From NCBI GenBank assembly GCA_001784175.1, contig MFPR01000028.1, forward strand, positions 317,606 to 381,605: a stretch of DNA of 64,000 nt. The letters run 5' to 3'. This DNA is from Candidatus Lindowbacteria bacterium RIFCSPLOWO2_12_FULL_62_27 (GTDB lineage: Bacteria > Lindowbacteria > 2-12-FULL-62-27). Position 1 is the stretch's first letter; each line of letters starts with the position of its first letter. Shown piece by piece: positions 1 through 64,000 of this stretch. The notes under the pieces were generated by a model, which was given only the letters and a program-made list of their open reading frames with translations, had not been told where the DNA came from and searched no databases. Made by a program: the position numbers and the translations under genes.

Positions 1-1
1 C

Positions 2-1597
2 GCCAAGGAAGCCTCCCGCTTCGCCCTGCATCTGACGATTGCGAAGCAGGCCGCGGAGGATGAGGCGCGGCTTCGTCAGGAGGCGTCGACCCTCTGGACG
101 CCCGATCGGTTGAGAGAACATGTCCGGTCGAAATTGCAGGGCAGCCCCCTGTGTGTGGTTTCCAATCGCGAGCCTTACATGCACATTCGGCGCGGCCGCA
201 AAGTCGAGTGCATTGTTCCCGCCGGCGGACTCGTGACCGCCTTGGAGCCTGTCCTGCGATCCTGCAGCGGCACCTGGATCGCCCATGGTTCCGGCGACGC
301 CGACTGGGAAGGCTTGGACGAAAAAAATCGCATCAAGGTTCCGCCCGATGATCCGCTCTACACGCTGAAACGGGTGGCGCTCACCAAAGAGGAGGAGAAC
401 GGATATTACTACGGGTTTGCCAACGAGGGACTCTGGCCGCTCTGTCATATCGCGCATACCCGGCCGGTCTTCCGGGCAGAGGACTGGGCGTATTACCAGA
501 AAGCCAACCGGAAATTCGCCGCCGCAGTACTGGAGGAACTGAAGGACGTGGCGTCGCCCTGCGTTTTGATCCAAGATTATCATTTCGCCCTCCTGCCCCG
601 GATGATCAAGGACGAACGGCCGGACGCGCGCATCGCGCTCTTCTGGCACATCCCCTGGACCAACCCCGAGGCGTTCGGCATCTGCCCCTGGCAGAGGGAG
701 CTTCTCTACGGAATGCTGGGTGCGGATTTGATCGGCTACCACACGCAGTTCCACTGCAATAATTTCCTGGACACGGTCGACCGCGCGCTCGAATCCCGCA
801 TCGATTGGGAGCGATTCGCCGTCAAGAAAGAAGGCCATACCACCCTCGTCAAACCGTTTCCCATCAGCGTCGCCTTCCCGGAAACGTTTCAGGACACCGC
901 CGGCGCGGACCTGGTGGACCGCGACGCCCTTTTGAAGGAACACGGGATCAGGGCCAAGTATCTGGGGATCGGCGTTGAGCGGATGGATTACACCAAGGGC
1001 GTGCTGGAGCGGTTCCGGGCGATCGAGCGCTTTTTGGAAAAAAATCCCGCCTACCAGGGCGAGTTTGTCTTCGTCCAGATCGGCGCGCCCAGCCGCACGC
1101 ACATCAAGCGGTACCAGGACTTTCTGTCGGAAGTGGAGTCCGAGGCCGACCGGATCAACTGGAGGTTTCCGCCCAAGGATTACAAACCCATTGTTTTTCT
1201 AAAGAAGCACCACAGCCATCAGGAGATTTTGCCCTTTTACAAAGCAGCCGACCTCTGCATGGTCACGTCGCTTCATGACGGCATGAACCTCGTCGCCAAG
1301 GAATTCGTGGCGGCCCGGGATGATCAGAACGGCGCGCTGATTCTAAGCCGTTTCACAGGCGCCTCCCGGGAACTTCGCGACGCGCTCATCGTCAATCCCT
1401 ACGATATCGAACAAATGGCCGAGTCCATCCGCTACGCGCTGGAGATGGATCCTGAAGAGCGGTCCGCGCGGATGGGCCGGATGCGAGAAACGGTTCGGGA
1501 ACACAACGTCTACCGCTGGGCCGGCAATCTCGTCGAAGAGCTCACCAAAATCCGAATTGACGAACGGCCGGCTCCCGCCGGCGTAGGCACAAATTAG
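2..1597 (+). CDS. otsA: Trehalose-6-phosphate synthase, GT20 family (5' end outside window)
   Basis: Transfers glucose from a nucleotide sugar to glucose-6-phosphate to make trehalose-6-phosphate in the cytoplasm. GT20 hallmarks are visible: VVSNREPYM near the start, the PAGGL loop, HIPWTNPEAF, DLIGYHTQFHC, GVERMDYTKG, and the C-terminal DGMNLVAKEF block followed by SRFTGASREL and VNPYD. The frame is open back to the first bases of the window, with helical sequence ahead of LWTPDRLREHVRSKL, so the real start lies upstream. The TTG at 110 is only the first possible internal start and is probably not used. No phosphatase (otsB) gene is visible here. TreT, the alternative trehalose-forming enzyme, lies on the opposite strand at 2257-3474, so two trehalose routes may coexist. 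Confident on family; sugar-nucleotide preference unknown. Confidence 0.93.
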   Translation, partial: AKEASRFALHLTIAKQAAEDEARLRQEASTLWTPDRLREHVRSKLQGSPLCVVSNREPYMHIRRGRKVECIVPAGGLVTALEPVLRSCSGTWIAHGSGDADWEGLDEKNRIKVPPDDPLYTLKRVALTKEEENGYYYGFANEGLWPLCHIAHTRPVFRAEDWAYYQKANRKFAAAVLEELKDVASPCVLIQDYHFALLPRMIKDERPDARIALFWHIPWTNPEAFGICPWQRELLYGMLGADLIGYHTQFHCNNFLDTVDRALESRIDWERFAVKKEGHTTLVKPFPISVAFPETFQDTAGADLVDRDALLKEHGIRAKYLGIGVERMDYTKGVLERFRAIERFLEKNPAYQGEFVFVQIGAPSRTHIKRYQDFLSEVESEADRINWRFPPKDYKPIVFLKKHHSHQEILPFYKAADLCMVTSLHDGMNLVAKEFVAARDDQNGALILSRFTGASRELRDALIVNPYDIEQMAESIRYALEMDPEERSARMGRMRETVREHNVYRWAGNLVEELTKIRIDERPAPAGVGTN

Positions 1598-1600
1598 AGC

Positions 1601-1628
1601 TTGACGATCGGCGCCGATAGGGTATACT
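1601..1628 (+). promoter_or_regulatory. Sigma70-type promoter of the mazEF operon
   Basis: TTGACG at 1601-1606 and TATACT at 1623-1628 are separated by 16 nt. A strong Shine-Dalgarno AGGAGG at 1644-1649 sits 7 nt before the mazE ATG. The promoter lies directly after the otsA stop codon. Confidence 0.75.
1607..1618. promoter_or_regulatory. Palindromic operator candidate in mazEF promoter spacer
   Basis: ATCGGCGCCGAT is a perfect 12-bp palindrome filling most of the spacer between the -35 and -10 boxes. MazE-type antitoxins, usually as the MazE-MazF complex, repress their own promoters by binding such palindromes, so this is the natural autoregulation site. Binding is inferred from position and symmetry only. 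Confidence 0.5.
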
Positions 1629-1656
1629 CATTGTAGACACCACAGGAGGCCTTTCA

Positions 1657-1899
1657 ATGACTACAACCGTTCAAAAATGGGGGAATAGCTTGGCTCTTAG
1701 GATACCGAGCGCTCTCGCCAAGGACGTTCATCTTCATCGGGGATCGGAAGTTGAGGTCGCAATTGTTGCAGGCGCAATGGTGATCAAGCCAAAGGGTCGG
1801 CGTAAATATTCTTTGCGCCAATTGCTCAAGGGAGTTACGAAGGAGAATCTTCATAAGGAACAGGATTGGGGCGGTCCTGTGGGGCGGGAAATCTGGTGA
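1657..1899 (+). CDS. mazE: MazE-type antitoxin (AbrB/SpoVT fold)
   Basis: An 80-residue antitoxin. The N-terminal half (MTTTVQKWGNSLALRIPSAL) is the classic swapped-hairpin AbrB DNA-binding motif of MazE proteins, and the C-terminal tail (about residues 50-80), ending GGPVGREIW, would wrap the toxin. ATG start preceded by AGGAGG at 7 nt. The stop overlaps the GTG start of mazF in a GTGA arrangement, giving translational coupling with antitoxin first, the usual order. It has its own promoter with a palindrome at 1601-1628. Base composition is slightly less GC-rich than the flanking genes, as is common for mobile toxin-antitoxin modules. Confidence 0.9.
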   Translation: MTTTVQKWGNSLALRIPSALAKDVHLHRGSEVEVAIVAGAMVIKPKGRRKYSLRQLLKGVTKENLHKEQDWGGPVGREIW

Positions 1900-2240
1900 C
1901 TTCCGGCCCCTATTGTCCAAAACGCGGCGATGTCGTTTGGCTCAACTTCATTCCGCGGGCCGGCCGTGAGCAGGCGGGTCGCCGACCGGCGTTGACGCTT
2001 TCGCACGAGGCATACAACCGAAAGGTTGGACTTGGGGTCTTTTGCCCGATCACGAGCCACGTAAAGGGCTACTCCTTCGAGGTGGCAATCCCGGAGGGGC
2101 ACAAGGTTTCCGGGGCCATTCTTTCGGATCACGTAAAGAGCATGGATTGGTCGGCCCGCAGATCGGAGTTTTATTGCCGTGTTCCAGATGCGGTATTAAC
2201 GGACGTCGTAGAAAAGCTTCAGGCACTATTTGGAGCGTAG
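1896..2240 (+). CDS. mazF: MazF/PemK-type mRNA interferase toxin
   Basis: A 114-residue toxin of the MazF/PemK family, ribosome-independent endoribonucleases. The signature is clear: PKRGDVVWLNF near the N-terminus, GREQAGRRPALTLS, then CPITSHVKGYSFEV and GAILSDHVKSMDW. The catalytic Arg of RPA and the downstream Thr/Ser of PITS are present, so the toxin looks intact. I place the start at GTG 1896, which overlaps the mazE stop as GTGA; an in-frame ATG at 1866 would overlap mazE by 34 nt and adds residues unlike the family. It ends 16 nt before the convergent treT stop. Confidence 0.9.
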   Translation: MTSGPYCPKRGDVVWLNFIPRAGREQAGRRPALTLSHEAYNRKVGLGVFCPITSHVKGYSFEVAIPEGHKVSGAILSDHVKSMDWSARRSEFYCRVPDAVLTDVVEKLQALFGA

Positions 2241-2256
2241 CTGTGCCTCGCCGCGT

Positions 2257-3474
2257 TTATAAATAGACGACATCTTTGCCCGGATGATCGAGCGACAGAA
2301 ACAGCATCAGGTACTCGCGCAGGTGGCGGGTCAGAAGGAAATTATCGCGGACGTGTTCCCGGCCGTTTTCGCCGAGTTTGCGGGCGAAGTCCGGGGACTG
2401 CAGGAGCTGTTTGAGCCAGTAGGCCGTGCCTTCGACGGAATGCGTAAGAATGCCGGAATGTTTGTGCGTGATCTGAAGCGGGATCCCGCCGACCGCGCCC
2501 GCGATGACCGGTTTGCCTTTCCACAGCGCCTCCGAGACTGTGAGGCCAAACCCTTCCCGGATCGATTTTTGAACGATGATGTCGGACGCCCGCTGGATCG
2601 CGTTGATCTCGACGTGGCTGGTGGGGGGAAGACAGAGGATGAGAATGTCCGGATCGTCCGCCGCGCGGTCTCTCACTTCCGCAAGAACCTTCGCGCCCTC
2701 GGGATCGTCGTCCGCCGATCCGCCGACGAGCAAAAGCCGGCAGTCGATCCGTTCTCTCACCATGCGAAACGCCTCGATGACGCCGACCGGGTCTTTGAGG
2801 TAATCAAACCGGGAGACCTGCGTGATGAGGGGTCTGTCCCGGGGGATCTGGAGACGGTCGCAGATGGCGGCAACTTCCTCTTGCGTCAAGTCCCTGTTCT
2901 TGTCGCTCAAGGGATCGATGGACGGCGAGATGAGCACCTGTTGGATGCTGAGGACCTGCGAAAAAGCCGGCGCCGAAAAAACGCTTGCGTCGTAGCGTTC
3001 CACGACCGGTTTCAGGGCATTCCAAACCGCCAAATCGGGCGAGGAGAGATCAATGTGGCATCGCCATATCCACCGGCCCTTGCCCGGGGTTTTTTTCACG
3101 ATCAACCCGGCTGGCTGGGGATCGTGGATGAAGAGGATATCGGCGTTCAAATCCATTTGAGCGGCGTTCAGTTCCTGAGTCTGCCAGTACAGGTCCCAGT
3201 CCGACGGCGAGAATTCCTGCGTTGCGCCATGCAGGGCGTTGTGGATTTTTTTGGTAACGGCATAAAACTGTTCCCCGCCTTTGATGACATCCCACCGGGC
3301 GTCGACTCCCAGTTCCTTGCACAGCGGCACCATCCGGTTCAAAATTTCGGCGACCCCGCCTCCGACAGCGGTGGAGTTGACGTTCCGGACCACCCGGCCG
3401 GCAAGTTTTTTCGCGATCAGCCGCAGATCGTCGATGACGCCGGCGCCGACGATGGGGGCGTATTGCTCAAGCAT
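2257..3474 (-). CDS. treT: Trehalose synthase TreT, GT4 (trehalose glycosyltransferring synthase)
   Basis: A retaining GT4 glycosyltransferase of 405 residues, the usual TreT length. TreT reversibly makes trehalose from an NDP-glucose and free glucose. Visible features: STAVGGGVAEIL near residues 34-45 (acceptor/loop region), IHDPQPAGLI, SRFDYLKDPVGV, and the C-terminal E-x7-E type segment REGFGLTVSEALWKGKPV followed by GGIPLQI. It overlaps the upstream DUF5752 gene by 8 nt, a pairing known from TreT loci. It converges on mazF. In Thermococcus-type loci TreT sits beside a trehalose/maltose ABC transporter; here a sugar ABC operon lies 4 kb away on the same strand. Confidence 0.9.
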   Translation of the reverse strand: MLEQYAPIVGAGVIDDLRLIAKKLAGRVVRNVNSTAVGGGVAEILNRMVPLCKELGVDARWDVIKGGEQFYAVTKKIHNALHGATQEFSPSDWDLYWQTQELNAAQMDLNADILFIHDPQPAGLIVKKTPGKGRWIWRCHIDLSSPDLAVWNALKPVVERYDASVFSAPAFSQVLSIQQVLISPSIDPLSDKNRDLTQEEVAAICDRLQIPRDRPLITQVSRFDYLKDPVGVIEAFRMVRERIDCRLLLVGGSADDDPEGAKVLAEVRDRAADDPDILILCLPPTSHVEINAIQRASDIIVQKSIREGFGLTVSEALWKGKPVIAGAVGGIPLQITHKHSGILTHSVEGTAYWLKQLLQSPDFARKLGENGREHVRDNFLLTRHLREYLMLFLSLDHPGKDVVYL

Positions 3475-4201
3475 GGTGGGACTCCGCGGATTCGATCATC
3501 CGATTTTCCGCCAGCGTGATGAGGCGCGATCGCAGACCCTCGAGTGTGCAGGTATACGGATCGAGCTGGGCGATTTCGACGGCCAGCACCATTTCCCCAA
3601 GTTCCTCTTCCAGCCAGCGGGAAAAATCATTGACGCCGTGCTCCAGGCGGAGCCGGGCCTCGAAGACGTGGTGATAAATCGAGTGGACGGAGACTTTCCG
3701 GAGCGCCTCAGAGAATTCCCGAAGATCTCCGGCCTGATAGGGAGTGGGCAAAATAAAGCTCACCGATTTCATGAAATGGAACTCCATCCCCTCCGGCGCG
3801 TCCGCCGCCGTCTTCCGTTTCGCCATCCGGTCTTCGATGATGGCGACAATTTTTTCGCGCAGTTCCCGAAGGGTTTTGAAATTGACGGTGTCGACCGCCG
3901 CGAGCCGTTCCGCCAGCCTGGCGTCCTGCATCGCCTCCGCCGCCCACCAGGCGAAATCGTTCGGCGGCTCGGGCGAGAGATACTGATGTTGTTTGAGGAA
4001 CCGGTGCGTGTGGTGATAAATCACCGAGCCGGGAACCGCCTTCAGGATGTCGGCCATCTCCCTGAGATTTCGCGCCCGGAGTCCCGTCAGTTCCGTCAGG
4101 TCGACGTGGGTGAAAAATCGGAATGAATGTTTGGCCCGTGGAAGATGGGATTGATCCATTTGCGGGCAGACTATCACCGGTCGGCGCGACGATCCAGCCA
4201 C
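3467..4201 (-). CDS. DUF5752 family protein, TreT partner
   Basis: A 244-residue soluble protein of unknown biochemical role that matches the DUF5752 family, commonly encoded next to TreT. It contains an internal duplication: a first half with SVIYHHTHRFLKQH and a second with HSIYHHVFEARLRLEHGVNDFSRW, each followed by a segment on residues, decks of helices and an LREKI/LRSRL motif. The repeated S-x-YHH motif suggests a two-lobed histidine-rich fold. GTG start at 4201; an ATG 14 codons further in (4159) is an alternative. The 8-nt overlap with treT implies coupled translation. Function can only be inferred from linkage to trehalose synthesis. Confidence 0.75.
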   Translation of the reverse strand: MAGSSRRPVIVCPQMDQSHLPRAKHSFRFFTHVDLTELTGLRARNLREMADILKAVPGSVIYHHTHRFLKQHQYLSPEPPNDFAWWAAEAMQDARLAERLAAVDTVNFKTLRELREKIVAIIEDRMAKRKTAADAPEGMEFHFMKSVSFILPTPYQAGDLREFSEALRKVSVHSIYHHVFEARLRLEHGVNDFSRWLEEELGEMVLAVEIAQLDPYTCTLEGLRSRLITLAENRMIESAESHHA

Positions 4202-4228
4202 AAACCGGCGCCTGAGAACCGGATTTGC

Positions 4229-5974
4229 CTACCCGCCCATTACCCCAAGAATGGGCACAGAGCCTCTACCCATGAAATTCGCCCCGCGCGGATAGACGGC
4301 CATCGCCTCCTGCCGTCGTCCTTCCCGATGGAGGCTGTGCGCCAGAAGGTAATTCAACATGGAGTTGCGCGGGGAGTCGGGATATCTGTTTTGGTAATCT
4401 CTTGCCTGCGGAATGAAGGTGTCATCGTCATTCAGATAATAGAGGTTGAGGAGGCTGAAGTAATCTCTTTCTTCTGGAAAGAGAACACCGGCATGTTTTG
4501 ATTGTTTCAGCGAATCGAACAACCTCTGAGCCTCGTCATAGCGGCCCACGATCTGCTTCAGGCGGACGTCTCGAAGGATCTCAAGAAACGGAGCATGGCG
4601 TTTTTTGAGAAGGCGCTGCATATCGGCGTAGTAGTAGCCTCTTAACCAAAACGGAAGCTCCCAGCCTTTGATGTAGATGTTGAACGTCGGGATCGCGACG
4701 GTGGTCGCCATTGATATCTTATGCAGGATGCTCTGGGTTGTCTGCTCAATGTCGGCCTCCGGGGCGCCCGGCTTGGCCAGGTCGGCGACGGTCTGCCGGA
4801 CGGAATTCCCGATGTCAAAAAACATGAGTTGGTCCGGGATGTACATCCGGCAGATCATTTCAGCCAATTTCATCACCGGCAGGAGAGACCGGATGCCGAC
4901 CGAATTCATCATCAGGAAGGCGTTTCTAAACTTCTCGTCGGTCAGAGACAGGTCGGCCACGCTTTTCGGGTAGATGATGTTGCTGAAGGGATCGACCGCC
5001 AGCCACCGGTGGTTGACGCGGATCTGCGAGATGGTGTGGAATGAGACGAACTTCGTTCTGCCCAACGGGTCCGGTCTGTTTAAATACACAACCTGCCCGT
5101 CGAGGCCGGCATGACGGGCCAAGACCGCCAAAACAAAGGCGCTGCGATCGCAGTCGCCCATGCCTCTTAACATGAGTTCGAGCGGGTTGTCGTTCCAGTC
5201 TTTGAGGAATTCGTTGTCAGGCGCCGCCCGCTCAAAATGGTTGGACACGTTGACAAAAACCCAGTCCATGAGCGCCTCGAGTTTCTCAACGTCCGTCCGG
5301 TGGCCGCCGCCCGCCTGCGCGCGCGCGACGTCCTGGTAGATCAGACTGCGCGTGACATGCCGAACGGCGCCGGGCGAGAGCCGATCCGCAAGGATGTCGG
5401 TTTCAGAAAATTGGAATGCCTTTTCCCTTGCCTTTTCAAAGTCGAATATCTCCTTGGAATCGGGATAGAGCGACTGCGCGGCCACGGTCATATTTTTGAT
5501 GGCGGAGTCCTGATTGGGCGTATATCGGGAATAGGTCGCGAACTTCACATTGCCGGCCAGCATCCGCGCCGCCCGTTCATTTCCACCATCCGCGATGGAA
5601 AGCGTCATGGACCCGGACGGTTCCAGCCGGGACACGATATCTATGATGTCGCCGTCTGTACGCAGTTTGACGTGATCGACAACGATGGAAACGTGGCGGG
5701 CAATCCATTGGGCCCGGTCCTGGTGGGAGAACGCATGGAATTTTTCAGGAGGCAGAACAAACCGGATTCGATTGCCCTCGAATTCGACGTCCCCGACCCT
5801 TTGGACGGGCTCGCGGGGGCCGGTCCACTCCGCTTTTGTCTCCGTCACGGGAGGTTCCGGCCGTTTGGCGGGCCAGAGCCAGAAGAGGAACCAGACGAGA
5901 AGGCCGCCACCCAGCAACGGCCAGAAGGACTTGAGGAGGCGATAAACGGATGCGGAAACGGTTCCGGCTCCCAT
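4229..5974 (-). CDS. Membrane-anchored transglutaminase-like protein (paralogue 1)
   Basis: 581 residues with one N-terminal membrane segment (about residues 14-34, rich in L, W, F) and a large extracytoplasmic part. A transglutaminase-like catalytic triad is readable: Cys in GMGDCDRSAF (about 275), His in SFHTISQIR (about 312) and Asp in LAVDPFS (about 327). Such domains in bacteria act as peptidases or amidases on proteins or peptidoglycan. The C-terminal half is helical and ends in a conserved NYLLAHSLH repeat-like helix plus YPRGANF. A homologous gene lies at 15615-17261; the two share architecture from anchor to C-terminus. It is 27 nt upstream of DUF5752-treT and could be cotranscribed with them. 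Confidence 0.8.
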   Translation of the reverse strand: MGAGTVSASVYRLLKSFWPLLGGGLLVWFLFWLWPAKRPEPPVTETKAEWTGPREPVQRVGDVEFEGNRIRFVLPPEKFHAFSHQDRAQWIARHVSIVVDHVKLRTDGDIIDIVSRLEPSGSMTLSIADGGNERAARMLAGNVKFATYSRYTPNQDSAIKNMTVAAQSLYPDSKEIFDFEKAREKAFQFSETDILADRLSPGAVRHVTRSLIYQDVARAQAGGGHRTDVEKLEALMDWVFVNVSNHFERAAPDNEFLKDWNDNPLELMLRGMGDCDRSAFVLAVLARHAGLDGQVVYLNRPDPLGRTKFVSFHTISQIRVNHRWLAVDPFSNIIYPKSVADLSLTDEKFRNAFLMMNSVGIRSLLPVMKLAEMICRMYIPDQLMFFDIGNSVRQTVADLAKPGAPEADIEQTTQSILHKISMATTVAIPTFNIYIKGWELPFWLRGYYYADMQRLLKKRHAPFLEILRDVRLKQIVGRYDEAQRLFDSLKQSKHAGVLFPEERDYFSLLNLYYLNDDDTFIPQARDYQNRYPDSPRNSMLNYLLAHSLHREGRRQEAMAVYPRGANFMGRGSVPILGVMGG

Positions 5975-6087
5975 GCGTGCATGAAATCACAAGGGGGAGG
6001 CGCGGGTCAATCCGGATGTTGCTTGTGGGGTTGAATACTGTCAAGATTGTGTATAAGTCAATGACCAGAAAGCACGGGGAATCAAAC

Positions 6088-6621
6088 TTGAAAAATACCA
6101 GCGTCATTTGTCTCGTCCTCGCATTCGGCGTTTCCTGCGCCACGCCGGTGAAACTCGCCGGCAAGGCGGCTTGGTCAGCGGTCAAACTCGGTACCGGGCT
6201 TACATGGAAGATTGTGACAGGGATCGGGAAAATCGGCGCCAAGGAAGCGCTGCATGCGGTGGATCTGACGGCGGACGTGTCGATGACGATGCTGGCCCGG
6301 CAGGAGTCTCAGGCGCTGGTCAAGGCGTTCTGGGATTACATGCGGGGCGGGACGTTTGTGTCGGCGTACGGGCTTCTGTCGGATTCCCTTAAAAAGAATT
6401 TTCGGAAACGGGACTTTCTTGACTATGCCGGGGACTGGGCCCCCGGCATCGCCGGGGTTGAGGTTCTCGACGCCGATGTCCGGCAGTTCCATGTGGAAAT
6501 CCCCGCCCGGCTTCATGTCAATAAAGAAGGTGCGGCGGCGGATGTCCGGGTGGTGATCTACGTGTCAAAAATCCGCGACCGGTGGCGCATCACGGGCTGG
6601 GAAGGCATGCCTGACCGGTAG
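6088..6621 (+). CDS. Small predicted lipoprotein, unknown function
   Basis: 177 residues when started at TTG 6088, which follows a CGGGGAA ribosome-binding site. This gives a signal MKNTSVICLVLAFGVSC with lipobox GVS-C (Cys17). A start at ATG 6061 is possible but leaves no Shine-Dalgarno. The middle (residues 50-75) is Ala/Gly-rich and amphipathic; the C-terminal part, with KAFWDYMRGG through RWRITGWEG, resembles the cystatin-like/NTF2-like folds used as periplasmic accessory domains. Weak -35/-10 elements (TTGAAT 6031, TATAAG 6052, spacer 15) lie upstream. It is transcribed away from the transglutaminase-like gene and precedes the histone gene by 110 nt. Confidence 0.65.
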   Translation: MKNTSVICLVLAFGVSCATPVKLAGKAAWSAVKLGTGLTWKIVTGIGKIGAKEALHAVDLTADVSMTMLARQESQALVKAFWDYMRGGTFVSAYGLLSDSLKKNFRKRDFLDYAGDWAPGIAGVEVLDADVRQFHVEIPARLHVNKEGAAADVRVVIYVSKIRDRWRITGWEGMPDR

Positions 6622-6680
6622 TCCCATTAATTTTAGTCGACCACTTTAGGCATGGTCCCTTTCTCTCGATAAGTCATAGT

Positions 6681-6702
6681 ACCGGGAGCAGTCTCTCCCG
6701 GT
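6681..6702 (+). terminator. Hairpin between lipoprotein and histone genes
   Basis: ACCGGGAG at 6681-6688 pairs perfectly with CTCCCGGT at 6695-6702 around the loop CAGTCT. There is no following T-run, so it is either a weak or factor-assisted end for the lipoprotein transcript or a 5'-leader structure of the histone mRNA, whose AGGAGG begins 17 nt downstream. Confidence 0.45.
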
Positions 6703-6731
6703 CGCACTATCATCCATGAGGAGGGTGAATC

Positions 6732-6911
6732 ATGGCAGAAGTTTTGGTTGTTACCAGCAAGATAAAAAAACTGATCAAGGAACAGGGCATGCGGACCTCG
6801 GCGGACGTCATCGAGGCGCTAAGCCAGATGGTGGAGGCCAAGGCCAAGGAAGCCGTGGAGCGGGCCAAGGCTGCGGGCAAGAAAACGGTTCAGGCGTCCG
6901 ATCTGGCCTGA
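6732..6911 (+). CDS. Bacterial histone-fold protein
   Basis: A 59-residue protein beginning MAEVLVVTSKIKKLIKEQG and ending KKTVQASDLA. The pattern is that of a single histone fold: short helix 1 (about 8-18), loop with R-T-S (21-23), long Ala/Glu-rich helix 2 (about 24-49), loop K-K-T-V (50-53) and the truncated A-S-D-L helix 3. It closely resembles the roughly 60-residue bacterial histone of Bdellovibrio (Bd0055/HBb type), a nucleoid protein that binds DNA as a dimer. Excellent AGGAGG at 6719-6724, 7 nt before ATG. Monocistronic-looking, with a hairpin in its leader. Such strong translation signals fit an abundant chromatin protein. Family assignment is from sequence pattern; abundance and DNA-binding mode are inference. 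Confidence 0.85.
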   Translation: MAEVLVVTSKIKKLIKEQGMRTSADVIEALSQMVEAKAKEAVERAKAAGKKTVQASDLA

Positions 6912-6931
6912 CCGTCCTGCCTGACTGACCG

Positions 6932-7612
6932 GTGGTTTTTTACCAGAGCCGTGAAATCTATCTGACCGTCACGTCGTTTGATCTCCTGGGCACCCTCGCC
7001 TTCGCGATCTCGGGGGCGCTCCTTGGAAAACAGAAGCAGTACAATTTCTGGGGCGTGCTGACCCTCGCCTTCTGCGCGGCGCTCGGCGGCGGGACGCTCC
7101 GGAACATGATGGTCAACCTCACGCCCGATGTCCTGTCGCCCGACGGCTGGATGTACATCCTGTGCGTGGTGGCCGCCTCGCTGGTGATTCATCTCGGCGC
7201 CGACATTTTCCAGTTCCGGAGCGGCGCGGTTCAGGTGTCGGCGAACCGACTGCTGGCGCGGGCGGACGCGGTGGGACTGGCGGTGTTCGTGATGATGGGC
7301 GCGACGGTGGCGATGCGGGTGGGCCTGCCGTTTTTCGCGGTACTGGCCTTTTCGGCCCTGAGCGGCGCCGGCGGCGGAGTTATCCGGGACGTGATTGCCG
7401 GAGAAAAACCGTATGCGTTCCGCGGCGTTCACTACATCACGTGGTGCATCCTCGGCGGCACGGTCGCGGCGCTCCTGAACTTCTGGCGCCCCGCGATCGA
7501 GGCCGCGACGGGTGTCATGGCCTACAAGGGAATCTTCGCCCTCCTGCCGTCGAGCCTGGTAGTCGTATTGAGATTCCGGGAAATCAACAAGGAATTTCCC
7601 CTGCCGGCCTGA
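6932..7612 (+). CDS. TRIC-type cation channel / YadS-YicG family membrane protein
   Basis: 226 residues, almost entirely membrane-embedded, seven predicted helices. The fold is a tandem duplication: the first half carries AALGGGTLRN and the second SGAGGGVIRDV, the glycine-rich GGGxxR motifs that line the pore in bacterial and archaeal TRIC channels. GTG start at 6932; the next downstream starts would remove the first helix, so this is preferred although no clear ribosome-binding site precedes it. Located 20 nt after the histone gene, it may be cotranscribed. It ends 3 nt before the convergent ABC ATPase gene. Physiological ion is not inferable. Confidence 0.85.
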   Translation: MVFYQSREIYLTVTSFDLLGTLAFAISGALLGKQKQYNFWGVLTLAFCAALGGGTLRNMMVNLTPDVLSPDGWMYILCVVAASLVIHLGADIFQFRSGAVQVSANRLLARADAVGLAVFVMMGATVAMRVGLPFFAVLAFSALSGAGGGVIRDVIAGEKPYAFRGVHYITWCILGGTVAALLNFWRPAIEAATGVMAYKGIFALLPSSLVVVLRFREINKEFPLPA

Positions 7613-7615
7613 CGG

Positions 7616-8623
7616 TCAATCCGTCCGTCTTCCTTCCGCGTCAAACGTGTGAATCCGGTCCGCCGGAAAGCGGACATGAAGCGTCCCGGACACCGGCCGG
7701 GTCAGCGCCACGAGCGCGCGGACCTCGACTCCGTCAATGGCCAGCGTCAGCAGCTTCTGCGCGCCCAGCGGTTCAATGAGCCGCAGCGCCATCGGTCGCG
7801 TATCGGCGCCCGGTTGATCCAGAACCTGAACATCCTCCGGCCGGATGCCTGCGGTCTTCACGTGCGGATCGAACCGGCCGATACACGCGGCCTCGAGGAG
7901 GTTCATCCGCGGGCTCCCGATAAATCCGGCGACAAACTCGGTGGCGGGAGATTGATAAAGTTCCAGCGGCGCGCCCATCTGCTCAAGCCCGCCCTGCCGC
8001 AGGATCGCCACGCGGTCCGAAAGCGTCATCGCCTCGATCTGGTCATGCGTGACATAGAGGACGGTTGCCTGGAGGTCGCGAAAGAGAAGCCTGAGTTCCG
8101 CGCGCGTTCGCTCGCGCAGGACCGCGTCCAAGTTGGACAGCGGCTCGTCCAGCAAAAACGCCTTCGGCTGACGCACCAGCGCGCGTGCGAGCGCCACCCG
8201 CTGGCGTTGTCCGCCGGACAAGTGCGCGGGCCGGCGGTCCAGGAGATCCATCAGGCCCAGCCGGGCGGCGGCCGATTCCACCCGCTCGCGGATGGCCGGC
8301 GCGGAGATATGCCGGAGTTTCAGCGCGACGGAGATGTTCTCCCGCACGTTCATGTGCGGATAGAGCGCGTAACTCTGAAACACCATGGCGACGTCGCGGT
8401 CTTTCGGATCGCGGTCGTTGACCGATTCGCCGCCGATCAGGATCTCTCCCGTGTCGGCGGTTTCAAGTCCGGCGATCAAGCGGAGGAGCGTGGATTTCCC
8501 GCAGCCGCTCGGGCCCAGCACCGTGAGAATCTGGCCGTCGGGAACGTCAAGGCTGACGTCCCGGACGACCGGGGTTTTGCCGTCGTAGGATTTGGAAACG
8601 TTCCGGAGCGAGACAGACGCCAT
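7616..8623 (-). CDS. Sugar ABC transporter ATP-binding protein (MalK/UgpC type)
   Basis: 335 residues. Walker A GPSGCGKST (37-45), Q-loop FQSYALYPHM, signature LSGGQRQR, Walker B FLLDEP and H-loop THDQ are all present, followed by a C-terminal regulatory TOBE/OB region from about residue 240, the architecture of MalK-type ATPases that energise carbohydrate importers. Last gene of the operon, 3 nt after the second permease. The operon's binding protein and permeases are of the trehalose/maltose/glycerol-phosphate class, and the treT locus on the same strand 4 kb away suggests an alpha-glucoside such as trehalose; that link is inference. Confidence 0.92.
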   Translation of the reverse strand: MASVSLRNVSKSYDGKTPVVRDVSLDVPDGQILTVLGPSGCGKSTLLRLIAGLETADTGEILIGGESVNDRDPKDRDVAMVFQSYALYPHMNVRENISVALKLRHISAPAIRERVESAAARLGLMDLLDRRPAHLSGGQRQRVALARALVRQPKAFLLDEPLSNLDAVLRERTRAELRLLFRDLQATVLYVTHDQIEAMTLSDRVAILRQGGLEQMGAPLELYQSPATEFVAGFIGSPRMNLLEAACIGRFDPHVKTAGIRPEDVQVLDQPGADTRPMALRLIEPLGAQKLLTLAIDGVEVRALVALTRPVSGTLHVRFPADRIHTFDAEGRRTD

Positions 8624-8626
8624 CGA

Positions 8627-9451
8627 TCAGCCCTTCACCGCGCCGGCGGTGAGTCCCTGAATGATCCGGCGCTGAAACGCGAGTACGGCCGCGACCACCG
8701 GGAACGTCGTCAGCACCACGGCGGCCGATATCTGGCCCCACGGAACTTCATAGGCCGTCGCGCCGCTGAGCATCGCGATCCCGACCGGCACGGTCCGGGT
8801 CGAGTCCCGGGTCATCAGGATGAGCGACACAACGAATTCATTCCATGAAAAAATGAACAGGAGGATCGCGGTCGCCGCCAGCGCGGGCGCCGCCAGCGGC
8901 AGGACGATGGCGCGCAATACGCCCAGCCGCGTGTAGCCGTCGATCCGGCCGGCCTCTTCGAGTTCCACCGGAAGCTGCCGGAAAAACGCGGTGAGCATCC
9001 ACACGGCGAACGGCAGATTGAGCGCGGCGTGGATGGAAGCAAGGGCGAGATAGGAATTCGACAACCCCAGCGTCCGCGCCGCCGACGTGAGCGGCGCGAG
9101 CAAAACCGCCGCCGGAATCATGGAAAAGGCCAGCATCCCGAGTTCGAACGTGCGTTTGCCCCGCATCCGGAACCGCGCGATCGCATAGGCCGCCGGCGCG
9201 GCGAGGAGCAGCGCGAGCAGCGTAGATCCGGCCGCCACGATGAGGCTGCTCCGGATGTAGAGTCCGAACGGCCGCTGCTCGAACATGCCGGAGTAATTTT
9301 CGATGGACCATGCCGCGGGCAGGTAGGTGAGCGGCCGGGAAAAAATTTCCGCATTGGTTTTCACCGACGTGAGCAGCGTCCAGAGGGACGGGGCGAGGCT
9401 GAACAGGATGAGAGCGCCGAGGCCGATCCCGAACGCCGCTCGTTTGATCAT
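8627..9451 (-). CDS. Carbohydrate ABC transporter permease (MalG/UgpE type)
   Basis: 274 residues, six membrane segments. The coupling loop carrying the EAA motif reads EEAGRIDGYTRLGVLRAIVLP (about 187-207 region), which docks the ATPase. N-terminal segment LFSLAPSLWTLLTSVKTN and the C-terminal SWNEFVVSLILM block are typical of MalG-type permeases. I start it at ATG 9451, whose ATGA overlaps the stop of the preceding permease; a much longer frame continues upstream but there it only shadows that permease. Acts with the permease at 9448-10266 as the transmembrane heterodimer. Confidence 0.9.
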   Translation of the reverse strand: MIKRAAFGIGLGALILFSLAPSLWTLLTSVKTNAEIFSRPLTYLPAAWSIENYSGMFEQRPFGLYIRSSLIVAAGSTLLALLLAAPAAYAIARFRMRGKRTFELGMLAFSMIPAAVLLAPLTSAARTLGLSNSYLALASIHAALNLPFAVWMLTAFFRQLPVELEEAGRIDGYTRLGVLRAIVLPLAAPALAATAILLFIFSWNEFVVSLILMTRDSTRTVPVGIAMLSGATAYEVPWGQISAAVVLTTFPVVAAVLAFQRRIIQGLTAGAVKG

Positions 9452-10266
9452 GCGCGCCGGTCCTGCATGCCCATCGACAGGACGGCCGCGAGCGCGAAAA
9501 CGGACAACATGAACGTCACCGTGATGACCGCACCGTAACCGGGGTCCTGGTAACGGAACAGGTTGTCGTAAATGTACAGCGAGACCGTGTACGTGCGTCC
9601 CGCCGGCCCGCCGCCGGTGAGGACCCACACGAGATCGAACACGCCGAGCGCCTGGATGAGCCGGAACGTCAGCGCGAGCGCGATGGCCGGGCGGAGCATC
9701 GGCAGCGTGATCAGCCGGAACCGGCTCCATGCGCCCGCCCCGTCGATCCGGAGGGCTTCGTACAAATCCTTCGGAATCGATTGAAGCCCTGCGAGGAGAA
9801 TCAGCGTCACAAACGGCGTGGTCTTCCACACATCCGCAAGGACGATCGACGCAAACGCCGTCTCCGGGCGGCCCAGCCATGCCACCGGCGCGTCGATCAG
9901 GCCCAGCCGCAAAAGGACGTCGTTGAACACGCCGTACGTGTCGTTCAGGATCCATCGCCAGGACATCGCCATGACGGCGGTCGGCAACGCCCACGGCAGA
10001 ATCACGATGGCGCGCGCCCACCCCCGGCCGCGAAACGGGGCATTGAGCAGAAGCGCGAAGACGAGGCCCAGCGCGAGTTCCAATGCGACGGACATCAGTG
10101 AAAACGCCAGCGTGACCCGCACCGATTGCGCCAGGATCTCGTCGCCGGCCATGCGGGGCACGGACGCCGCGCCCGAGACGGCCGTCCAGAGCGTGTGCGC
10201 GAGCGGAAATCCGAGCACGCACACCAGAAACGCGCCGGCCGGGAGCAGATACCGGTGGTTCTTCAT
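9448..10266 (-). CDS. Carbohydrate ABC transporter permease (MalF/UgpA type)
   Basis: 272 residues with six membrane helices. EAA loop EALRIDGAGAWSRFRLITLP is evident (around residue 170), and PLLRP-type and GGGPAGRTYTVSLYIYD segments match MalF/UgpA permeases. ATG start at 10266 overlaps the binding-protein stop by 4 nt (ATGA). It is short for a MalF protein because it lacks the large periplasmic loop, like UgpA-type subunits. Pairs with the following permease gene. Confidence 0.9.
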   Translation of the reverse strand: MKNHRYLLPAGAFLVCVLGFPLAHTLWTAVSGAASVPRMAGDEILAQSVRVTLAFSLMSVALELALGLVFALLLNAPFRGRGWARAIVILPWALPTAVMAMSWRWILNDTYGVFNDVLLRLGLIDAPVAWLGRPETAFASIVLADVWKTTPFVTLILLAGLQSIPKDLYEALRIDGAGAWSRFRLITLPMLRPAIALALTFRLIQALGVFDLVWVLTGGGPAGRTYTVSLYIYDNLFRYQDPGYGAVITVTFMLSVFALAAVLSMGMQDRRA

Positions 10267-11507
10267 TGCAACGCCTGCCGGATTTTTTCCGCTGCGTCCT
10301 GAATCGCCTTCTCCGGCGTGAGCTGGCCGACCAGGGCCGCGCTCACGTGGCGCTGGAGAATGTCCGAGATGCGCGAATACCGGGGATGCACGGGCCGGGG
10401 CCGCGCGGCGAGGAGCACCGTGTAGAGTTCCTTGAAATGCGGACTGCCCTTCAAAATGTCCGCATCGTCAAACAGAGACTTTCGCGTCGGGATCGCGCCG
10501 GTCCGGAAATGGAAAACCTTTTGTTGCGCTGCTTGCGTCGCGAACTCGATGAACGACCACGCGGCGCCCGGGTGTTTCGAATACGCCGAGATGCCGTAGC
10601 CCCAGCCGCCCAGCGTCGCCGCGCTGGTCTTTCCGGCGGCGTGGACCATCGGCACGATGCCGATCTTGCCGCGCACCGGCGATCCCTCCTTCTGGCACAG
10701 CGTCCACGCGTAGGGCCAGTTGCGCATGAAGACGGCCCGGCCGTCCTGGAACATCTGCCGGCATTCCTCCTCCTGATAGGTCGTCACGCCCGGCGGCGCA
10801 AGCCGGGTCGGCAGGCCGGCCAGCCATTCGAGGGCGCGGACCGATTCCGGAGAATCGAGCGTCACGCGGCCCTCCGCGTCGATCACGTCGCCGCCGAATC
10901 CCCAGAGGACCTCCAAAAACGCGCACACGAGGCCTTCGTATTGCTGGCCCTGAAAGACCAGCCCCCACCGGTCCGGCGGCGATTGCAGGGCCCGCGCGAG
11001 CTCGGCGAGTTCCTCGACGGTCCGCGGCGGCACGCGTTTTTCGGCGTCGAGCAGGTCCTTGCGGTAATAGAGCATCCCGGCGTCGGATTGCATAGGTACG
11101 CGATATATTTTGGTTTGATAGATCGATCCGCTGATGTCGCCCGGTAAAAAATCAGCCCGTTCCTCCGCCGGGAACCGGTCGTCCAGCGGCAGGATCCAGC
11201 CGGCCGCCGCGAACTTCGGAACCCAGATCACGTCCATGAACACGACGTCGTAGGCGCCGTCCTGCGCCATGAACGACGCCGCATACATGTCCTCCCGCGT
11301 GTTCGTCGCGGCCGGCCCCTCGACCAGCTCCACCCGGAGGTCGGGCCGCGCGGCCTCGAATTGCCGGATGATTTCCTTGAAGCCGCCGCCGGAATCCGGC
11401 CCCGTCAAGAGCCGGATCACCGGCCGCGCGTCCTTCGTTCCGCACCCGCCGAAAAATCCGGCGGCCACGACGCCGATCAGCGCCGCTCGAACAGCTTTCG
11501 TGAGCAT
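10263..11507 (-). CDS. Extracellular sugar-binding lipoprotein of ABC transporter
   Basis: 414 residues. The leader MLTKAVRAALIGVVAAGFFGG ends in a lipobox with Cys22. The body is a family 1 (MalE-like) solute-binding protein: GGGFKEIIRQFEAARPDLRVEL, YDVVFMDVIWVPKFAAAGW, DAGMLYYRKDLL, and GGWGYGISAYSKHPGAAWSFI. Such proteins capture an oligosaccharide outside the cell and deliver it to the permeases. GGAGG at 11516-11520 sits 8 nt upstream of the ATG and overlaps the stop of the Nramp-like gene, implying coupling. Substrate cannot be read from sequence; trehalose or maltose is the favoured guess given nearby trehalose genes. Confidence 0.9.
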   Translation of the reverse strand: MLTKAVRAALIGVVAAGFFGGCGTKDARPVIRLLTGPDSGGGFKEIIRQFEAARPDLRVELVEGPAATNTREDMYAASFMAQDGAYDVVFMDVIWVPKFAAAGWILPLDDRFPAEERADFLPGDISGSIYQTKIYRVPMQSDAGMLYYRKDLLDAEKRVPPRTVEELAELARALQSPPDRWGLVFQGQQYEGLVCAFLEVLWGFGGDVIDAEGRVTLDSPESVRALEWLAGLPTRLAPPGVTTYQEEECRQMFQDGRAVFMRNWPYAWTLCQKEGSPVRGKIGIVPMVHAAGKTSAATLGGWGYGISAYSKHPGAAWSFIEFATQAAQQKVFHFRTGAIPTRKSLFDDADILKGSPHFKELYTVLLAARPRPVHPRYSRISDILQRHVSAALVGQLTPEKAIQDAAEKIRQALQ

Positions 11508-11519
11508 CCAGACCGCCTC

Positions 11520-12905
11520 CTACAGATATTTGAATTTTATATAAGCCACCGCCAGCGCCGCGTAGGCGAGGGCGGAAATCGTCAGAAACGCAAGCGACAC
11601 GCGGCCGGGTTTCAGCGGCGCCGGAAGAACGGGGCGCAGCCGGCCGTGGATCAGGACGATGAGCGCGGCCGTGAAGAGGCAGGTGCCGACAAACCCGATC
11701 AGCGCCGACATCACGATGAGCTGGCCCGGCTGTTTCAAAAACATCGTGAGGCCGGTGACCGCCGTCAGAATCACGATCATCACGCGGTACCAGCGCCCCT
11801 CGTCGACGGCCCTCTCGCGGAAAAAATAAAACCGGATCATCTCCACGTGCACCTTCGCCACCGCGTCCGCCGTCGACAGCCATGTGTCGCACAGAAACGC
11901 GGCGGAAATCAGAAGAAACAGCGCGCGGCCGGCCGCGCCCCACGTGACCTCGAAAAACCGGCTTTGCTCCGCCGCCAGCCGCCAGTCGTCCGGAAGGATA
12001 CCCTTCGGAAACAGGATCGCGTAGGCCAGGAAACAGGTCATGTACGTCGTCAGAAGATTACCGAACACGCCGATGCCCGTGTCGACGAACAGGAAGTTCC
12101 GCCAGCGCCTGCCCTCCTTGGCAAGATCGCCGTCCGACGCGCTCGGAATCCGGCCCGCGTTCACAGGGTCCTTCGCGCAGGCGACGCCTTTGCCCAAAAT
12201 CCAGTAACTGTAAAACAACGTCCAGAACCCGCCGAGCCCCGCAAACGTGATCGCGGTGAGCAGCCGGTCGGTGTCGGAACTTTCCCAGGGCCGCGCCAAT
12301 TTGTCCGGTACGATGATCGCCTTCAGAAACGCCGGCCACTGCGGCCGCAACTCGGGGCTCAGACAGCTCACGACGAGGCCCGCCAGTGTGACGAGCGACA
12401 CCGCCCACATGATCTTCTCGATCAGCCAGTACGTCCGTTTCTGCGTGAGGAGCGCGAACATGAAAAGCAGAATGCTGAGGCTCGCCCAGAACAGGCTCCG
12501 GCCTCGTTCCGACAGGTCCGGCCAGTCGACCAGCTTCGCGAGCGCGGTGCCGCCGGCCGACGCGAACGCGCCGAACCAGAGGAAGGAAAGGATCATCAGG
12601 ATCCACAAGAAAAATCCAAACGCCGGATGCAGCCGCACAAATCCACGCCAGATGCTCTCGCCGGTCAGCGCCGAATACCGGCCGATCTCAAACGTCACCG
12701 CGTATTGGAGCAGGCACGCGGGCGTCAGGAGAAACAAAAAACCGAGCCCGTACTTGGCGCACAAATACGGCCACCAGATCAGCTCGCCCGACCCCTGCGC
12801 GAGCGCCATCCACACGATGCCGGGCCCCAGCGCAGCGCACCAGCCGCAAAACACGGGAAGGCGGCTCGTCCCGTAAGGCGCCGGCGGGCGGAAGTCGGGT
12901 TTCAT
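11520..12905 (-). CDS. Nramp-superfamily membrane transporter lacking canonical metal motifs
   Basis: 461 residues with about 11 membrane helices. The N-terminal block GPGIVWMALAQGSGELIWWP and GRYSALTGESIW place it in the Nramp (SLC11) superfamily. The canonical helix-1 DPGN metal motif reads instead GPGI...AQGSG, and the helix-6 MPH motif is replaced by AGLGGFWTLFYSYW, so the usual divalent-metal ligands are missing. Substrate is therefore open: Mg2+, Al-type complexes or something else. It stands between the GspG-like gene and the sugar-binding protein, 12 nt from the latter, within the same operon. ATG at 12905. Confidence 0.75.
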   Translation of the reverse strand: MKPDFRPPAPYGTSRLPVFCGWCAALGPGIVWMALAQGSGELIWWPYLCAKYGLGFLFLLTPACLLQYAVTFEIGRYSALTGESIWRGFVRLHPAFGFFLWILMILSFLWFGAFASAGGTALAKLVDWPDLSERGRSLFWASLSILLFMFALLTQKRTYWLIEKIMWAVSLVTLAGLVVSCLSPELRPQWPAFLKAIIVPDKLARPWESSDTDRLLTAITFAGLGGFWTLFYSYWILGKGVACAKDPVNAGRIPSASDGDLAKEGRRWRNFLFVDTGIGVFGNLLTTYMTCFLAYAILFPKGILPDDWRLAAEQSRFFEVTWGAAGRALFLLISAAFLCDTWLSTADAVAKVHVEMIRFYFFRERAVDEGRWYRVMIVILTAVTGLTMFLKQPGQLIVMSALIGFVGTCLFTAALIVLIHGRLRPVLPAPLKPGRVSLAFLTISALAYAALAVAYIKFKYL

Positions 12906-12918
12906 CCGTCGGAAGGTG

Positions 12919-13434
12919 TCAAGAACCCCCGCCCGACTTTTCCTTGGACTTTTTTTCCTTCTCCTCGACCTTCTTCACTTCGGCGTCGATCTGTTTCCGC
13001 AGTTCCTGCACGTCCGCGTCCGTGTTGCCCTCGCTCGTCAAATCGTCCTCGCTCATGAATGCCTTGTCCTGCGCGGCCGAGACCACCACGTATTTGTCGG
13101 CGTCGTATTCGCTGATCGACACGCCCGATCCCTCGTGATGGAGGCGGCCGTTCATGTAGAGACGGTAGGGCGTCTGCCAGTAATCCTGGCCGGGATCGCG
13201 GCCGGACGCCGAAAGGTTCGACCGGCAGAACTCGTCCATCCGGATCGAGGCGCTGGAGCTTCCGACCAGCTCGTACCGGATGAGCCGGTGGATTTGTTTG
13301 AGCTCGAAGGTCGTCATCACGCGCTTGGGAAGGGCCGCCATGCTGTCGACCACTTTTTCGGCGCTCTTCAGGCTGTCGGCCGCGCAGTAGCCGATGATCG
13401 CGACGGAAAGAACTTTGCAGGCGCCGCTGATCAT
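12919..13434 (-). CDS. GspG-like (type II secretion pseudopilin C-terminal domain) protein
   Basis: 171 residues. A short hydrophobic stretch near the start (VLSVAIIGYCA) could be a signal or anchor. The region GRDPGQDYWQTPYRLY, followed by YVVVSAAQDKAFMSEDDL, echoes the pseudopilin GspG pattern in which DPWGNPY is followed by VVSAGPDGKFGTEDD, a calcium-binding loop. The tail (145-171) is a highly charged K/E coiled segment ending in GGGS. It lacks the prepilin peptidase G-F/E motif, so it is not a normal pseudopilin. Start codon overlaps the cNMP-domain gene by 4 nt (ATGA). Role unknown. Confidence 0.55.
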   Translation of the reverse strand: MISGACKVLSVAIIGYCAADSLKSAEKVVDSMAALPKRVMTTFELKQIHRLIRYELVGSSSASIRMDEFCRSNLSASGRDPGQDYWQTPYRLYMNGRLHHEGSGVSISEYDADKYVVVSAAQDKAFMSEDDLTSEGNTDADVQELRKQIDAEVKKVEEKEKKSKEKSGGGS

Positions 13435-15503
13435 GCGTGCAGTTCCTCCTTCCGGCGCTGTACCGTCTCCTCGACCCAGACGCCCGAGAGGACGTTCGTG
13501 CGGAGGATTTCGAAAAAGGCGCGCCGGGGCATGGCCAAGATTTTGGACGCGTCCAGCGCCGTCACGGTCGCGACCCTGGGCGTGTCCTCAAAGAGCGCGA
13601 TCTCGCCGAAATAGTCGCCGGCCTTCAGGGTGGCGATCTGTTTTTGCGCGGACCCGCCGTAATTCTTCCAGACGGCGCCCGCGCCGTCCCTCAGAATGTA
13701 GAATTCCTCGGCCGGGTCGCCCTCCCGGATCAGCACGGCGCCTTTTTGGACGTCCCGTTCCTGAATTTCCACGATGACGCGATTCATGACCTCGGGCGGA
13801 ACGTCCGCGAACATCGGCAGGTCTTTGAGGAACGCCGAAAGCTGGATGACCTTGGTGATCTGATCCCGGTGCTCGGTGTGGCCGGCAAGGAACTTGTCAA
13901 AAAAATATTTGCGCAGCGTCAGGCAGACGAGCGGAGAGGTCGCACGCACGGTCGCGGTCCTGGGCGAGTTTTGGAGCAGCGCGATTTCGCCGAAGGAGTC
14001 CCGGTCCGTCAGGCGGGCCACGACGGTCCGAAGGCCGCTGGGCGCTTCGTGGATTACTTCGGCCTTGCCGTGGAAGATGATGTAAAAGGAGTCGCCCTCG
14101 TCACCCTGCCAGACCACCGCCCGGCCGCCGGCGAAAAATTCGACCGTCACATATTCGGCGAGTTTGGCGCGCCGGTCGGCCGGGAGCGCCGCGAAGAGGG
14201 GCACGGCGCCCAGAAATTCGAGAATTTCCTTTTCGGTCAGGCGCCGCATCTGCCGCGCCAGGAAGACGGCGCGGTTCCGGAGACGGTCCAGCGGCTTTTC
14301 GAACATGCCATACACATTCGCGGCGACAAACCGAAGGACGCCAAAGACGATCAGAAGGAGCGGAAAGAACATCGCGGCCGCGAAGACGGCGGCGGACAGC
14401 CGGTCCACCGGCCGGCCGGCATGAAGGACCGTGTCGATCAGCTGGTTCAGACTTCCGGCCGTCGCGTCTCCGACGAACCGGTAGGCGGCGTACAGCCAGA
14501 GGACGGCGAACATGCCGTACCCGATGAGGGGCGTCTCGAATTGGAACGTCGACCGGAACGACAGGATCCGTCCGATGAGTTTTCGGCGGACAAAGTGCCG
14601 GAGTGTCTCCAGAAGGCGCGTCCTGCCGGACAGCCGGTCCAGGCATTTCAGCAGTTCCCCGGGAAGAAACGGCGATCCGTCCGCAAACGAGTACGCGAGG
14701 CAGGCCGCCATCCATATCCCGGCGGCGGGCCATGCGCCGGTCAGAACCGCAACGGCGCCGATGCAGGCGAGCGCTCCGGGAAAGATGAGGGCCGCAAGAT
14801 GAAACCTCAGCGTGGCGGACCACCCGCGCGTCAGAATGCCGGAATCGTCGAGCGCAACCCCGGGAACGCCGCCCTTCAGCGTCAGACCGGCCCGCGGGGG
14901 ATCGGACAAGATGCCCGAGAGGAAAACATATTTGAACAAATTCTTGGACGAATGGATGACCAGGAAACTCAGGAACCAGACGCCGAGCGCGGCGCCCTCC
15001 CGGCCGCCGATGGTCAAGAGGTCAAAGCGGTCGAAATGGGCGAAGAGCACATAAAGGGCAACCCCGGCCGGCGCGACCAACAAACCGACAAATAAAAAGG
15101 AGTCCATCCATTTCGCGATCGGGCGCAGGAGCCGCGCCGGTCCCGCCGGAATCTCGATCGCCGGGCGGCAAGTGGGCTTGGGCGCGTACGGCCGGAATAC
15201 CGCGTGTTTCAAAAGCGCCGATTCCGATTCGGCCGGCAGGAAAGAATGTTCGAGCAACCGGAAAATGAGGTCAAACACTTTTTTGTAGGCGTATGTCCCA
15301 TGACGACTGTGGTACGCCTGCAGAAGCGCCGCCGCGCTCTTCGGCGTTCTCAGATGCTCGATCAGCTCCAGTTCCTCGGCATCCACGAACAGGAATTCGC
15401 CGCCCTCGGTCCGACGCACGACCGAGTCGTTCCGGAACGGCGAAACAGTGAACGGCCGGACGCTGATCGGTATATCCTGGACCGTCCTGAGATCGGTCGT
15501 CAT
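13431..15503 (-). CDS. Polytopic membrane protein with two C-terminal cNMP-binding domains
   Basis: 690 residues. The N-terminus (1-100) resembles a PqqD/peptide-chaperone-like winged region, residues about 130-400 are multi-spanning membrane helices arranged like the M50-type 'putative peptide zinc metalloprotease' proteins, and the C-terminus holds two cyclic-nucleotide-binding domains with phosphate-binding cassettes FGEIALLQNSPRTATV and FGEIALFEDTPRVATV. The expected HExxH metal motif is not seen; the nearest equivalent is IHSSKN, so proteolysis is doubtful. First gene of the minus-strand operon, coupled (ATGA) to the GspG-like gene. It could gate or sense export according to cAMP/c-di-AMP-like ligands; this is inference. 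Confidence 0.65.
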   Translation of the reverse strand: MTTDLRTVQDIPISVRPFTVSPFRNDSVVRRTEGGEFLFVDAEELELIEHLRTPKSAAALLQAYHSRHGTYAYKKVFDLIFRLLEHSFLPAESESALLKHAVFRPYAPKPTCRPAIEIPAGPARLLRPIAKWMDSFLFVGLLVAPAGVALYVLFAHFDRFDLLTIGGREGAALGVWFLSFLVIHSSKNLFKYVFLSGILSDPPRAGLTLKGGVPGVALDDSGILTRGWSATLRFHLAALIFPGALACIGAVAVLTGAWPAAGIWMAACLAYSFADGSPFLPGELLKCLDRLSGRTRLLETLRHFVRRKLIGRILSFRSTFQFETPLIGYGMFAVLWLYAAYRFVGDATAGSLNQLIDTVLHAGRPVDRLSAAVFAAAMFFPLLLIVFGVLRFVAANVYGMFEKPLDRLRNRAVFLARQMRRLTEKEILEFLGAVPLFAALPADRRAKLAEYVTVEFFAGGRAVVWQGDEGDSFYIIFHGKAEVIHEAPSGLRTVVARLTDRDSFGEIALLQNSPRTATVRATSPLVCLTLRKYFFDKFLAGHTEHRDQITKVIQLSAFLKDLPMFADVPPEVMNRVIVEIQERDVQKGAVLIREGDPAEEFYILRDGAGAVWKNYGGSAQKQIATLKAGDYFGEIALFEDTPRVATVTALDASKILAMPRRAFFEILRTNVLSGVWVEETVQRRKEELHA

Positions 15504-15614
15504 GTCACAGAACTACTATCTAAGCCCGCGTGCTCCGGCAACCCGCCCGGCGCGATCGCCCGTATATCCTTAACCGTCTCGACGCTCTCTTCAAAGCATG
15601 GTACACGGGCGCCG

Positions 15615-17261
15615 ATGAACCTTTCGCGGACGTTGCTCGGCTTGGCGGCCGCAGTGATCTGTGTTCTGGCGGCGCGATCCCTCATCACCAAGGGGCGTTC
15701 TGTTTCCCATGAGGTTGAATTCGCAGGGAATGTCATCACATTTCATCCGGGGACGGACAAATTTCGCGGGCTCTCCCATGAAGAACGAGCGGACCATCTG
15801 GCCCGGCTGGCCGAAGAGGTTCTTGGATACGCCCAAACACAAACCGGACTTCAAAGCGCCGCTGATCTTGTCCCGAGGCTGCGGCCGGGCGGTCCCGGAG
15901 AAATACTGATCGGCGGGACGGCCGATGCGAGCGCGGCAGAAACCCTGAGAAACAATGAACGCTTCGGCCAGTCCATCCCTGTCAGCGAAAAATGGAAATT
16001 TCAGATTTCAAGCCTGGTGGATGAGATCACGGAAAGAGATGGCCGGCCCCACGGACGTGCGATCTCAAGAGACGGCGCGGTGATCCGGCTGGCCGGGGTT
16101 TCAGATACGGAATTCCGGAGCCTGCGCCTGTCGCAGGAAACCCGGCACTACATGGCCCGGGCGATGATCTACAGAGACATCGTCCTCGCGGCGGGCGCGG
16201 GGCCGAACATCCCGGACCATGAGAAGCTTGAGGCCCTGCTGGACTGGACGTTCGTGAATGTGTCCGCGCACTTCGAACGGGAGGTCCCTCCTTATCCCCG
16301 ATTGGTCGACTATAACGACGTCCCGCTCGGCCTCATGTTAAGAGGCATGGGCGACTGCGACCGGAGCGTGTGGGTGCTGGCGACCCTCGCGTGGCACGCG
16401 GGATTCGAAGCCAACATCGTCTACCTGCACCGGACGATCGGCGCCATCTCGTTCCACGCCGTGGCCGAAATCAAGCTGAACGGGCGGTGGCGGGCGGTCG
16501 ATCCGTATAACAACAGGTTGTACGATGAATCCGTCATCGAGCTTTCAAAACACGATCCGGATTTCAAATACGCCCGCGTGATGTTCAATCCGTTCGAGCC
16601 TGAGGGACTCCTGCCGGCCGTGAAAGTGGCCGAGATGATCGGCCGCTTCTATGCGCCTGGCCAGAGGCTTTTTTTTGATATCCAAAAACCGGTGAAAACA
16701 TTTGTCGCCGACCATTTCTCCGGAAAAAATCCGCAAGAATACATCGACCGGACAACGGCGCAAATCCTCTTGCATACCTCCCGCGGAGAATTGGTCAGGC
16801 TTCCGGGCGCCGACGTTTTCATCCGCAGATGGGATCATCCATTTCTCTTGCGGGTTTATTACTATGAGGATATGTGGCGCTTGAAAAAAGAGGCGGATTT
16901 TCCGTTCATGAAGACACTCCGCCGCCCGAGGATTGATCAATTGACGGGACGATACAAAGAAGCCGCCCTTGCTTTCGCCTCGCTGTCCCGGGACGGGGGA
17001 GACACAGGTTTGTACGGCGAGGAGCGCGAATATTTCATGATCCTCAACGAGTATGATGAAAAGGATTTCACCTCGGTGGAAAAAAACGTCCGGGCATACA
17101 GAAAAAAATATCCGCTAACTCCCCGCAACATCATGCTCGGATACCTGCTGGCGCACAGTCTGCACGCCCTCGGCCGACTTGAGGAGGCGGTCGGCGAATA
17201 CCCCGCGGGCGCCAATTTCAAATGGCGAGGCGTCCCGCGAGGCGTCCCGCCGTCCAATTGA
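15615..17261 (+). CDS. Membrane-anchored transglutaminase-like protein (paralogue 2)
   Basis: 548 residues from ATG 15615, which begins an N-terminal anchor MNLSRTLLGLAAAVICVLAA. Longer in-frame extensions upstream lie over the divergent gene and are rejected. Triad residues: Cys in GMGDCDRSVW (about 246), His in SFHAVAEIK (about 280), Asp in RAVDPYNN (about 295). It is homologous to the protein at 4229-5974 along its whole length, including WVFVNVS/WTFVNVS, LMLRGMGDCDRS, YYYADM/YYYEDM and the final YLLAHSLH plus GANF. Acts outside the membrane on an unknown protein or wall substrate. The last codons contain a tandem 12-bp duplication (17226-17249). Confidence 0.8.
   Translation: MNLSRTLLGLAAAVICVLAARSLITKGRSVSHEVEFAGNVITFHPGTDKFRGLSHEERADHLARLAEEVLGYAQTQTGLQSAADLVPRLRPGGPGEILIGGTADASAAETLRNNERFGQSIPVSEKWKFQISSLVDEITERDGRPHGRAISRDGAVIRLAGVSDTEFRSLRLSQETRHYMARAMIYRDIVLAAGAGPNIPDHEKLEALLDWTFVNVSAHFEREVPPYPRLVDYNDVPLGLMLRGMGDCDRSVWVLATLAWHAGFEANIVYLHRTIGAISFHAVAEIKLNGRWRAVDPYNNRLYDESVIELSKHDPDFKYARVMFNPFEPEGLLPAVKVAEMIGRFYAPGQRLFFDIQKPVKTFVADHFSGKNPQEYIDRTTAQILLHTSRGELVRLPGADVFIRRWDHPFLLRVYYYEDMWRLKKEADFPFMKTLRRPRIDQLTGRYKEAALAFASLSRDGGDTGLYGEEREYFMILNEYDEKDFTSVEKNVRAYRKKYPLTPRNIMLGYLLAHSLHALGRLEEAVGEYPAGANFKWRGVPRGVPPSN
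17226..17249 (+). repeat. Tandem 12-bp duplication at the end of the transglutaminase-like gene
   Basis: CGAGGCGTCCCG occurs twice head to tail, encoding RGVP-RGVP just before the stop. In-frame because the unit is a multiple of three. Confidence 0.85.
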
Positions 17262-17294
17262 CACGCCCCGACGCGGTTGGCATACTCTGTGCAC

Positions 17295-18536
17295 ATGAAC
17301 ACCGGGCTCAAGTGCCGGGAATGCGGGCGGGAGTATCCGAATGCGCCGGTCCACGTGTGCGAGTATTGTTTCGGCCCGCTCGAAATCCGGTACGACTATG
17401 ACGAAATCAAGAAGCGGCTGACCCGCGAAACCATCCTGTCCCGCCGGCCCAACATGTGGCGGTACAAGGAACTTTTGCCGCTCGACGGCGAGCCGACGGT
17501 CGGCCAGGATGTGGGGTTCACGCCGTTCTTCAAAGCCGAGCGGCTCGGCAAGGCGCTTGGGCTGTCCAATCTCTATATTAAAAACGACGCGGTGAACCAT
17601 CCGACGCTGTCCTTCAAGGACCGCGTGGTGAGCGTGGCGCTGTCGAAGGCGAAGGAGTTCGGCTTCAAGACCGTCGCCTGCGCCTCCACCGGCAATCTTG
17701 CCAATTCTGTCGCCGCCAATGCCGCCCAGGCCGGCCTCGAGGCCTACGTCTTCATGCCGGCCAACCTCGAGCAGGGCAAGATCATCGGCACGCAGCTCTA
17801 CGGGGCGCACCTCGTCGGGATCAGCGGCCATTACGACGACGTCAACCGCCTTTGCTCCGAAATCGCCGGCAAATACGGCTGGGCCTTTGTCAACATCAAC
17901 ATCCGGCCCTATTACGCCGAAGGCTCCAAATCCTTCGGGTACGAGCTGGTGGAACAGCTCGGCTGGAAACTGCCGGACGAAATCGTCGTCCCGATGGCCG
18001 GCGGATCGCTCATCTGCAAAATTTTGAAGTCCTTTGAGGAGTTCATTCGCATCGGGATCATCCGCGGGCCCGTCGGCACGCGGTTCCACGGCGCCCAGGG
18101 CGCCGGCTGCGCGCCGATTGTCTCCGCTGTCAAGGCCCGCATGGATTTTTTCAAGCCGGTCAAGGAACCCAAAACGATCGCCAAGTCTCTGGCGATCGGC
18201 AATCCCGCCGACGGGTACTACGCGATCAAGCAAATCCGCCAGAGTGGCGGCTGGGCGGAAGACCCGACGGACGAGGAAATCGTTGATTCGATCAAGCTCC
18301 TGGCGCGCACCGAGGGCGTGTTCACCGAAACGGCGGGCGGCGTCACCATCGGCGGCCTGCGCCGGCTCGTGAAGGAGAAGCGGATCGATCCGGACGCGAC
18401 CGTCGTCGCCTGCATCACGGGCAACGGCCTCAAGACGCAGGAGGCCGTGGCCGGCCATGTCTCGGAATTCCCGGTGATTCCGGCCAAGCTCGACGCCTTC
18501 GACGCCTACTTCGAATCCTCCTCCAAGGCGGCCTGA
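17295..18536 (+). CDS. thrC: Threonine synthase-like PLP enzyme with N-terminal zinc ribbon
   Basis: 413 residues. Two CxxC pairs (CREC and CEYC) form a zinc ribbon at residues 5-30, common in this ThrC subfamily. The fold-type II PLP core follows, with the Schiff-base lysine in SFKDR (about residue 108), the substrate loop STGNLANSVAANAA and phosphate-binding MAGGSLICK. Canonical reaction: O-phosphohomoserine to threonine. ATG 17295 is chosen over an upstream TTG. Only 5 nt separate it from the MoaD-NIL gene, and a JAMM protease follows in the same run. Because O-phosphoserine-dependent cysteine synthase CysM shares this fold and works with a thiocarboxylated carrier, a sulfur-incorporating role here deserves consideration. 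Confidence 0.85.
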   Translation: MNTGLKCRECGREYPNAPVHVCEYCFGPLEIRYDYDEIKKRLTRETILSRRPNMWRYKELLPLDGEPTVGQDVGFTPFFKAERLGKALGLSNLYIKNDAVNHPTLSFKDRVVSVALSKAKEFGFKTVACASTGNLANSVAANAAQAGLEAYVFMPANLEQGKIIGTQLYGAHLVGISGHYDDVNRLCSEIAGKYGWAFVNINIRPYYAEGSKSFGYELVEQLGWKLPDEIVVPMAGGSLICKILKSFEEFIRIGIIRGPVGTRFHGAQGAGCAPIVSAVKARMDFFKPVKEPKTIAKSLAIGNPADGYYAIKQIRQSGGWAEDPTDEEIVDSIKLLARTEGVFTETAGGVTIGGLRRLVKEKRIDPDATVVACITGNGLKTQEAVAGHVSEFPVIPAKLDAFDAYFESSSKAA

Positions 18537-18541
18537 TCCGA

Positions 18542-19060
18542 ATGTCCATCACGATCCGCATCCCGACACCGCTCCGGAAGCTCACGGGCGACGCCGAGGA
18601 GGTCCGGATCGACGCCGTGACCCTCCGCGACATGATCACGACGCTTGAGCGGCAGTACCCCGGCATCAAGGACCGGCTCTGCGACGAGTCGGGGGAAGTC
18701 CGCCGGTTCATCAACGTCTTCGTGAACGACGAGGACGTCCGGTTCATGGAGGGCCAGGCCACGCAACTCAAGGACGGCGACGTCGTGTCGATCGTCCCCG
18801 CCGTCGCCGGCGGGGCACGGATCAAGAAAAAATATTATCTGAACGTCCCGCAGAAACTCATCAAGGAGCCCCTGATCTATCAGCTCGTCAAAAAATACGA
18901 CGTCGTGCCCAACATCCGCCAGGCCAGCATCTCGGACGAGATCGGCGTCGTCGCCGTCGAGATCGAAGGCGAACCCGCGTCCGTCGAATCGGCCACCAAG
19001 TTCCTCCAGGAACTCGGCGTCAGCGTCGAACCCATCGAAATCAACGTCATCGAAGGCTGA
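18542..19060 (+). CDS. MoaD/ThiS-like sulfur carrier fused to a NIL domain
   Basis: 172 residues in two parts. Residues 1-91 form a ubiquitin-like MoaD/ThiS domain ending in a Gly-Gly (VPAVAGG, 90-91). The chain does not stop there but continues with Ala92 into a NIL domain (about 95-172; KKYYLNVPQKLIKEPLIYQL, IGVVAVEIEGEP). In free sulfur carriers the C-terminal Gly is thiocarboxylated, so this version would need cleavage after GG to become active. NIL domains occur in methionine transport and in archaeal homocysteine formation. Cotranscribed with thrC; JAMM protease gene 3.2 kb downstream in the same direction. Maturation by that protease is inference. Confidence 0.88.
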   Translation: MSITIRIPTPLRKLTGDAEEVRIDAVTLRDMITTLERQYPGIKDRLCDESGEVRRFINVFVNDEDVRFMEGQATQLKDGDVVSIVPAVAGGARIKKKYYLNVPQKLIKEPLIYQLVKKYDVVPNIRQASISDEIGVVAVEIEGEPASVESATKFLQELGVSVEPIEINVIEG

Positions 19061-19108
19061 CCGTCCCGCCTATTGCTTCGCGCGCCCGGATGAAATACCT
19101 TCGGCGCC

Positions 19109-20323
19109 ATGCGGGAAGATGGCGGGAAGCCTGAGACTCTGAGTTACCGGCGGCTCAAGCTGGAGCTGCTCCTGTACGGGATTGCCGTCGCCGACGAGCG
19201 GCTGTCGGAAAAAATCCTGCCGCTGCCGATCGAGGAGATTCCGGTGATCAGCCGGCGCGTCGACCTGACGTTTCCGGACGGGACCCGCGTCAACGCGCCC
19301 CTGGAGGACGGCTCGCCCTACCAGCTCCGCCTCCTTCGGCCGGGCGTCGCGGTCCTCTCGGGGAAAGGCATGTCGGTCGAGGCGAAGAGCATCCTGACGT
19401 CGGATTTTCACCAGCGCCGGACGTCGCTGGGCAATCCGTTTTCGGAGATCGGCCAGATCTGCGGCGGTTATTTTTTCCTGCCGCTGGCGGGCGACCCGGC
19501 CCCTGCCCCGGCCGATTCTCCCCGGCCGCCGGCCGGCCTTGCGGGCATCGCCGTCCAGCATGACCTCCGGGAAGTCCACGAAGTCCTGAAGGCGGCCTTC
19601 GATGAGGGGCTGGTCGAAGTCGTCAAGATCGCGATCCACTCGCCGACGGCCTTCGACAAGCCGGCCGTCGAGCGGCTGTTGCCGTATCTCGAAATGGTGA
19701 AGAGCAACTTCAAGTGCATGGTGAGCCTGTCGATCTCGCCGCCGAAGGAGTTCGGGTTGCTGTCCCTCCTCTACGCCCGCGGCGTCGACGTGATCTTCTG
19801 CGACCTCTTCCTGGTGGACGAAAAACGCTCCGCGCTTCATCTGCCGGCGCGGTCGCACTTTTCGGAGGAGGACATCGTCGAAACGCTCAGCCGGCTCGTT
19901 GGCATCTTCCCGCGCGGCACGGTGCTGTCGAAACTTATTCTGGGCTGGGAGCCGATCGAAGAAACCGAGCGCGCGGCCGAACACCTGCTGTCCATCGGCG
20001 TCGTGCCGGTCCTCAGCCTCATTCCCGCCGGCCGGGACCGGCTGTCGAACGTGGTCCGCGAAGCGATTTTCGATTTCCTGCTGTCCTTGAACCTCGATCT
20101 CGACCGCAACCTCTATTCGCGCTGGCTCCACTCGCATCTCCATCTCATTTCCGACAGCATCACGCCCAACGACAGCCTCGAAATCGACATGCGCGAAAAA
20201 GGCGCCTCCGCCTGGACCGACCGGATCCTCATGGCCCGCTGGTCCCGCCGGTCCCTTTCGAGCGCATGGGCCCTGCGGCGGTATTTCAAAGTCATCGAGG
20301 GAGGGCCGGCGTCGGATGGCTGA
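19109..20323 (+). CDS. Radical-SAM-like TIM-barrel protein without the CxxxCxxC motif
   Basis: 404 residues. The C-terminal half, with VETLSRLVGIFPRGTVLSKL, ILGWEPIEETERAAEHLL and SIGVVPVLSLIP, follows the pattern of biotin-synthase-like radical SAM barrels (a glycine-rich LIVGLEP-like strand and a V-P-V-L-S strand). No CxxxCxxC cluster motif is present anywhere; cysteines are isolated (for example QICGGYFF, NFKCMVS, IFCDLF). It may be a cluster-less scaffold or a distant TIM barrel. A Pro/Ala linker lies near residues 130-145. It overlaps the transporter gene by 8 nt and follows MoaD-NIL by 48 nt, so it is part of the same run. Identification is tentative. Confidence 0.5.
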   Translation: MREDGGKPETLSYRRLKLELLLYGIAVADERLSEKILPLPIEEIPVISRRVDLTFPDGTRVNAPLEDGSPYQLRLLRPGVAVLSGKGMSVEAKSILTSDFHQRRTSLGNPFSEIGQICGGYFFLPLAGDPAPAPADSPRPPAGLAGIAVQHDLREVHEVLKAAFDEGLVEVVKIAIHSPTAFDKPAVERLLPYLEMVKSNFKCMVSLSISPPKEFGLLSLLYARGVDVIFCDLFLVDEKRSALHLPARSHFSEEDIVETLSRLVGIFPRGTVLSKLILGWEPIEETERAAEHLLSIGVVPVLSLIPAGRDRLSNVVREAIFDFLLSLNLDLDRNLYSRWLHSHLHLISDSITPNDSLEIDMREKGASAWTDRILMARWSRRSLSSAWALRRYFKVIEGGPASDG

Positions 20324-21755
20324 CTTCGAGAACATCCAGATCGACCGCCGGCCCCTCTGGGCCGTCCTCATCTCCAAGGTCTGGCGCACGGCGCTTTTCC
20401 TCTGCGTGTTCGCCGGCCTCGTCTGGGTCCTTCGGCACAACCCACCCGCGGGTTGGACGCCGGTCAGCTTCAAGGCGTTTTCCATTTTCTGCTTCATCGT
20501 GTTCCTCTGGGCCACCGGTCTCATCCCGCCGCCCATCGCCTCGGTCTTCGCGATCGTCCTTCTGCCGATGGCGGGCGTGATCACGTCGAAGGAGGCGTTC
20601 GCGCTGTTCGGGAGCGAATCGGTTTTCTTCGTGCTCGGCGCGCTGATCCTCTCGGCCGCGATTTATATGAGCGGCCTGGCGCGCCGTCTGGCGCTGCTCT
20701 TGCTCAAGGCTTTTGCCGACACGCCCCGCCGGCTGGTCACGGTCGTCTTCCTGTTCTGCGCCCTCGCGTCCTTTTTCATGCTCGGCAACGGCGTCGCCGC
20801 CGTGATCCTGCCCATCGTCCTCTCGATCATCACGGAGCTGAAGCTCGAACGGATCCATCCCAACATTCCGAGAGCCGTGGTCACGGCGATGTGGTGGGGC
20901 ACGTCGATCGGGAGCATCGCGACGGTTCTGGGCGGCGCCCGCACCATTCTGACGCTGGCGATTCTCGAGCAGGTGACGGGCAAGTTCGTCGGATTCCCGG
21001 GCTGGAGTCTGCACGTGCTACCGATCTCGGTGGCCTTGATCGCCGTCGCCCTCTGGATCCTCCACCGGCATTTCGCGCTGCCCGAAACGTCTCTCGAGGC
21101 CCTCCGGCCCTTTCTCCAGAACCGGCTCATCCAGATCGGCCGCATGCGCGCCGCGGAGCGGTTCACCGCCCTCGTCCTCGTCCTCACCATCCTCGCGTGG
21201 GTCACGCTCGGCCGGCGCTACGGGATGGCGGCCGTGGCGCTTTCGTCCATCGTCGCATTTTTTGTGTTTCGCATATTCAACTGGGAAGAGGTGGAAGGCT
21301 ACGTCAACTGGGGCGTGATCCTGATGTACGGCGGCGCGGTCACGCTGGGCGTGGCGCTCGTTCAGTCCGGCGCGGCCGCGAAGATGACCGACCTGCTCGG
21401 CGCGCACATCCCGGCGTCCGGCGTTCTCTTTCTGACCGCGCTCTTCGCCGTCGTGCAGCTCTTCACTCAAACCATGAGCGCGTCGGCCACCGTCGCTATC
21501 TTTCTCCCGGTCGCCCTCAGTCTCGCGCCGGCCACCGGCGTGCTGCCCGCGTCCTGCGCCTTCGCCGTCGGCGCCGCCGCCGGCCTCCATCTTTTGCTTC
21601 CGGCCGGCGGACCCAACGCGGCGCTGGCCTATTCGACCGGATATCTCAAGACAGGTGACCTGATCCGGCCGGTGGGCCTCATTTTTGTTTCGAGTGTTCT
21701 GATTTTCGCCGCCGTCGCCGGATTCTGGTGGCCCGTCCTGGACGCCGCAAGGTGA
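20316..21755 (+). CDS. DASS/SLC13-family anion transporter with altered SNT motifs
   Basis: 479 residues, about 11-12 membrane helices in two inverted halves, as in divalent anion:sodium symporters that carry sulfate or dicarboxylates. The helical-tip motifs, normally S-N-T, read G-N-G (FMLGNGVAAVILP) and S-A-S (TMSASATVAIFLP), so sodium or anion binding may be modified. LWATGLIPPPIASVFAIVLLP and the final VGAAAGLHLLLPAGGPNAA segment fit the family. Given its place in an operon with sulfur-carrier genes, sulfate is an attractive cargo but this is unproven. ATG 20316 overlaps the preceding gene. Confidence 0.8.
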   Translation: MADFENIQIDRRPLWAVLISKVWRTALFLCVFAGLVWVLRHNPPAGWTPVSFKAFSIFCFIVFLWATGLIPPPIASVFAIVLLPMAGVITSKEAFALFGSESVFFVLGALILSAAIYMSGLARRLALLLLKAFADTPRRLVTVVFLFCALASFFMLGNGVAAVILPIVLSIITELKLERIHPNIPRAVVTAMWWGTSIGSIATVLGGARTILTLAILEQVTGKFVGFPGWSLHVLPISVALIAVALWILHRHFALPETSLEALRPFLQNRLIQIGRMRAAERFTALVLVLTILAWVTLGRRYGMAAVALSSIVAFFVFRIFNWEEVEGYVNWGVILMYGGAVTLGVALVQSGAAAKMTDLLGAHIPASGVLFLTALFAVVQLFTQTMSASATVAIFLPVALSLAPATGVLPASCAFAVGAAAGLHLLLPAGGPNAALAYSTGYLKTGDLIRPVGLIFVSSVLIFAAVAGFWWPVLDAAR

Positions 21756-21760
21756 GTCCC

Positions 21761-22246
21761 ATGAAGAAAACCTCCAAACCGCCCGTCCTCCTGGTCCTGA
21801 CCACCACCAAATCGGGGATCCGGTCGGAGTCGGAGGCGATCCGGGAGGCGCTGGATCGCAAGGCTCCGCTCTGCGCCCTGTTCGTCCTCGACCCCGCGCT
21901 TGCAACGCCCGCAAGTCAGAAACTTCTCAGCGCCGTCATGGGCCCCGCCGCCGCACGGCCGCTCGGGAAGGAACTTTTGAAGGACTACGAAAACCGCGCG
22001 CGCGTGCGGTTCGAGGAGATCAAGGCCGACTGCGAGGAGATCGGCGTCGAATTCGAATCCCGCGTGTGCCGCGGGCCGTTTGTGGACGAAGTCCGGTCCT
22101 ACGTGCAGTCGCGCGAGCCATCGGTGGTGATTCTCCCCAAACGGCCGAAATCCTTTCTCAGCCGGATATTCATGCGCGACGAGCTGGCCATCATCAAGAG
22201 CACGGCGCCCCACACGCTGATTCGGATCATCGAGGAGGAGATATGA
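21761..22246 (+). CDS. Universal stress protein (UspA-like)
   Basis: 161 residues from ATG 21761, 5 nt after the transporter stop. The alpha/beta USP fold is suggested by an N-terminal strand PPVLLVLTTT, a long helical middle with an AR-x-R-FEEIKADCEEIGVE segment, and the C-terminal strand PSVVILPKRPKSFLSRIF leading to TLIRIIEE. The ATP-binding G-x2-G-x9-G motif of ATP-type USPs is absent, so nucleotide binding is uncertain. USP proteins often follow transporters, which they may regulate. Its stop overlaps the JAMM gene start. Confidence 0.7.
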   Translation: MKKTSKPPVLLVLTTTKSGIRSESEAIREALDRKAPLCALFVLDPALATPASQKLLSAVMGPAAARPLGKELLKDYENRARVRFEEIKADCEEIGVEFESRVCRGPFVDEVRSYVQSREPSVVILPKRPKSFLSRIFMRDELAIIKSTAPHTLIRIIEEEI

Positions 22247-22677
22247 GAATCCTGAGGAAATGTCTCGACCGCATGATCGAGCTGGCCCGCCGCGACGCGC
22301 CCAACGAGACCTGCGGTCTCATGACCGGCCCTCCAGGGCTTGTCCGCGTCGTTCATCCCATCAAAAACGTTTCTCCGGAGCCCCGCATCCGTTACGAATT
22401 CCATTCCAACCAGCATGTCTACATCCTCGGCTGTCTCGAGCGCGAGGGCATACCGGTCCTCGGTGTATATCATTCCCACCCGGAATCGCAGCCCTTCCCA
22501 TCCCCCACGGACGTGGCTCGTGCCGTGCTCACGGACGGCACGCCGCTTTGGCCCGATTATCGCTACGTCATCCTTTCCCTCGAAACGCCCGAGCGGCCCC
22601 AGGCCCGCGCGTTTCGGATCTTGCAAGGCGGCGAAATCGAAGAAGAGGAGCTGAAGATAGAAGACAACGCGCCGTGA
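22243..22677 (+). CDS. JAMM/MPN+ metalloprotease (Mec/HcyD-like)
   Basis: 144 residues. Complete JAMM motif: Glu22 in NETCG, then His77-Ser-His79-Pro, Ser87 and Asp90 with the exact H-x-H-P-x6-S-x2-D spacing. In bacteria such stand-alone JAMM proteins process ubiquitin-like sulfur carriers: Mec cleaves cysteine from CysO, and HcyD trims HcyS to its GG terminus. The MoaD-NIL fusion with GG followed by Ala, encoded in the same direction 3.2 kb upstream, is an obvious substrate candidate. ATG 22243 overlaps the uspA stop (ATGA), and its own stop overlaps the ligase start (GTGA). Confidence 0.9.
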   Translation: MRILRKCLDRMIELARRDAPNETCGLMTGPPGLVRVVHPIKNVSPEPRIRYEFHSNQHVYILGCLEREGIPVLGVYHSHPESQPFPSPTDVARAVLTDGTPLWPDYRYVILSLETPERPQARAFRILQGGEIEEEELKIEDNAP

Positions 22678-24926
22678 CGCCCATCCTCCATCAGGCCGGC
22701 CGGTTCCTGATTTATTTCTCCCTCCTCGTCATTCCCGTCGCCAACGCGCCGATCACCGCCGACACGCTCGAAATCAAGGCGCATCTCTTCCGAATCCTCG
22801 GCGCCGCCGCCGCGCTCCTCTCCTTCGCCGCGGCCGCGACCGGCCGGCCCCGGCATCCCGACGCAGTCGACCTGGCACTCGCCCTGTGCTGGACGGCGCT
22901 GGCCGCAAGTGTCTTCGGCGCGGACAGCCGGCCGGCGGCCCTGCCGGGCGCTCTGGACGTGGCGGCGTCCCTGGGATTTTTCGGTCTGGCCCGCACGGTT
23001 TTTTCCGGATCGCAAAGCCCGCTGCCATCGGCGCAAATCTCAAACCGGCTGATGTGGGTGGTGGGCCTCTCGGCCGTCCTTCCCGCCCTGCTTTTTTTGG
23101 GTGAATACAAACGGATCGGCATTTCAGACACGCTGGGCAATCAGAACGTGGTCTCGCACTATCTGATCCTGTGTCTCAGCGCGCCACTTTTTGTGCTTCT
23201 GTCTTCATCCCCCCATGCATTGGGGGGAAAGAGGGGGGTCTCCGCATTTCTGTTTTTTCTCGCCCTCCTCTGGGTGATCTGGCTGACGGCCGCGCGCGGC
23301 GCCGTGGTCGGCCTTCTGGTGTCGGCCGCTGTCGTTGCCGTTCTCTGGACGGTGCGGGCGTGGCGCCGGATCGCGCGTCACATGCGACTCGCGCTGTGCG
23401 CCGCCTGTGTCATCCTCACGCTCGCCGCCCCCGCGCTCCTGTACCGATACGCCACCACGACCGACTTCAACGTCTCGGTCCGGTTCCTGAGCTGGAAATA
23501 CTCCATCTCGCTTCTCTCGGGCAATCATCTCTGGTTTGGATGCGGCCCGGGAACGTTCAGCGCCGCCTTCGAAAAAACCAAACTCTGGATGACGGACCGC
23601 GACGCCGAACTTTTGGGCCACCTCAGCGTTAATTACGCGCACAACGACTACGTGGAATTCGCGGTCGAACAGGGAGCGCTGGGTCTCACGGCGTTTTTGT
23701 TTCTGGTCTTCGCCAGCCTCTCGCCCCCCGCATCGCGCTGGATCGCGGGGCGGCCGCATGCCGCCGCCGGAACGGCCATGCTGGCCGCGCTCGTCGCGAG
23801 CCTGTCCCAGGCGTTTTTTGATTTCCCTTACCATGTTCCGCCGCCCCGCATGCTGTTCTACATCCTGCTTGGCGCCGTATCGGCGCCGCCCCGCGACGCG
23901 TCCGAGCCGGAGACCGCGCCTGAAACGGCGCGGTCGTGGATGGCGGCCATCGCGGTTATGGTTCTCTCGATTCTTCCCGCGTTGCCCGTCGCGCCGGTCT
24001 ACTCGGCGTCGATGCTCTCTCGCGTGGCCGAATCTCCCTTCAAGTCCGGCCGATACCAGGAAGTCCGCCACCTCCACGCGATGGCCCAATTCGCCGATCC
24101 GACTCGCAGCCTCTACGCATTCCGGCGGGGTCTGGGGGAAGAGCAGGCGGGGATGCTTCAGGAGGCCGTCCAGTCCTTCAAGTCGGCGCTCGAACTTCAG
24201 CCCTATTTTCCCAATCTCTACTTCCATCTCGGTACCTCGGCCCTGAACACCGACCCGTCGCGCGCCGCGACGGCTTTCTACGCGGCGACGGCCTTCGGGG
24301 TCAATACCGTCGCCCTTCATAATCTCGCGGCCATGGGACTTGCCTTGGGCGACAGCCCCGCCGCCGCGGCGATTTACACCGAAATCGCCCGCATGAATCC
24401 CGAGGACCATCAGGCGCGTCGCAACGCCGAGGTTCTGCTCATGCGGGAACACCGCGCCAAATCCGAAACGTTTCGGCGCGCAAGCGAATTCTACCAGCGC
24501 GGGCAGATGGACCTCGCCGAACCGGCCGCGGAGAGGTACCTGAAAGAACAGCCGGATGATCCCGACGGCATTTTCCTCTACGCGCGCATTCTCTTTCACC
24601 GAAACCGCCAGGAGGAGTCCGGCCGGTTCTTGAAAAAATATCTCGCCCTCGTCCCGGACGACCCGGAAGGATATTATTATCTGGGGAACGTCCATTTCAT
24701 GGCGAACCGGTATCCGGAATCCCTTGGCCTTTTCCTGAAGGCCGCCCGGCTGAATCCCGAATCGCCCAAAATCCATTACAACCTTGGCGTGAGCTATTTT
24801 TCTCTCGGTGACACCCAGTCGATGAACGACTGCTTCGACACGGTCCTTCGGATCAATCCAAATGTTTCGACCCGGCCGAAAATCGAGGAAATCCGGCGCG
24901 CCGCGCGGCAGGGCCGGCGGCCATGA
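22674..24926 (+). CDS. O-antigen ligase/polymerase-like membrane protein with C-terminal TPRs
   Basis: 750 residues from GTG 22674. Residues 1-430 hold about ten membrane helices with the Wzy_C/WaaL-type periplasmic region (WLTAARGAVVGLL, then FGCGPGTFSAAFEK and NYAHNDYVEFAVEQG). Residues about 445-740 are tetratricopeptide repeats (for example AVQSFKSALELQPYFPNLYF, YYYLGNVHFMANRYPESLGL). Such proteins ligate or polymerise glycans at the outer face of the inner membrane. A G/C hairpin repeat at 23208-23228 is embedded in the coding frame and encodes the loop SSPHALGGKRG between helices. Start overlaps the JAMM stop. Confidence 0.85.
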   Translation: MTPILHQAGRFLIYFSLLVIPVANAPITADTLEIKAHLFRILGAAAALLSFAAAATGRPRHPDAVDLALALCWTALAASVFGADSRPAALPGALDVAASLGFFGLARTVFSGSQSPLPSAQISNRLMWVVGLSAVLPALLFLGEYKRIGISDTLGNQNVVSHYLILCLSAPLFVLLSSSPHALGGKRGVSAFLFFLALLWVIWLTAARGAVVGLLVSAAVVAVLWTVRAWRRIARHMRLALCAACVILTLAAPALLYRYATTTDFNVSVRFLSWKYSISLLSGNHLWFGCGPGTFSAAFEKTKLWMTDRDAELLGHLSVNYAHNDYVEFAVEQGALGLTAFLFLVFASLSPPASRWIAGRPHAAAGTAMLAALVASLSQAFFDFPYHVPPPRMLFYILLGAVSAPPRDASEPETAPETARSWMAAIAVMVLSILPALPVAPVYSASMLSRVAESPFKSGRYQEVRHLHAMAQFADPTRSLYAFRRGLGEEQAGMLQEAVQSFKSALELQPYFPNLYFHLGTSALNTDPSRAATAFYAATAFGVNTVALHNLAAMGLALGDSPAAAAIYTEIARMNPEDHQARRNAEVLLMREHRAKSETFRRASEFYQRGQMDLAEPAAERYLKEQPDDPDGIFLYARILFHRNRQEESGRFLKKYLALVPDDPEGYYYLGNVHFMANRYPESLGLFLKAARLNPESPKIHYNLGVSYFSLGDTQSMNDCFDTVLRINPNVSTRPKIEEIRRAARQGRRP
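23208..23238 (+). repeat. C6/G6 hairpin repeat embedded in the ligase gene
   Basis: TCCCCCCA at 23208-23215 and TGGGGGGA at 23221-23228 are perfect complements around the loop TGCAT, followed by AAGAGGGGGG. This looks like one copy of the G/C-run palindromic elements that are dispersed in many delta-like genomes. It lies in frame in a predicted inter-helix loop and does not break the gene. Only one copy is seen in this window. Confidence 0.55.
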
Positions 24927-25342
24927 GCCTTCGATCGGCCGCGCTCGCCTTTTTCGTTCTGCTCGGCCTCGTTGCGGCGGCGCTCGGCGCGGCCTCTCGC
25001 ATGATCGTGCGGCGTTCCGTGCCGGTCGAACCGTTTCTGTCGGCGGCGCGCGCGTCCGAGTCGCGGGGTGAGTTGGACCTCGCCGGGCGGCTGATGGTGA
25101 AGGGCGTCTTTTATTCGGCGGAACCGGAGCGATTCATCCAGCTCGCCGCGCCCAAGTCGGCGTTTGCCGATTACCTCAACGGCCTTCTGGCGATTCGCCG
25201 CGTCGACCTGTCCGGCGCGGAAGGCTTCCTGTCGCGCGCCGCCGCGTCGGGCGCGCCGCTCCTCGCGACCCGGGCGAAGCTGCGGCTCGATCACGTGCGA
25301 TACGGAACCGGCCTGCCGCACATGGAGGAAATCCCATTCTGA
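24923..25342 (+). CDS. Small single-pass membrane protein, unknown
   Basis: 139 residues. An N-terminal hydrophobic segment (about 6-27, SAALAFFVLLGLVAAALG) is followed by a helical, Ala-rich domain with alternating short helices resembling a degenerate TPR/Sel1 pair (GELDLAGRLMVKG, VDLSGAEGFLSRAAASG). No family recognised. ATG overlaps the ligase stop (ATGA), so it is probably translated with it and may assist the TPR-bearing ligase. Its stop overlaps the next small gene. Confidence 0.6.
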   Translation: MSLRSAALAFFVLLGLVAAALGAASRMIVRRSVPVEPFLSAARASESRGELDLAGRLMVKGVFYSAEPERFIQLAAPKSAFADYLNGLLAIRRVDLSGAEGFLSRAAASGAPLLATRAKLRLDHVRYGTGLPHMEEIPF

Positions 25343-25575
25343 TGGCGCGCTTCGCCTTCCCGGGAATTTGTCTCCTTTTCTTCGCGGCCATCTTCGCTCA
25401 AGCCCTCACGGTCTTCATCCCGATCGTTTCAAGACTTCTGTTCGATCCCGGCCCGTCCGGCCAGGCCTTGCGCCAGGCGCTGAAATGGATATCTCTGCAC
25501 CTCGCCGTCCCCCTCGCCGGCGCGATCGCCGGCGGCGCCGTCGTTGTGTTTCGACAGCGTCGAAGCTCCAGGTGA
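25342..25575 (+). CDS. Small two-helix membrane protein, unknown
   Basis: 77 residues with two hydrophobic segments (about 5-30 and 50-70) separated by a short loop, ending in basic RQRRSSR, which would sit in the cytoplasm. ATG at 25342 shares a base with the preceding stop (TGATG). Not recognised. Its position in a chain of overlapping genes, and codon use like the neighbours, support its being real. Confidence 0.5.
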   Translation: MARFAFPGICLLFFAAIFAQALTVFIPIVSRLLFDPGPSGQALRQALKWISLHLAVPLAGAIAGGAVVVFRQRRSSR

Positions 25576-27224
25576 ACCTGCGACTCGCCCGGTCCTTCGA
25601 GCGCGTCCTCGACTGGATCCGGGAAAACAAACCGCTCGAGGCCACCGCCCTCGGCATTCACGACCAGGATCATCGCGTCGATCCGCTCGCCCGCGACCGC
25701 CGCGAACCGGCGGAGCGTCTGTCGGACATCCGCGCGGCCGTCCCCGCCGGCGGGCCTCCGGACGACGCGCTGGACGCGGGCGCGCTCCGCGCCTGGCTGT
25801 CCGAGATCGCGCTCACCGAGTACGAATTCGATCTCCCGGCGCGCTCGGCCGGACACATGCTCGAAGATTTCTTGACCGCCCTCTTCCATCAGGTCAACGG
25901 AACCTACGCGGCGCCGGTCGAACGGTTCGGCGCGCTCCTCTACCGGCTCCGAGAACTCCAGCGGCTCCTCGGGCAGGTGCTCCTTGTGCTTCAGGAATCG
26001 GCCGCGCGCGGGATCGTGCCCACCGCATGGACGGAACACGGAATGGACGTCGCCGAAGACGGCGCGAAATATCTGCTGGCCATCCGGCGCGAACTTCCGC
26101 GCTGGCTCCCCTCCAAAGCCGTCGCGCCGCTGCGCCGCGCGGTGGCCGAAGAGCTGACCCGCGCGTCCCGGGCCTGCATGGAATTTCGCGCTGATCTCCA
26201 AAAACGCATCCTTCCCAAAAGTTCGCCCCAGGCCGCCCACGCCGGGCCGAAACTGTTCGGCCGGATTTTGGTGGAGGCCCACCGGATGCCCGCGGATCCC
26301 ATGCCGTTTGTGAGGGAGGCGGAAGATGAAAAAAACGAGATTCTCATGCGGCTCGAAAAACTGTCTCTGAACATCTGCGGCGACGCCGACTGGCACGCGG
26401 CCGCCGACCAACTCGCCCGGCATCATCCGGCGGCTGGCGAACTCATCCCGGCCTTCCGGCGCGAAACCGGGAAACTTCTGCGCTTTGTCGAAGCCCGCAA
26501 GATCACGGCCATGCGCAGCGACAGCTCGCTCGAGGTCATCGAAACGCCGCCGTTTGAACGCGCCAGCATCCCGTACGCCGCCTACCAGGGCGCGCCGGCC
26601 TTCGAACGGCGCGAACGGCTCGGATATTTTTTCGTCACGCCGCCGGATCCCCGCGCCTCCGCCGCCGCGCGGCTGCGGCACCTTCGAGAGTTCCCCACCG
26701 CGTCCATCGTTCTCACGGCCGCGCACGAAGGCGTTCCCGGCCACCATCTTCAGCATCTCGTCGCCCACGCGTCGGCGCGGCCGATCCGGTGGATGGTGTG
26801 GGATTCGTTTTTCGGAGAGGGCTGGGCGCACTATTCGGAAGGTCTCGTGTTCGGCGCCGGTTTCCCCTCGGACGAGCGATCGGAGTTTTTTCTGCTCAAG
26901 GACCGCCTCTGGCGCTGCGTGCGCGTCAAACTCGACGTCCAAATCCACACTCGGAATCTCCCACTCGCCCAGGCCGCCTCCATTCTCGCCAGAGAGGCCG
27001 GACTGTCCCGCGAGGGCGCGTGGGGGGAAATTGTCCGCTACAGCCTCGAACCGACGCAACCGATGTCATACTTCGTCGGCCGCAAGTGGTTTGAGCGGCA
27101 CGCAAGGGAATCGCGCCTGAGCGCCAGAGGCGGCGATGAGCCCGCCGCATTCTACGACCGCGTTCTCAGCTTTGGCGCGGTTCCGCTGCCGCTCGCGGAA
27201 AAACGCCTGTGTCAAAAACCGTGA
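25572..27224 (+). CDS. DUF885 family zinc metallopeptidase-like protein
   Basis: 550 residues from GTG 25572 (GTGA overlap with the previous gene), the usual DUF885 length. The signature AAHEGVPGHHLQH (about residue 386) provides a metal-binding HExxxxHH motif, followed by SFFGEGWAHYSEGL, a second conserved DUF885 block carrying the third ligand. Members are presumed carboxypeptidases or oligopeptidases. No signal peptide, so cytoplasmic. N-terminal half is helical. The gene overlaps the following ATP-grasp gene by 16 nt. Longer upstream extensions in frame cover the previous two genes and are not accepted. Confidence 0.85.
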   Translation: MNLRLARSFERVLDWIRENKPLEATALGIHDQDHRVDPLARDRREPAERLSDIRAAVPAGGPPDDALDAGALRAWLSEIALTEYEFDLPARSAGHMLEDFLTALFHQVNGTYAAPVERFGALLYRLRELQRLLGQVLLVLQESAARGIVPTAWTEHGMDVAEDGAKYLLAIRRELPRWLPSKAVAPLRRAVAEELTRASRACMEFRADLQKRILPKSSPQAAHAGPKLFGRILVEAHRMPADPMPFVREAEDEKNEILMRLEKLSLNICGDADWHAAADQLARHHPAAGELIPAFRRETGKLLRFVEARKITAMRSDSSLEVIETPPFERASIPYAAYQGAPAFERRERLGYFFVTPPDPRASAAARLRHLREFPTASIVLTAAHEGVPGHHLQHLVAHASARPIRWMVWDSFFGEGWAHYSEGLVFGAGFPSDERSEFFLLKDRLWRCVRVKLDVQIHTRNLPLAQAASILAREAGLSREGAWGEIVRYSLEPTQPMSYFVGRKWFERHARESRLSARGGDEPAAFYDRVLSFGAVPLPLAEKRLCQKP

Positions 27225-28636
27225 ACGTCGATCAGGTCCGGGCCGGCATGGCCCGCGAGATGCACTCGATGCCGTCGGCCGCCCGCCGGGAGATGGTCGA
27301 GACCCTGCGGACGCTGGCGATGCGGCGCAGCATCACCTACGAATACGACAAATCGAGCGGAGAAGAGCCCATCCGGATTTTGTTCCCGCCCGTCCTCCTC
27401 GATCAGGCCGATCTCAGGCCGATCTACGACGTCAGCCTCCGGATGTCTCACGCCTGCGAGCGGGCCCTCGGCCTCTTCCTGGAACGTGAGGACGTCCGGA
27501 ACATCCTGCCGCTGGAATATGAAGAAGAGCGCTTTCTGTTCGGCATTTCCCCTGAGTCTCACGCGCGGTCGCCCGCGATCTGGCAGAGGCTCGACGCGGC
27601 GATGGATCCGGCCCGGCCCATGGACACGCTCCGATTCCTTGAAACCAACATGAATTCCGTTGGCGGCGTTTACTACGCGCCGGCCGTCGAAAAGCTGTCG
27701 ATGGAAGTCGTGTTGCCCAAGCTCCTTCACCCGCCGCAACTCGACCGTGTATCGCCCCTCGATGATCTCGAAAAACTTCTGTACGCCCTTCTCTGCCGCC
27801 ACGCCCGCCGCCTCGGGATTTGGTCCCCGGCCGAAGCCCCGTTTCCGCACGTCCCCCTGCGCGTCGCGGTGGTCGAAAACGATCCCGGCGCCGAGGGGCC
27901 CACCGAGACGCCCGCCGCGATCGAGGGACTCTGCGCCATGGGTGCCGACGCCTTCGCCGCGCGCCCCGAGGAGTTCGAAATCCGCGGCGACCAGCTCATT
28001 CATCTCGGCCGGACGGTCGATCTCGTCTACCGGCTGTTCGAAATACGCGAACTCATGGAAATGAAACCGATCGAAGCGCTCAAGCTCGCCTTCGCCGGCA
28101 ACCGCGCCGTGTCCGGCGCCGGGGGCGAGTTCGACCACAAGAGTGTTTTTGAATTGTTCACCTCGGCGGCCTTCGACCGCCTGTTCTCGGCGGAGGACCG
28201 CCGCGCGTTTCGGGCCCATGTCCTCTGGACCCGGCTGCTCAGGGAAACCTTCACCGACGCGCCGGACGGATCCAAAATCGATCTCCCAGAATTCGCCTTC
28301 CGCGCCCGCGACGCGCTTGTCCTCAAACCCAACCGCTCCTACGGCGGCGACAGCATCGTGATCGGAAGAGAAACAGACGACGGGACGTGGCAGTCAGCCG
28401 TCGATCGCGCCATGTCCCAACCGGACCGGTTCGTCGTCCAATCGGTCTGCCCCCTGGCCGAGATGCCCTTCACCGTGATCGACCCGGCCGGCGGCGCGGT
28501 CGAGGAGCGCCTCAAGGTCGTCTTCGGCCTTTCCTCCACGCCCGACGGATTCGGCATCATCGGCCGCGCCTCGCGGTCCTCCGTCGTCAACGTCGCCCGG
28601 CACGGAGGCCTCACGCCGGTCCTCCAGGCTTCTTAA
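27209..28636 (+). CDS. Circularly permuted ATP-grasp-like protein
   Basis: 475 residues. The C-terminal part has VLKPNRSYGGDSIVIGRE, then FVVQSVCPLAEMPF and a closing RASRSSVVNVARHGG, the order expected of circularly permuted ATP-grasp proteins related to glutathionylspermidine synthase. The middle shows an ETNMNSVGGVYYAP block that resembles their pre-ATP-grasp region. These enzymes ligate an amine to a carboxylate using ATP. GTG 27209 overlaps DUF885 by 16 nt; GTG 27221, which would give the GTGA overlap typical here, is an equally good start. A peptidase followed by a ligase suggests a peptide-like substrate, but nothing identifies it. Confidence 0.65.
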   Translation: MSKTVNVDQVRAGMAREMHSMPSAARREMVETLRTLAMRRSITYEYDKSSGEEPIRILFPPVLLDQADLRPIYDVSLRMSHACERALGLFLEREDVRNILPLEYEEERFLFGISPESHARSPAIWQRLDAAMDPARPMDTLRFLETNMNSVGGVYYAPAVEKLSMEVVLPKLLHPPQLDRVSPLDDLEKLLYALLCRHARRLGIWSPAEAPFPHVPLRVAVVENDPGAEGPTETPAAIEGLCAMGADAFAARPEEFEIRGDQLIHLGRTVDLVYRLFEIRELMEMKPIEALKLAFAGNRAVSGAGGEFDHKSVFELFTSAAFDRLFSAEDRRAFRAHVLWTRLLRETFTDAPDGSKIDLPEFAFRARDALVLKPNRSYGGDSIVIGRETDDGTWQSAVDRAMSQPDRFVVQSVCPLAEMPFTVIDPAGGAVEERLKVVFGLSSTPDGFGIIGRASRSSVVNVARHGGLTPVLQAS

Positions 28637-29058
28637 CCGGTGTAGGCGCGACCGGGCGGGTTCCCACTTTCTATCGGTAATCCTTCCTGGCTCCACCCCT
28701 TCATGGCAATAAACCCGGATGGATCACGTGTGCCGCCGTAGCCGCCCTGAACATTGGCCAGAGACTCAAACCCCGCGGCTTCCAGTATCTGGCACGCCTT
28801 TTGCGACCGGCCGCCCGCCATACATCCGATCACCAAGCGTTTGGTTTTTGGGAATATCTTCTCCACCTTTTCCTTGAAATCCGGGTTTGGAACCATCTGT
28901 CCGGATTCATCTCGAACCATCACCGGAACATTGTACGCCCCTTCCGGGTGCCCCGCCTCATATTCCTCCACGGTGCGAACGTCCAGATAGATCGCAGGAT
29001 TTGTTGAATCTTCCATTTGTTCAGACGCGATCCCGGGGGTAATCTGTTCGATTGCCAT
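28633..29058 (-). CDS. Rhodanese-domain sulfurtransferase
   Basis: 141 residues, single rhodanese domain. LDVRTVEEYEAGHPEGAYNVP is the CH2A-like N-terminal block and IGCMAGGRSQKA is the active-site loop with catalytic Cys (about residue 79). It could accept persulfide sulfur and hand it to a carrier such as MoaD, but is on the other strand, so this is speculative. Strong ribosome-binding site GGAGGTGA (29065-29072, minus) 6 nt before the ATG. Overlaps tail-to-tail by 4 nt with the ATP-grasp gene. Confidence 0.92.
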   Translation of the reverse strand: MAIEQITPGIASEQMEDSTNPAIYLDVRTVEEYEAGHPEGAYNVPVMVRDESGQMVPNPDFKEKVEKIFPKTKRLVIGCMAGGRSQKACQILEAAGFESLANVQGGYGGTRDPSGFIAMKGWSQEGLPIESGNPPGRAYTG

Positions 29059-29162
29059 TTGACTTCACCTCCACGATTTCTATGTTGCATTCCATCCTAG
29101 CATGGCAATGGCATTAAGTTGAATACGTAACGTTTTTATCTCCCGATTCCGACAAGTACAGT

Positions 29163-30683
29163 ATGGACTCCCTCTTTGACCAGAACCGCCGGTTTCTGCA
29201 GTCGCGGTTTCCAAGCGCTTTGGAAGCCTACCAGAAGGCCGTGCCGCCGCCGGCGAGCGGGCCGGACTGGATCGAGCTTCCCCTGCCGCTGCCCGGCGCG
29301 CCCAAACTCAGGTTGTCGGCCGGGCATGACGCGTTTGTGGAGGAACATCAGAGAACGCTGGCCGGCGCCGCGAAATTCGCGGGCGCCATGGTCTGGGGCG
29401 TCCGGACGGCCGACGATCTCGAATTCTACTGGCATTCCCTTCCGCGCCGGCCTTTCGTCTATCTCGAATCCGACCCCGCCGTCTTCGCGCGCGTTCTGCA
29501 AAAGGTCCGGCTGGACCGGCTGTTCGGCGAGTCCGGCGCCCGCATCGCGTTCGCCAGCGACTGCGGGGAACTCATGTCGGAAATGGCCGTCGCGTTCGGC
29601 GAGGAGGAGTTGACGGCGTCCCGGATCGGGTTTCTCTTCGAACCCTCCCTCTTTTCCCGCCTGCTCGCCGAGGACCATCCGATGGGGCGATTCGTCAATC
29701 TGATTTTAAAAAATGTTTTTCTGAACCGCAGCGAGGAGGAAATGATGCAGGCGAAGGAGGGGCTCAAAGAGAAGCAGTTCATCGATAAAATATTTCCGCC
29801 CGCCTACCTCTACCAGTCGATGCAACGCTTCCTGAACCTCCTTGCGGTCGCGTCGCCCGGGATCCGCACCCTCTATCGCGAAATGACCCGGCCGGTGGAC
29901 GCGCGGGCCGTTCTGCCGGTGTCCATCGTCATCCTCGCATGGAACCGCTGGGACCTCACCGAGCGGTGCCTGCGGGCGCTCTGCTCCCATCCGTTGCCGG
30001 CCGACAGCGAGATCATCGTCGTCGACAACGGCTCGACCGACCGCACGCCGGAGATGCTCAAGGCGCTCGCCGAAAGGCTCCCGCCGCTCCGGCCCCTGAC
30101 CCTGCCCCGCAACCTGGGTCCGGCCGGCGGCCGGGACGAGGCGGCCAAGATCGCGCGCGGCAAAACGCTCGTGTTCCTCGACAACGACGTCGAGATCAAG
30201 CACGAACGCTGGCTCGACATTCTGCTGGAGCCGTTCCTGTTTTACCCCCGCGTCGGGTCCTGTGGGGCCTTCGGCGTCATCCACACGCACGACGAGTCCG
30301 AGACATGGTCGCAAAAAATCGTGTTCCCCGGACTGGTCGTACCGGTCTCGTGGATTTCCTCTTTTTGCCTTGCGGTCCGAAAGCAGGCGCTGATCGAGTG
30401 TGGCGGCTGGCGGCCCGATCTCTATCCGCTCTACGGCATGGAGGACGTCGCGCTCGGGTATGCGCTTCGCGAAGCCGGCTGGATCTCCGTCGTGCCGGGA
30501 CAGTTCGTCCCCGTCACCCACGGCATGAACCACAAGGACGGGCACTACGACTACGATTTCGTGGACAGCGGAAAACGCAACTCCGAAATCTTCTCGAAAA
30601 TCTGGGGCCCCCGCCGCCGCCTCCTCAACGCCGCACGCGGCAACCGGACCCTCGCCACCATCGTTTCCTCCCCTGCGGCGTAA
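29163..30683 (+). CDS. GT2 glycosyltransferase with extra N-terminal domain (module 1)
   Basis: 506 residues. Residues 1-255 form an unrecognised helical/alpha-beta domain (VWGVRTADDLEFYWHSL, FVYLESDPAVFARVLQKV) that resembles the motility-accessory/DUF115-like class. Residues about 257-500 are a GT-A family 2 glycosyltransferase: SIVILAWNRWDLTERCLRAL, IIVVDNGSTDRTPEML, metal-binding FLDNDVEI (DxD-like) and GMEDVALGYALREAGW. Followed after 16 nt by a Nudix gene, an arrangement repeated at 38451-39625. Likely sugar acceptor unknown. Confidence 0.85.
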   Translation: MDSLFDQNRRFLQSRFPSALEAYQKAVPPPASGPDWIELPLPLPGAPKLRLSAGHDAFVEEHQRTLAGAAKFAGAMVWGVRTADDLEFYWHSLPRRPFVYLESDPAVFARVLQKVRLDRLFGESGARIAFASDCGELMSEMAVAFGEEELTASRIGFLFEPSLFSRLLAEDHPMGRFVNLILKNVFLNRSEEEMMQAKEGLKEKQFIDKIFPPAYLYQSMQRFLNLLAVASPGIRTLYREMTRPVDARAVLPVSIVILAWNRWDLTERCLRALCSHPLPADSEIIVVDNGSTDRTPEMLKALAERLPPLRPLTLPRNLGPAGGRDEAAKIARGKTLVFLDNDVEIKHERWLDILLEPFLFYPRVGSCGAFGVIHTHDESETWSQKIVFPGLVVPVSWISSFCLAVRKQALIECGGWRPDLYPLYGMEDVALGYALREAGWISVVPGQFVPVTHGMNHKDGHYDYDFVDSGKRNSEIFSKIWGPRRRLLNAARGNRTLATIVSSPAA

Positions 30684-30699
30684 TAGTTCAAAATCGAAG

Positions 30700-31134
30700 A
30701 TGCGCCGGGAGGTGGTCGTGGTCCTCCCCTACGCCGGCGGCCGAGTGCTCATGCACCTGAGGGACAGGAATGCGAAATACAATCCGGAGATGTGGGGATT
30801 CTTCAGCGGCGGCGTTGAACCCGGCGAAACGCCGATGGAATGCGCGCTCCGGGAAATCGAGGAGGAAATCAATTTGAAGCCGGCGGCGATCCATAAACTC
30901 GACAGCCGCCAATCGGAGGACCTCACCCACGTCGTTTCGCACGCCTTTTACTGCGCCCTCGATGTCCCGCTCGATTCGCTCATCCTGCGGGAGGGCCTCG
31001 ATTCGGGACTGTTTACGGTGGAGGAAATTGAGAGCGGGCAACTGTATTCCGGGAAATTCAAACGGCCTTTCCCGGTGGCGCCCTTCCGCTACATTCCGAA
31101 CACCGTAAAAAGACTCTTCAAACGTCTCGAATAA
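30700..31134 (+). CDS. Nudix hydrolase (module 1)
   Basis: 144 residues. Nudix box GGVEPGETPMECALREIEEE carries the REUxEE metal-binding core; the terminal Gly of the consensus is Asn. A second related protein sits at 39179-39625 (shared VVVLPY/VVILPY start, MWGFF-GG, VSHAFYCAL/VSHSFFCAL, REGLDSGLFT/HEGLDYGLYT, YSGKFKRPFPV/HSRKLNKPMPV and R-YIPNTVKRL/SYVPRAVRKL). Both follow a GT2 gene. The pair may hydrolyse a nucleoside-diphosphate sugar or other NDP-linked intermediate. Confidence 0.88.
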   Translation: MRREVVVVLPYAGGRVLMHLRDRNAKYNPEMWGFFSGGVEPGETPMECALREIEEEINLKPAAIHKLDSRQSEDLTHVVSHAFYCALDVPLDSLILREGLDSGLFTVEEIESGQLYSGKFKRPFPVAPFRYIPNTVKRLFKRLE

Positions 31135-31167
31135 AACTCCGGAACCTGACTTTCGTCAGGACGGCCG

Positions 31168-32058
31168 TCAGGCGGGATTGCCCGTGTGCCGCGCGTGCAC
31201 CAGGCAGTCGGTCTCCATGGTGTAGAGCCCGAAGAACCACCGGCCCTTCATGCTGCTCCAGTCGGGATTCAGGGTGTCCATGTCCACCGGATTGACGCCG
31301 TGCGTGACCGTTGGGTAATTGATGACGGCGTCGCCGACCCGGGTCCTTCCCTCGGACGTGACCTCCCGGCCCTGCTGGTCGATGAAGTAGAGGCCGCCGG
31401 ATCGAAAGTCCACGTCGAGCTGCGTCATCTGAATGCTCATGATGGTTCTTTGATGGCCCCACGGGTCCTGGTGCCGCTCGATGTAGCCGATCCCCGCGGG
31501 ATAGTGCGCCACGACGATCCGGTCCACCAATCCGTCGCTCGGAATGTTGCGGACGCATTCGTCCGGGTCGAACCCGCCCCACTTCTTTGTGTAGGACCAG
31601 AACTCGTTGATCATCGGCCACACGCCGAACGGGTCCGGATTGTGGCGGAAGAAGTAGTAGTCATGGCGCGGATACTTCAGCGCGTATTTCTTCACAATGT
31701 CCGGCGTGATGATCCGGTGAAAATTCGGGATGCCGTCCTGAACCTTGTGGAAACTCGGCTCGACGGTCTTGCCCCACTCGTGCAGCTCTTTCCGCAGCCT
31801 CCGGAGCTTGTCCTCCGGCACGACCCCGCGGATGATGTAGGCGTCGCCGGCGAACATCGACTCGGTGAATTCCCGGTCGTAACTGTCCACCCGCTTCTTG
31901 AATTCGGAGAATGTCACCTCCCGAAGCTCCCGCATGAACGCGGGCGCGTGGGAGGGCGCCTTTCCATCCGGCGGCACGCCGTTGAGACTTTCGAGTTCCG
32001 CCAGATACTTGTTTCCCCCGCCGCTCCAGTACCTCTGAGAGGTTCGCAGATCCGCCAT
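31168..32058 (-). CDS. 2-oxoglutarate/Fe(II)-dependent dioxygenase (PhyH-like)
   Basis: 296 residues. Double-stranded beta-helix ligands: His and Asp in ERHQDPWGHQ, distal His in TVTHGVNP, and the 2OG-binding Arg in GRWFFGLY. The N-terminal 60 residues are helical. Such enzymes hydroxylate, halogenate or desaturate small molecules or residues. It is the last gene of the minus-strand set with two radical SAM genes (26 nt downstream of the first, 23 nt between those), consistent with tailoring of one product. Ribosome-binding AAGGCGG precedes the ATG. Confidence 0.85.
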   Translation of the reverse strand: MADLRTSQRYWSGGGNKYLAELESLNGVPPDGKAPSHAPAFMRELREVTFSEFKKRVDSYDREFTESMFAGDAYIIRGVVPEDKLRRLRKELHEWGKTVEPSFHKVQDGIPNFHRIITPDIVKKYALKYPRHDYYFFRHNPDPFGVWPMINEFWSYTKKWGGFDPDECVRNIPSDGLVDRIVVAHYPAGIGYIERHQDPWGHQRTIMSIQMTQLDVDFRSGGLYFIDQQGREVTSEGRTRVGDAVINYPTVTHGVNPVDMDTLNPDWSSMKGRWFFGLYTMETDCLVHARHTGNPA

Positions 32059-32084
32059 GAAGTCAACCCGCCTTTCTTCGGAAA

Positions 32085-34127
32085 TTAAACTTGGACGGTG
32101 GCTGAATAGATGTTGGGCGCGAAGTAGGTGACCCGGGAACCGTTTTTCCCGGTGCTCATCGCATTGAAAACCCGGCTGCCACGCACATCCAGATAGTATT
32201 TCAAAAACCGGTCCCGCGCGCCGTGGGACGGCAACATGTCTTCCACCTCATATACGAAGTGCCCCTCTTCCAGCGGCACGCGCCGGCCCTCCGACATTTG
32301 TTCGACATAGTCGGGCACGTCATGCTGAAGCGTCAACGTCGGCGTCGGCGGGCCTTCCCAGTGCGCCAGAAAATGGCGCTGGGTCTTGAAAAGATCCGCC
32401 ATCATGGTCTCCGGAACTTCGACGTTCCGCCGCTTCAGATACTCCCGCAAGAGTTGCTCCATCTCGCCGAAAAAGTCGTTCCGCCACGCCATGGTGATCA
32501 GGTACACCGCCTCCGACGCCGTCCAGTGGGCTTCGTCAAAGCCCGGGATCACGTTCAAGTAATCCCGGTTGTCGTTGAGCAGGCCGTCGATCCGCGCGTC
32601 CAAATACCGCATGATCCCCGCCATCTTGGGGTACCGGCCCGAGGGCGCCTCCGCCAGACAGTAATCGGCAAACCCGGTCACGGGAACGCTGTATTCGTTT
32701 TTCAGAAACATGAGCGGCACAAAGTAGCTCCGGTGGTCGTACAGCGCCAGCGTGAAAAACGCCGTCTTGTAGGCCTTCCGCCACATCTCATGCGGCATGG
32801 TCTTGGTCGAGATCACCACGTCCTCGAATTCCTCCACCACCTTGTCGGAGCCGGCCGTGCGGTAAAACCCGAAGGGGATCCGGCGCGTCTTGATTTCGTG
32901 CTCCCGGATCTGGTCCGGCAGGGCCATCTCTGTGTTTTCGAGAATGGAGGCCAGATACACGAAAATATGGTCGTCCAGAGAATTCGTCAGCATTTCTTCT
33001 ATTCCCGACAGAAACGTGTCATAGGTCTCCTCCGGCAGGGGCAGGATGAGTTCGGTGTAGGTGGGCATGTCCTCCCGGCTGAAGGCCTCTTTCAGTTCCC
33101 GGTACGTGCTGAGCTTGATGTTCGAGCGCTTGACAGCCTTCAGGGTCTTTTCGTTGGTGCTCTGCAGGGACAGCCCGACTTTAAAGCCGACGCCGCCCTT
33201 CCGGAGCGTCTTGGCGTTGCCCATCACCTTCATCGAACTGTTCTTGACCCAGCTCACCGACAGGTACCGCGGATTGCCGTATTTTTCCTTGACGGCGACC
33301 AGCATCTCGGCGATTTCCTGGTCGCGCATCTTGATCCCGAAATTCGCATCGGCGCAGTTGATGTAGGAGATGCCGTTCTTCCCCATCCACTCCAGTTCCT
33401 CCCGCAGGACGTTGATGTCAAAATACCGGACCTCCATCCCAATGGCCGTGCCCCAGTTGCAGAACGTGCAGGAGAAGGGGCATCCGCGGTTCGTCTCCCA
33501 GATGACGCCCGAAAACCAGTCCTTGTGGCGCGTGTACAGATCCGTGAACGTCCCGTCCAGAAACGGCGAGGGAATCGCCGCCAGGTCCTGAACGAACGGC
33601 CGCTCGCCGGTGAACACATGCTCTTTCCCGTTCCCGACGCCGGCTCGGTACGAAATCCCCTTGACCGCCGACAAATCCGGCGTGGGGCTCCGCAGGTACG
33701 CCAGCGCCAAATCTTCGAGCAGGACTTCGTCGCTGTGACACAGAATGTCCACGCACGCGTGCTTGCGGAAAAATTCCGCCTTTCGATCCTCCAGGTTCGG
33801 CACCGAAGGACCGCCGAACACCACCACGGCCTCGGGATATTCCTGCTTGACCAGCCGTGCCACCGCCAGTGTCAGTTCAATGTTCCACATGTAGACCGAA
33901 AAGGCAGCGATGGTCGGATGGTCCATCCGCGCTACGATCTTGGCGGGATCCTCCCTCAAAAACAGGATCTCTTCGAGTCGGTACCCTTTGACAATGTCCG
34001 GATTTCGGCGCAGGACAGAATAAAGCCGTCCCGCCGAAAGAGGCATGAGGTTCTTGGAAAATCCCGTCGCAAACTGGCAGAGCTGGATGCCCGGTTTCTC
34101 AACTCGGGCGAATGCCGCAGGCGCCAT
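32085..34127 (-). CDS. B12-binding radical SAM protein A
   Basis: 680 residues. The N-terminal B12-binding Rossmann region (VVVFGGPSVPN and VDILCHSDE patterns) precedes the radical SAM core with CxxxCxxC in NRGCPFSCTFCNWG (about residue 220). The C-terminal 250 residues are an extra helical domain with YFVPLMFLKNEYSVP and AHWTASEAVYLITMAWR. Members methylate unactivated carbons or perform other cobalamin-assisted radical chemistry. Coupled to B12-radical SAM protein B upstream and to the dioxygenase downstream. Substrate unknown. Confidence 0.88.
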   Translation of the reverse strand: MAPAAFARVEKPGIQLCQFATGFSKNLMPLSAGRLYSVLRRNPDIVKGYRLEEILFLREDPAKIVARMDHPTIAAFSVYMWNIELTLAVARLVKQEYPEAVVVFGGPSVPNLEDRKAEFFRKHACVDILCHSDEVLLEDLALAYLRSPTPDLSAVKGISYRAGVGNGKEHVFTGERPFVQDLAAIPSPFLDGTFTDLYTRHKDWFSGVIWETNRGCPFSCTFCNWGTAIGMEVRYFDINVLREELEWMGKNGISYINCADANFGIKMRDQEIAEMLVAVKEKYGNPRYLSVSWVKNSSMKVMGNAKTLRKGGVGFKVGLSLQSTNEKTLKAVKRSNIKLSTYRELKEAFSREDMPTYTELILPLPEETYDTFLSGIEEMLTNSLDDHIFVYLASILENTEMALPDQIREHEIKTRRIPFGFYRTAGSDKVVEEFEDVVISTKTMPHEMWRKAYKTAFFTLALYDHRSYFVPLMFLKNEYSVPVTGFADYCLAEAPSGRYPKMAGIMRYLDARIDGLLNDNRDYLNVIPGFDEAHWTASEAVYLITMAWRNDFFGEMEQLLREYLKRRNVEVPETMMADLFKTQRHFLAHWEGPPTPTLTLQHDVPDYVEQMSEGRRVPLEEGHFVYEVEDMLPSHGARDRFLKYYLDVRGSRVFNAMSTGKNGSRVTYFAPNIYSATVQV

Positions 34128-34150
34128 GTCCCGTCCCGGGGTGCGTCCGG

Positions 34151-35761
34151 CTAGAAGCCGAAGCTGACCGGGGTTGTCGCTTTTTCCCGGCTCATCTCGA
34201 CCCCGGGATAGGTCTGTGCGCCGGGAGACCGGTGATCGCCGTGGTGTTCCACCTCGGTCGTTTTCGAGCCGTTGTTCCCGTGGCCGTTCTTTTTCTCGCG
34301 CATTTTCATCAGATTGTCCTGGACGCTCTTGAAGGTGCTCGTCCGGAGACCCTCCAGTTCATCCAGCGTGATGCCCATCATTTTGGAGAGCTTTTCCCGC
34401 TTCTTCTGGGTTCTGAAATTAATCCGTTCCCATTCATACGCGCGGATGATCGTGATGTCCTCGGGGGTCCACTCGTTGGACACGATCTGGGTGGTCGACC
34501 AGTTCATGTCCTTCATCTGGCCGCTCGTGTCCGCGTGGGTCGCCAGGAGATTGTTCTCCATCGCCATCTTCGCAAGCTCCGTGCCCTCCAGCGGCGTCGC
34601 GATGAAAAACTTGGCGTAGTCCGGATCGATCTCCTGCGCGAACGCGAACGTCTGGCGGATCTCCTCCCAGGTTTCGGTGGGGAAGCCGATGATGAAGTTG
34701 GTGATGAGGTCCATCCCGGCCTCCTTGATCTTCATCGAGACATGCCGCGCCGACTCCAGCTTCACGGGCTTGTGGATGATGTCCCGCAGCACGCGCTCGG
34801 TCCCCGATTCAACCGCGAGCGCCACCGAACAGCAGCCGGACCGCGCCATCAGATCAATGATCTCGTCGTTCATGTGAAACACCGCCACCGCGTGGGCCTT
34901 CCAGCTCAGGTTCATTTTCAGGTCGATCAGCTTGTTGCAAAATTCCTTGACGCGCGGCCGGTTGATGAAAAAGTTGTCGTCGTCCATCATGAAGGACTTG
35001 ATCCCGTAGTCGGCCTGCAGCCACTGAAGTTCCTTGATGACATTGTCGACGCTCCGGTACCGGAAGGGCCCGCCCGTGATGAGTTCCACTTCACAGAAGG
35101 TGCAACCGATCGGACAGCCCCGCGACGTCATCATGCGGGTATAGGGGTAGAGATAGGGGTGATCCACGGTGACCTTACCAACCTTGTTCGAGTACTCTCC
35201 ATAATTGACCATGTCCCAGGCCGGATACGGCAGGGCATCCAGGTTCTGAATGAAGGGGGCGCGCTGAAGCTTGTCGGGAATCGTCTGCTCTCCGTCTTTC
35301 CGGCCCAGAAACCCGGCCGGCGGAAATGAGCCGCGGCCGTTCAGATACTGGAGAAGTTCCTGAAAGACATACTCCCCTTCGCCGACGCAGATGTAGTCAA
35401 AATTCTTGTCGTTGTAGATGGTCTTGTACGAAACCGTCGCATAGACCCCGCCCACCACGGTGATGATATCCGGACTGATTTCCTTGACGTATTTCGCGCC
35501 AAGGTGAACCGACTCCCAGTATTCGTTCGTAAGAAGGGTCAGGCCCACGAGGTCGGGATCCAGGTCTTCGATGATTTTCTTGAACTGTTCTGGAGTATAG
35601 TCATGCGCGTTCCCGTCCACGACCGTTACGTCATAATCCTTTCGGATCATCGCCGCCAGCAGACACAAGTTCATCGGATGGACATCCCAACTGGTTTTCC
35701 AGTTCCAGTCGATCCATTTCATGTTCGGCTGAACCAGCACGATCTTCTTAACGCCAGACAT
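34151..35761 (-). CDS. B12-binding radical SAM protein B
   Basis: 536 residues. B12-binding region at 1-150 (VTVVDGNAHDYTPEQF, IITVVGGVYATVSYK, YICVGEGEYVFQELL), radical SAM core with SRGCPIGCTFCEVE (about residue 220), and a charged C-terminal extension, Gly/His/Asn rich (NGHGNNGSKTTEVEHHGDH). First gene of the minus-strand operon, with a textbook promoter and palindromic operator. SD GAGGAGGGG is 5-6 nt before the ATG. Distinct from protein A, so two different radical reactions are likely. Confidence 0.88.
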   Translation of the reverse strand: MSGVKKIVLVQPNMKWIDWNWKTSWDVHPMNLCLLAAMIRKDYDVTVVDGNAHDYTPEQFKKIIEDLDPDLVGLTLLTNEYWESVHLGAKYVKEISPDIITVVGGVYATVSYKTIYNDKNFDYICVGEGEYVFQELLQYLNGRGSFPPAGFLGRKDGEQTIPDKLQRAPFIQNLDALPYPAWDMVNYGEYSNKVGKVTVDHPYLYPYTRMMTSRGCPIGCTFCEVELITGGPFRYRSVDNVIKELQWLQADYGIKSFMMDDDNFFINRPRVKEFCNKLIDLKMNLSWKAHAVAVFHMNDEIIDLMARSGCCSVALAVESGTERVLRDIIHKPVKLESARHVSMKIKEAGMDLITNFIIGFPTETWEEIRQTFAFAQEIDPDYAKFFIATPLEGTELAKMAMENNLLATHADTSGQMKDMNWSTTQIVSNEWTPEDITIIRAYEWERINFRTQKKREKLSKMMGITLDELEGLRTSTFKSVQDNLMKMREKKNGHGNNGSKTTEVEHHGDHRSPGAQTYPGVEMSREKATTPVSFGF

Positions 35762-35796
35762 AGGCTCCCCTCCTCATCAGGGTTTAGAGTTTTTCA

Positions 35797-35810
35797 TCTA
35801 TACGTATAGA
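35797..35810. promoter_or_regulatory. Palindromic operator of the radical SAM operon
   Basis: TCTATACGTATAGA is a perfect 14-bp palindrome placed at the predicted transcription start of the radical SAM/dioxygenase operon, just downstream of its -10 box. Repressor binding there would block initiation. Regulator unknown; the nearby membrane-bound winged-helix proteins are candidates. Confidence 0.6.
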
Positions 35811-35816
35811 CTTGTA

Positions 35817-35845
35817 ATTCTATTCATATTTCCGAGACGTGTCAA
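35817..35845 (-). promoter_or_regulatory. Strong sigma70 promoter of the radical SAM operon
   Basis: Minus strand: TTGACA (35845-35840) and TAGAAT (35822-35817) separated by exactly 17 nt. The flanking region is AT-rich compared with the surrounding genes. Drives the genes at 35761 down to 31168. Confidence 0.8.
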
Positions 35846-35870
35846 GAAAAGACGACAAAAAAATCAGGTA

Positions 35871-36416
35871 TTAGGTAACCCCCAGAACCCGCTTCAACAA
35901 CCCGATCGCCTTCGCCTGCAGAAACATCTGCGACCGGCTGATTCGGTAGATCCCGGCGCTTTCGCGCAAGTAGCCGGCGCCGACCAGTTTGGCCAGACGA
36001 ATCTTCAATATCGTCTCATCGCTGTAGGCGTCGCGCAACTCCGCAGGCGTCGCCGAGCCGCCGGGCCGTTTGTCCAGCTCCAGCAGGATCCGGATCCGCA
36101 CGGCCGCTTCGCCCATGCCGAAGACCCAGGACAGATAATGGAGGGTGAGCAGGGAATAAACGGCCGGCGTGGAGAGACCTGCCAGCCGGCGGGCAGCGAT
36201 CGTATACTCGGGAAAAATCGGCGCCGTTCCAATCAACCCCCACGCCCCTGCGCAGGCGGCCATAAAGCCGCACGCGAATGAGAACGCCAGCGGCAGCGTC
36301 AATTGCCGCGGTCTCAGATACCGGAACACAATCACATGAACGACCAGAAACAAGACAAAGGCTGCTGCGGCCGCGCCAAAGACATAAAGGTCAATCCCGT
36401 GGATCCCCGCCCCCAT
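35871..36416 (-). CDS. Membrane protein with C-terminal winged-helix domain (paralogue A)
   Basis: 181 residues. Four membrane segments (about 9-95) are followed by a cytoplasmic winged-helix module: RIRILLELDKRPGG, then a recognition-helix-like LKIRLAKLVGAGYLRES and wing IYRIS. It is paired with the gene at 36420-36932, which has the same layout. Such membrane-tethered winged-helix proteins may be one-component regulators. 3 nt downstream of its paralogue, so cotranscribed. Not recognised as a named family. Confidence 0.65.
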   Translation of the reverse strand: MGAGIHGIDLYVFGAAAAAFVLFLVVHVIVFRYLRPRQLTLPLAFSFACGFMAACAGAWGLIGTAPIFPEYTIAARRLAGLSTPAVYSLLTLHYLSWVFGMGEAAVRIRILLELDKRPGGSATPAELRDAYSDETILKIRLAKLVGAGYLRESAGIYRISRSQMFLQAKAIGLLKRVLGVT

Positions 36417-36419
36417 GCC

Positions 36420-36932
36420 TCAGCCCCCTGCCTCGAGCCGAAACAACTGCCGGTAGGCTCTCATCAGCCGCGCCACCCGCCGGCCGCCGGGTTGAAGCGT
36501 GTACCGGGCGCCATCGAATGCGATATACCCGCTGGCGACAAGGTCGTCCAGCCGGCTCTGAACGATTCTCTCGCCGGTCAGATAGTCTTTCAACTGCACA
36601 TGGCTCGCTTCCGCGCCGGCCGACCGGTTCACGAACTCCAGGATCTTCATCGACGGACTCCCGTACGGAACAAGGTTGCATTCCAGGATGTAGCAGAGGC
36701 AGAACAGAAAAAAGAGCGCCATCGACGTGAAGGCCAGCGGCACGTTCCAAAATCCCGTCCCGGCGGGCATCCCTCCCCCGACGGCCCACACCGCCCCATA
36801 CACCGCCAGCCACAGGACCGCCAGTCCAAGGAGTTTCGGAAGCTCCACGCACATGACACCGGCGCGGGCCAGAAGGATATGGGTGGCCACAAACAGGAGG
36901 AAAAACAGAACCCCCATCGCGAGCCAGAACAT
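36420..36932 (-). CDS. Membrane protein with C-terminal winged-helix domain (paralogue B)
   Basis: 170 residues starting at ATG 36932. Membrane segments cover 1-95 (VLFFLLFVATHILLA and so on); the C-terminal part, KILEFVNRSAGAE through LVASGYIAFDGARYTLQPGG, has winged-helix pattern. A longer frame continues upstream but overlaps the divergent HemN-like gene and is discarded. The predicted -10 box lies only about 8 nt upstream of the ATG, so the mRNA may be leaderless. Divergent from the HemN-like gene. Confidence 0.65.
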   Translation of the reverse strand: MFWLAMGVLFFLLFVATHILLARAGVMCVELPKLLGLAVLWLAVYGAVWAVGGGMPAGTGFWNVPLAFTSMALFFLFCLCYILECNLVPYGSPSMKILEFVNRSAGAEASHVQLKDYLTGERIVQSRLDDLVASGYIAFDGARYTLQPGGRRVARLMRAYRQLFRLEAGG

Positions 36933-36939
36933 GCCCGCG

Positions 36940-36968
36940 TTTCTACCGCCGCCGCCGCGTATTGTCAA
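36940..36968 (-). promoter_or_regulatory. Promoter of the membrane/winged-helix pair
   Basis: Minus strand TTGACA (36968-36963) and TAGAAA (36945-36940), spacer 17. The -35 box is embedded in the palindrome at 36957-36973. The start of transcription would fall at or next to the ATG at 36932. Confidence 0.6.
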
Positions 36969-36973
36969 TACGC
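36957..36973. promoter_or_regulatory. Palindromic operator over the -35 of the winged-helix pair promoter
   Basis: GCGTATTG and CAATACGC flank a single central T, giving a perfect 17-bp inverted repeat that covers the -35 box of the minus-strand promoter and lies 28 nt upstream of the HemN-like gene's -35. Position suits autorepression with possible cross-control of the divergent gene. Confidence 0.6.
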
Positions 36974-37000
36974 CGTCCACCGCCGCCGCGCGGGGCCGGT

Positions 37001-37029
37001 TTGACAACTGCCGGCCGGACGGATATAGT
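37001..37029 (+). promoter_or_regulatory. Strong sigma70 promoter of the HemN-like gene
   Basis: TTGACA 37001-37006 and TATAGT 37024-37029, spacer 17. The spacer carries CCGGCCGG. AAGGAG-type Shine-Dalgarno at about 37038-37045 precedes ATG 37053. Confidence 0.8.
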
Positions 37030-37052
37030 TGGCCTGTGAAGGAGACACGAGG

Positions 37053-38438
37053 ATGAACCTGAATCCGGCGCTGATTGAGAAGTATTCGGTGATCGGCCCA
37101 TACTATTCGAGCTATCCGCCCCTGGGCGAGTGGAAGGAGGATTTCCGGACGGCCGACTTTGAGCAGGCCCTCGGCCGGTTCTGCGCGGAGGACACGCCCG
37201 CCGAGCCCAACACGTACGCCTTCTATGCGCACTATCCGTACTGTATCCAGCTCTGCTATTTCTGTCTCTGTAACATGCGCGTGACGCAGGACAAGGCCGT
37301 GAAAGAGAGGGCCCTTCGCGCGCTCGCCCGCGAGATCGACTACTTCCGGCGATTCATCGACGCCCAGCCGCGCCAGCCCGTCTGCAAGGAAATCCATCTC
37401 GGCGGCGGCACGCCCTCCTTCATGGACAACGAGGATTTCGACGGATTCATCGCCGCCATCAAGTCCCTGGTCGACACCTCGACGGTCGAGGAATTCGCGA
37501 TGGAGATCGACCCGCGGACCGTGACGCCCGAATCGATCACCCACTTCGCGACGAAAGGGATCAACCGGATATCGTTCGGGATACAGGATTTCAATCCCCG
37601 CGTCCAGGAGGCCGTCAACCGCGTCCAGCCCCTCGACCACGTCCGGGCCCTCCTCTCGCCTGAAATCCGAAACATCTACAAGAGCGTCAACTTTGACATT
37701 CTCTACGGTCTGCCCCTCCAGACCCGGCAGACGTTCCGGGAGACGATCGGGATCGTCAAGGAACTCATGCCGGAACGCATCACCCTCATCCGCTATGCCC
37801 ACGTGCCCGGCATCAAAAAACACATGAAACTCCTCAACGAGGCCGACATTCTCTCCGAGAAGGAAAAAGTCTGCATGTTCATCGAAACGGTCGAAAGCCT
37901 CCTGGACGCCGGCTACGAGCACGTCGGGATCGACAATTTCGCCAAGCCAACCGATTCGCTCGGCAAGGCCTTCCGGAACAAGACCGTGTGGCGGAATTTC
38001 AGCGGGTTCACGCCCGGCCGCGTCAAAAACATGATCGGCGTCGGCCCGTCCGCCACCAGCATCTTTTCCGGCATCTACTCCCAGAACATCTACGACATCG
38101 GCGCCTATCATCAGACCGTCGAGCGCGGCCAGTTCCCGCCGCTCGAACGCGGCTACCGCCTGCGCCGGGATGACCTGATCCGGCGCGAGGTCATCCTGAG
38201 GATCGCCTGCGACAACGACCTCGACTTCGACCAGATCGGCGAAAAGTTCGGGATCGAATTTCACACGTATTTCAAGGATGAACTGCAGTCGCTGGACGAG
38301 TTCGTGAACGACGGCCTCGTGGAGCGGAACGGCCGCAGTCTCACTGTCACGCCGCTCGGGCGGTTTTTCGTCCGGCACGTCTGCAAGGTCTTCGACGGGT
38401 TTCTCAAGAGCAAGACCTATCAGATACACGGGACCTGA
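37053..38438 (+). CDS. HemN-family radical SAM protein (coproporphyrinogen dehydrogenase-like)
   Basis: 461 residues, alignable with HemN over its full length: start ALIEKYSVIGPYYSSYP, cluster motif HYPYCIQLCYFCLCN (C-x3-C-x2-C plus the fourth HemN cysteine), HLGGGTPSF, FDILYGLPLQT, RYAHVPG and a C-terminal HemN-type domain. Canonical HemN decarboxylates coproporphyrinogen III anaerobically. Variation (HYPYC in place of HIPFC) and a setting with no other haem gene leave open a HemN-like role, for example methylation or cyclopropanation. Own strong promoter; followed by GT2 (12 nt) and Nudix genes. Confidence 0.82.
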   Translation: MNLNPALIEKYSVIGPYYSSYPPLGEWKEDFRTADFEQALGRFCAEDTPAEPNTYAFYAHYPYCIQLCYFCLCNMRVTQDKAVKERALRALAREIDYFRRFIDAQPRQPVCKEIHLGGGTPSFMDNEDFDGFIAAIKSLVDTSTVEEFAMEIDPRTVTPESITHFATKGINRISFGIQDFNPRVQEAVNRVQPLDHVRALLSPEIRNIYKSVNFDILYGLPLQTRQTFRETIGIVKELMPERITLIRYAHVPGIKKHMKLLNEADILSEKEKVCMFIETVESLLDAGYEHVGIDNFAKPTDSLGKAFRNKTVWRNFSGFTPGRVKNMIGVGPSATSIFSGIYSQNIYDIGAYHQTVERGQFPPLERGYRLRRDDLIRREVILRIACDNDLDFDQIGEKFGIEFHTYFKDELQSLDEFVNDGLVERNGRSLTVTPLGRFFVRHVCKVFDGFLKSKTYQIHGT

Positions 38439-38450
38439 GCCGGGCGTGAC

Positions 38451-39182
38451 ATGGCGGGTCCGTCCGGCGAGGTGGAAGTAACCTTTTTTGTTCCCTGCCT
38501 GAACGAAGAAAAGAACATCGTTCCCTCCATCGAAACGATCCTGGCCGCCGTCCGCATGGCCGGATGCACCTTTGAAATCATCGTCGTCGACGATCATTCC
38601 GCCGACCGGTCCGTGCCGGTCGTCGAAGACTACATGGCCCGGCATCCGGACCTGCCCATCCGCATCGTCAAGAACAGCCGGCGACAGGGCCTGTCGCGCA
38701 ATTACACCGACTGCGCGTTTATCGGCCGGGGAACCTATTACAAATTTTTCGGCGGGAGCAACATGGAATTGGCCAACGATGTGGCGGCCGCGCTCAGGCT
38801 CAGGGGGACCGCCGACATGATTGTGCCCTATCCCGTCGATGACAAGCGGACCCTCAAGAGAAGGATCATCTCGAAGCTCTACGCGAACATCGTCAGTTGG
38901 ATCACCGGCTACCGCCTCCGGTATTACAACGGACCCATCCTCCACAGGCGCTACAACGTCATGCGCTGGCATGCCGACTCCTACGGCTACGGCTACCAGG
39001 CCGAAATCATCACGCGCCTCCTCAACGAGGGCGCGACCTTCGTCGAGGTCGCCATGAGCAACTCGGACCGGGCCGCAGCCGTCAAATCGAATGCCTTCAA
39101 GCTGCAAAACGTGCTGTCCGTCACGCACAGCCTCCTGCAGATATTATTTCGAAGCCTCCGCCGAAGGTGGTTTCACGTTTGA
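38451..39182 (+). CDS. GT2 glycosyltransferase (module 2, polyprenyl-phosphate type)
   Basis: 243 residues, compact GT-A family 2 enzyme: TFFVPCLNEEKNIVPSIE, IIVVDDHSADRS, NSRRQGLSRNY and YGYGYQAEIITRLLNEGA. Resembles dolichyl/undecaprenyl-phosphate mannosyltransferases without the C-terminal membrane anchor, though the end is basic (LFRSLRRRW). ATG 38451 is 12 nt after hemN-like. The 3' end overlaps the second Nudix gene (TTGA), so the GT2-Nudix pair is again coupled. Confidence 0.85.
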   Translation: MAGPSGEVEVTFFVPCLNEEKNIVPSIETILAAVRMAGCTFEIIVVDDHSADRSVPVVEDYMARHPDLPIRIVKNSRRQGLSRNYTDCAFIGRGTYYKFFGGSNMELANDVAAALRLRGTADMIVPYPVDDKRTLKRRIISKLYANIVSWITGYRLRYYNGPILHRRYNVMRWHADSYGYGYQAEIITRLLNEGATFVEVAMSNSDRAAAVKSNAFKLQNVLSVTHSLLQILFRSLRRRWFHV

Positions 39183-39625
39183 CGGCGGACGTGGTGGTGA
39201 TTCTCCCGTACGTGGAAAACAGGGTGCTCCTCCAGCTCAGGGATTTCAATGCAGGCATCGTGTTCCCCGGCATGTGGGGCTTTTTCGGCGGAACGGTAGA
39301 AGCGGGCGAGGCGCCGAAGGATTCGGCGATCCGGGAACTCGTGGAGGAAATTGAATACCGGCCGGCCGAGATGCGCCTTCTGGAGACCGAAGTCGTCACG
39401 GAACTGGACAATCTCGTTTCACATTCTTTTTTCTGCGCCCTGACCGCGCCGCTCGAAAAGCTGGTCTTGCACGAAGGACTCGATTACGGCCTTTACACGC
39501 TCGACGAAGTCCTGTCCGGGCAACTCCATTCCAGGAAATTAAACAAGCCCATGCCGGTCATCCCCGTGTCGTATGTGCCCCGCGCCGTCCGGAAATTGAT
39601 GGCCCGGCTGGGCGTTATCCGGTAA
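39179..39625 (+). CDS. Nudix hydrolase (module 2)
   Basis: 148 residues from TTG 39179, overlapping the GT2 stop. Nudix box GGTVEAGEAPKDSAIRELVE carries RELxEE; the consensus final Gly is replaced by Glu. Close paralogue of the protein at 30700-31134 along the full length. A GAAGGTGG ribosome-binding site is about 10 nt ahead. A longer frame upstream belongs to the GT2 strand overlap. Probably acts on the nucleotide-linked product or donor of the preceding glycosyltransferase. Confidence 0.85.
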   Translation: MTADVVVILPYVENRVLLQLRDFNAGIVFPGMWGFFGGTVEAGEAPKDSAIRELVEEIEYRPAEMRLLETEVVTELDNLVSHSFFCALTAPLEKLVLHEGLDYGLYTLDEVLSGQLHSRKLNKPMPVIPVSYVPRAVRKLMARLGVIR

Positions 39626-40421
39626 TCGGATACGCCTGCCGCCGGCGCGACACGTAATAGACGGCCTCCCCGAGTCCCGCGCGGCGCGCCAAATCGACGG
39701 CCTCCGGAATGCCGGTCCCGAACTGCGCCGGCGCGTGGCTGTCCGACCCCAGCGTGACGCACCGCCCTCCGAGCCGCACGTACTCGCGGATCGTCGGTTC
39801 GGCCGGAAAGGACTCCCGAAAGGCGTGGCGGTAGCCGGACGTGTTGATCTCGAGCGCCATTCCGCTGCGCGCGACAGCCGACAGGATTTGCTCGATCTGG
39901 CCGGCGTGCGGCGCCAGCGTGTACGAGCCGTAGACCGGGATGCTGTACCGTTTGAGGTGGTCGAAGTGGGCGAGAATGTCGAACAGCCCGGACTCCACCG
40001 TTCTCTCCACTTCCTCGAAGTACGCCCGAAACGCCGCCTCGGCCGTCTTGCCGCGGAAATACCGGTCGCCGTGATGGAAGGGGCACCGCGCGACGAAATG
40101 GACGGCGCCGATCAGGTAGTCGAAGTCCTTGCCGGCGAAATACCGTTTGGGGGCGTCCGAAAATTCCCGCTGGTAGCTCACCTCGATCCCTTTGAGGATC
40201 GTCAGCCGGCCCTCGTATTTTTTCCGCACCGCGTCGATGTCCCGGCTGTAGCGGTCGTAGTCCAGATACCCGCAGCCGTCGTCGTCCGGGTCGAACTCGA
40301 GGTGGTCGCTGAACCCGATGCCCTGGTATCCCTTCGACAGCGCCAGTTCCGCGTAGGCCTCCATGAACGCGCCATCGTGCGAGTCCGGCGAATGGACGGT
40401 GTGAATGTGCAGGTCGTACAT
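39615..40421 (-). CDS. PHP-domain phosphatase, histidinol-phosphatase type
   Basis: 268 residues. Metal ligands of the PHP fold: YDLHIHTVHSPDSHDG at the N-terminus, GIGFSDHLEF, GIEVSY, LIGAVHFV, ILAHFDHLKRY and LGSDSHAPAQFG. Matches HisJ-type histidinol phosphatases, though HisJ-like proteins also act as other phosphoesterases. ATG 40421. Its 3' end overlaps the Nudix gene by 11 nt on the opposite strand. No other his gene is visible, so the phosphate ester substrate is uncertain. Confidence 0.85.
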   Translation of the reverse strand: MYDLHIHTVHSPDSHDGAFMEAYAELALSKGYQGIGFSDHLEFDPDDDGCGYLDYDRYSRDIDAVRKKYEGRLTILKGIEVSYQREFSDAPKRYFAGKDFDYLIGAVHFVARCPFHHGDRYFRGKTAEAAFRAYFEEVERTVESGLFDILAHFDHLKRYSIPVYGSYTLAPHAGQIEQILSAVARSGMALEINTSGYRHAFRESFPAEPTIREYVRLGGRCVTLGSDSHAPAQFGTGIPEAVDLARRAGLGEAVYYVSRRRQAYPITG

Positions 40422-40536
40422 GGGTTGGAAAATTATTTCAGTTTGCGCCGGGACGCAATACCCAGCGGTTTAAAGAAACCCACCGGGCGTGCCGATAGGT
40501 GGACAAGAAAGACATCGCAGAGGAGGTCGGAAGGGC

Positions 40537-40965
40537 ATGGAAGCCCAATTCCTGAAGATTCGCGGCCGCGAACGGATTTATCCCGTGGCCCGCATCCATT
40601 CGGACACACAAGAAGTGGTGGTGGAAACGGAGATCGGAGAATTACCGTTCCCGATCGCCAGCGTGGAGTTCGTGTCCCTCGAGGACTTGAGGCCCCGCGT
40701 GCCGCAATCGTTTGAGGACCGGCCGACGTCCGAAGTGGACCTTCACGGCCTGACCGTCGAGGAAGGACTGAGCGTCCTCGACCGCGCCGTCGAAAACGCC
40801 GTGGCGGCCGGAAGCTCCCATCTGCTCGTCATTCACGGAAAAGGTTCCGGAACGCTCCGGCTCGCCGTATGGGATTATCTCCGCAAGGACCCCCGCATCG
40901 GCCGGTTCGCGCTCGACCACACCTCCCTCGACCCCACCGGCGCCACGCGCGTCGACCTCCTCTAG
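40537..40965 (+). CDS. Smr-domain protein (MutS2 C-terminal-like)
   Basis: 142 residues from ATG 40537, behind AGGAGG-rich leader (40520-40534). C-terminal Smr domain: VDLHGLTVEEGLSVLD, LLVIHGKGSGTLRLAV, and WDYLRKDPRIGRF. N-terminal 55 residues form a beta-rich KOW-like part (KIRGRERIYPVARI). Smr domains are nucleases or nucleic-acid binders connected to MutS2 and ribosome rescue. No MutS2 ATPase domain, so stand-alone. A GTG at 40489 in frame is possible. 84 nt before dnaG. Confidence 0.85.
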   Translation: MEAQFLKIRGRERIYPVARIHSDTQEVVVETEIGELPFPIASVEFVSLEDLRPRVPQSFEDRPTSEVDLHGLTVEEGLSVLDRAVENAVAAGSSHLLVIHGKGSGTLRLAVWDYLRKDPRIGRFALDHTSLDPTGATRVDLL

Positions 40966-41049
40966 TCCGCGGCCCGCCGCCCCAAAAATTTTTCTTCCCA
41001 AAAAGAGGATTTTCAGGCATGGTACGGTATTTATCCTAATGGTTGGGGG

Positions 41050-42822
41050 ATGATAGGGGTGGATCTCATACAGGAGATCAAATCTCGGGCGGACATCGTG
41101 CAGATCATTTCGGCGCACGTGCCGCTCAAAAAAGCCGGCAAGGATTACAAGGCGCGGTGCCCGTTTCACGCGGAGAAGACGCCGTCGTTTACGGTCAGCG
41201 CGGAGAAGCAGCTCTTTTATTGCTTTGGGTGTGGAACAGGTGGAGACCTGATCCGGTTTGTGTCGCTCATTGAAAAAATCGATACGGCTGAAACGATCCG
41301 CCGGCTCGCCGACCGACTCGGCATCGAGCGGCCCAGCCGCAGGGCCGGGCCGCCGGTGGAACCGCTCCGGCGCGTGATGGAGATGGCGTGCCGGTTTTAC
41401 GAGGCCGCGCTTCAGGCGCCCGTCGGCGCCGCGGCGCGCGCGTATGCGGCCAAACGGAAAATGCCGGCCGATGTGTCAAAGGCCTTCCGGATCGGATACG
41501 CGCCGGACCGGCCGGACGCGCTGACAGCGAGACTTCTGTCGAAGGGCGTTCCGGAAAAGGCGCTGATCGAGGCGGGGCTGGCCGCGGTGGATGAGCGCGG
41601 CGAAAAACGCCTCCGGGACCGGTTTCGGGACCGGCTGATGTTTCCGATCGTGGATGGCGCGGGGCATGTCGTCGGGTTTGGAGGACGCGTGATTCGCGAC
41701 GGCGACCGGCGGCCAAAATATCTCAATAGTGCGGAAAACGAGCTCTTTCACAAAGGCAAACTGCTGTTCGGGTATCACGCGATCAAAACGCAGGTGTCCG
41801 AATCTTCGCCTCCCGTCCTCGTCGAGGGATATCTCGACGTGCTGTACGCGCAGAGCGCCGGCCTTTCGGCGATGGCGGCCCTCGGCACGGCCCTGACGGA
41901 CACCCAGGCCGACCTCTTGTCGCGGTTCCGCCTGCCGGTCATGCTCGCCTACGATGCGGATGCGGCGGGCCGGAAGGCCGCGGTGCGGTCCGCCGGATTG
42001 CTTCTGTCGCGCGACGTAACGGTCGGCATCCTGTTGTTTCCGGAAGGCCGGGATCCGGCGGAGATGGTGGAGCGCGGAGAGGCCGAGAAATTGCGGCAGA
42101 TCGCGGCAGGCCCGGCGGACGTGTTCCGGTACCTTGTCGACGCCGCCCTGTCGATGCATCCGCAGACGCTCGAAGGCCGCCGTGCCGCGCTCGCGATGAT
42201 CTGCGAGACGGGATCGGCCATACCGGAGGGGCTGATCCGGCAGAAGCTCGTCGATGCAATCGCCGACGGATTTGGCTTGCCGCCGCAGGCCGCCGCGAGA
42301 ATGGTCGGGCGCGGCGGACGCGCCGTCTCCGACGCGGCCACGCCGCAGAGCCTGACCAGTGGAAGGACCGAAGCGCTGCTCCTGGGCGAGGGCCAGAGCC
42401 GGCTCGACTGGACGGTGATCGGCGTCACGCTCGCCCGGCCGGACCTTCTGGCGCTCGCGTACGCGGAGGTCGGCGAGGATTTCGGCGATCCCGCCGCGCA
42501 GCTCGTCTGGAACGCGATCGCGGCCCAGTACGAGCGCCGGCACGAGGTGGACTTGGAGGAACTCTACTCGGCCTTCGAAGACCGGCCGGACATGATCGAC
42601 CGCCTGAGCCGGATGCGGATCAAGGCGCCGCAGGAAGCGGGCCTTGCGCCGGCCGGGTTCAAGGATATGCTCCGGCGGTTCCGGCGCGCGAGCGTCCGGC
42701 GGCAGATCGATGCGCTTCACGCGCGGCTCAAAGCCGCCGAGGCCGGCCGGCAGGAGGACGAGGTGAAGCGGCTGCTCGAAAAGGACCGCGAATTGCAGCA
42801 GCTCCTGAGCGCGACTGAATAA
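41050..42822 (+). CDS. dnaG: DNA primase
   Basis: 590 residues, full-length. N-terminal CHC2-type zinc finger: CPFHAEKTPSF and YCFGCGTGGD. Primase catalytic core: ERDRL-like, FGGRVI, KYLNSAENELFHKG, toprim VEGYLDVL and YDADAAGRKAA. C-terminal helicase-binding region from about 430. Synthesises RNA primers for lagging-strand replication. Only 39 nt precede rpoD, matching the macromolecular synthesis operon (dnaG-rpoD). GGGGG just before ATG. rpsU is not adjacent. Confidence 0.96.
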   Translation: MIGVDLIQEIKSRADIVQIISAHVPLKKAGKDYKARCPFHAEKTPSFTVSAEKQLFYCFGCGTGGDLIRFVSLIEKIDTAETIRRLADRLGIERPSRRAGPPVEPLRRVMEMACRFYEAALQAPVGAAARAYAAKRKMPADVSKAFRIGYAPDRPDALTARLLSKGVPEKALIEAGLAAVDERGEKRLRDRFRDRLMFPIVDGAGHVVGFGGRVIRDGDRRPKYLNSAENELFHKGKLLFGYHAIKTQVSESSPPVLVEGYLDVLYAQSAGLSAMAALGTALTDTQADLLSRFRLPVMLAYDADAAGRKAAVRSAGLLLSRDVTVGILLFPEGRDPAEMVERGEAEKLRQIAAGPADVFRYLVDAALSMHPQTLEGRRAALAMICETGSAIPEGLIRQKLVDAIADGFGLPPQAAARMVGRGGRAVSDAATPQSLTSGRTEALLLGEGQSRLDWTVIGVTLARPDLLALAYAEVGEDFGDPAAQLVWNAIAAQYERRHEVDLEELYSAFEDRPDMIDRLSRMRIKAPQEAGLAPAGFKDMLRRFRRASVRRQIDALHARLKAAEAGRQEDEVKRLLEKDRELQQLLSATE

Positions 42823-42861
42823 ATATAGAGGGTTCAAGACAACGAAGGAGGATGACCAACT

Positions 42862-44580
42862 GTGAGTCTGCTGAAAATCAAAGGTGTTCGGAAACTGCTT
42901 GAGATTGGCCGAAAAAAGAAAAAACTGACGTACGACGAGATCAACTACTTGCTGCCCGAAACGGTGGCGAGTTCCGATCTCATCGACGATATTTTCGTCC
43001 TGCTTCAGAAGAACGGGATCCAGATCGTCGAGGATGTCGATGCGGCGGCCTTGAGCGCCAGCGATGAGGAACTGCTGGCCAAGGTCACCCGGTTCGGCGA
43101 CACGGACGACTCGATCAAAATGTATCTCCAGGAGATCGGCCGCATTCCGCTCCTGACGCCCAAGGAGGAGGTCGAGATCTCCAAGCGGTTTGACACCAAC
43201 CGCAGCCTCGCCTACAAGTCGGTCCTCGGGACCTTCATCGCGGCCGACCTGTTCGAGCGCGAGGCGATCGAGGTCCGCAAGGACAAGTCGCGGATCAAAA
43301 AGCTCGTGGCAATCAAAAAGACGGAGAAGCTTTTCCCCGAGGAACTCTCCATGTGGCGCCGGCGCGTCTCAACCGGCCTCACCAAGATCAGCTTGCTGAA
43401 GCGCCGATACGTGCGCGCCGCGGCGAAATACCTGACCGAGGACGGCGAGCTGAAGAAGGGCGTCGAGATTCCGAAGGAACTCAAGGCCATCGCCGACAAA
43501 ACCGGCGACGCCCTGCTGGAGGTCAAGCTCAACAAGTCGATCATCTACCAGGTCCGGGACATCATCGCCGGGATCCTCGAGGAACACGACCGCGTGTCCC
43601 GGCATTCCCGCGGGATCGCCATCCGGTTCCGCACCGCGCCTGACCGCCTCCTGCGCCTGTACCGCGTGGGGTCAGATGTCGTCAAGTCGCGGGCGTCGTT
43701 CGTCAAGCGGCTGAACCTGGACGACCGGCGGGAGATCGACGAGAACCTGAAGGAGCTGGCGTCGGCGCAGGAAAATTACCAGAAGAAGGCCCGGTACCCC
43801 GTCGAAGGCCTGCGAGAGACCCTCAAGACCTACCGGTTCTACAACCGGGAGGCGCTCGAGGCCCGTGACGAAATGGTCGACGCGAACCTCCGGCTGGTCG
43901 TGTCCATCGCCAAGAAGTACACGCACCGCGGGCTCGGCTTCCTCGACCTCATCCAGGAGGGCAATATTGGACTTATGCGCGCGGTCGACAAGTTCGAGTA
44001 CCGGAAGGGATTCAAGTTCTCGACCTACGCCACCTGGTGGATCCGGCAGGCCATCACGCGGGCCCTGGCCGACCAGAGCCGCACCATCCGGATCCCGGTC
44101 CACATGGTCGAGCAGATCAACAAGGTCATGCGCGAGTCCCGGAGGCTCCTGCAGAAACTCAACCGCGAGCCCAAGCCGGAGGAAATCGCCAAGGAACTCA
44201 ACTGGCATTCCGGCCGGGTCCGGCACATCATGAAACTCGCGCAGGACCCCATCAGCCTCGAAACGCCCGTCGGCGAGGACGGCGATACGTCCCTCGGGGA
44301 TTTCGTCCCCGATCAGACCAGCGTGTCGCCCCTCAAGACCACCGTCGATACGCTCCTGCGCGAGCAGCTTGAGGCCGTCCTCAAGACCCTCAACGCGCGC
44401 GAGGAAAAAGTCGTCCGGCTGAGGTTCGGCCTGGACGACGGCCGGGAACGGACGCTGGAGGAAGTCGGCAACATGTTCAACGTGACGCGCGAGCGGATCC
44501 GGCAGATCGAGTGCAAGGCGCTCAAGAAACTGCGCCACCCGGTCCGCGCGAGGCTCCTGCGGGATTACCTGAAGGCCTGA
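42862..44580 (+). CDS. rpoD: Principal sigma factor RpoD (sigma70)
   Basis: 572 residues. GTG 42862 preceded by AAGGAGG (about 42846-42852). Region 1.1 (1-70), long non-conserved region (about 130-300), then regions 2 ([20 protein letters not shown] and [15 protein letters not shown]), 3 ([15 protein letters not shown]) and 4 (helix-turn-helix [20 protein letters not shown]). Directs RNA polymerase to TTGACA/TATAAT promoters, consistent with those seen in the window. Follows dnaG after 39 nt. Ends 13 nt before the convergent hpnE. Confidence 0.97.
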
Positions 44581-44593
44581 CCGCCTCTCTATA

Positions 44594-45901
44594 TTATATA
44601 GCGGCCGCCACAGCCTCCGCCGCGGCCTCGCCGCTCCGCACGGCGCTTTCGATCGTGCCGGGCCACCCGGTTTCCACGTAGTCGCCGGCCAGAAAGAGGT
44701 CGGGGTGGCCGGAGTCCCGGGGCGCCGGCCGGACGAGATCGGGGCGCGGCGGGAACGTGGCGTTTTTTTCAATGAAGGACACGCTCTGAACCAGTTGCGC
44801 CGCCGTCCCGAAAATCGACCGGACCTCCGCGTCCGCCGCGATGGCCAGCTCCCACTGGGACTGTTCCGCCTCGCGGTCGGCGGCGCTGATGACCGCCTGG
44901 AGATGCTGGCGGCCGTCGTAGACCCCTTTGTTGAAAATCCACTGGATCATTTTGCCCTGAACGAGACAAAATCTGAGGTCCGTCAGGACGCGGTCGTACA
45001 AGAGATGAATCGAAATGATCGGGGAGCCGAGCGTGAACGGCCCGAGCCGTTTCGCCGTCTCCTCGACGCCCGTCGTTTCCTCCAGTATGTGTTTGGCGGC
45101 GGCCGGGCCGGTCGCAAGAATCACTTTCCTGGCGTTCAGGGCGCTCTGATCATGCAGATGTACGACGAACCCGTGGGGCCCCTCCAAGCTCAGGCGCAAA
45201 ATCCGCTTGGCCGTTTTCAGAACGACGCCCTCCCGCTCCAGCGCCGGCCGGATCCGTTCGTTGAAAAGTTGAATCAGAGGCATCCTGGGAAGGCCGATGT
45301 TCATGCCGTCGCGACGGAGGAACGCGTCCCGCACAATGTGCCGTACATGGTCGGCGGCGCTCTGCGCCGGATCGAAGTTCAGGGCGCTGACCAGAAACGG
45401 GCGCCAGAACCGCCGCTGGATCTCCTGCGTCTGGCCGAGCCGCGCCGCAAGTTCTCCCCACGTTTCGCGTGACGCGCCCGAGAAACTCAGCCGCAGCATG
45501 GCCCACGCGATCTTCGCGCGGTCCGCGAAACCCAGTCCCGGAAAGTCTCTCAGAAACGGAATGAGATGAAACGGCGGAAGAACCGGCCACGGGCGTAGCG
45601 CGTGGATCCCGCCGACGCTGTTGGCCACCGGCAGGGTCCGGCGCCAGTCGACCGCATCGGGGGCGCCGAGCGCTTCCAGAAACCCGCGCGTCCGGTCGCA
45701 GCATCCGAGCAGGACGTGCTGGCCGTTGTCGAGCGGCGCCGGCCAGTTTTTGATCTGGTAGGACGTCGCCCGGCCGCCCAGATGCGCCTTGTATTCGATG
45801 AGCGCCGTTCCCACGCCGCGCTGCGCCAGGCGGAGTGCCGCCGCGCAGCCCGCAAATCCGCCGCCCAGAACGGCAACGTCGATATGCTTGCTCTGGTTCA
45901 C
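44594..45901 (-). CDS. hpnE: Squalene-associated FAD-dependent desaturase HpnE
   Basis: 435 residues. FAD Rossmann motif at N-terminus (VAVLGGGFAGCAAALRLAQRG), HLGGRATSY, and C-terminal FLAGDYVETGWPGTIESAVRSG typical of amine-oxidase-type desaturases. HpnE reduces hydroxysqualene to squalene in the HpnC-HpnD-HpnE pathway. The ATG overlaps the hpnD stop (ATGA). Ends convergently with rpoD. The presence of hpnC-D-E without a squalene-hopene cyclase in the window leaves the final product open, but hopanoids are the normal destination. Confidence 0.92.
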   Translation of the reverse strand: MNQSKHIDVAVLGGGFAGCAAALRLAQRGVGTALIEYKAHLGGRATSYQIKNWPAPLDNGQHVLLGCCDRTRGFLEALGAPDAVDWRRTLPVANSVGGIHALRPWPVLPPFHLIPFLRDFPGLGFADRAKIAWAMLRLSFSGASRETWGELAARLGQTQEIQRRFWRPFLVSALNFDPAQSAADHVRHIVRDAFLRRDGMNIGLPRMPLIQLFNERIRPALEREGVVLKTAKRILRLSLEGPHGFVVHLHDQSALNARKVILATGPAAAKHILEETTGVEETAKRLGPFTLGSPIISIHLLYDRVLTDLRFCLVQGKMIQWIFNKGVYDGRQHLQAVISAADREAEQSQWELAIAADAEVRSIFGTAAQLVQSVSFIEKNATFPPRPDLVRPAPRDSGHPDLFLAGDYVETGWPGTIESAVRSGEAAAEAVAAAI

Positions 45902-46854
45902 CGCAGGTCCGGTCTGGCGGTGCGCGGGATCGGATAGGTGGGGTTGAAAAGCACGCTGAGGAAAATAAATGTTTTCTCAAGTCTCGACAGGGCCACGCGC
46001 CGTTCCAAAACCGGGAATCCGCCCGATTCGATCTTCACCAGAATCCTCGCATAGAGCGACGCCATCATCGCCACCGTCCGCCGCGCGACCGCGGACAGGT
46101 GCGTGAGGAGGGGATAGGCCATTTCGTAGTGCTGCCGGGCCCGGGCCGCGTTGATCGCGCACACCCGCAAAAACGCCTCCGTCGGCGTCCCGTTCAGAAT
46201 GTCCGACTCCCGGCAGCCCGTCGTCGCCAGGTCCTCCTGCGGCAGGTAAATCCGGCCGCGCTGCGCATCCTCCTGGACGTCCCGCAGAATGTTGGTGAGC
46301 TGAAGGGCGATTCCGAGATTTTCCGCCATCTGTTTCGCCTGCGACTGCCGGCAGCCGAAGAGTTCCAGACAAATCAGGCCAACGCTCGACGCCACCAGCC
46401 GGCAGTAATCCTTCAACGCGTCAAAGGTCACGTAGCGGTTCACCGTGAGGTCCCGCTCGGCGCCGTCCAGAATGAGTTCGAGATATTCGGGCGTCAGCGA
46501 GAATCGCGTCACCGTGTCCGCCAGCGCCGCCATCGCCGGATGCAGGCCCGACGTTTCGCCGGCCAGCGCCCGGCGCAGGTCACTGCGGAGTTGCCGGAGC
46601 TTCGCGAGCCGGTCGGGCGGATCAGCGCCTCCGGCGCCCCAAGTGCCGGCGTCTCCGACGCCGGCCGCGGCGGTCCCGGTGTCGGCGCCGAGGTCGGCCA
46701 GATCGTCGGCCTGACGCGCAAAGGCGTAGACGGCGAGCATCCCGTTTCGACGGGGTTGCGGCAAAAACCGGAATGCCCAGTAGAAGTTGCCGGCCTCCGC
46801 GCTCGCGATCCGGTCGCAGTGAAGGTAGGCGCGAGACAGCGCAAGCGATGTCAT
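45898..46854 (-). CDS. hpnD: Presqualene diphosphate synthase HpnD with inserted repeat
   Basis: 318 residues. DxxxD motif in RQADDLADL and the second metal motif NILRDVQEDAQRGRIYLP mark a trans-prenyltransferase of the squalene/phytoene family. Residues about 62-79 (AAAGVGDAGTWGAGGADP) are Gly/Ala-rich and encoded by a copy of a dispersed hairpin repeat (46622-46660), inserted in a loop between helices with frame preserved. ATG 46854 overlaps the hpnC stop (ATGA). HpnD makes presqualene diphosphate from two farnesyl diphosphates. A longer reading frame upstream merely shadows hpnC. Confidence 0.92.
   Translation of the reverse strand: MTSLALSRAYLHCDRIASAEAGNFYWAFRFLPQPRRNGMLAVYAFARQADDLADLGADTGTAAAGVGDAGTWGAGGADPPDRLAKLRQLRSDLRRALAGETSGLHPAMAALADTVTRFSLTPEYLELILDGAERDLTVNRYVTFDALKDYCRLVASSVGLICLELFGCRQSQAKQMAENLGIALQLTNILRDVQEDAQRGRIYLPQEDLATTGCRESDILNGTPTEAFLRVCAINAARARQHYEMAYPLLTHLSAVARRTVAMMASLYARILVKIESGGFPVLERRVALSRLEKTFIFLSVLFNPTYPIPRTARPDLR
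46622..46660 (-). repeat. GGA-loop hairpin repeat, copy B (inside hpnD)
   Basis: 39 bp identical, base for base, to 59374-59412. In hpnD orientation it contains two consecutive stems: GCCGGCGTC-GGA-GACGCCGGC and GCGCC-GGA-GGCGC, both with a GGA loop. It is read through in frame. Confidence 0.85.
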
Positions 46855-47699
46855 GATCTGGACCACACGACTTTCAAAAACTCGAACGGAAGCCGCAGGC
46901 GGCTCGCGAAATCGCCCAGCGTCGGACGCGGCGCGTTCGCGCGGGTTCGCTCCAGGATCGTCGTGCCGCCGGCGGCGAACATCGCCACCGGCCAGCGGTA
47001 TCGCCAGGACAACCGGCCGATGAGCTTCCATCCCTCCCGCATCATCGCGAGCGTTCGACGCACTTCATCATCGATCAACTCCCGCAGCGCCGGACATGCG
47101 GCTGGCCCGCCGGCGTTTGGCATATCCTCCTCGGACACGCCGAACCGCCGCAGATCCGTCCCGGGAATATAAATCCGGCCGCGATCCAGATAGTCCGACC
47201 GGACATCCTGCCAGAAATTGGCGAGCTGAAGCGCCGTGCATATCCGGTCCGACAGGCGGAACCGCTCGTCGTCCCGGTATCCCATCAGCATCAGCACCAG
47301 CCGGCCGACGGGATCGGCGCTCCGGCGGCAGTAGTCCAGAACCTCGTCGAATGTCTCATATCTCGTTTTCGTCACGTCCTGCTCGAAGGCCGATAGAAGA
47401 TCCAGAAAGGGCGCGTCGGGCAGGTCGAACGTGTGAATGGTTTCGCCCAGCGCCTCGAAGACCGGGTCTCCTCCGTAACGTCCCTGCTCGATGCGCTCGC
47501 GCATCCCGGCAAGACCCGATTTCGCATGCGCGACGTGGCCATCCGAACGGACGCCTTCGTCGGCGAAGTCGTCCGCCGCGCGCGCGAACGCATAAACAGC
47601 GGCCACGTGCGGCCGGAGCCGCCGGGGCAGCACCCGGGACAGGACGGGGAAATTTTCGTAGTGGGTTTGCGCGATGCGAATGCAGTGCTCATAGGACAT
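46851..47699 (-). CDS. hpnC: Squalene synthase-like HpnC
   Basis: 282 residues. Prenyl-binding aspartates in AADDFADEG and FWQDVRSDYLDRGRIYIP. HpnC converts presqualene diphosphate to hydroxysqualene in the three-enzyme route. ATG 47699 shares one base with the polB stop (TGATG), and its own stop overlaps hpnD (ATGA). Intact. Confidence 0.92.
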   Translation of the reverse strand: MSYEHCIRIAQTHYENFPVLSRVLPRRLRPHVAAVYAFARAADDFADEGVRSDGHVAHAKSGLAGMRERIEQGRYGGDPVFEALGETIHTFDLPDAPFLDLLSAFEQDVTKTRYETFDEVLDYCRRSADPVGRLVLMLMGYRDDERFRLSDRICTALQLANFWQDVRSDYLDRGRIYIPGTDLRRFGVSEEDMPNAGGPAACPALRELIDDEVRRTLAMMREGWKLIGRLSWRYRWPVAMFAAGGTTILERTRANAPRPTLGDFASRLRLPFEFLKVVWSRS

Positions 47700-50092
47700 C
47701 AGAAAAGGCCGAGTTGCTCTTTCTCCACCAGCGCGTCCCGGTCATAGTCGAAGGTTTCCAGGACCCGAAGATACGCGTCGCAGAGCTTGTCACGGTAATA
47801 GTGGTAATCCGGCGTGTGGGAGAACGGAATCCCGTCGATGTACGGCTCCACCTGCTGGGGCGTGCGGCGGCTGTTCGTGACGATCCACGAGACTTTCATG
47901 CCCGCCGGGACGTAGACGCCGAACTTCTCGGCCTTCTTCACCGCCTGCACGTGCGGCAGGCGGTCCTCGGCGCGGATCTCCTCGCCGGTTTTCTTTCTCC
48001 GCATGACCTTGTACGAACTCTCGTCCAGCGCTGTCTTCGAAATCACCAGGTCCTCCAGCTTTACGTCCCCCTCGGCCACCCGCTTGATCTCCCGGCGGCA
48101 GAGTTCCACCGCGCCCTCGATGTCCTTCTCCATGATCCGCTCAAACAGCGCGTCGAGCGTTCTCGAAAGGAGCGGAAAACTGTCTCCCCGGCGCGTCTCG
48201 TAGCCGCGCACCACCACCTCCTGAACAGGATGCACGATCCGCCCGAAATACCGTTTCTTCATCTTGCCCAGGAAAAACGGCGACACCACTTTTTCGAACT
48301 CCAGCGTCAGCGCGCCCTGCGTGAACCGATCCGACAGTTTCTCGGCGAACCGCACGGTCCCCTCGATCGTCTGCTCGGGCGACACGACGAAAATCGAATC
48401 GGTGTCGGAATAGATGACCTTCAGGCCTTCGTCGCTCAGCTTGCTGATGATGCCCGTCGTGTAGTTCCGCGCCAGCGCCGTGATGCTCCCGCCGATGCGC
48501 CGGTCGGTGAAACGGTAGAAGCGGGACGCGAAGACGCCGTAGTGGGCGTTGGCGAGGATTTTCTGGGCGTTCTGGACGCTGTTGTAATAGCCGCGCTCCT
48601 CGGGCGACTTGGCCGCCTTCATCTTATTCTTGCTGTCCCGCCGCGCCGTCAAGAGCCCCTTCATCACGCGCGGGAGAATCCCCTCCTTGGTCGCCGGATC
48701 GAGAAACTTCACGCCTTCCGGCGTCACGATCGTGCCCTGATCGGAAATGGTCGTGAAGCAGATGTTGTTCTGGATGATCACGCTCGGGTACAGGGACGCG
48801 AAGTCAAACACGACGACGTTGTCGTAGAGGCCGGGGACCGGCTCATGGACGTAGCCGCCCTCGATCGCCTCGGCGTCGTCCCCGTGATGGTTGTTCGGCA
48901 CCACGACCTTCTCCTTGTCGGCCGCGCGAATCAGCAGGCTGTCGATCAGGATGGAGTTACGGTCGAGCAGGCAGTCGAAGAGCGGGAGCTTGGCGACGTC
49001 GGCGATGGCCTGGTACTTTTCAAGGACCCGGATCTTCGACAGAATCTCGTGCGACAGGCGCGTGTCCTGAAGGCAGTATTCTTTGACGCGGCCCGGGTTC
49101 GTCTGCCATTCCTCGTCCATTTTGGAAGTGTCGACGTCCAGTTTCTCCTTGCCCAAAATCAGGTGCGCCATCGCGCCCAGCGATTCGCGCTTGGGGCGCT
49201 TTTCCTTGCGCGCAAAATACCAGGAATCGGCCACCAGCCGGCCGGGAATCTCCACCGTCGTGTTCGTCCCCTTGTCCACGTATTTTTTCCCGCCGTCCTT
49301 CGCGCCGTTGCCGTCCCGGCTGTCCATGCCGCGCCGCCGGATCACGACGTCGCGGCCGTTCCGGGCCCATGCCGTCGACACGCCGTTTTGCGCGCAGCGG
49401 GCGGCGATCAGCGGGATGTCGTAGTTGCAGATGTTGTATCCGGATACCACGTCCACATCGTCCTCGACCACGATCCGGCGGAATTTTTCCAGAATCGATT
49501 TTTCGGCGCCGTCCAGAATCTCCTCCTCGATCTTGCCCTCGAATTCCCGCACCAGACCAATGCAGATGATCTGGTTGTTCCTCAGGTTTTCGATGTCGAG
49601 CGACAGGATCCGCAGCGGCGCAAAAAATGCGTCGACCGGCGACAGCTTCGACGCGTCGATCACGAGGTCGGTCCGATAGGGCTGTTTGGTCTTGCGCTCC
49701 TCGCCCTCGGCGCGGATGTGGCTGCCGAGGTCGTTGTCGTACAGAAACCGGCTTCGAAACACGATGTCCGCGGCCGTCGCGCCATAGCGGTCGCGGTAGA
49801 CGGGCGTGTCGCCCGGCCGCGTGATGGTCACTTTGTAGGCGGTGATCGGCCGGCCTTCGCGGAACAGGGTCCGGGGCTCGAGACTGCGGACCTCGGCGTC
49901 CTTCGCCAGCGCGTCCAGCGTCGCCTGCGGCGGCTCGATCAGGTAGAAATACGGAAAGAACCCCTTGTAGAGGACCGCGATCGACTGGCCCTCCCGCGTC
50001 CGGCCAAACATCTCGATCAGCGGAAACCGCTCCCCGTTCTCGTCGCGGTTGGTATAGGTCGCGTACAGCAATTTAAAGTCGTGCTGTTCCAT
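47699..50092 (-). CDS. polB: Archaeal-type family B DNA polymerase
   Basis: 797 residues. Exonuclease motifs: ExoI SLDIEN (about 165), ExoII SGYNICNYDIP, ExoIII EYCLQDTRL. Polymerase motif A DFASLYPSVI (about 431), motif B KILANAHYGVF, motif C YSDTDSIFV (about 560). All catalytic aspartates are present, so an active proofreading polymerase is expected. The sequence style is archaeal, but the last residues QLGLF match the bacterial sliding-clamp-binding pentapeptide. Probably a repair or lesion-bypass role, as with Pol II. First gene in a coupled operon with hpnC, hpnD and hpnE. Confidence 0.93.
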   Translation of the reverse strand: MEQHDFKLLYATYTNRDENGERFPLIEMFGRTREGQSIAVLYKGFFPYFYLIEPPQATLDALAKDAEVRSLEPRTLFREGRPITAYKVTITRPGDTPVYRDRYGATAADIVFRSRFLYDNDLGSHIRAEGEERKTKQPYRTDLVIDASKLSPVDAFFAPLRILSLDIENLRNNQIICIGLVREFEGKIEEEILDGAEKSILEKFRRIVVEDDVDVVSGYNICNYDIPLIAARCAQNGVSTAWARNGRDVVIRRRGMDSRDGNGAKDGGKKYVDKGTNTTVEIPGRLVADSWYFARKEKRPKRESLGAMAHLILGKEKLDVDTSKMDEEWQTNPGRVKEYCLQDTRLSHEILSKIRVLEKYQAIADVAKLPLFDCLLDRNSILIDSLLIRAADKEKVVVPNNHHGDDAEAIEGGYVHEPVPGLYDNVVVFDFASLYPSVIIQNNICFTTISDQGTIVTPEGVKFLDPATKEGILPRVMKGLLTARRDSKNKMKAAKSPEERGYYNSVQNAQKILANAHYGVFASRFYRFTDRRIGGSITALARNYTTGIISKLSDEGLKVIYSDTDSIFVVSPEQTIEGTVRFAEKLSDRFTQGALTLEFEKVVSPFFLGKMKKRYFGRIVHPVQEVVVRGYETRRGDSFPLLSRTLDALFERIMEKDIEGAVELCRREIKRVAEGDVKLEDLVISKTALDESSYKVMRRKKTGEEIRAEDRLPHVQAVKKAEKFGVYVPAGMKVSWIVTNSRRTPQQVEPYIDGIPFSHTPDYHYYRDKLCDAYLRVLETFDYDRDALVEKEQLGLF

Positions 50093-50219
50093 GCCGGCCT
50101 ATTCTAAGTAATCGCGGGGCCTTGGGCAAGTGTCCGCGCTCACACGCGGATTGTAGGGAGGACAGTTGGAGGGATTAACGTGTGATCCGGTGTCTTGAGC
50201 CGGTTCGAGGTCGGAAGGA

Positions 50220-50678
50220 TCAGACACGATTGGACACCTCTGTTTTTTTATCTCCATCGAGATGTTTGACCAGCAATAGATCGGGGGCGCCTTTTCCATT
50301 CAAGACATATTTGTATTCATCGACGAGGGATTTGATCAGATGTATTCCGTAGCCGGATCGGATTCTATTCTTGACGGCCTCGCGGACGGCTGTGGACGAT
50401 GGATACCGTTCCAGGTCGAAGGGACCGCCAACGCCTTTAATGAGGACTTGGATGCATCTATTTGTGGCTTCGATCTCGAGCGACAAAGGCCGCGCATCCC
50501 GCCGTGCGTGGCGAATGATGTTGGAACACGCCTCTTCGACTGCCAGCGTGATCTGATAGACAGCCGATGGATCGATGCGAAGCATTTGGGTATGGGCGCC
50601 GATGGCCTGCCGGACTTTCGCAAGGTTGACGAGGGCGGGAGCAATTTCCATTGTCCACCGGGAGGGAATTTCAGGCAC
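50220..50678 (-). CDS. RsbW-like serine kinase / anti-sigma factor
   Basis: 152 residues, HATPase_c_2 domain. N-box AVEEACSNIIRHA (Asn53) and G2 box SGYGIHLIKSLVDEYKY are clear. At the G1 box, where a D-x-G-x-G motif is expected, the sequence reads IKGVGGPFD: the usual aspartate is missing, which may weaken ATP binding. Usually such proteins bind a sigma factor or phosphorylate a STAS partner. GTG start overlaps the STAS stop by 8 nt; an internal ATG at 50651 after GGTGG is an alternative. Partner gene directly upstream. Confidence 0.82.
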   Translation of the reverse strand: MPEIPSRWTMEIAPALVNLAKVRQAIGAHTQMLRIDPSAVYQITLAVEEACSNIIRHARRDARPLSLEIEATNRCIQVLIKGVGGPFDLERYPSSTAVREAVKNRIRSGYGIHLIKSLVDEYKYVLNGKGAPDLLLVKHLDGDKKTEVSNRV

Positions 50679-51021
50679 GGGCTTGACTACCTTCTTTCTC
50701 GTTCTTCAGGAATTCGATGATTTCCGTAATCCCCAGCATATCGAACGATTCATAAATATCCTCGGGGGCATTCATGACTTTTAGAAATCCCCCGGCGCGT
50801 TCCACGGCGCCCAGGATGACCATCAATACCCCGATGCCGGCGCTGGAAATGAAGTCAAGGTCGGCGCAGTCGAGAATGACGCGGGGTTTGCCGGAGGCAA
50901 CAACGGCCAGGGCCTGTTGCTCAAATTCTGGTGCCATCGTCGAGTCGATCGATCCGTTGAGGCGGATCACCGTGATGCTGGGATCCCACGACGCCGGATT
51001 CGCGCTGAATTTAAAGTTCAT
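50671..51021 (-). CDS. STAS-domain anti-anti-sigma factor (SpoIIAA/RsbV-like)
   Basis: 116 residues. Core motif VILDCADLDFISSAGIGVL, with Ser59/Ser60 where the phosphorylated serine lies in SpoIIAA/RsbV. Switches partner by phosphorylation: unphosphorylated form binds the RsbW-like kinase. The two genes are coupled by an 8-nt overlap. The next gene upstream (minus) is a stand-alone response regulator, suggesting a small signalling island. No alternative sigma factor is encoded nearby. Confidence 0.88.
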   Translation of the reverse strand: MNFKFSANPASWDPSITVIRLNGSIDSTMAPEFEQQALAVVASGKPRVILDCADLDFISSAGIGVLMVILGAVERAGGFLKVMNAPEDIYESFDMLGITEIIEFLKNEKEGSQARA

Positions 51022-51190
51022 CTTGAGACACCACGATGGATTCGGACCACCTCACCCCAAATTTGTGGAGGCGCCTCAGCGTTCGAGAGCGTAGAGCACG
51101 GCTTTCGCCGCCACACGTGTGCATCAAGGGCCGGCCGGGATTCTGCGCCCTGTATCGCTTGTGAATTCATCCACGCTCCTTCGTTCGCAT

Positions 51191-51673
51191 TTATTTCAAT
51201 GCCTGCTCTACGGTTTCACCAAGTTTTGTCAGCTCGAACGGTTTTGTGAGAAGTTGGACGTTTGTTTTCTCGATGAATTGGCGCGCCGACGGTTCCATAT
51301 CGGAGCCCGTCATCAGAATAAATTTATTGACGAGGTCGGACCGATGTTCCCGGACAAAATTGTAGAGGTCTTCGCCGGTTTTTTGCGGCATTTTGTGATC
51401 CGAAATAATCAGGTTAAATTCTTGTTCGGTCAAATATTGGATGGCGTTATCAACCGTGGCTGCAATGAAAACACGGTATCCCTTCTGATGCAGGAAACGT
51501 CCGATGACTTGCCGGATCGAGGGTTCATCATCCACCAGAAGGATGTCTTTTCGGACCGTCGACAACGATTGGTTATTTTTTGTCGATTGACCATTGGGTA
51601 TATTGGAGATGACTTTTTCCAACGCCTGTAGTTTTTGGTCATCTGAAAAATTTTGCTGCGGATTCGCCGTCAT
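51191..51673 (-). CDS. Stand-alone response regulator (REC domain)
   Basis: 160 residues from ATG 51673; TTG 51688 would add five residues but starts inside the terminator T-run. The first 40 residues are polar and unstructured, followed by a receiver domain: acidic pocket LLVDDE (48-50), phosphoacceptor Asp92 in IISDHKMP, Thr in LMTGSD and Lys in LLTKPFE. No output domain, like CheY/Spo0F. AT-richer than neighbours. A rho-independent terminator lies just upstream (51687-51704), so expression may depend on readthrough. Confidence 0.88.
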   Translation of the reverse strand: MTANPQQNFSDDQKLQALEKVISNIPNGQSTKNNQSLSTVRKDILLVDDEPSIRQVIGRFLHQKGYRVFIAATVDNAIQYLTEQEFNLIISDHKMPQKTGEDLYNFVREHRSDLVNKFILMTGSDMEPSARQFIEKTNVQLLTKPFELTKLGETVEQALK

Positions 51674-51686
51674 GCGCTGCCTCGAC

Positions 51687-51704
51687 AAAAAGGGCGAGAC
51701 GCCC
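51687..51704 (-). terminator. Intrinsic terminator immediately upstream of response regulator gene
   Basis: Minus strand: GGGCG-TCT-CGCCC followed by TTTTT. It ends only 13 nt before the response regulator ATG, a position typical of attenuators rather than ends of upstream genes, since no minus-strand gene precedes it. Confidence 0.65.
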
Positions 51705-51715
51705 AGAACTTCGTC

Positions 51716-51819
51716 GTTGCCCTGGAAGGCCTAGACGGGTTCCCTTTAGGACGCCCCGCCCGTGTATAGGCAGAGCAATCCCGTCCAGGCAACAAATCGA
51801 ATATGGCTTCCAGGGCAAC
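51716..51819 (-). promoter_or_regulatory. Structured leader with competing arms, candidate cis-regulatory RNA
   Basis: GTTGCCCTGGAAG (51716-51728) and CTTCCAGGGCAAC (51807-51819) are perfect 13-bp inverted repeats. A second, 10-bp partner GTCCAGGCAAC (51783-51793) lies between them, so the 51716 arm can pair with either. Inside, GCCTA/TAGGC and CGGG/CCCG helices stack. On the minus strand this RNA runs straight into the terminator at 51687-51704 and the response regulator gene. No known riboswitch class is recognised. Confidence 0.45.
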
Positions 51820-52126
51820 AAACTTTGCGGCCAATGCCGCACCGGGCGTATTGACTCATACAGCGTGAGGAAAGACAAGGTTCCCAAGGCGCGCGCGGAT
51901 TTGCCCGCATGGGCTTGCGGTTTGTGGGTTCGATGGCTGGTTCGTGGTGTAGTTGTTCGTCGACAGCGTCCGCCCTTCGTGTCAATTGGACGGCAAAATA
52001 GAGCATCGGAAATCCGCGGACGATGCCGTAGATATGGAACCGTCCCTGTTTTCGATTCAACGCGTTGTGTTGACTTTGTCATACATCCATGGGACACTGT
52101 GCATCGAGAAGGCGAAAGGCGCATGA
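51820..52126. other. Intergenic stretch with no supportable gene
   Basis: About 300 bp between the structured leader and the BrnT-like toxin. All six frames were considered; those that stay open give proline/arginine-rich translations without recognisable family pattern. CGTATTGACTCATACAG at 51848 contains a short GTAT/ATAC inverted repeat. Probably promoter and leader sequence for one or both flanking operons, or decayed DNA. Confidence 0.5.
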
Positions 52127-52429
52127 ATGAACATCCTCATCACGAGAAATGCGGCCATACATATATTGAAACACGCCGTCGCCGCGCGGGAAATACGCCA
52201 GGCCGAACGTGATCCGGCCCGCGTCGTGGTCCGGGCCGGCGGCGCGTTCTACTTTGTTTATGCCAGAACTCATTCCGGCCGTCTGCTTGCCGTCCTGATA
52301 GAGCGCCGGCCGGCCGGCCTGTTTTTGAAAACGGCGCGACCCATGGCATCGTGGGAGAAACGGCTCTACAGAGGGAAAAGGAAGATAAGGAGACACGATG
52401 AAACGGACGAAAAAGAAGAGACTGCCTGA
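52127..52429 (+). CDS. BrnT/DUF4258-like toxin
   Basis: 100 residues. The pattern MNILITRNAAIHILKH, then FYFVYARTHSGRLLAVL and KTARPMASWEKRLYRGKRK, follows that of BrnT-type ribonuclease toxins, where a H-rich N-terminal part is followed by a GRT-x-x-GR-LLVV strand and an AR-x-M-x-x-E-R-x-Y end. The gene overlaps the downstream CopG-type antitoxin gene by 32 nt, the BrnT-BrnA order. ATG 52127. Family match is by pattern, so the exact toxin class is not certain. Confidence 0.65.
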   Translation: MNILITRNAAIHILKHAVAAREIRQAERDPARVVVRAGGAFYFVYARTHSGRLLAVLIERRPAGLFLKTARPMASWEKRLYRGKRKIRRHDETDEKEETA

Positions 52430-52670
52430 CTTCAAACCCATGACCTCCGAGGAGGCCGTTAGGTGGTTTGAGTCGCACGACACGGGCATGTATATCGACG
52501 AGGACGACATCATCGATCTCGACGACGACAGCAATGATGCCATGCTGAACGTCCGGATATCGCGCTCCGTCAAGCGCGTTCTCGGACGCCTTGCGGAAAC
52601 ACGGGGCCTCCGCGGCGCCTCAACTTACGCGCGCCAGGTCCTCACCGAGGTGGCAAAAAAGGCCGCCTGA
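52398..52670 (+). CDS. CopG/BrnA-like antitoxin
   Basis: 90 residues. N-terminal KRLPDFKPMTSEEAVRWFE and an acidic stretch (EDDIIDLDDDSND) form the toxin-binding part; C-terminal VRISRSVKRVLGRLAETRG plus TYARQVLTEVA resembles a ribbon-helix-helix DNA-binding domain, so it probably autoregulates. AGGAG (52388-52393 region) precedes ATG 52398. Toxin first, antitoxin second, as in brnTA. Confidence 0.75.
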   Translation: MKRTKKKRLPDFKPMTSEEAVRWFESHDTGMYIDEDDIIDLDDDSNDAMLNVRISRSVKRVLGRLAETRGLRGASTYARQVLTEVAKKAA

Positions 52671-52711
52671 CACCACGGCGCCGGCGAGCGGCAGGCTCCA
52701 TCGTTCGTGGT

Positions 52712-52831
52712 TCAGTACCTCTTTCCATGTTTGTAGGGCTTGGTCCGGTTCTTGATCCGTTTCTTTTCGATTTCCGTTTCGATGTCGATCCCCAAGCCGC
52801 CACAAAGATCAAACAGCCGGATGAACGTATG
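52712..52831 (-). pseudogene. C-terminal remnant of a MazG-like nucleotide pyrophosphohydrolase
   Basis: On the minus strand a 39-residue open stretch reads HTFIRLFDLCGGLGIDIETE and continues to KNRTKPYKHGKRY before a stop at 52712-52714. The pattern RLFD-x-GIDIE followed by N-R-T-x-P-x-x-HGKRY is that of the last helix and tail of MazG-like proteins. An in-frame stop (52832-52834) cuts it off upstream, and the carbamate kinase gene begins on the other strand 40 nt away, so there is no room for the N-terminal two thirds. A broken gene tail rather than a functional one. Confidence 0.6.
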
Positions 52832-52871
52832 TTACTTGACTTTTCCCCCGCTTGCGACCAAAATCGCACGC

Positions 52872-53819
52872 ATGGCAGTCCATGGACCCCTCGTGATCGC
52901 CCTGGGCGGAAACGCCATCACGCGGCCCGGGCAGATCGGCACCATACCCGAGCAGTATCAGGCCACGCGTGAAACGTGCGAGCACATCGTCACCCTCATC
53001 GAGCGCGGCCACACCGTTCTCATTACGCACGGAAACGGGCCGCAGGTCGGAAACGTCCTCCGCCGCGTCGAGTGCGCGCGTGACGAAGTCTACCCGCTGC
53101 CGCTCGACGTTTGCGTCGCCGACACCGAAGGTGGCATGGGATACATGATTCAGCAGTGCATGCAGAACGCCCTGATGAACCGGACCGTCCGCCGGTCCAT
53201 CATTACCGTCATCACCCAGATGGTGGTCAGCCCCGATGACCCCGCTTTTCAGAATCCCACCAAACCCATCGGCCCCTTCATGGGCGTCGAGGAGGCGGAA
53301 GCCCGCCGCAAGATGGACCACTGGCAGGTGGTCGAAGACGCCGGCCGCGGATACCGCCGGGTGGTGCCGTCCCCGCGGCCGAAACGAATCATCGAGATCA
53401 ACGCGATCCGATCGCTGATCCGGGAGCAGTGCATCGTCATCGCCTGCGGCGGCGGGGGAATTCCGGTCGTCGTGAACAGCGACGGCGACATCCGGGGCGT
53501 CGAGGGCGTCATCGACAAGGACCTCGCCAGCGCGCTTCTGGCGGGCGACATCGGCGCGCCGACGCTCATCATCTCCACGGGAACCGAGAAAGTGGCGCTC
53601 CACTACAAGAAGCCCAATCAGGTTCTCCTCGACCGGCTTTCGGCGGCCGAGGCCCGGCGCCATCTGGCCGAAGGGCATTTTCCGCCCGGCAGCATGGGCC
53701 CAAAAATAGAGGCGGCGGTCGAATTTCTCCAAAGGGGCGGGCGCGAAGTCATCATCACGACGCCGGACCAGATCGCCAACGCCCTCGACGGCAAAACCGG
53801 CACTCGCATCTTGCCCTGA
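52872..53819 (+). CDS. arcC: Carbamate kinase (ArcC/YqeA type)
   Basis: 315 residues from ATG 52872. Amino-acid kinase fold: VIALGGNAITRPGQIGT, ITHGNGPQVGNVLRR, ACGGGGIPVVV and GTEKVALHY. Converts carbamoyl phosphate plus ADP into ATP and carbamate. Upstream in-frame extension is unlike the family and is dropped. The next gene (ssnA) starts 11 nt downstream. With SsnA and YgeY this suggests purine or ureide breakdown that ends in carbamoyl phosphate. Confidence 0.93.
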   Translation: MAVHGPLVIALGGNAITRPGQIGTIPEQYQATRETCEHIVTLIERGHTVLITHGNGPQVGNVLRRVECARDEVYPLPLDVCVADTEGGMGYMIQQCMQNALMNRTVRRSIITVITQMVVSPDDPAFQNPTKPIGPFMGVEEAEARRKMDHWQVVEDAGRGYRRVVPSPRPKRIIEINAIRSLIREQCIVIACGGGGIPVVVNSDGDIRGVEGVIDKDLASALLAGDIGAPTLIISTGTEKVALHYKKPNQVLLDRLSAAEARRHLAEGHFPPGSMGPKIEAAVEFLQRGGREVIITTPDQIANALDGKTGTRILP

Positions 53820-53830
53820 CCTCCCCCGCA

Positions 53831-55261
53831 TTGAGCAATCTCCTGCTTGGCCCGGCGACCGTCTGCACCTTCGGCGACCGGCCGCGCGTTCTGCAGAACG
53901 CGGCGGTGGTGGTGGCCGGTGGGATCATTCGGGAGGTCGGCCCCTGCAGAGATCTCGTAAAGAGATATCGTGAGTTCCAACGGTACGACACCGGCGGCGC
54001 CGTTCTCATGCCCGGCCTCATCTGCGCCCACCATCATTTTTACAGCACCTTCGCCCGGGGCTTGGGCCCGGCCCGGACGCCCCGGAACTTTGTTGAAGTA
54101 CTCAAATACATGTGGTGGCGGCTGGACCGCAACCTGACGCTGGAGGACGTCTATTACTCGGCCCTCATTCCTCTCATCGAGTGCGTCCGGGCCGGCACGA
54201 CCACCGTGATCGACCATCACGCCTCGGCCTACGCCGTCCGCGGCAGCCTCCAAAAAATCGCCGAGGCCGTCCGGGCCGTCGGCGTTCGCGCCAATCTCTG
54301 CTACGAAGTCTCCGACCGGGACGGCCCGGACATCGCAGCGGAGGGCATCGAAGAAAACTGTGGGTTTCTGTCTTCCATGTCGAATCCAAAATCTAAAATC
54401 CAAAATCTAAAATCTAAAATCACAGGTTCTTTTGGCCTGCACGCCTCCTTCACCCTCTCGGACCGCACCCTGCGCGAGGTGGGGCGGCGGCTGGCGTCGT
54501 TCGACGCGGGCGTGCACGTACACGTGGCCGAGGACCTCGCGGACCGGCGGGCCGCGTTGAAGAAGCACGGGATGGGCGTGGTGGAACGGCTGGATCGCCT
54601 CGATCTTCTGTGCGACAAGACCCTTCTGGCCCACTGCATTCACATCACGCCGGCCGAACGCAGGATCATCGCGAGGAAAAAATGCATGGTGGCGCACAAT
54701 CCGACTTCGAACATGAACAACGCCGTGGGAACCGCCAACCTTCTGGGTCTTTTGCGGGACGGGGTCCTCGTGGGCCTCGGAACGGACGGCATGCGGTCGA
54801 ACATGCTGGACGAGGCCAAATTCGCGCCTCTGGCGCACAGGGCCGCGCTCCGGAACCCGGCGGCGGCCTTCCTCGAGTCGGCGGATCTTCTGGTCAAGGG
54901 CAATCCGCGCCTCGCCTCGCGGCTCTTCGGCGGCAGGCTGGGCGTGATCGAACCGGGCGCCGCGGCGGACCTCATCCGTCTCGAGTATCACCCGCCGACC
55001 CCCTTGACCGACCAGACCTTCTATGGCCACCTGCTGTTTGGCTTGGCCAATGCCCGGGTGCTGGACACGATGGTGGCCGGCCGGTTTCTGATGAAGGGTG
55101 GCCGGCTCCGGCTCGGCGTTTCGGAACCCGACGTTGCCGAGGCGTCCCGGACCCTGGCCCAAAAATTCCGCGCGCGTTTCACCGCCGACCGTGCCCGGCC
55201 GGCGTCGGAGACGCATATCCGAGGCGCTGACCCGGCGTCCCGGAATAAAGTGATATCATGA
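53831..55261 (+). CDS. ssnA: Putative aminohydrolase SsnA
   Basis: 476 residues from TTG 53831. Amidohydrolase-superfamily deaminase: metal ligands in ICAHHHFYSTFARG, VHVHVAED, LLAHCIHI and LGTDGMRSNM. SsnA belongs to the selenium-linked purine/ureide locus together with YqeA and YgeY. Two foreign repeats are read through in frame: a heptad AATCYAA array at 54383-54421 (NPKSKIQNLKSKI) and part of the GGA-loop hairpin repeat near the 3' end, after which the stop falls inside a 52-bp palindrome. The C-terminal 20 residues are therefore probably not native. Confidence 0.88.
   Translation: MSNLLLGPATVCTFGDRPRVLQNAAVVVAGGIIREVGPCRDLVKRYREFQRYDTGGAVLMPGLICAHHHFYSTFARGLGPARTPRNFVEVLKYMWWRLDRNLTLEDVYYSALIPLIECVRAGTTTVIDHHASAYAVRGSLQKIAEAVRAVGVRANLCYEVSDRDGPDIAAEGIEENCGFLSSMSNPKSKIQNLKSKITGSFGLHASFTLSDRTLREVGRRLASFDAGVHVHVAEDLADRRAALKKHGMGVVERLDRLDLLCDKTLLAHCIHITPAERRIIARKKCMVAHNPTSNMNNAVGTANLLGLLRDGVLVGLGTDGMRSNMLDEAKFAPLAHRAALRNPAAAFLESADLLVKGNPRLASRLFGGRLGVIEPGAAADLIRLEYHPPTPLTDQTFYGHLLFGLANARVLDTMVAGRFLMKGGRLRLGVSEPDVAEASRTLAQKFRARFTADRARPASETHIRGADPASRNKVIS
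54383..54421 (+). repeat. AATCYAA heptad array within ssnA
   Basis: Five heptads (AATCCAA, AATCTAA, AATCCAA, AATCTAA, AATCTAA) plus AATC, 39 nt in total, very AT-rich inside a GC-rich gene. Period 7 with a total length divisible by 3 keeps the frame. Similar TTTTAGATTTTGG-type heptads are dispersed in many bacterial genomes. Confidence 0.9.
55196..55235 (+). repeat. GGA-loop hairpin repeat, copy C (degenerate, end of ssnA)
   Basis: Shares a left half CGGCCGGCGTCGGAGACGC with copy B and a right half GAGGCGCTGACCCGG with copy A, but the middle is replaced by ATATCC. The left stem GCGTC-GGA-GACGC is intact. Confidence 0.7.
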
Positions 55262-55298
55262 TATCATGATAGCTATCATGATATCATGATATCACTTT
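55247..55298. repeat. Perfect 52-bp palindrome between ssnA and glyA
   Basis: Left arm from 55247 to 55272 and right arm from 55273 to 55298 are exact reverse complements around AG|CT. The arms consist of repeated ATGATATC units, AT-rich in a GC-rich region. The ssnA stop (55259-55261) lies in the left arm, and a partial repeat GTGATTTCACTTTG follows. Candidates: operator array, terminator-like hairpin, or recombination/insertion site. Confidence 0.9.
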
Positions 55299-55331
55299 GT
55301 GATTTCACTTTGATGCGGAGAGGAGCCGGGC

Positions 55332-56603
55332 ATGCTGGACGCGTTGTTTGAGTCGGACCCCGAGCTGGCGAAGATGCTGGTGCGGGAGGCGGTCCGCCAG
55401 GACGACCACTTGGAGATGATCGCGTCGGAGAATTTCGTGAGCCCGGCCGTCCTCGAGGCGGCGGGGTCGGTGCTGACCAACAAGTACGCCGAAGGGTATC
55501 CCGGCCGCCGGTATTACGGCGGCTGCGTGCACATCGACGAAGTGGAGCGGCTCGCGCTGGAGCGCGCGAAGAAGGTGTTCGGCTGCGCTTGGGCCAACGT
55601 CCAGCCCCACTCGGGCTCCCAGGCGAACATGGCCGTCTATTTCGCGCTTCTCAATCCCGGCGACTGGATTCTCACGCAGAATCTGGCCCACGGCGGCCAT
55701 CTGACGCACGGCTCCCCGGTGAATTTCAGCGGCAAGCTATACAAGGTATTTCATTATGGCGTGTCGCCCGATACCGGCCGGCTCGATTATGATTTCATCC
55801 GCAAGCTCGCGCGGGAATACAAGCCGAAACTGATCCTGGCCGGATGGAGCGCCTATCCCCGGCAGATTGATTTTTCTGTGTTCCGAAACATCGCCGACGA
55901 GGCCGGATCGTACCTCATGGTCGACATGGCCCATTTCGCCGGGCTCGTCGCCGCCAAACTCCATCCCGATCCCCTCCCGCACGCCCACGTCGTCACGACG
56001 ACCACGCACAAGACCCTGCGCGGGCCCCGCGCCGGGATGATCCTGTCGAACGACGAGGAGATCGGCAAAAAGATCGACAAGGCGCTTTTCCCAGGGATGC
56101 AAGGCGGGCCCCTGTGTCACATTGTCGCCGCCAAGGCCGCCGCGCTCGGCGAGGCGCTCCGTCCGGAATTCGCGGAGTACCAGAAACGGATTCTCGAAAA
56201 CGCCCGCGCCTTGGCCGAAGAACTCATCGCCGGCGGCCTTACCCTGGTGTCCGGCGGCACCGACACGCACCTCGTCCTCGTCGATCTTTCGCCCCGCGGA
56301 CTTTCCGGGCAGCTCCTCGAGAACGCGCTGGACGCGGCCGGCATCACCGTCAACAAAAACGCGGTGCCGTTCGACAAGCGAAAGCCGATGGATCCGAGCG
56401 GCATCCGGATCGGCACGCCCGCCGTCACGACCCGCGGGATGGGCGCGGCGGACATGCAGAAGATCGCGCGATGGATCTTGAAAGTGGTTGAAAAGCCGGA
56501 GGACAATGCTACACTTCGATCAGTGCGAGCCGACGTGCGCGAGCTTTGCATGCGATTCCCTTTGTATCCGGATATCATACAACGATACAAGGCCAGGGTT
56601 TAG
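55332..56603 (+). CDS. glyA: Serine hydroxymethyltransferase
   Basis: 423 residues, full-length. PLP lysine in [12 protein letters not shown] (about 227), [43 protein letters not shown] and [10 protein letters not shown]. Interconverts serine and glycine with tetrahydrofolate. AGAGGAG ribosome-binding site before ATG 55332. Sits between ssnA and ygeY, separated from ssnA by the palindrome and from ygeY by 22 nt. Its location within the ureide-like set may supply or consume C1 units from purine breakdown. Confidence 0.95.
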
Positions 56604-56625
56604 AATAAAGGAAGGCGGGTACGAT

Positions 56626-57978
56626 ATGAAATCCCAGAGAAAACCTGTCGTTGGACGGGGAGCTACGAAACAAGTATCTAGACAAGTATTTCTAGAGAGG
56701 GCGGAGCATTACCGGGACGACATGGTCCGATTCCTCAGGGACCTCATCCGCATTCCGTCCGAAAGCGCGCAGGAGGAGAAGGTGGTCCGGCGGATCCAGC
56801 AGGAGATGGAGAAGCTGCAGTACGACGAGGTCGTGATCGACGGATTCGGCAATATCCGTGGCCGGGTCGGGTCCGGCCGCCGGAAATTCGCGATCGACGC
56901 GCACATTGACACCGTCGGCGTGGGCGATCCGGACACCTGGAAGTGGGACCCGTTCGAGGGCAAGGTCGAAAACGGCATTATCTATGGAAGGGGCGCCTGC
57001 GACCAGACCGGCGGCATGGTGAGCGCGACCTACGCGGGCCGCATCCTCAAGGACCTCGGGATCGGCGGCGATTATGCGGTGTACATGGTGGGGTCGGTCA
57101 TGGAGGAGGACTGCGACGGCCTTCCGTGGTTGTACATTTTGCGCGAAGAGAATCCCGGCATCGAGTGCGTCATCATCACGGAACCGACAAACCTTCAGAT
57201 TTATCGCGGCCACCGGGGCCGGATGGAGATCGAGGTCACCACGAAAGGCCTGTCCTGTCACGGCAGCGCGCCGGAACGCGGCGTCAACGCCGTCTACAAG
57301 ATGGCGCCGGTCGTCAAGGAGATCGAATCGCTCAACACCCGCCTTCGGCACGACGATTTTCTCGGCAAGGGCACCGTGACCATCAGCGACATCCGCGCGA
57401 CCTCCCCCTCGCTCTGCGCCGTCGCCGACAGTTGCACCATCCATCTGGACCGCCGCCTCACCGCCGGCGAAACGAAGGCCCTGGCGGTGTCGGAGGTCAA
57501 GGACGCCGCGCGCCGCGCGGGCATTCCGGACGCCCAGGTCCGCATTCTCGAATATCAGCGGCCCACGTGGACGAAGAAGGTCTACCCGATGGAGAAGTAC
57601 TATCCGACGTGGGTCCTTCGGGAGGACCATCCGCTGATCGTGTGCGCCGCCGAGGCGTACCAGCGGGCGTTGGGCGAGCGGGCGAAGATCGGCAAGTGGA
57701 CGTTCAGCACGAACGGCGTGGCGGTGGCGGGCCTCTGCGGCGTCCCCTGTTTCGGGTTCGGCCCGGCCGAGGAGAGCACCGCGCACAGTCCCATGGACCA
57801 GTGCCCGATCGACCATCTCGTCAAGGCCGCCGCCTTTTACGCATCGTTTGTTCCGACCTATGTCGAAACCACGCGCCGTGACCAGATCCGCCTGGACGAC
57901 GCCAGGCCAAAAGTCAAAAAGTCAAGAGCGGCACTTTCTGCACGCTCCGTACGCTCCGTAACGCGGTCGGGGCGGTAA
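56626..57978 (+). CDS. ygeY: YgeY-like M20-family deacetylase/peptidase
   Basis: 450 residues from ATG 56626 after AAAGGAAGG. M20 dizinc signature: IDAHIDTVGVGDP, GACDQTGGMVSA, VMEEDCDG and IITEPTN, with a closing EESTAHSPMDQC. Closest named family is YgeY (selenium-metabolism-linked hydrolase). Native sequence seems to end near IRLDDA; the last 25 residues come from repetitive DNA (AAAAGTC-type units and a tandem ACGCTCCGT at 57942-57959), so a tail extension is suspected. Follows glyA closely. Confidence 0.88.
   Translation: MKSQRKPVVGRGATKQVSRQVFLERAEHYRDDMVRFLRDLIRIPSESAQEEKVVRRIQQEMEKLQYDEVVIDGFGNIRGRVGSGRRKFAIDAHIDTVGVGDPDTWKWDPFEGKVENGIIYGRGACDQTGGMVSATYAGRILKDLGIGGDYAVYMVGSVMEEDCDGLPWLYILREENPGIECVIITEPTNLQIYRGHRGRMEIEVTTKGLSCHGSAPERGVNAVYKMAPVVKEIESLNTRLRHDDFLGKGTVTISDIRATSPSLCAVADSCTIHLDRRLTAGETKALAVSEVKDAARRAGIPDAQVRILEYQRPTWTKKVYPMEKYYPTWVLREDHPLIVCAAEAYQRALGERAKIGKWTFSTNGVAVAGLCGVPCFGFGPAEESTAHSPMDQCPIDHLVKAAAFYASFVPTYVETTRRDQIRLDDARPKVKKSRAALSARSVRSVTRSGR
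57942..57959 (+). repeat. Tandem ACGCTCCGT duplication in the ygeY tail
   Basis: ACGCTCCGT is repeated exactly at 57942-57950 and 57951-57959, preceded by CAAAAGTCAAAAAGTCAAG. The repetitive stretch encodes the low-complexity end of the protein (SARSVRSVTRSGR). Confidence 0.75.
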
Positions 57979-57989
57979 TTGAGTTCACC

Positions 57990-58466
57990 ATGCCGCTAAA
58001 TGATGTGCTGGAGGCGAAGGTCAAGCTGGTGGGCCTGGACGCCGCGAAGCGTCCGGTCGTGATCCTGGACTGCGGCGAGCGGGTCCTGCCGATCTGGGTG
58101 GGCAATTTCGAAGCGATGGCCATCAGTTCCGTCCTGTCGGGTTCGACTCCGCCGCGTCCCATGACGCATGACACCGCCATTAACATCATCCGCGCCTTTT
58201 CCTCCAAGCTCGACCGCGCGGTCGTGCACAAGCTTGAGAACAACACCTTTTTCGCCCGGCTCTATGTCAAGCGGCACGACGAGGAGACGCAGCACATCAA
58301 GGTCGTGGAGATCGACTGCCGGCCCAGCGACGCCATCGCGTTGTCGCTGCGGATGGAGGCCCCGATCTTCGTGAGCCGAGCCGTCCTCGACGCCGCCGGC
58401 GTCAAGAACCTGAAAGTGGACCGCGGCTCCGGCGACGACGCGGCGCCGCCGGAAGAGGAACAGTAG
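57990..58466 (+). CDS. Bifunctional nuclease (BFN/DUF151) family protein
   Basis: 158 residues. BFN domain: LPIWVGNFEAMAISSVLSG, HDTAINIIRAFSSKLDRAVV, FFARLYVKR and IDCRPSDAIALSLRMEAPIFVSRAVLDAAG. Such proteins are proposed to have dual DNase/RNase activity, and to act in stress responses. The C-terminal 12 residues are acidic (GDDAAPPEEEQ). ATG at 57990, 11 nt after ygeY; HDOD gene follows 7 nt downstream. Confidence 0.9.
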   Translation: MPLNDVLEAKVKLVGLDAAKRPVVILDCGERVLPIWVGNFEAMAISSVLSGSTPPRPMTHDTAINIIRAFSSKLDRAVVHKLENNTFFARLYVKRHDEETQHIKVVEIDCRPSDAIALSLRMEAPIFVSRAVLDAAGVKNLKVDRGSGDDAAPPEEEQ

Positions 58467-58473
58467 CAGCCGC

Positions 58474-59352
58474 GTGATCGAGCGGTATTACCAAAAAGAG
58501 CCGTATCTCCCGCTTCAGCCAACGCTCCGGAAAAAACTGCAGGCCATCATGGACTCAAAGGAGGCCCAGGAGGTCCGCCGCGCGGCCATGGAGGAGGCCA
58601 TCCATGCCTTTCCGCTTCTGGCCTTCAATCTGCTCAAGCTTGTGAACTCGTCGGTCTTCAATCTGAAAACCAAGGTGACCGTGCTCAAGCAGGCCGCGTC
58701 CCTGCCCACCTTTGATCTGTTCAAAGACATGATTCAGCGCACGCCCGAGTATCCGCCCGATCTGGAGCCGGTCATGACCTTGAACCGGTTCGAGGAACAT
58801 TCCCGCGCCACCGCCCTGACCGTGCAGCTTTTGGCGACGCTCGGCCGGCGGTTCAGCACGACCGACCGCGAGCGGCTCTTTACCGCCGCGCTTCTGCACG
58901 ACATCGGCCGGATTTTCCTTGTGATGTCCGACCCGGACGGATACCGGAACATCCAGAAGGACGCGGGGGGATCGGGCTCCGTCGTCGAATCGGAGCGAAA
59001 ATATTTCGGGACCGACCATGCGACGCTCTCGGCCCTGGCGGTCGAGCAGATCGGCATTGCCGACCCGCTGGTCCTGGACGCCATCCGCCGTCACCACGAA
59101 ATCCCGACCGGCGCCTCCATCCTGGTCGCCTATGCGGACCGGCTGGTCAAGCGATTCGGGATCGGGCCGTCCGAAGGCGGCGCCATGAGCGAGTCTGCCG
59201 CCCACGACGAGGCGCGCCTCAAGGTGGCGCTGGAGGAGACGGTTCAAATGACCGTAGGCGAGATCATGATGCACGTTCTTTCGGAGGTCGACACACTGAT
59301 GTCTTCGGGCCTGGCGCAATTCAAAAGCCTCACGGCATCGATGAGCATATGA
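58474..59352 (+). CDS. HDOD-domain signalling protein
   Basis: 292 residues from GTG 58474. An HDOD domain: LAFNLLKLVNSSVFNL and AALLHDIGRIFLVMSDPDGY (HD pair near 141) with DAIRRHHEIPTGASILVAYAD. HDOD proteins bind nucleotides or regulators rather than hydrolyse them, so catalysis is uncertain although the H-D of HDIG is present. Followed immediately (ATGA overlap) by a lipoprotein and hybrid kinase, suggesting one signalling operon. Confidence 0.85.
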   Translation: MIERYYQKEPYLPLQPTLRKKLQAIMDSKEAQEVRRAAMEEAIHAFPLLAFNLLKLVNSSVFNLKTKVTVLKQAASLPTFDLFKDMIQRTPEYPPDLEPVMTLNRFEEHSRATALTVQLLATLGRRFSTTDRERLFTAALLHDIGRIFLVMSDPDGYRNIQKDAGGSGSVVESERKYFGTDHATLSALAVEQIGIADPLVLDAIRRHHEIPTGASILVAYADRLVKRFGIGPSEGGAMSESAAHDEARLKVALEETVQMTVGEIMMHVLSEVDTLMSSGLAQFKSLTASMSI

Positions 59353-60413
59353 ACCCTCCTTCCTCCCGGCCGTCGTCGGAGACGCCGGCACTTGGGGCGC
59401 CGGAGGCGCTGACCCGGGCGCGCCTTCGGTTCATGTTCGCTGCTGTTCTGTCCCTCCTCGCGGTCCAGGCCTGCTCGACCCACGAGCTTCCGCCCGGCGG
59501 CGTGGCCTTCGGCCGGGTCCACCGGCTGGGCATTGTGCCGTGGGTGATGGACGCGCACCAGAAAAAAGTGGTGGACGCCTTTTTGGAGGCGCTGGCGCAG
59601 GCGGGCTATTCGTCGAACACGAATCTGGAAGTGAAAATTCTGGACGCGGGCGGAAGCGTCCGCGCGCAGGAGCAGAACTTGCGGGACCTCCTCCTGTGGC
59701 CTTCCGACCTGATTTTTTCCCTTTCGGCCGAAGGCACGCTGATGGCGAAATCCCAGGCTTCTGCGATCCCGGTCGTTTTCAGCGGAATCAGTTATCCGAT
59801 GGAGATGGGTCTGGTGGAGCGCCTGGAGTTTTCATCCAACCAGATGGTGGGCATCAAGTGTTATGTGCCGGTGGAGGAGCAACTGGCGTTCCTCCTGCGC
59901 CTGATTCCCGGCGAGGTCCGGCGGCTGGGCGTGTGCCTGAAGGCGGGGGACCGGGACTCGAAGATTCTGCTGAAAGAAATCCGGGACCTGGCCGTCAAGC
60001 AGGGCATGGAGGTCATGCGGATCGAGGCGACCGACGCGACGAGCCTGATGCGCACCCTCGCGGAGGCCGGGCCGCCGGCGGACGCCTTTTATCTGGCCTG
60101 CGACGATTTCCTCCAAGGCGAGGGCGCCCGGCTGGTGATCGACCACGCCACGCGGCGGGGCATTCCGGTCATGTCCTGCGGCCAGCGCGCGGTGGAGCGG
60201 GGCGCGCTGGCCGGCGCCGTCGTGGACGAAGAGGCGGCGGCTCGGATGGCCGCGGCACAGGCCGCACAGATTCTGGGCGGCCGCACGCCCACGTCCCTCC
60301 AGACGCTCACCGCCAGTCCGCCGAAGCTCATGGTGAACCGGTCCGCGGCGAGAAGTTTGGGTCTTCGGATTCCGCCGACGTTTCTGGGCGAAAACGTATT
60401 TATATATGAATAG
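59349..60413 (+). CDS. ABC-type substrate-binding lipoprotein (PF04392-like), sensor partner
   Basis: 354 residues from ATG 59349 (ATGA overlap). The real signal peptide begins at Met29, MFAAVLSLLAVQAC, with lipobox Cys; the preceding 28 residues are encoded partly by the hairpin repeat (59374-59412), so ATG 59433 may be the functional start, although it has no good ribosome-binding site. The body resembles ABC_sub_bind: LGIVPWVMDAHQKKVVDAFLE, DLIFSLSAEGTLMAKSQ, IPVVFSGISYP and DAFYLACDDFL. Lacking a permease gene, it likely delivers ligand to the following membrane kinase. Repeat insertion could affect translation. Confidence 0.8.
   Translation: MNPPSSRPSSETPALGAPEALTRARLRFMFAAVLSLLAVQACSTHELPPGGVAFGRVHRLGIVPWVMDAHQKKVVDAFLEALAQAGYSSNTNLEVKILDAGGSVRAQEQNLRDLLLWPSDLIFSLSAEGTLMAKSQASAIPVVFSGISYPMEMGLVERLEFSSNQMVGIKCYVPVEEQLAFLLRLIPGEVRRLGVCLKAGDRDSKILLKEIRDLAVKQGMEVMRIEATDATSLMRTLAEAGPPADAFYLACDDFLQGEGARLVIDHATRRGIPVMSCGQRAVERGALAGAVVDEEAAARMAAAQAAQILGGRTPTSLQTLTASPPKLMVNRSAARSLGLRIPPTFLGENVFIYE
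59374..59412 (+). repeat. GGA-loop hairpin repeat, copy A
   Basis: Identical over 39 bp to 46622-46660 (reverse orientation). Sits between the overlapping start ATG 59349 and the signal-peptide Met at 59433. The hairpin unit GCGCC-GGA-GGCGC is intact; the left stem is shortened (CGTC-GGA-GACG). Confidence 0.85.
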
Positions 60414-60416
60414 GCC

Positions 60417-62630
60417 ATGCTGACGGATCTGACGAGGGCCAAGTCGTTCCGGTCGCGGGCGCTGTCGTTCTGGGTGCCGGTGGTGATTCTGGAGGCGATC
60501 GTCGCGGTGTTTCTGGCCGACTATGTGGCGCGCAAGGGATTGAACGAGCGGATCGAGTCGAGCCTGACGGAGGACGCGAAACTCCGGAGCATCGCGGTCA
60601 TTCGGGCGCTGGACGAGGTAGAGGAGAAAGCGCGGCGGCTGGCGATTCATCCGGGCATCCGCCGCAGTCTGGCCGGCCGGGACCGCCTGACGACCTTTTT
60701 GCTGCTGACGGAAAACGTCCGGATTTTTCCGATCGGCACGCGTCTTGCGGCCATCGACATGCGCGGGGCGCCGGCGGGGGAGGCGACGCACGAAGTAAGC
60801 GAAGTGGCCGCGACCGCGCGGAGCCGGCATGAGGAGGGTCTGCCGATGGTAAGCCAGGAGCAGGTCTTCGTGAAGGAAGTCGGGATCAGTTATGTTCTTC
60901 CGATTCTCTCCGGCGCCGACGTCGTCGGCAATCTCCTCGTGGACGTTCCGTGGTCGCATGTGGGCGTCGGCCTGAACCTCGGCGGCCCGAGGGATTACCT
61001 TCTGGCGGCGGACGGCAAGGTGCGGATCGCATCGCGTCGCGCGCACGCGCAGGCCTGGGAATCGGCGCATCGTCCGGCCGCATCTCCGGCGTCGAGTGGC
61101 GAGATTTCGGAGCTTTTCAATCTGGAGAGCGACCTTGCGGTGAGCCGGTCCTTCCGGAGCGGCGACGTGAATCTCGAGATCGTGAGCGTGGCGCTGGCGT
61201 CGGAGGTCGAAATTCCGCTGGCGGCCTTGCGGCGGGACCTGATGATCGCGTTCGGGTTTCTGGGCCTGGCGATTCTGGCGGTGACCGTCTACCTCACGAG
61301 GCTTCTGTCCCGGCCTCTTGCGGAGATCGACCGGCAGGTCCAGGAGATGGCGCGCGCGGGCGGCATGGAATCGCGGCGCGTGAAGGAGGGCGGGACGGCC
61401 GAGACCGCGTCGCTGGCACGGAGTTTCAACGAATTCATCATCCAGATTCAGCGCGCGCGCGATAACGAGGCCCGGCTGCTTCAGCAGCTCGCCCTGCGCG
61501 AAAAAATGGCGGGCCTCGGCACGCTGGCGGGCGGCGTCGCGCACGAGTTCAACAACGCGCTCGGCGGCATCGTATCGAACGTCGAAAGCGCCCTGCACGA
61601 CGTGAGCGACCCGTCGGTCCGGGAGGACCTGGAGCTCGTGCGCAAGGTGGCGCTGCGGGCGAGCGCGATCGCGAAAAATCTGCTGGGATTCGCGCGCCAG
61701 GCGCCGGGGACCGAGGCGACGCCGGGCAACATCATCGAGGTTCTCGAGGACACGCTGAACATCGTCAAGCAGATTTTCGCGGCCGACGGCATGAACCTCG
61801 TGAAAAAATTCGAGCCGGCGCCCGCGCTCAAGTTCGACCGCGGCCAGATGCAGCAGGTATTTCTGAATCTCCTGACGAACGCGCGCCAGGCGATGCGCCG
61901 GGGAGACACGCTGACGGTGAGTGTGCGTGAGGCCGGTCGGCCGGTCGGGGGCCGGGAGCGGCGGATGGTGGAGATCGCGTTCACGGACACCGGCGTCGGA
62001 ATTCCGGAGGAGAATCTCAGCAAGATATTTGAGCCGTTCTTCACGACCAAAGGCGCGCTGGGCGGCGGGGAGACGCCGGGGACAGGGCTGGGCCTGTCGG
62101 TGTCGCACACGATCCTTCGCAACCACGGCGGCGACATCACGGTCACGAGCAAACCGGGCGCGGGAACGACCGTGAGCGTGCAGTTGCCGGTGGACGAGAC
62201 CGTGGTGCGGGTGGCGCCGGCGGTGAAGACGGCGCCGGCCCCAAAAATCCGGCGGGAGAAACTGAAGATCCTGGTCGTGGACGACGAGGACTCGATCCGG
62301 GCCTCGTTGGCCAAGACGCTGCGCCGGATGAACCATGAGGTGGACGCGGCGCCGAACGGTCATGCGGCGGTGCGGATGGTGGAGACGGAGGAGTACGATC
62401 TGGTGTTTCTGGATCTACTCATGCCGGACATGGACGGGTTTGGAGTTTTCAGTCAGATGAAGGAGGCGGTGGAGGAGGGCCGGCGGCCGAGAGTGGTATT
62501 CATGACGGGCGCGCCGACGCCGCAGAATCTGGAGCGTGCGAGTTCGTTGGGGGCGCTGGGCATCATGGAGAAACCGTTCGTGGTGGAGAGCATCACGGAC
62601 TTCATCGACCGTACGCTGGCGAGCGTGTAA
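60417..62630 (+). CDS. Hybrid sensor histidine kinase with C-terminal receiver
   Basis: 737 residues. N-terminal membrane helix (about 16-34), extracytoplasmic sensor region (to about 275), second helix LMIAFGFLGLAILAVTVYL, HAMP (about 300-355), HisKA with GGVAHEFNNALGGI (His near 375), HATPase with N-box NLLTNARQAM, DTGVGIP and GTGLGLS, and a receiver from about 616 (ILVVDDED, phosphoacceptor Asp near 665 in FLDLLMPDMDG, MTG, MEKPF). Receives signals, perhaps from the lipoprotein encoded 3 nt upstream, and phosphorylates its own receiver. Target unknown. Confidence 0.93.
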   Translation: MLTDLTRAKSFRSRALSFWVPVVILEAIVAVFLADYVARKGLNERIESSLTEDAKLRSIAVIRALDEVEEKARRLAIHPGIRRSLAGRDRLTTFLLLTENVRIFPIGTRLAAIDMRGAPAGEATHEVSEVAATARSRHEEGLPMVSQEQVFVKEVGISYVLPILSGADVVGNLLVDVPWSHVGVGLNLGGPRDYLLAADGKVRIASRRAHAQAWESAHRPAASPASSGEISELFNLESDLAVSRSFRSGDVNLEIVSVALASEVEIPLAALRRDLMIAFGFLGLAILAVTVYLTRLLSRPLAEIDRQVQEMARAGGMESRRVKEGGTAETASLARSFNEFIIQIQRARDNEARLLQQLALREKMAGLGTLAGGVAHEFNNALGGIVSNVESALHDVSDPSVREDLELVRKVALRASAIAKNLLGFARQAPGTEATPGNIIEVLEDTLNIVKQIFAADGMNLVKKFEPAPALKFDRGQMQQVFLNLLTNARQAMRRGDTLTVSVREAGRPVGGRERRMVEIAFTDTGVGIPEENLSKIFEPFFTTKGALGGGETPGTGLGLSVSHTILRNHGGDITVTSKPGAGTTVSVQLPVDETVVRVAPAVKTAPAPKIRREKLKILVVDDEDSIRASLAKTLRRMNHEVDAAPNGHAAVRMVETEEYDLVFLDLLMPDMDGFGVFSQMKEAVEEGRRPRVVFMTGAPTPQNLERASSLGALGIMEKPFVVESITDFIDRTLASV

Positions 62631-62680
62631 AGTCTAACCAACACAATAATAAGCTATTACACCACATTTGAAAAAAACTA

Positions 62681-62710
62681 TTGACGATGGGCGCCGACCT
62701 GTGAGATAGT
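62681..62710 (+). promoter_or_regulatory. Putative promoter of the kelch-protein gene
   Basis: TTGACG 62681-62686 and GATAGT 62705-62710, spacer 18. The -35 region TTGACGATGGGCGCCGA repeats that of the mazEF promoter at 1601 with one difference. Confidence 0.45.
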
Positions 62711-62719
62711 GTGGGCACT

Positions 62720-62823
62720 CGGGCGGAGGCGGATCGCCCGTTTGATTGGGTGTTCTTTCAAAGTCGCATACGGAGACAAAGGCCGAAGGCGGCCAAGGGG
62801 AACGGACGCGGGGTGGGTGTCCG
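62720..62823 (+). promoter_or_regulatory. Structured 5' leader of the kelch gene
   Basis: Three perfect short stems in about 105 nt: CGGGCG/CGCCCG (62720-62740), GGCCG/CGGCC (62781-62794) and CGGAC/GTCCG (62803-62823), followed by GGGGGTGAGG at 62831-62840 before ATG 62844. The region contains no open frame. It could be a regulatory leader; it does not contain the conserved GGGCAAACC-type strings of the cyclic-di-GMP-I riboswitch. Confidence 0.4.
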
Positions 62824-62843
62824 AATCCAAGGGGGTGAGGGTG

Positions 62844-64000
62844 ATGACCAAGGTGGGGCGGCGGATAGGGTTGATCTTGTTGGTGTGCGTGTTGAGTGTT
62901 CTTTTTTTGTCTCCGGATGCGTACGCGAAACGTAGTTTCAAGTTTACCGTCTTTATCGGCGCCGATGTGCGTCTCAAACTTCTAACTCTGAATGTAATCA
63001 GCACGGTGGCCGACACCTCTCTGGCGGACGGGCCTGTGTCCGTCACGCTGATTACTCCCTCCACTTACAAATTGCGTCCCCTCGGTACTGGCGATTACTA
63101 TTATCTGGACAGAGGGTATACTCTGACCAGCGTCCCCGGCTTTCTGAGCGGCAAGGTGTGGATCGTGGGGCGGGACGACGACAAGCTCAACAACGCGGAC
63201 GGATTTCTGCAATTCGAGATCAGCGACACGGCCCGGGTCTATGTCTTCTATGACGGCAATGCGCCGAGCCTGCCGGGATGGATGACGACTTTGGGATTTG
63301 CTCCGGCGGATCAGACCATCACGACCAGCAATCCCGTGGCCGACACGCTGGTGGGGTATCTGAAGATCATGACGAAGGGCGTTGTCCGGCTGGGCGGCAA
63401 TGACGGGACGGCGACCGGTGCGCAGTGCAATTATGTGGTGGTCGTCCGCCGGCCGGTCAATGGGGACTTGGGCGATCCAACGCAGCTGGCCACGACACTC
63501 ATGCAGTTTCCCCGGATGGGCCACCGGGTGGTGGCAATGAACACCGGCCGTGTTCTCGTCATGGGGGGGATCGACACGTCCAACACGCTGGTTGCGAAAT
63601 GCGAACTCTACGACACCGTCCCGCAGTCTTTCAGCATCAGCGGCATGATGGTCCAGCCTCGGAACAACCCGGCGGTCGTGACACTGAACGACGGCCGGAT
63701 CCTGGCCATCGGCGGGGATCTGGACGGCGTGGTGACGGTATCGAGCGGGGGCGGCAGCGTCACGGGGATCACCGCGCTTGAGAGCTGCGAAATATACGAC
63801 CCGTCAACTCAGTTTTGGACCGCGACCGCGCCCATGGCGCACAAGCGGCGCCTGCCGGAGGCGATCACGCTGGCGGATGGCCGGGTTTTTGTATCGGGGG
63901 GGGTCGACGACACGTATGGGTTTGGGATTCCCTACACGGAGGTGTACGACCCGGGAACCAACACGTGGACCGCGGGTCCGACCATGCTCAGTCTGGGTCC
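62844..64000 (+). CDS. Secreted kelch-repeat protein (3' end outside window)
   Basis: 385 complete codons visible from ATG 62844, frame still open at the window edge. Signal peptide MTKVGRRIGLILLVCVLSVL with cleavage after AYA (residue 28). A beta-rich N-terminal domain (about 30-190; YYYLDRGYTLTSVPGFL, VYVFYDGNAPSLPGWM) is followed by kelch repeats: RMGHRVVAMNTGRVLVMGG, CELYDT, NNPAVVTLNDGRILAIGG, CEIYDP, RRLPEAITLADGRVFVSGG and EVYDPGTNTWTAGPTM. Such proteins are extracellular propellers for carbohydrate or protein binding. Upstream leader is structured. Confidence 0.85.
   Translation, partial: MTKVGRRIGLILLVCVLSVLFLSPDAYAKRSFKFTVFIGADVRLKLLTLNVISTVADTSLADGPVSVTLITPSTYKLRPLGTGDYYYLDRGYTLTSVPGFLSGKVWIVGRDDDKLNNADGFLQFEISDTARVYVFYDGNAPSLPGWMTTLGFAPADQTITTSNPVADTLVGYLKIMTKGVVRLGGNDGTATGAQCNYVVVVRRPVNGDLGDPTQLATTLMQFPRMGHRVVAMNTGRVLVMGGIDTSNTLVAKCELYDTVPQSFSISGMMVQPRNNPAVVTLNDGRILAIGGDLDGVVTVSSGGGSVTGITALESCEIYDPSTQFWTATAPMAHKRRLPEAITLADGRVFVSGGVDDTYGFGIPYTEVYDPGTNTWTAGPTMLSLG

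Follow-up and report, generated by a model that had tools for sequence, protein, structure and literature searches.

What do the enzyme genes gathered between the glycosyltransferase GT2a and the PHP phosphoesterase produce, and do they belong together? The window (the whole 64,000-nucleotide stretch that was analysed) comes from a host whose phylum is barely sampled. The first-pass annotation had drawn an accessory locus at 28633-40421. All of its listed genes (rhodanese, GT2a, NudA, 2OG-like, rSAM-B, rSAM-A, wH1, wH2, HemN, GT2b, NudB and PHP) were found as open frames where it had placed them.

The extent of the locus was revised by comparison with two genomes of the same family, the sister genome G001 and G002. 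In G001, the 3′ ends of GT2a and PHP overlap by 33 bp. In this genome they are 8.9 kb apart, and nine additional genes lie in between (30700-39625): NudA, 2OG, rSAM-B, rSAM-A, wH1, wH2, the HemN-like gene, GT2b and NudB. Because GT2a and PHP are contiguous in G001, both are ancestral flanks outside the island, and the earlier boundaries were too wide; the rhodanese, conserved in G002 at a different position, was likewise excluded. GT2a (29163-30683, plus strand) encodes a family-2 glycosyltransferase of 506 aa that has an N-terminal extension of 250 aa (Glycos_transf_2, 96.5 bits). Its orthologues (55-56%) are near a Wzy_C/TPR gene in G001 and G002, and a Wzy_C gene is near GT2a in all three genomes (here at 22260-24926). 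The interval between them holds DUF885, an unassigned gene and the rhodanese in this genome and lacks these in G001. The HisJ-family PHP phosphoesterase (39615-40421, minus strand; PHP, 70.6 bits) has orthologues (60-67%) that adjoin Smr-DnaG-RpoD in G001 and G002. The GC content of the island genes is 56.5-62.4%, compared with 64-66% for GT2a, PHP and DUF885. Relatives of the island proteins were not found at the corresponding site in G001 or G002, except for a distant rSAM-B homologue in G002. The accessory character of the locus was therefore upheld by the absence of the set from both same-family genomes and by the empty site in G001: the block of about 9 kb is an accessory island inside a conserved GT2a/O-antigen-ligase locus. 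We infer that it was gained between GT2a and PHP, at a locus with an O-antigen-ligase/TPR gene, the alternative being loss in G001. A search for signs of a mobile-element origin gave no tRNA, long flanking repeat or Rfam match. A defence-system reading was also discarded: in PADLOC, only candidate models for radical SAM and Nudix proteins were matched, and these weakly.

Within the island, rSAM-B (32085-34127, minus strand) encodes a TokK/CysS-like cobalamin-dependent radical SAM protein. In the PDB sequence comparison it matched TokK with 265 bits over residues 27-506 (about 480 residues, ~33% identity over the aligned part) and CysS with 180 bits. It matched the KedN5 family profile NF033712 with 267.9 bits, under the curated cut-off of 700. 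Its B12 domain is under the Pfam cut-off, yet lies within the span aligned to TokK. The CxxxCxxC cluster cysteines (C216, C220, C223) are aligned in all relatives and in TokK, and Trp81, also aligned in all relatives, corresponds to TokK Trp76, the Trp under the cobalt. The role of this residue in TokK/CysS-like enzymes and the methylation of unactivated carbons by TokK and CysS have been described (PMC12846815). The likeness to these carbapenem (TokK) and cystobactamid (CysS) enzymes has limits: the island has no antibiotic scaffold genes, and the C-terminal substrate domain is unaligned by sequence (about 280 residues lie beyond the core; the PDB alignment stops at residue 506 of 680).

Upstream in the same operon, the first gene, rSAM-A (34151-35761, minus strand), encodes a B12-binding radical SAM protein with a clear B12 domain (73.8 bits against a cut-off of 32.1; Radical_SAM, 74.9 bits). 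Its highest-scoring PDB match is AprD4 (80 bits), which, like GenK, carries out radical SAM chemistry on aminoglycoside sugars. The alignment covers mainly the radical SAM core, and aminoglycoside genes are absent nearby.

The neighbourhoods of relatives were read from the best matches. The best relatives of rSAM-A (33-40% identity) are in sugar loci, and most of its homologues examined are housed in surface-glycan loci. Seven of them (L121 at 40%, L122, L123, L126, L106, L107 and L031) lie beside glycosyltransferases, NAD epimerase/RmlD or DegT, with a split transketolase or an E1/transketolase pair at four of these loci. On Solidesulfovibrio pDMC1 the order is GT2-GT2-rSAM-A homologue-Nudix, consecutively, but this Nudix protein resembles NudA and NudB only weakly. 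About half of the rSAM-B homologues examined occur in surface-glycan loci (L006, L041, L096, L104, L105). Two points concerning rSAM-B count against a glycan. It forms a deep branch that shares 27-28% identity with the clade found in glycan loci, and L042 and L097, where further relatives occur, are NRPS-type loci. The G002 homologue, 5 kb from GT2a, was set aside as proof of conserved linkage because it is 49-50% identical to Magnetococcales/Azospirillum proteins and 27-30% to rSAM-B, and because NadA-, cyclophilin- and PEPCK-like genes intervene between it and GT2a.

The Nudix hydrolases NudA (30700-31134, plus strand; NUDIX, 57 bits) and NudB (39179-39625, plus strand; NUDIX, 52 bits) are the first and last genes of the island, NudB overlapping the 3′ end of PHP by 11 bp. 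Both domains exceed the cut-off, the Nudix box is intact in NudA and the RE..EE of the box is kept in each. They are true paralogues (49% identity). The short family-2 glycosyltransferase GT2b (38451-39182, plus strand; Glycos_transf_2, 52.9 bits) is not closely related to GT2a (25% over 124 aa). Since close paralogy is confined to the Nudix genes, the proposal of a duplicated GT2-Nudix module was rejected. NudA is absent from G001 and G002, and no close relatives of GT2b were found in these genomes or in plasmids. NudB relatives (38-40%) adjoin radical SAM genes in two sugar cassettes (L100, L105).

Most of the rSAM-A relatives examined and roughly half of those of rSAM-B are placed in glycan loci, with NudB-type genes in two such loci; this favours, but does not prove, glycan tailoring. 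Of the glycan, lipid or small molecule first suggested, the glycan is thus preferred, most of the informative enzyme relatives being in surface-glycan loci. With a confidence somewhat short of even, the island is proposed to provide enzymes that tailor a surface glycan or another sugar-bearing molecule. The locus has the Wzy_C polymerase/ligase gene, GT2a and GT2b as surface-glycan features. Sugar-nucleotide enzymes (epimerase, nucleotidyltransferase, transketolase, DegT) are lacking in the island and among the annotated genes at 22.2-40.4 kb (27209-28636 carries no assignment). In this it differs from the putative cobalamin radical SAM glycan cassettes of Azospirillum p2, Magnetococcales, Solidesulfovibrio pDMC1 and G120 C91, which share an rSAM-A or rSAM-B homologue together with glycosyltransferase, Nudix or sugar enzymes and carry epimerase, transketolase or DegT genes.

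The product could instead be a diffusible small-molecule natural product, with carbapenem- or cystobactamid-like alkyl building and a sugar added by the glycosyltransferases. TokK and CysS, the best characterised relatives of rSAM-B, are both antibiotic enzymes; L042 is an adenylation-domain locus of Sinorhizobium, and the L097 relative is near genes read from their sequences as AMP-binding-like and asparagine-synthase-like. 2OG oxygenases are also common in natural-product pathways. However, no NRPS, PKS, beta-lactam synthetase or AMP-binding gene is annotated at 28.6-40.4 kb, the rSAM-A and NudB relatives indicate glycans, and the flanking locus is a cell-surface glycan locus. A natural product is for these reasons considered unlikely.

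Whether the genes share a pathway at all was judged from their organization. The island has four transcription units over both strands. Two sigma-70-type promoters, each with 11 of 12 consensus bases, were identified: TTGACA-17-TAGAAT upstream of rSAM-A (35817-35845, minus strand) and TTGACA-17-TATAGT upstream of HemN (37001-37029, plus strand). Just downstream of the former, the palindrome CTATACGTATAG (35798-35809) is a candidate operator over the expected rSAM-A transcription start; it occurs as a single copy in the 4.39-Mb genome, allowing up to 1 mismatch. These elements support the dedicated regulation predicted earlier. An inverted repeat, CGTATTGTCAATACG, was read from the sequence between wH2 and HemN (36958-36972). 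The proteins wH1 (35871-36416, minus strand) and wH2 (36420-36932, minus strand) are paralogous (24% identity) and possibly regulatory. Their description as membrane winged-helix proteins held for the membrane part (two and about four hydrophobic segments, respectively); a possible C-terminal winged helix is suggested in wH1 only, by a weak, sub-threshold HTH_20 match, and wH2 has no Pfam match.

Unrelated genes might have gathered at a tolerant site beside GT2a, with no common pathway. The four units on two strands, their differences in GC (56.5-62.4%) and the DUF885, unassigned and rhodanese genes that likewise split Wzy_C from GT2a here and not in G001 are consistent with this. So is the distribution of the set, which was seen in one genome only. 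A co-localisation search gave a divided answer: in distant bacteria, relatives of rSAM-A or rSAM-B are accompanied by GT2 and Nudix genes, but neither same-family genome has the set, and rSAM-A, rSAM-B and 2OG were not seen as a trio anywhere else, so that functional linkage rests on one genome. The tight spacing within operons (genes overlap or are 12-26 bp apart), the Nudix paralogues at either end, the two near-consensus promoters and the unique palindrome argue for a common function, and chance accretion is judged improbable.

The third gene of the rSAM-A operon (31168-32058, minus strand) encodes a putative Fe(II)/2-oxoglutarate oxygenase. Pfam or NCBIfam profiles bore out the other domain calls; this protein had no Pfam, NCBIfam or PDB-sequence match and is assigned from its motif. 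The H-x-D ... H-G ... G-R motif, with the HxD...H facial triad and the 2OG-binding Arg, is shared with a Pseudoroseomonas protein (26% identical) and a more distant Indioceanicola frame (L040 and L108), which supports the assignment without proving it. Relatives were absent from 386 sampled genomes, and a phage search gave none. An AlphaFold model from the single sequence, with no alignment, had a pLDDT of 36.8, too low to inform on the double-stranded beta-helix fold of such oxygenases.

The HemN-like protein (37053-38438, plus strand) is a divergent HemN-family two-SAM radical enzyme. Ordinary anaerobic heme synthesis, located at the island by chance, would account for its score against TIGR00538 (425.3 bits, cut-off 324.95), its full-length alignment to E. 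coli HemN (1OLT) with equivalents of Tyr56, Glu145, Gln172, Arg184, Asp209 and Phe310 retained, and the presence of HemB in the genome. Neither a HemE-family enzyme nor a ferrochelatase was detected in this genome (G000, 94% complete), however, and no HemN orthologue was found in G001 or G002. Of 57 columns that do not vary among 30 HemN proteins, 8 differ in this protein (0-3 in each of those 30), and 19 of 92 conserved columns are altered (0-6 in each), Ile329 to Thr and Arg22 to Tyr among them. A role in heme synthesis is very improbable on these grounds: with HemE and ferrochelatase undetected and invariant columns changed, this divergent paralogue is probably not a coproporphyrinogen dehydrogenase. 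It resembles both HemN and the class C HemN-like methylases (NosN/NocN, C10P), with HemN-type sequence over its whole length and the Tyr56 equivalent kept, and is nearer true HemN (307 bits) than NocN (71 bits); from true HemN it differs in its altered residues and its apparent place outside the heme pathway. No plasmid relative exceeded 38%.

Isoprenoid or hopanoid lipid tailoring by an HpnJ-like rSAM-A can be given hardly any weight: HpnJ (TIGR03471) is among its top NCBIfam profiles, and the region at 44.6-47.0 kb encodes a squalene/phytoene synthase and a protein of the amine-oxidase family, but the score (178.7 bits) is below the cut-off of 577.6, the squalene-type genes are ancestral backbone common to G001 and G002, and nearer rSAM-A relatives occupy sugar loci.

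For glycan tailoring, we infer the following substrate and order of steps from the enzyme families. One regulated promoter would drive rSAM-A, rSAM-B and the 2OG enzyme. By analogy with TokK and CysS, rSAM-B would methylate an unactivated carbon of an intermediate, with methylcobalamin as the methyl donor. A further cobalamin/radical change would be made by rSAM-A, after which the 2OG enzyme would hydroxylate or desaturate the product. The second promoter would drive the HemN-like two-SAM enzyme, which could add another one-carbon or radical change, and GT2b, which could attach the sugar. The Nudix enzymes might hydrolyse nucleotide-diphosphate sugars or rejected intermediates, with wH1 and wH2 as candidate local regulators. 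A more specific version is rather doubtful: a true-HemN-type two-SAM enzyme would have left porphyrin metabolism and, with the TokK-like methylase, the second B12 radical SAM enzyme and the 2OG oxygenase, would build an unusual C-alkylated, oxidised sugar on a bacterial surface glycan.

The enzyme families are known, their combination is not; in the literature searched, no paper combined the features looked for. Cobalamin radical SAM methylases have been characterised mostly in antibiotic pathways. Here and among the relatives collected, TokK-like and rSAM-A family members occur at loci for surface glycans, in several bacteria distant from one another, a placement that would make radical modification of carbons in cell-surface sugars an under-recognised process. 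The divergence of HemN in a genome with no detectable HemE or ferrochelatase, missed by the first-pass annotation, makes this protein a clear-cut candidate for a novel activity among proteins that are normally annotated as heme-synthesis enzymes.

The anatomy of the locus and the family assignments of its genes were established, and every gene named in the first-pass annotation, which had drawn a single accessory locus at 28633–40421, was found in the window. The genes for rSAM-A (34151–35761) and rSAM-B (32085–34127), both B12-type radical SAM proteins, and for a putative Fe(II)/2-oxoglutarate oxygenase (2OG; 31168–32058) follow one another in that order on the minus strand, spaced by 23–26 bp. 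A second unit on the plus strand comprises a HemN-family protein (37053–38438), the family-2 glycosyltransferase GT2b (38451–39182) and the Nudix hydrolase NudB (39179–39625). Between the two lie wH2 and wH1 (minus strand), membrane proteins with a possible winged helix. GT2a (29163–30683), a further glycosyltransferase, is paired with NudA (30700–31134), a paralogue of NudB, on the plus strand.

The host genome (G000) is 4.39 Mb, and its phylum was represented in the comparison set by three genomes. The order in the sister genome G001 is a Wzy_C/TPR gene, two small genes, GT2a, a PHP phosphoesterase gene, Smr, DnaG and RpoD, with 33 bp shared between the 3′ ends of GT2a and PHP. The window keeps these genes in the same order, yet 8.9 kb separates GT2a from PHP; this interval is filled by the block from NudA to NudB, which overlaps the end of PHP by 11 bp. 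GT2a and PHP are on separate contigs in the sister genome G002, where GT2a still adjoins the Wzy_C/TPR gene and PHP still adjoins Smr-DnaG-RpoD. At the GT2a–PHP site, neither G001 nor G002 yielded an orthologue of NudA, 2OG, wH1, wH2, HemN, GT2b or NudB; relatives of 2OG or the wH proteins, and close Nudix relatives, were not found anywhere in either genome. The GC content of the island is 56.5–62.4%, against 64–66% for GT2a, PHP and the DUF885 gene. The NudA–NudB unit is interpreted as an insertion, gain being more likely than loss across the three incomplete genomes. GT2a and PHP, counted earlier as part of the locus, are backbone genes; the rhodanese gene, also included, lies at a different locus in G002 (67–70% identity). 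Besides this rhodanese, the stretch between the Wzy_C/TPR gene and GT2a (25164–29058) holds a DUF885 protein and a gene that matches no Pfam family (27209–28636); G001 lacks this interposition, which appears to be a second, separate insertion close to the island site.

Neighbours of homologues were named from deposited annotation or by sequence reading, except those with Pfam calls. Relatives of rSAM-A lie near nucleotidyltransferase, GT2, RmlD/epimerase, SIS, E1 and transketolase genes (L121, 40% identity), near a split transketolase and RmlD (L122 and L123, 33%; L123 also with GT9), with GT2 and UDP-glucose dehydrogenase (L126), near GT4, WecB-type and epimerase genes (Eleftheria), near epimerase-like and DegT-like genes (Magnetococcales, L031) and beside TPR/OGT-like genes (L032). 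On Solidesulfovibrio plasmid pDMC1 the rSAM-A relative is the radical SAM gene in a set of GT2, GT2, radical SAM, Nudix, GHMP kinase, E1, transketolase, GDP-fucose synthase and DegT genes; no clear picture emerged for L124 or L125. A split transketolase or E1/transketolase, RmlD/epimerase and glycosyltransferases recur at L121, L122, L123 and L106. The recurrent set suggests a sugar pathway, so far undescribed, in which one step is catalysed by a B12 radical SAM enzyme. Relatives of rSAM-B were found in glycan loci (L006, L041, L096, L104, L105), in NRPS-like or asparagine-synthase-like contexts (L042, L097, L098) and, in G002, among housekeeping genes. A TokK-like radical SAM gene of a different clade lies about 5 kb from GT2a in G002 (L028:7652–9658), with NadA-, cyclophilin- and PEPCK-like genes between them; this proximity is probably a coincidence. 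Relatives of NudB adjoin radical SAM genes in L100 and L105, with transketolase in both and DegT in L105, and lie among unrelated genes in L099, L101, L102 and L103. The L100 and L105 radical SAM proteins are 77% identical and the records distinct, one being on an Azospirillum oryzae plasmid. In both sugar cassettes (L100:5160–6765, L105:17513–19226) a NudB-type Nudix gene comes immediately after the radical SAM gene, a shared gene pair.

On these uncontrolled readings of best-hit neighbourhoods, the glycan signal was graded strong for rSAM-A and moderate for rSAM-B and NudB. The island is best read as an acquired set of genes that tailors a surface glycan or another compound bearing sugar, with substrate and step order inferred. 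There are two serious rival readings: synthesis of a diffusible natural product, and plain gene accretion.

Under the tailoring reading, rSAM-B would perform a radical methylation. It scored 265 bits against the solved structure of TokK (33% identity over the aligned part), 180 bits against CysS and 268 bits against the KedN5 profile, under the cut-off of 700. The cluster cysteines are retained, as is the Trp located beneath cobalt in TokK and CysS (PMC12846815). rSAM-B branches deeply, with 27–28% identity to the glycan-locus clade. rSAM-A, a B12-binding radical SAM protein that reached no curated family cut-off (HpnJ, 178.7 versus 577.6), would supply a second cobalamin radical step. The 2OG protein, predicted to carry out an oxidation, matched no profile and shares a metal and 2OG motif with two distant proteins. 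GT2b, and possibly GT2a, would transfer glycosyl groups; the Nudix enzymes, both retaining the catalytic box, would hydrolyse nucleotide-sugar by-products.

The HemN-family protein, to which a HemN-like step is ascribed, exceeds the HemN profile cut-off. It was compared with 30 HemN proteins picked by similarity to the query (29 from unrelated genomes and that of E. coli) and deviates at 19 of the 92 columns that are strongly conserved and at 8 of the 57 that are invariant, versus 0–6 and 0–3 for each of the 30 left out in turn. Among the altered residues are Ile329, Arg22, Tyr85 and His289, replaced by Thr, Tyr, Ala and Asn, respectively; Tyr56, which in HemN stacks on the second SAM (PMC13266988), is retained. 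The best reading is a two-SAM enzyme with a different substrate. HemB is present in G000, but neither a uroporphyrinogen decarboxylase family member nor ferrochelatase was detected in this genome (94% complete). Less probably, the protein acts in a heme route via a diverged HemE or scavenged coproporphyrinogen. Across the three genomes, HemB was present in all and ferrochelatase in none; HemE was not found in G000 or G001, and G002 held only a 32-residue fragment at a contig end.

Eight promoter-like sites were observed, versus 3.1 (sd 1.7) in shuffled sequence, and the two best (11/12 bases) lie directly upstream of rSAM-A and of HemN. The 12-bp palindrome CTATACGTATAG starts about 8 bp past the −10 box of the rSAM-A promoter; with up to one mismatch allowed it is the sole copy in the whole genome, the reversed control sequence occurring nine times. 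The wH1 and wH2 proteins are plausible local regulators. The gap separating wH2 from HemN contains an inverted repeat, CGTATTGTCAATACG.
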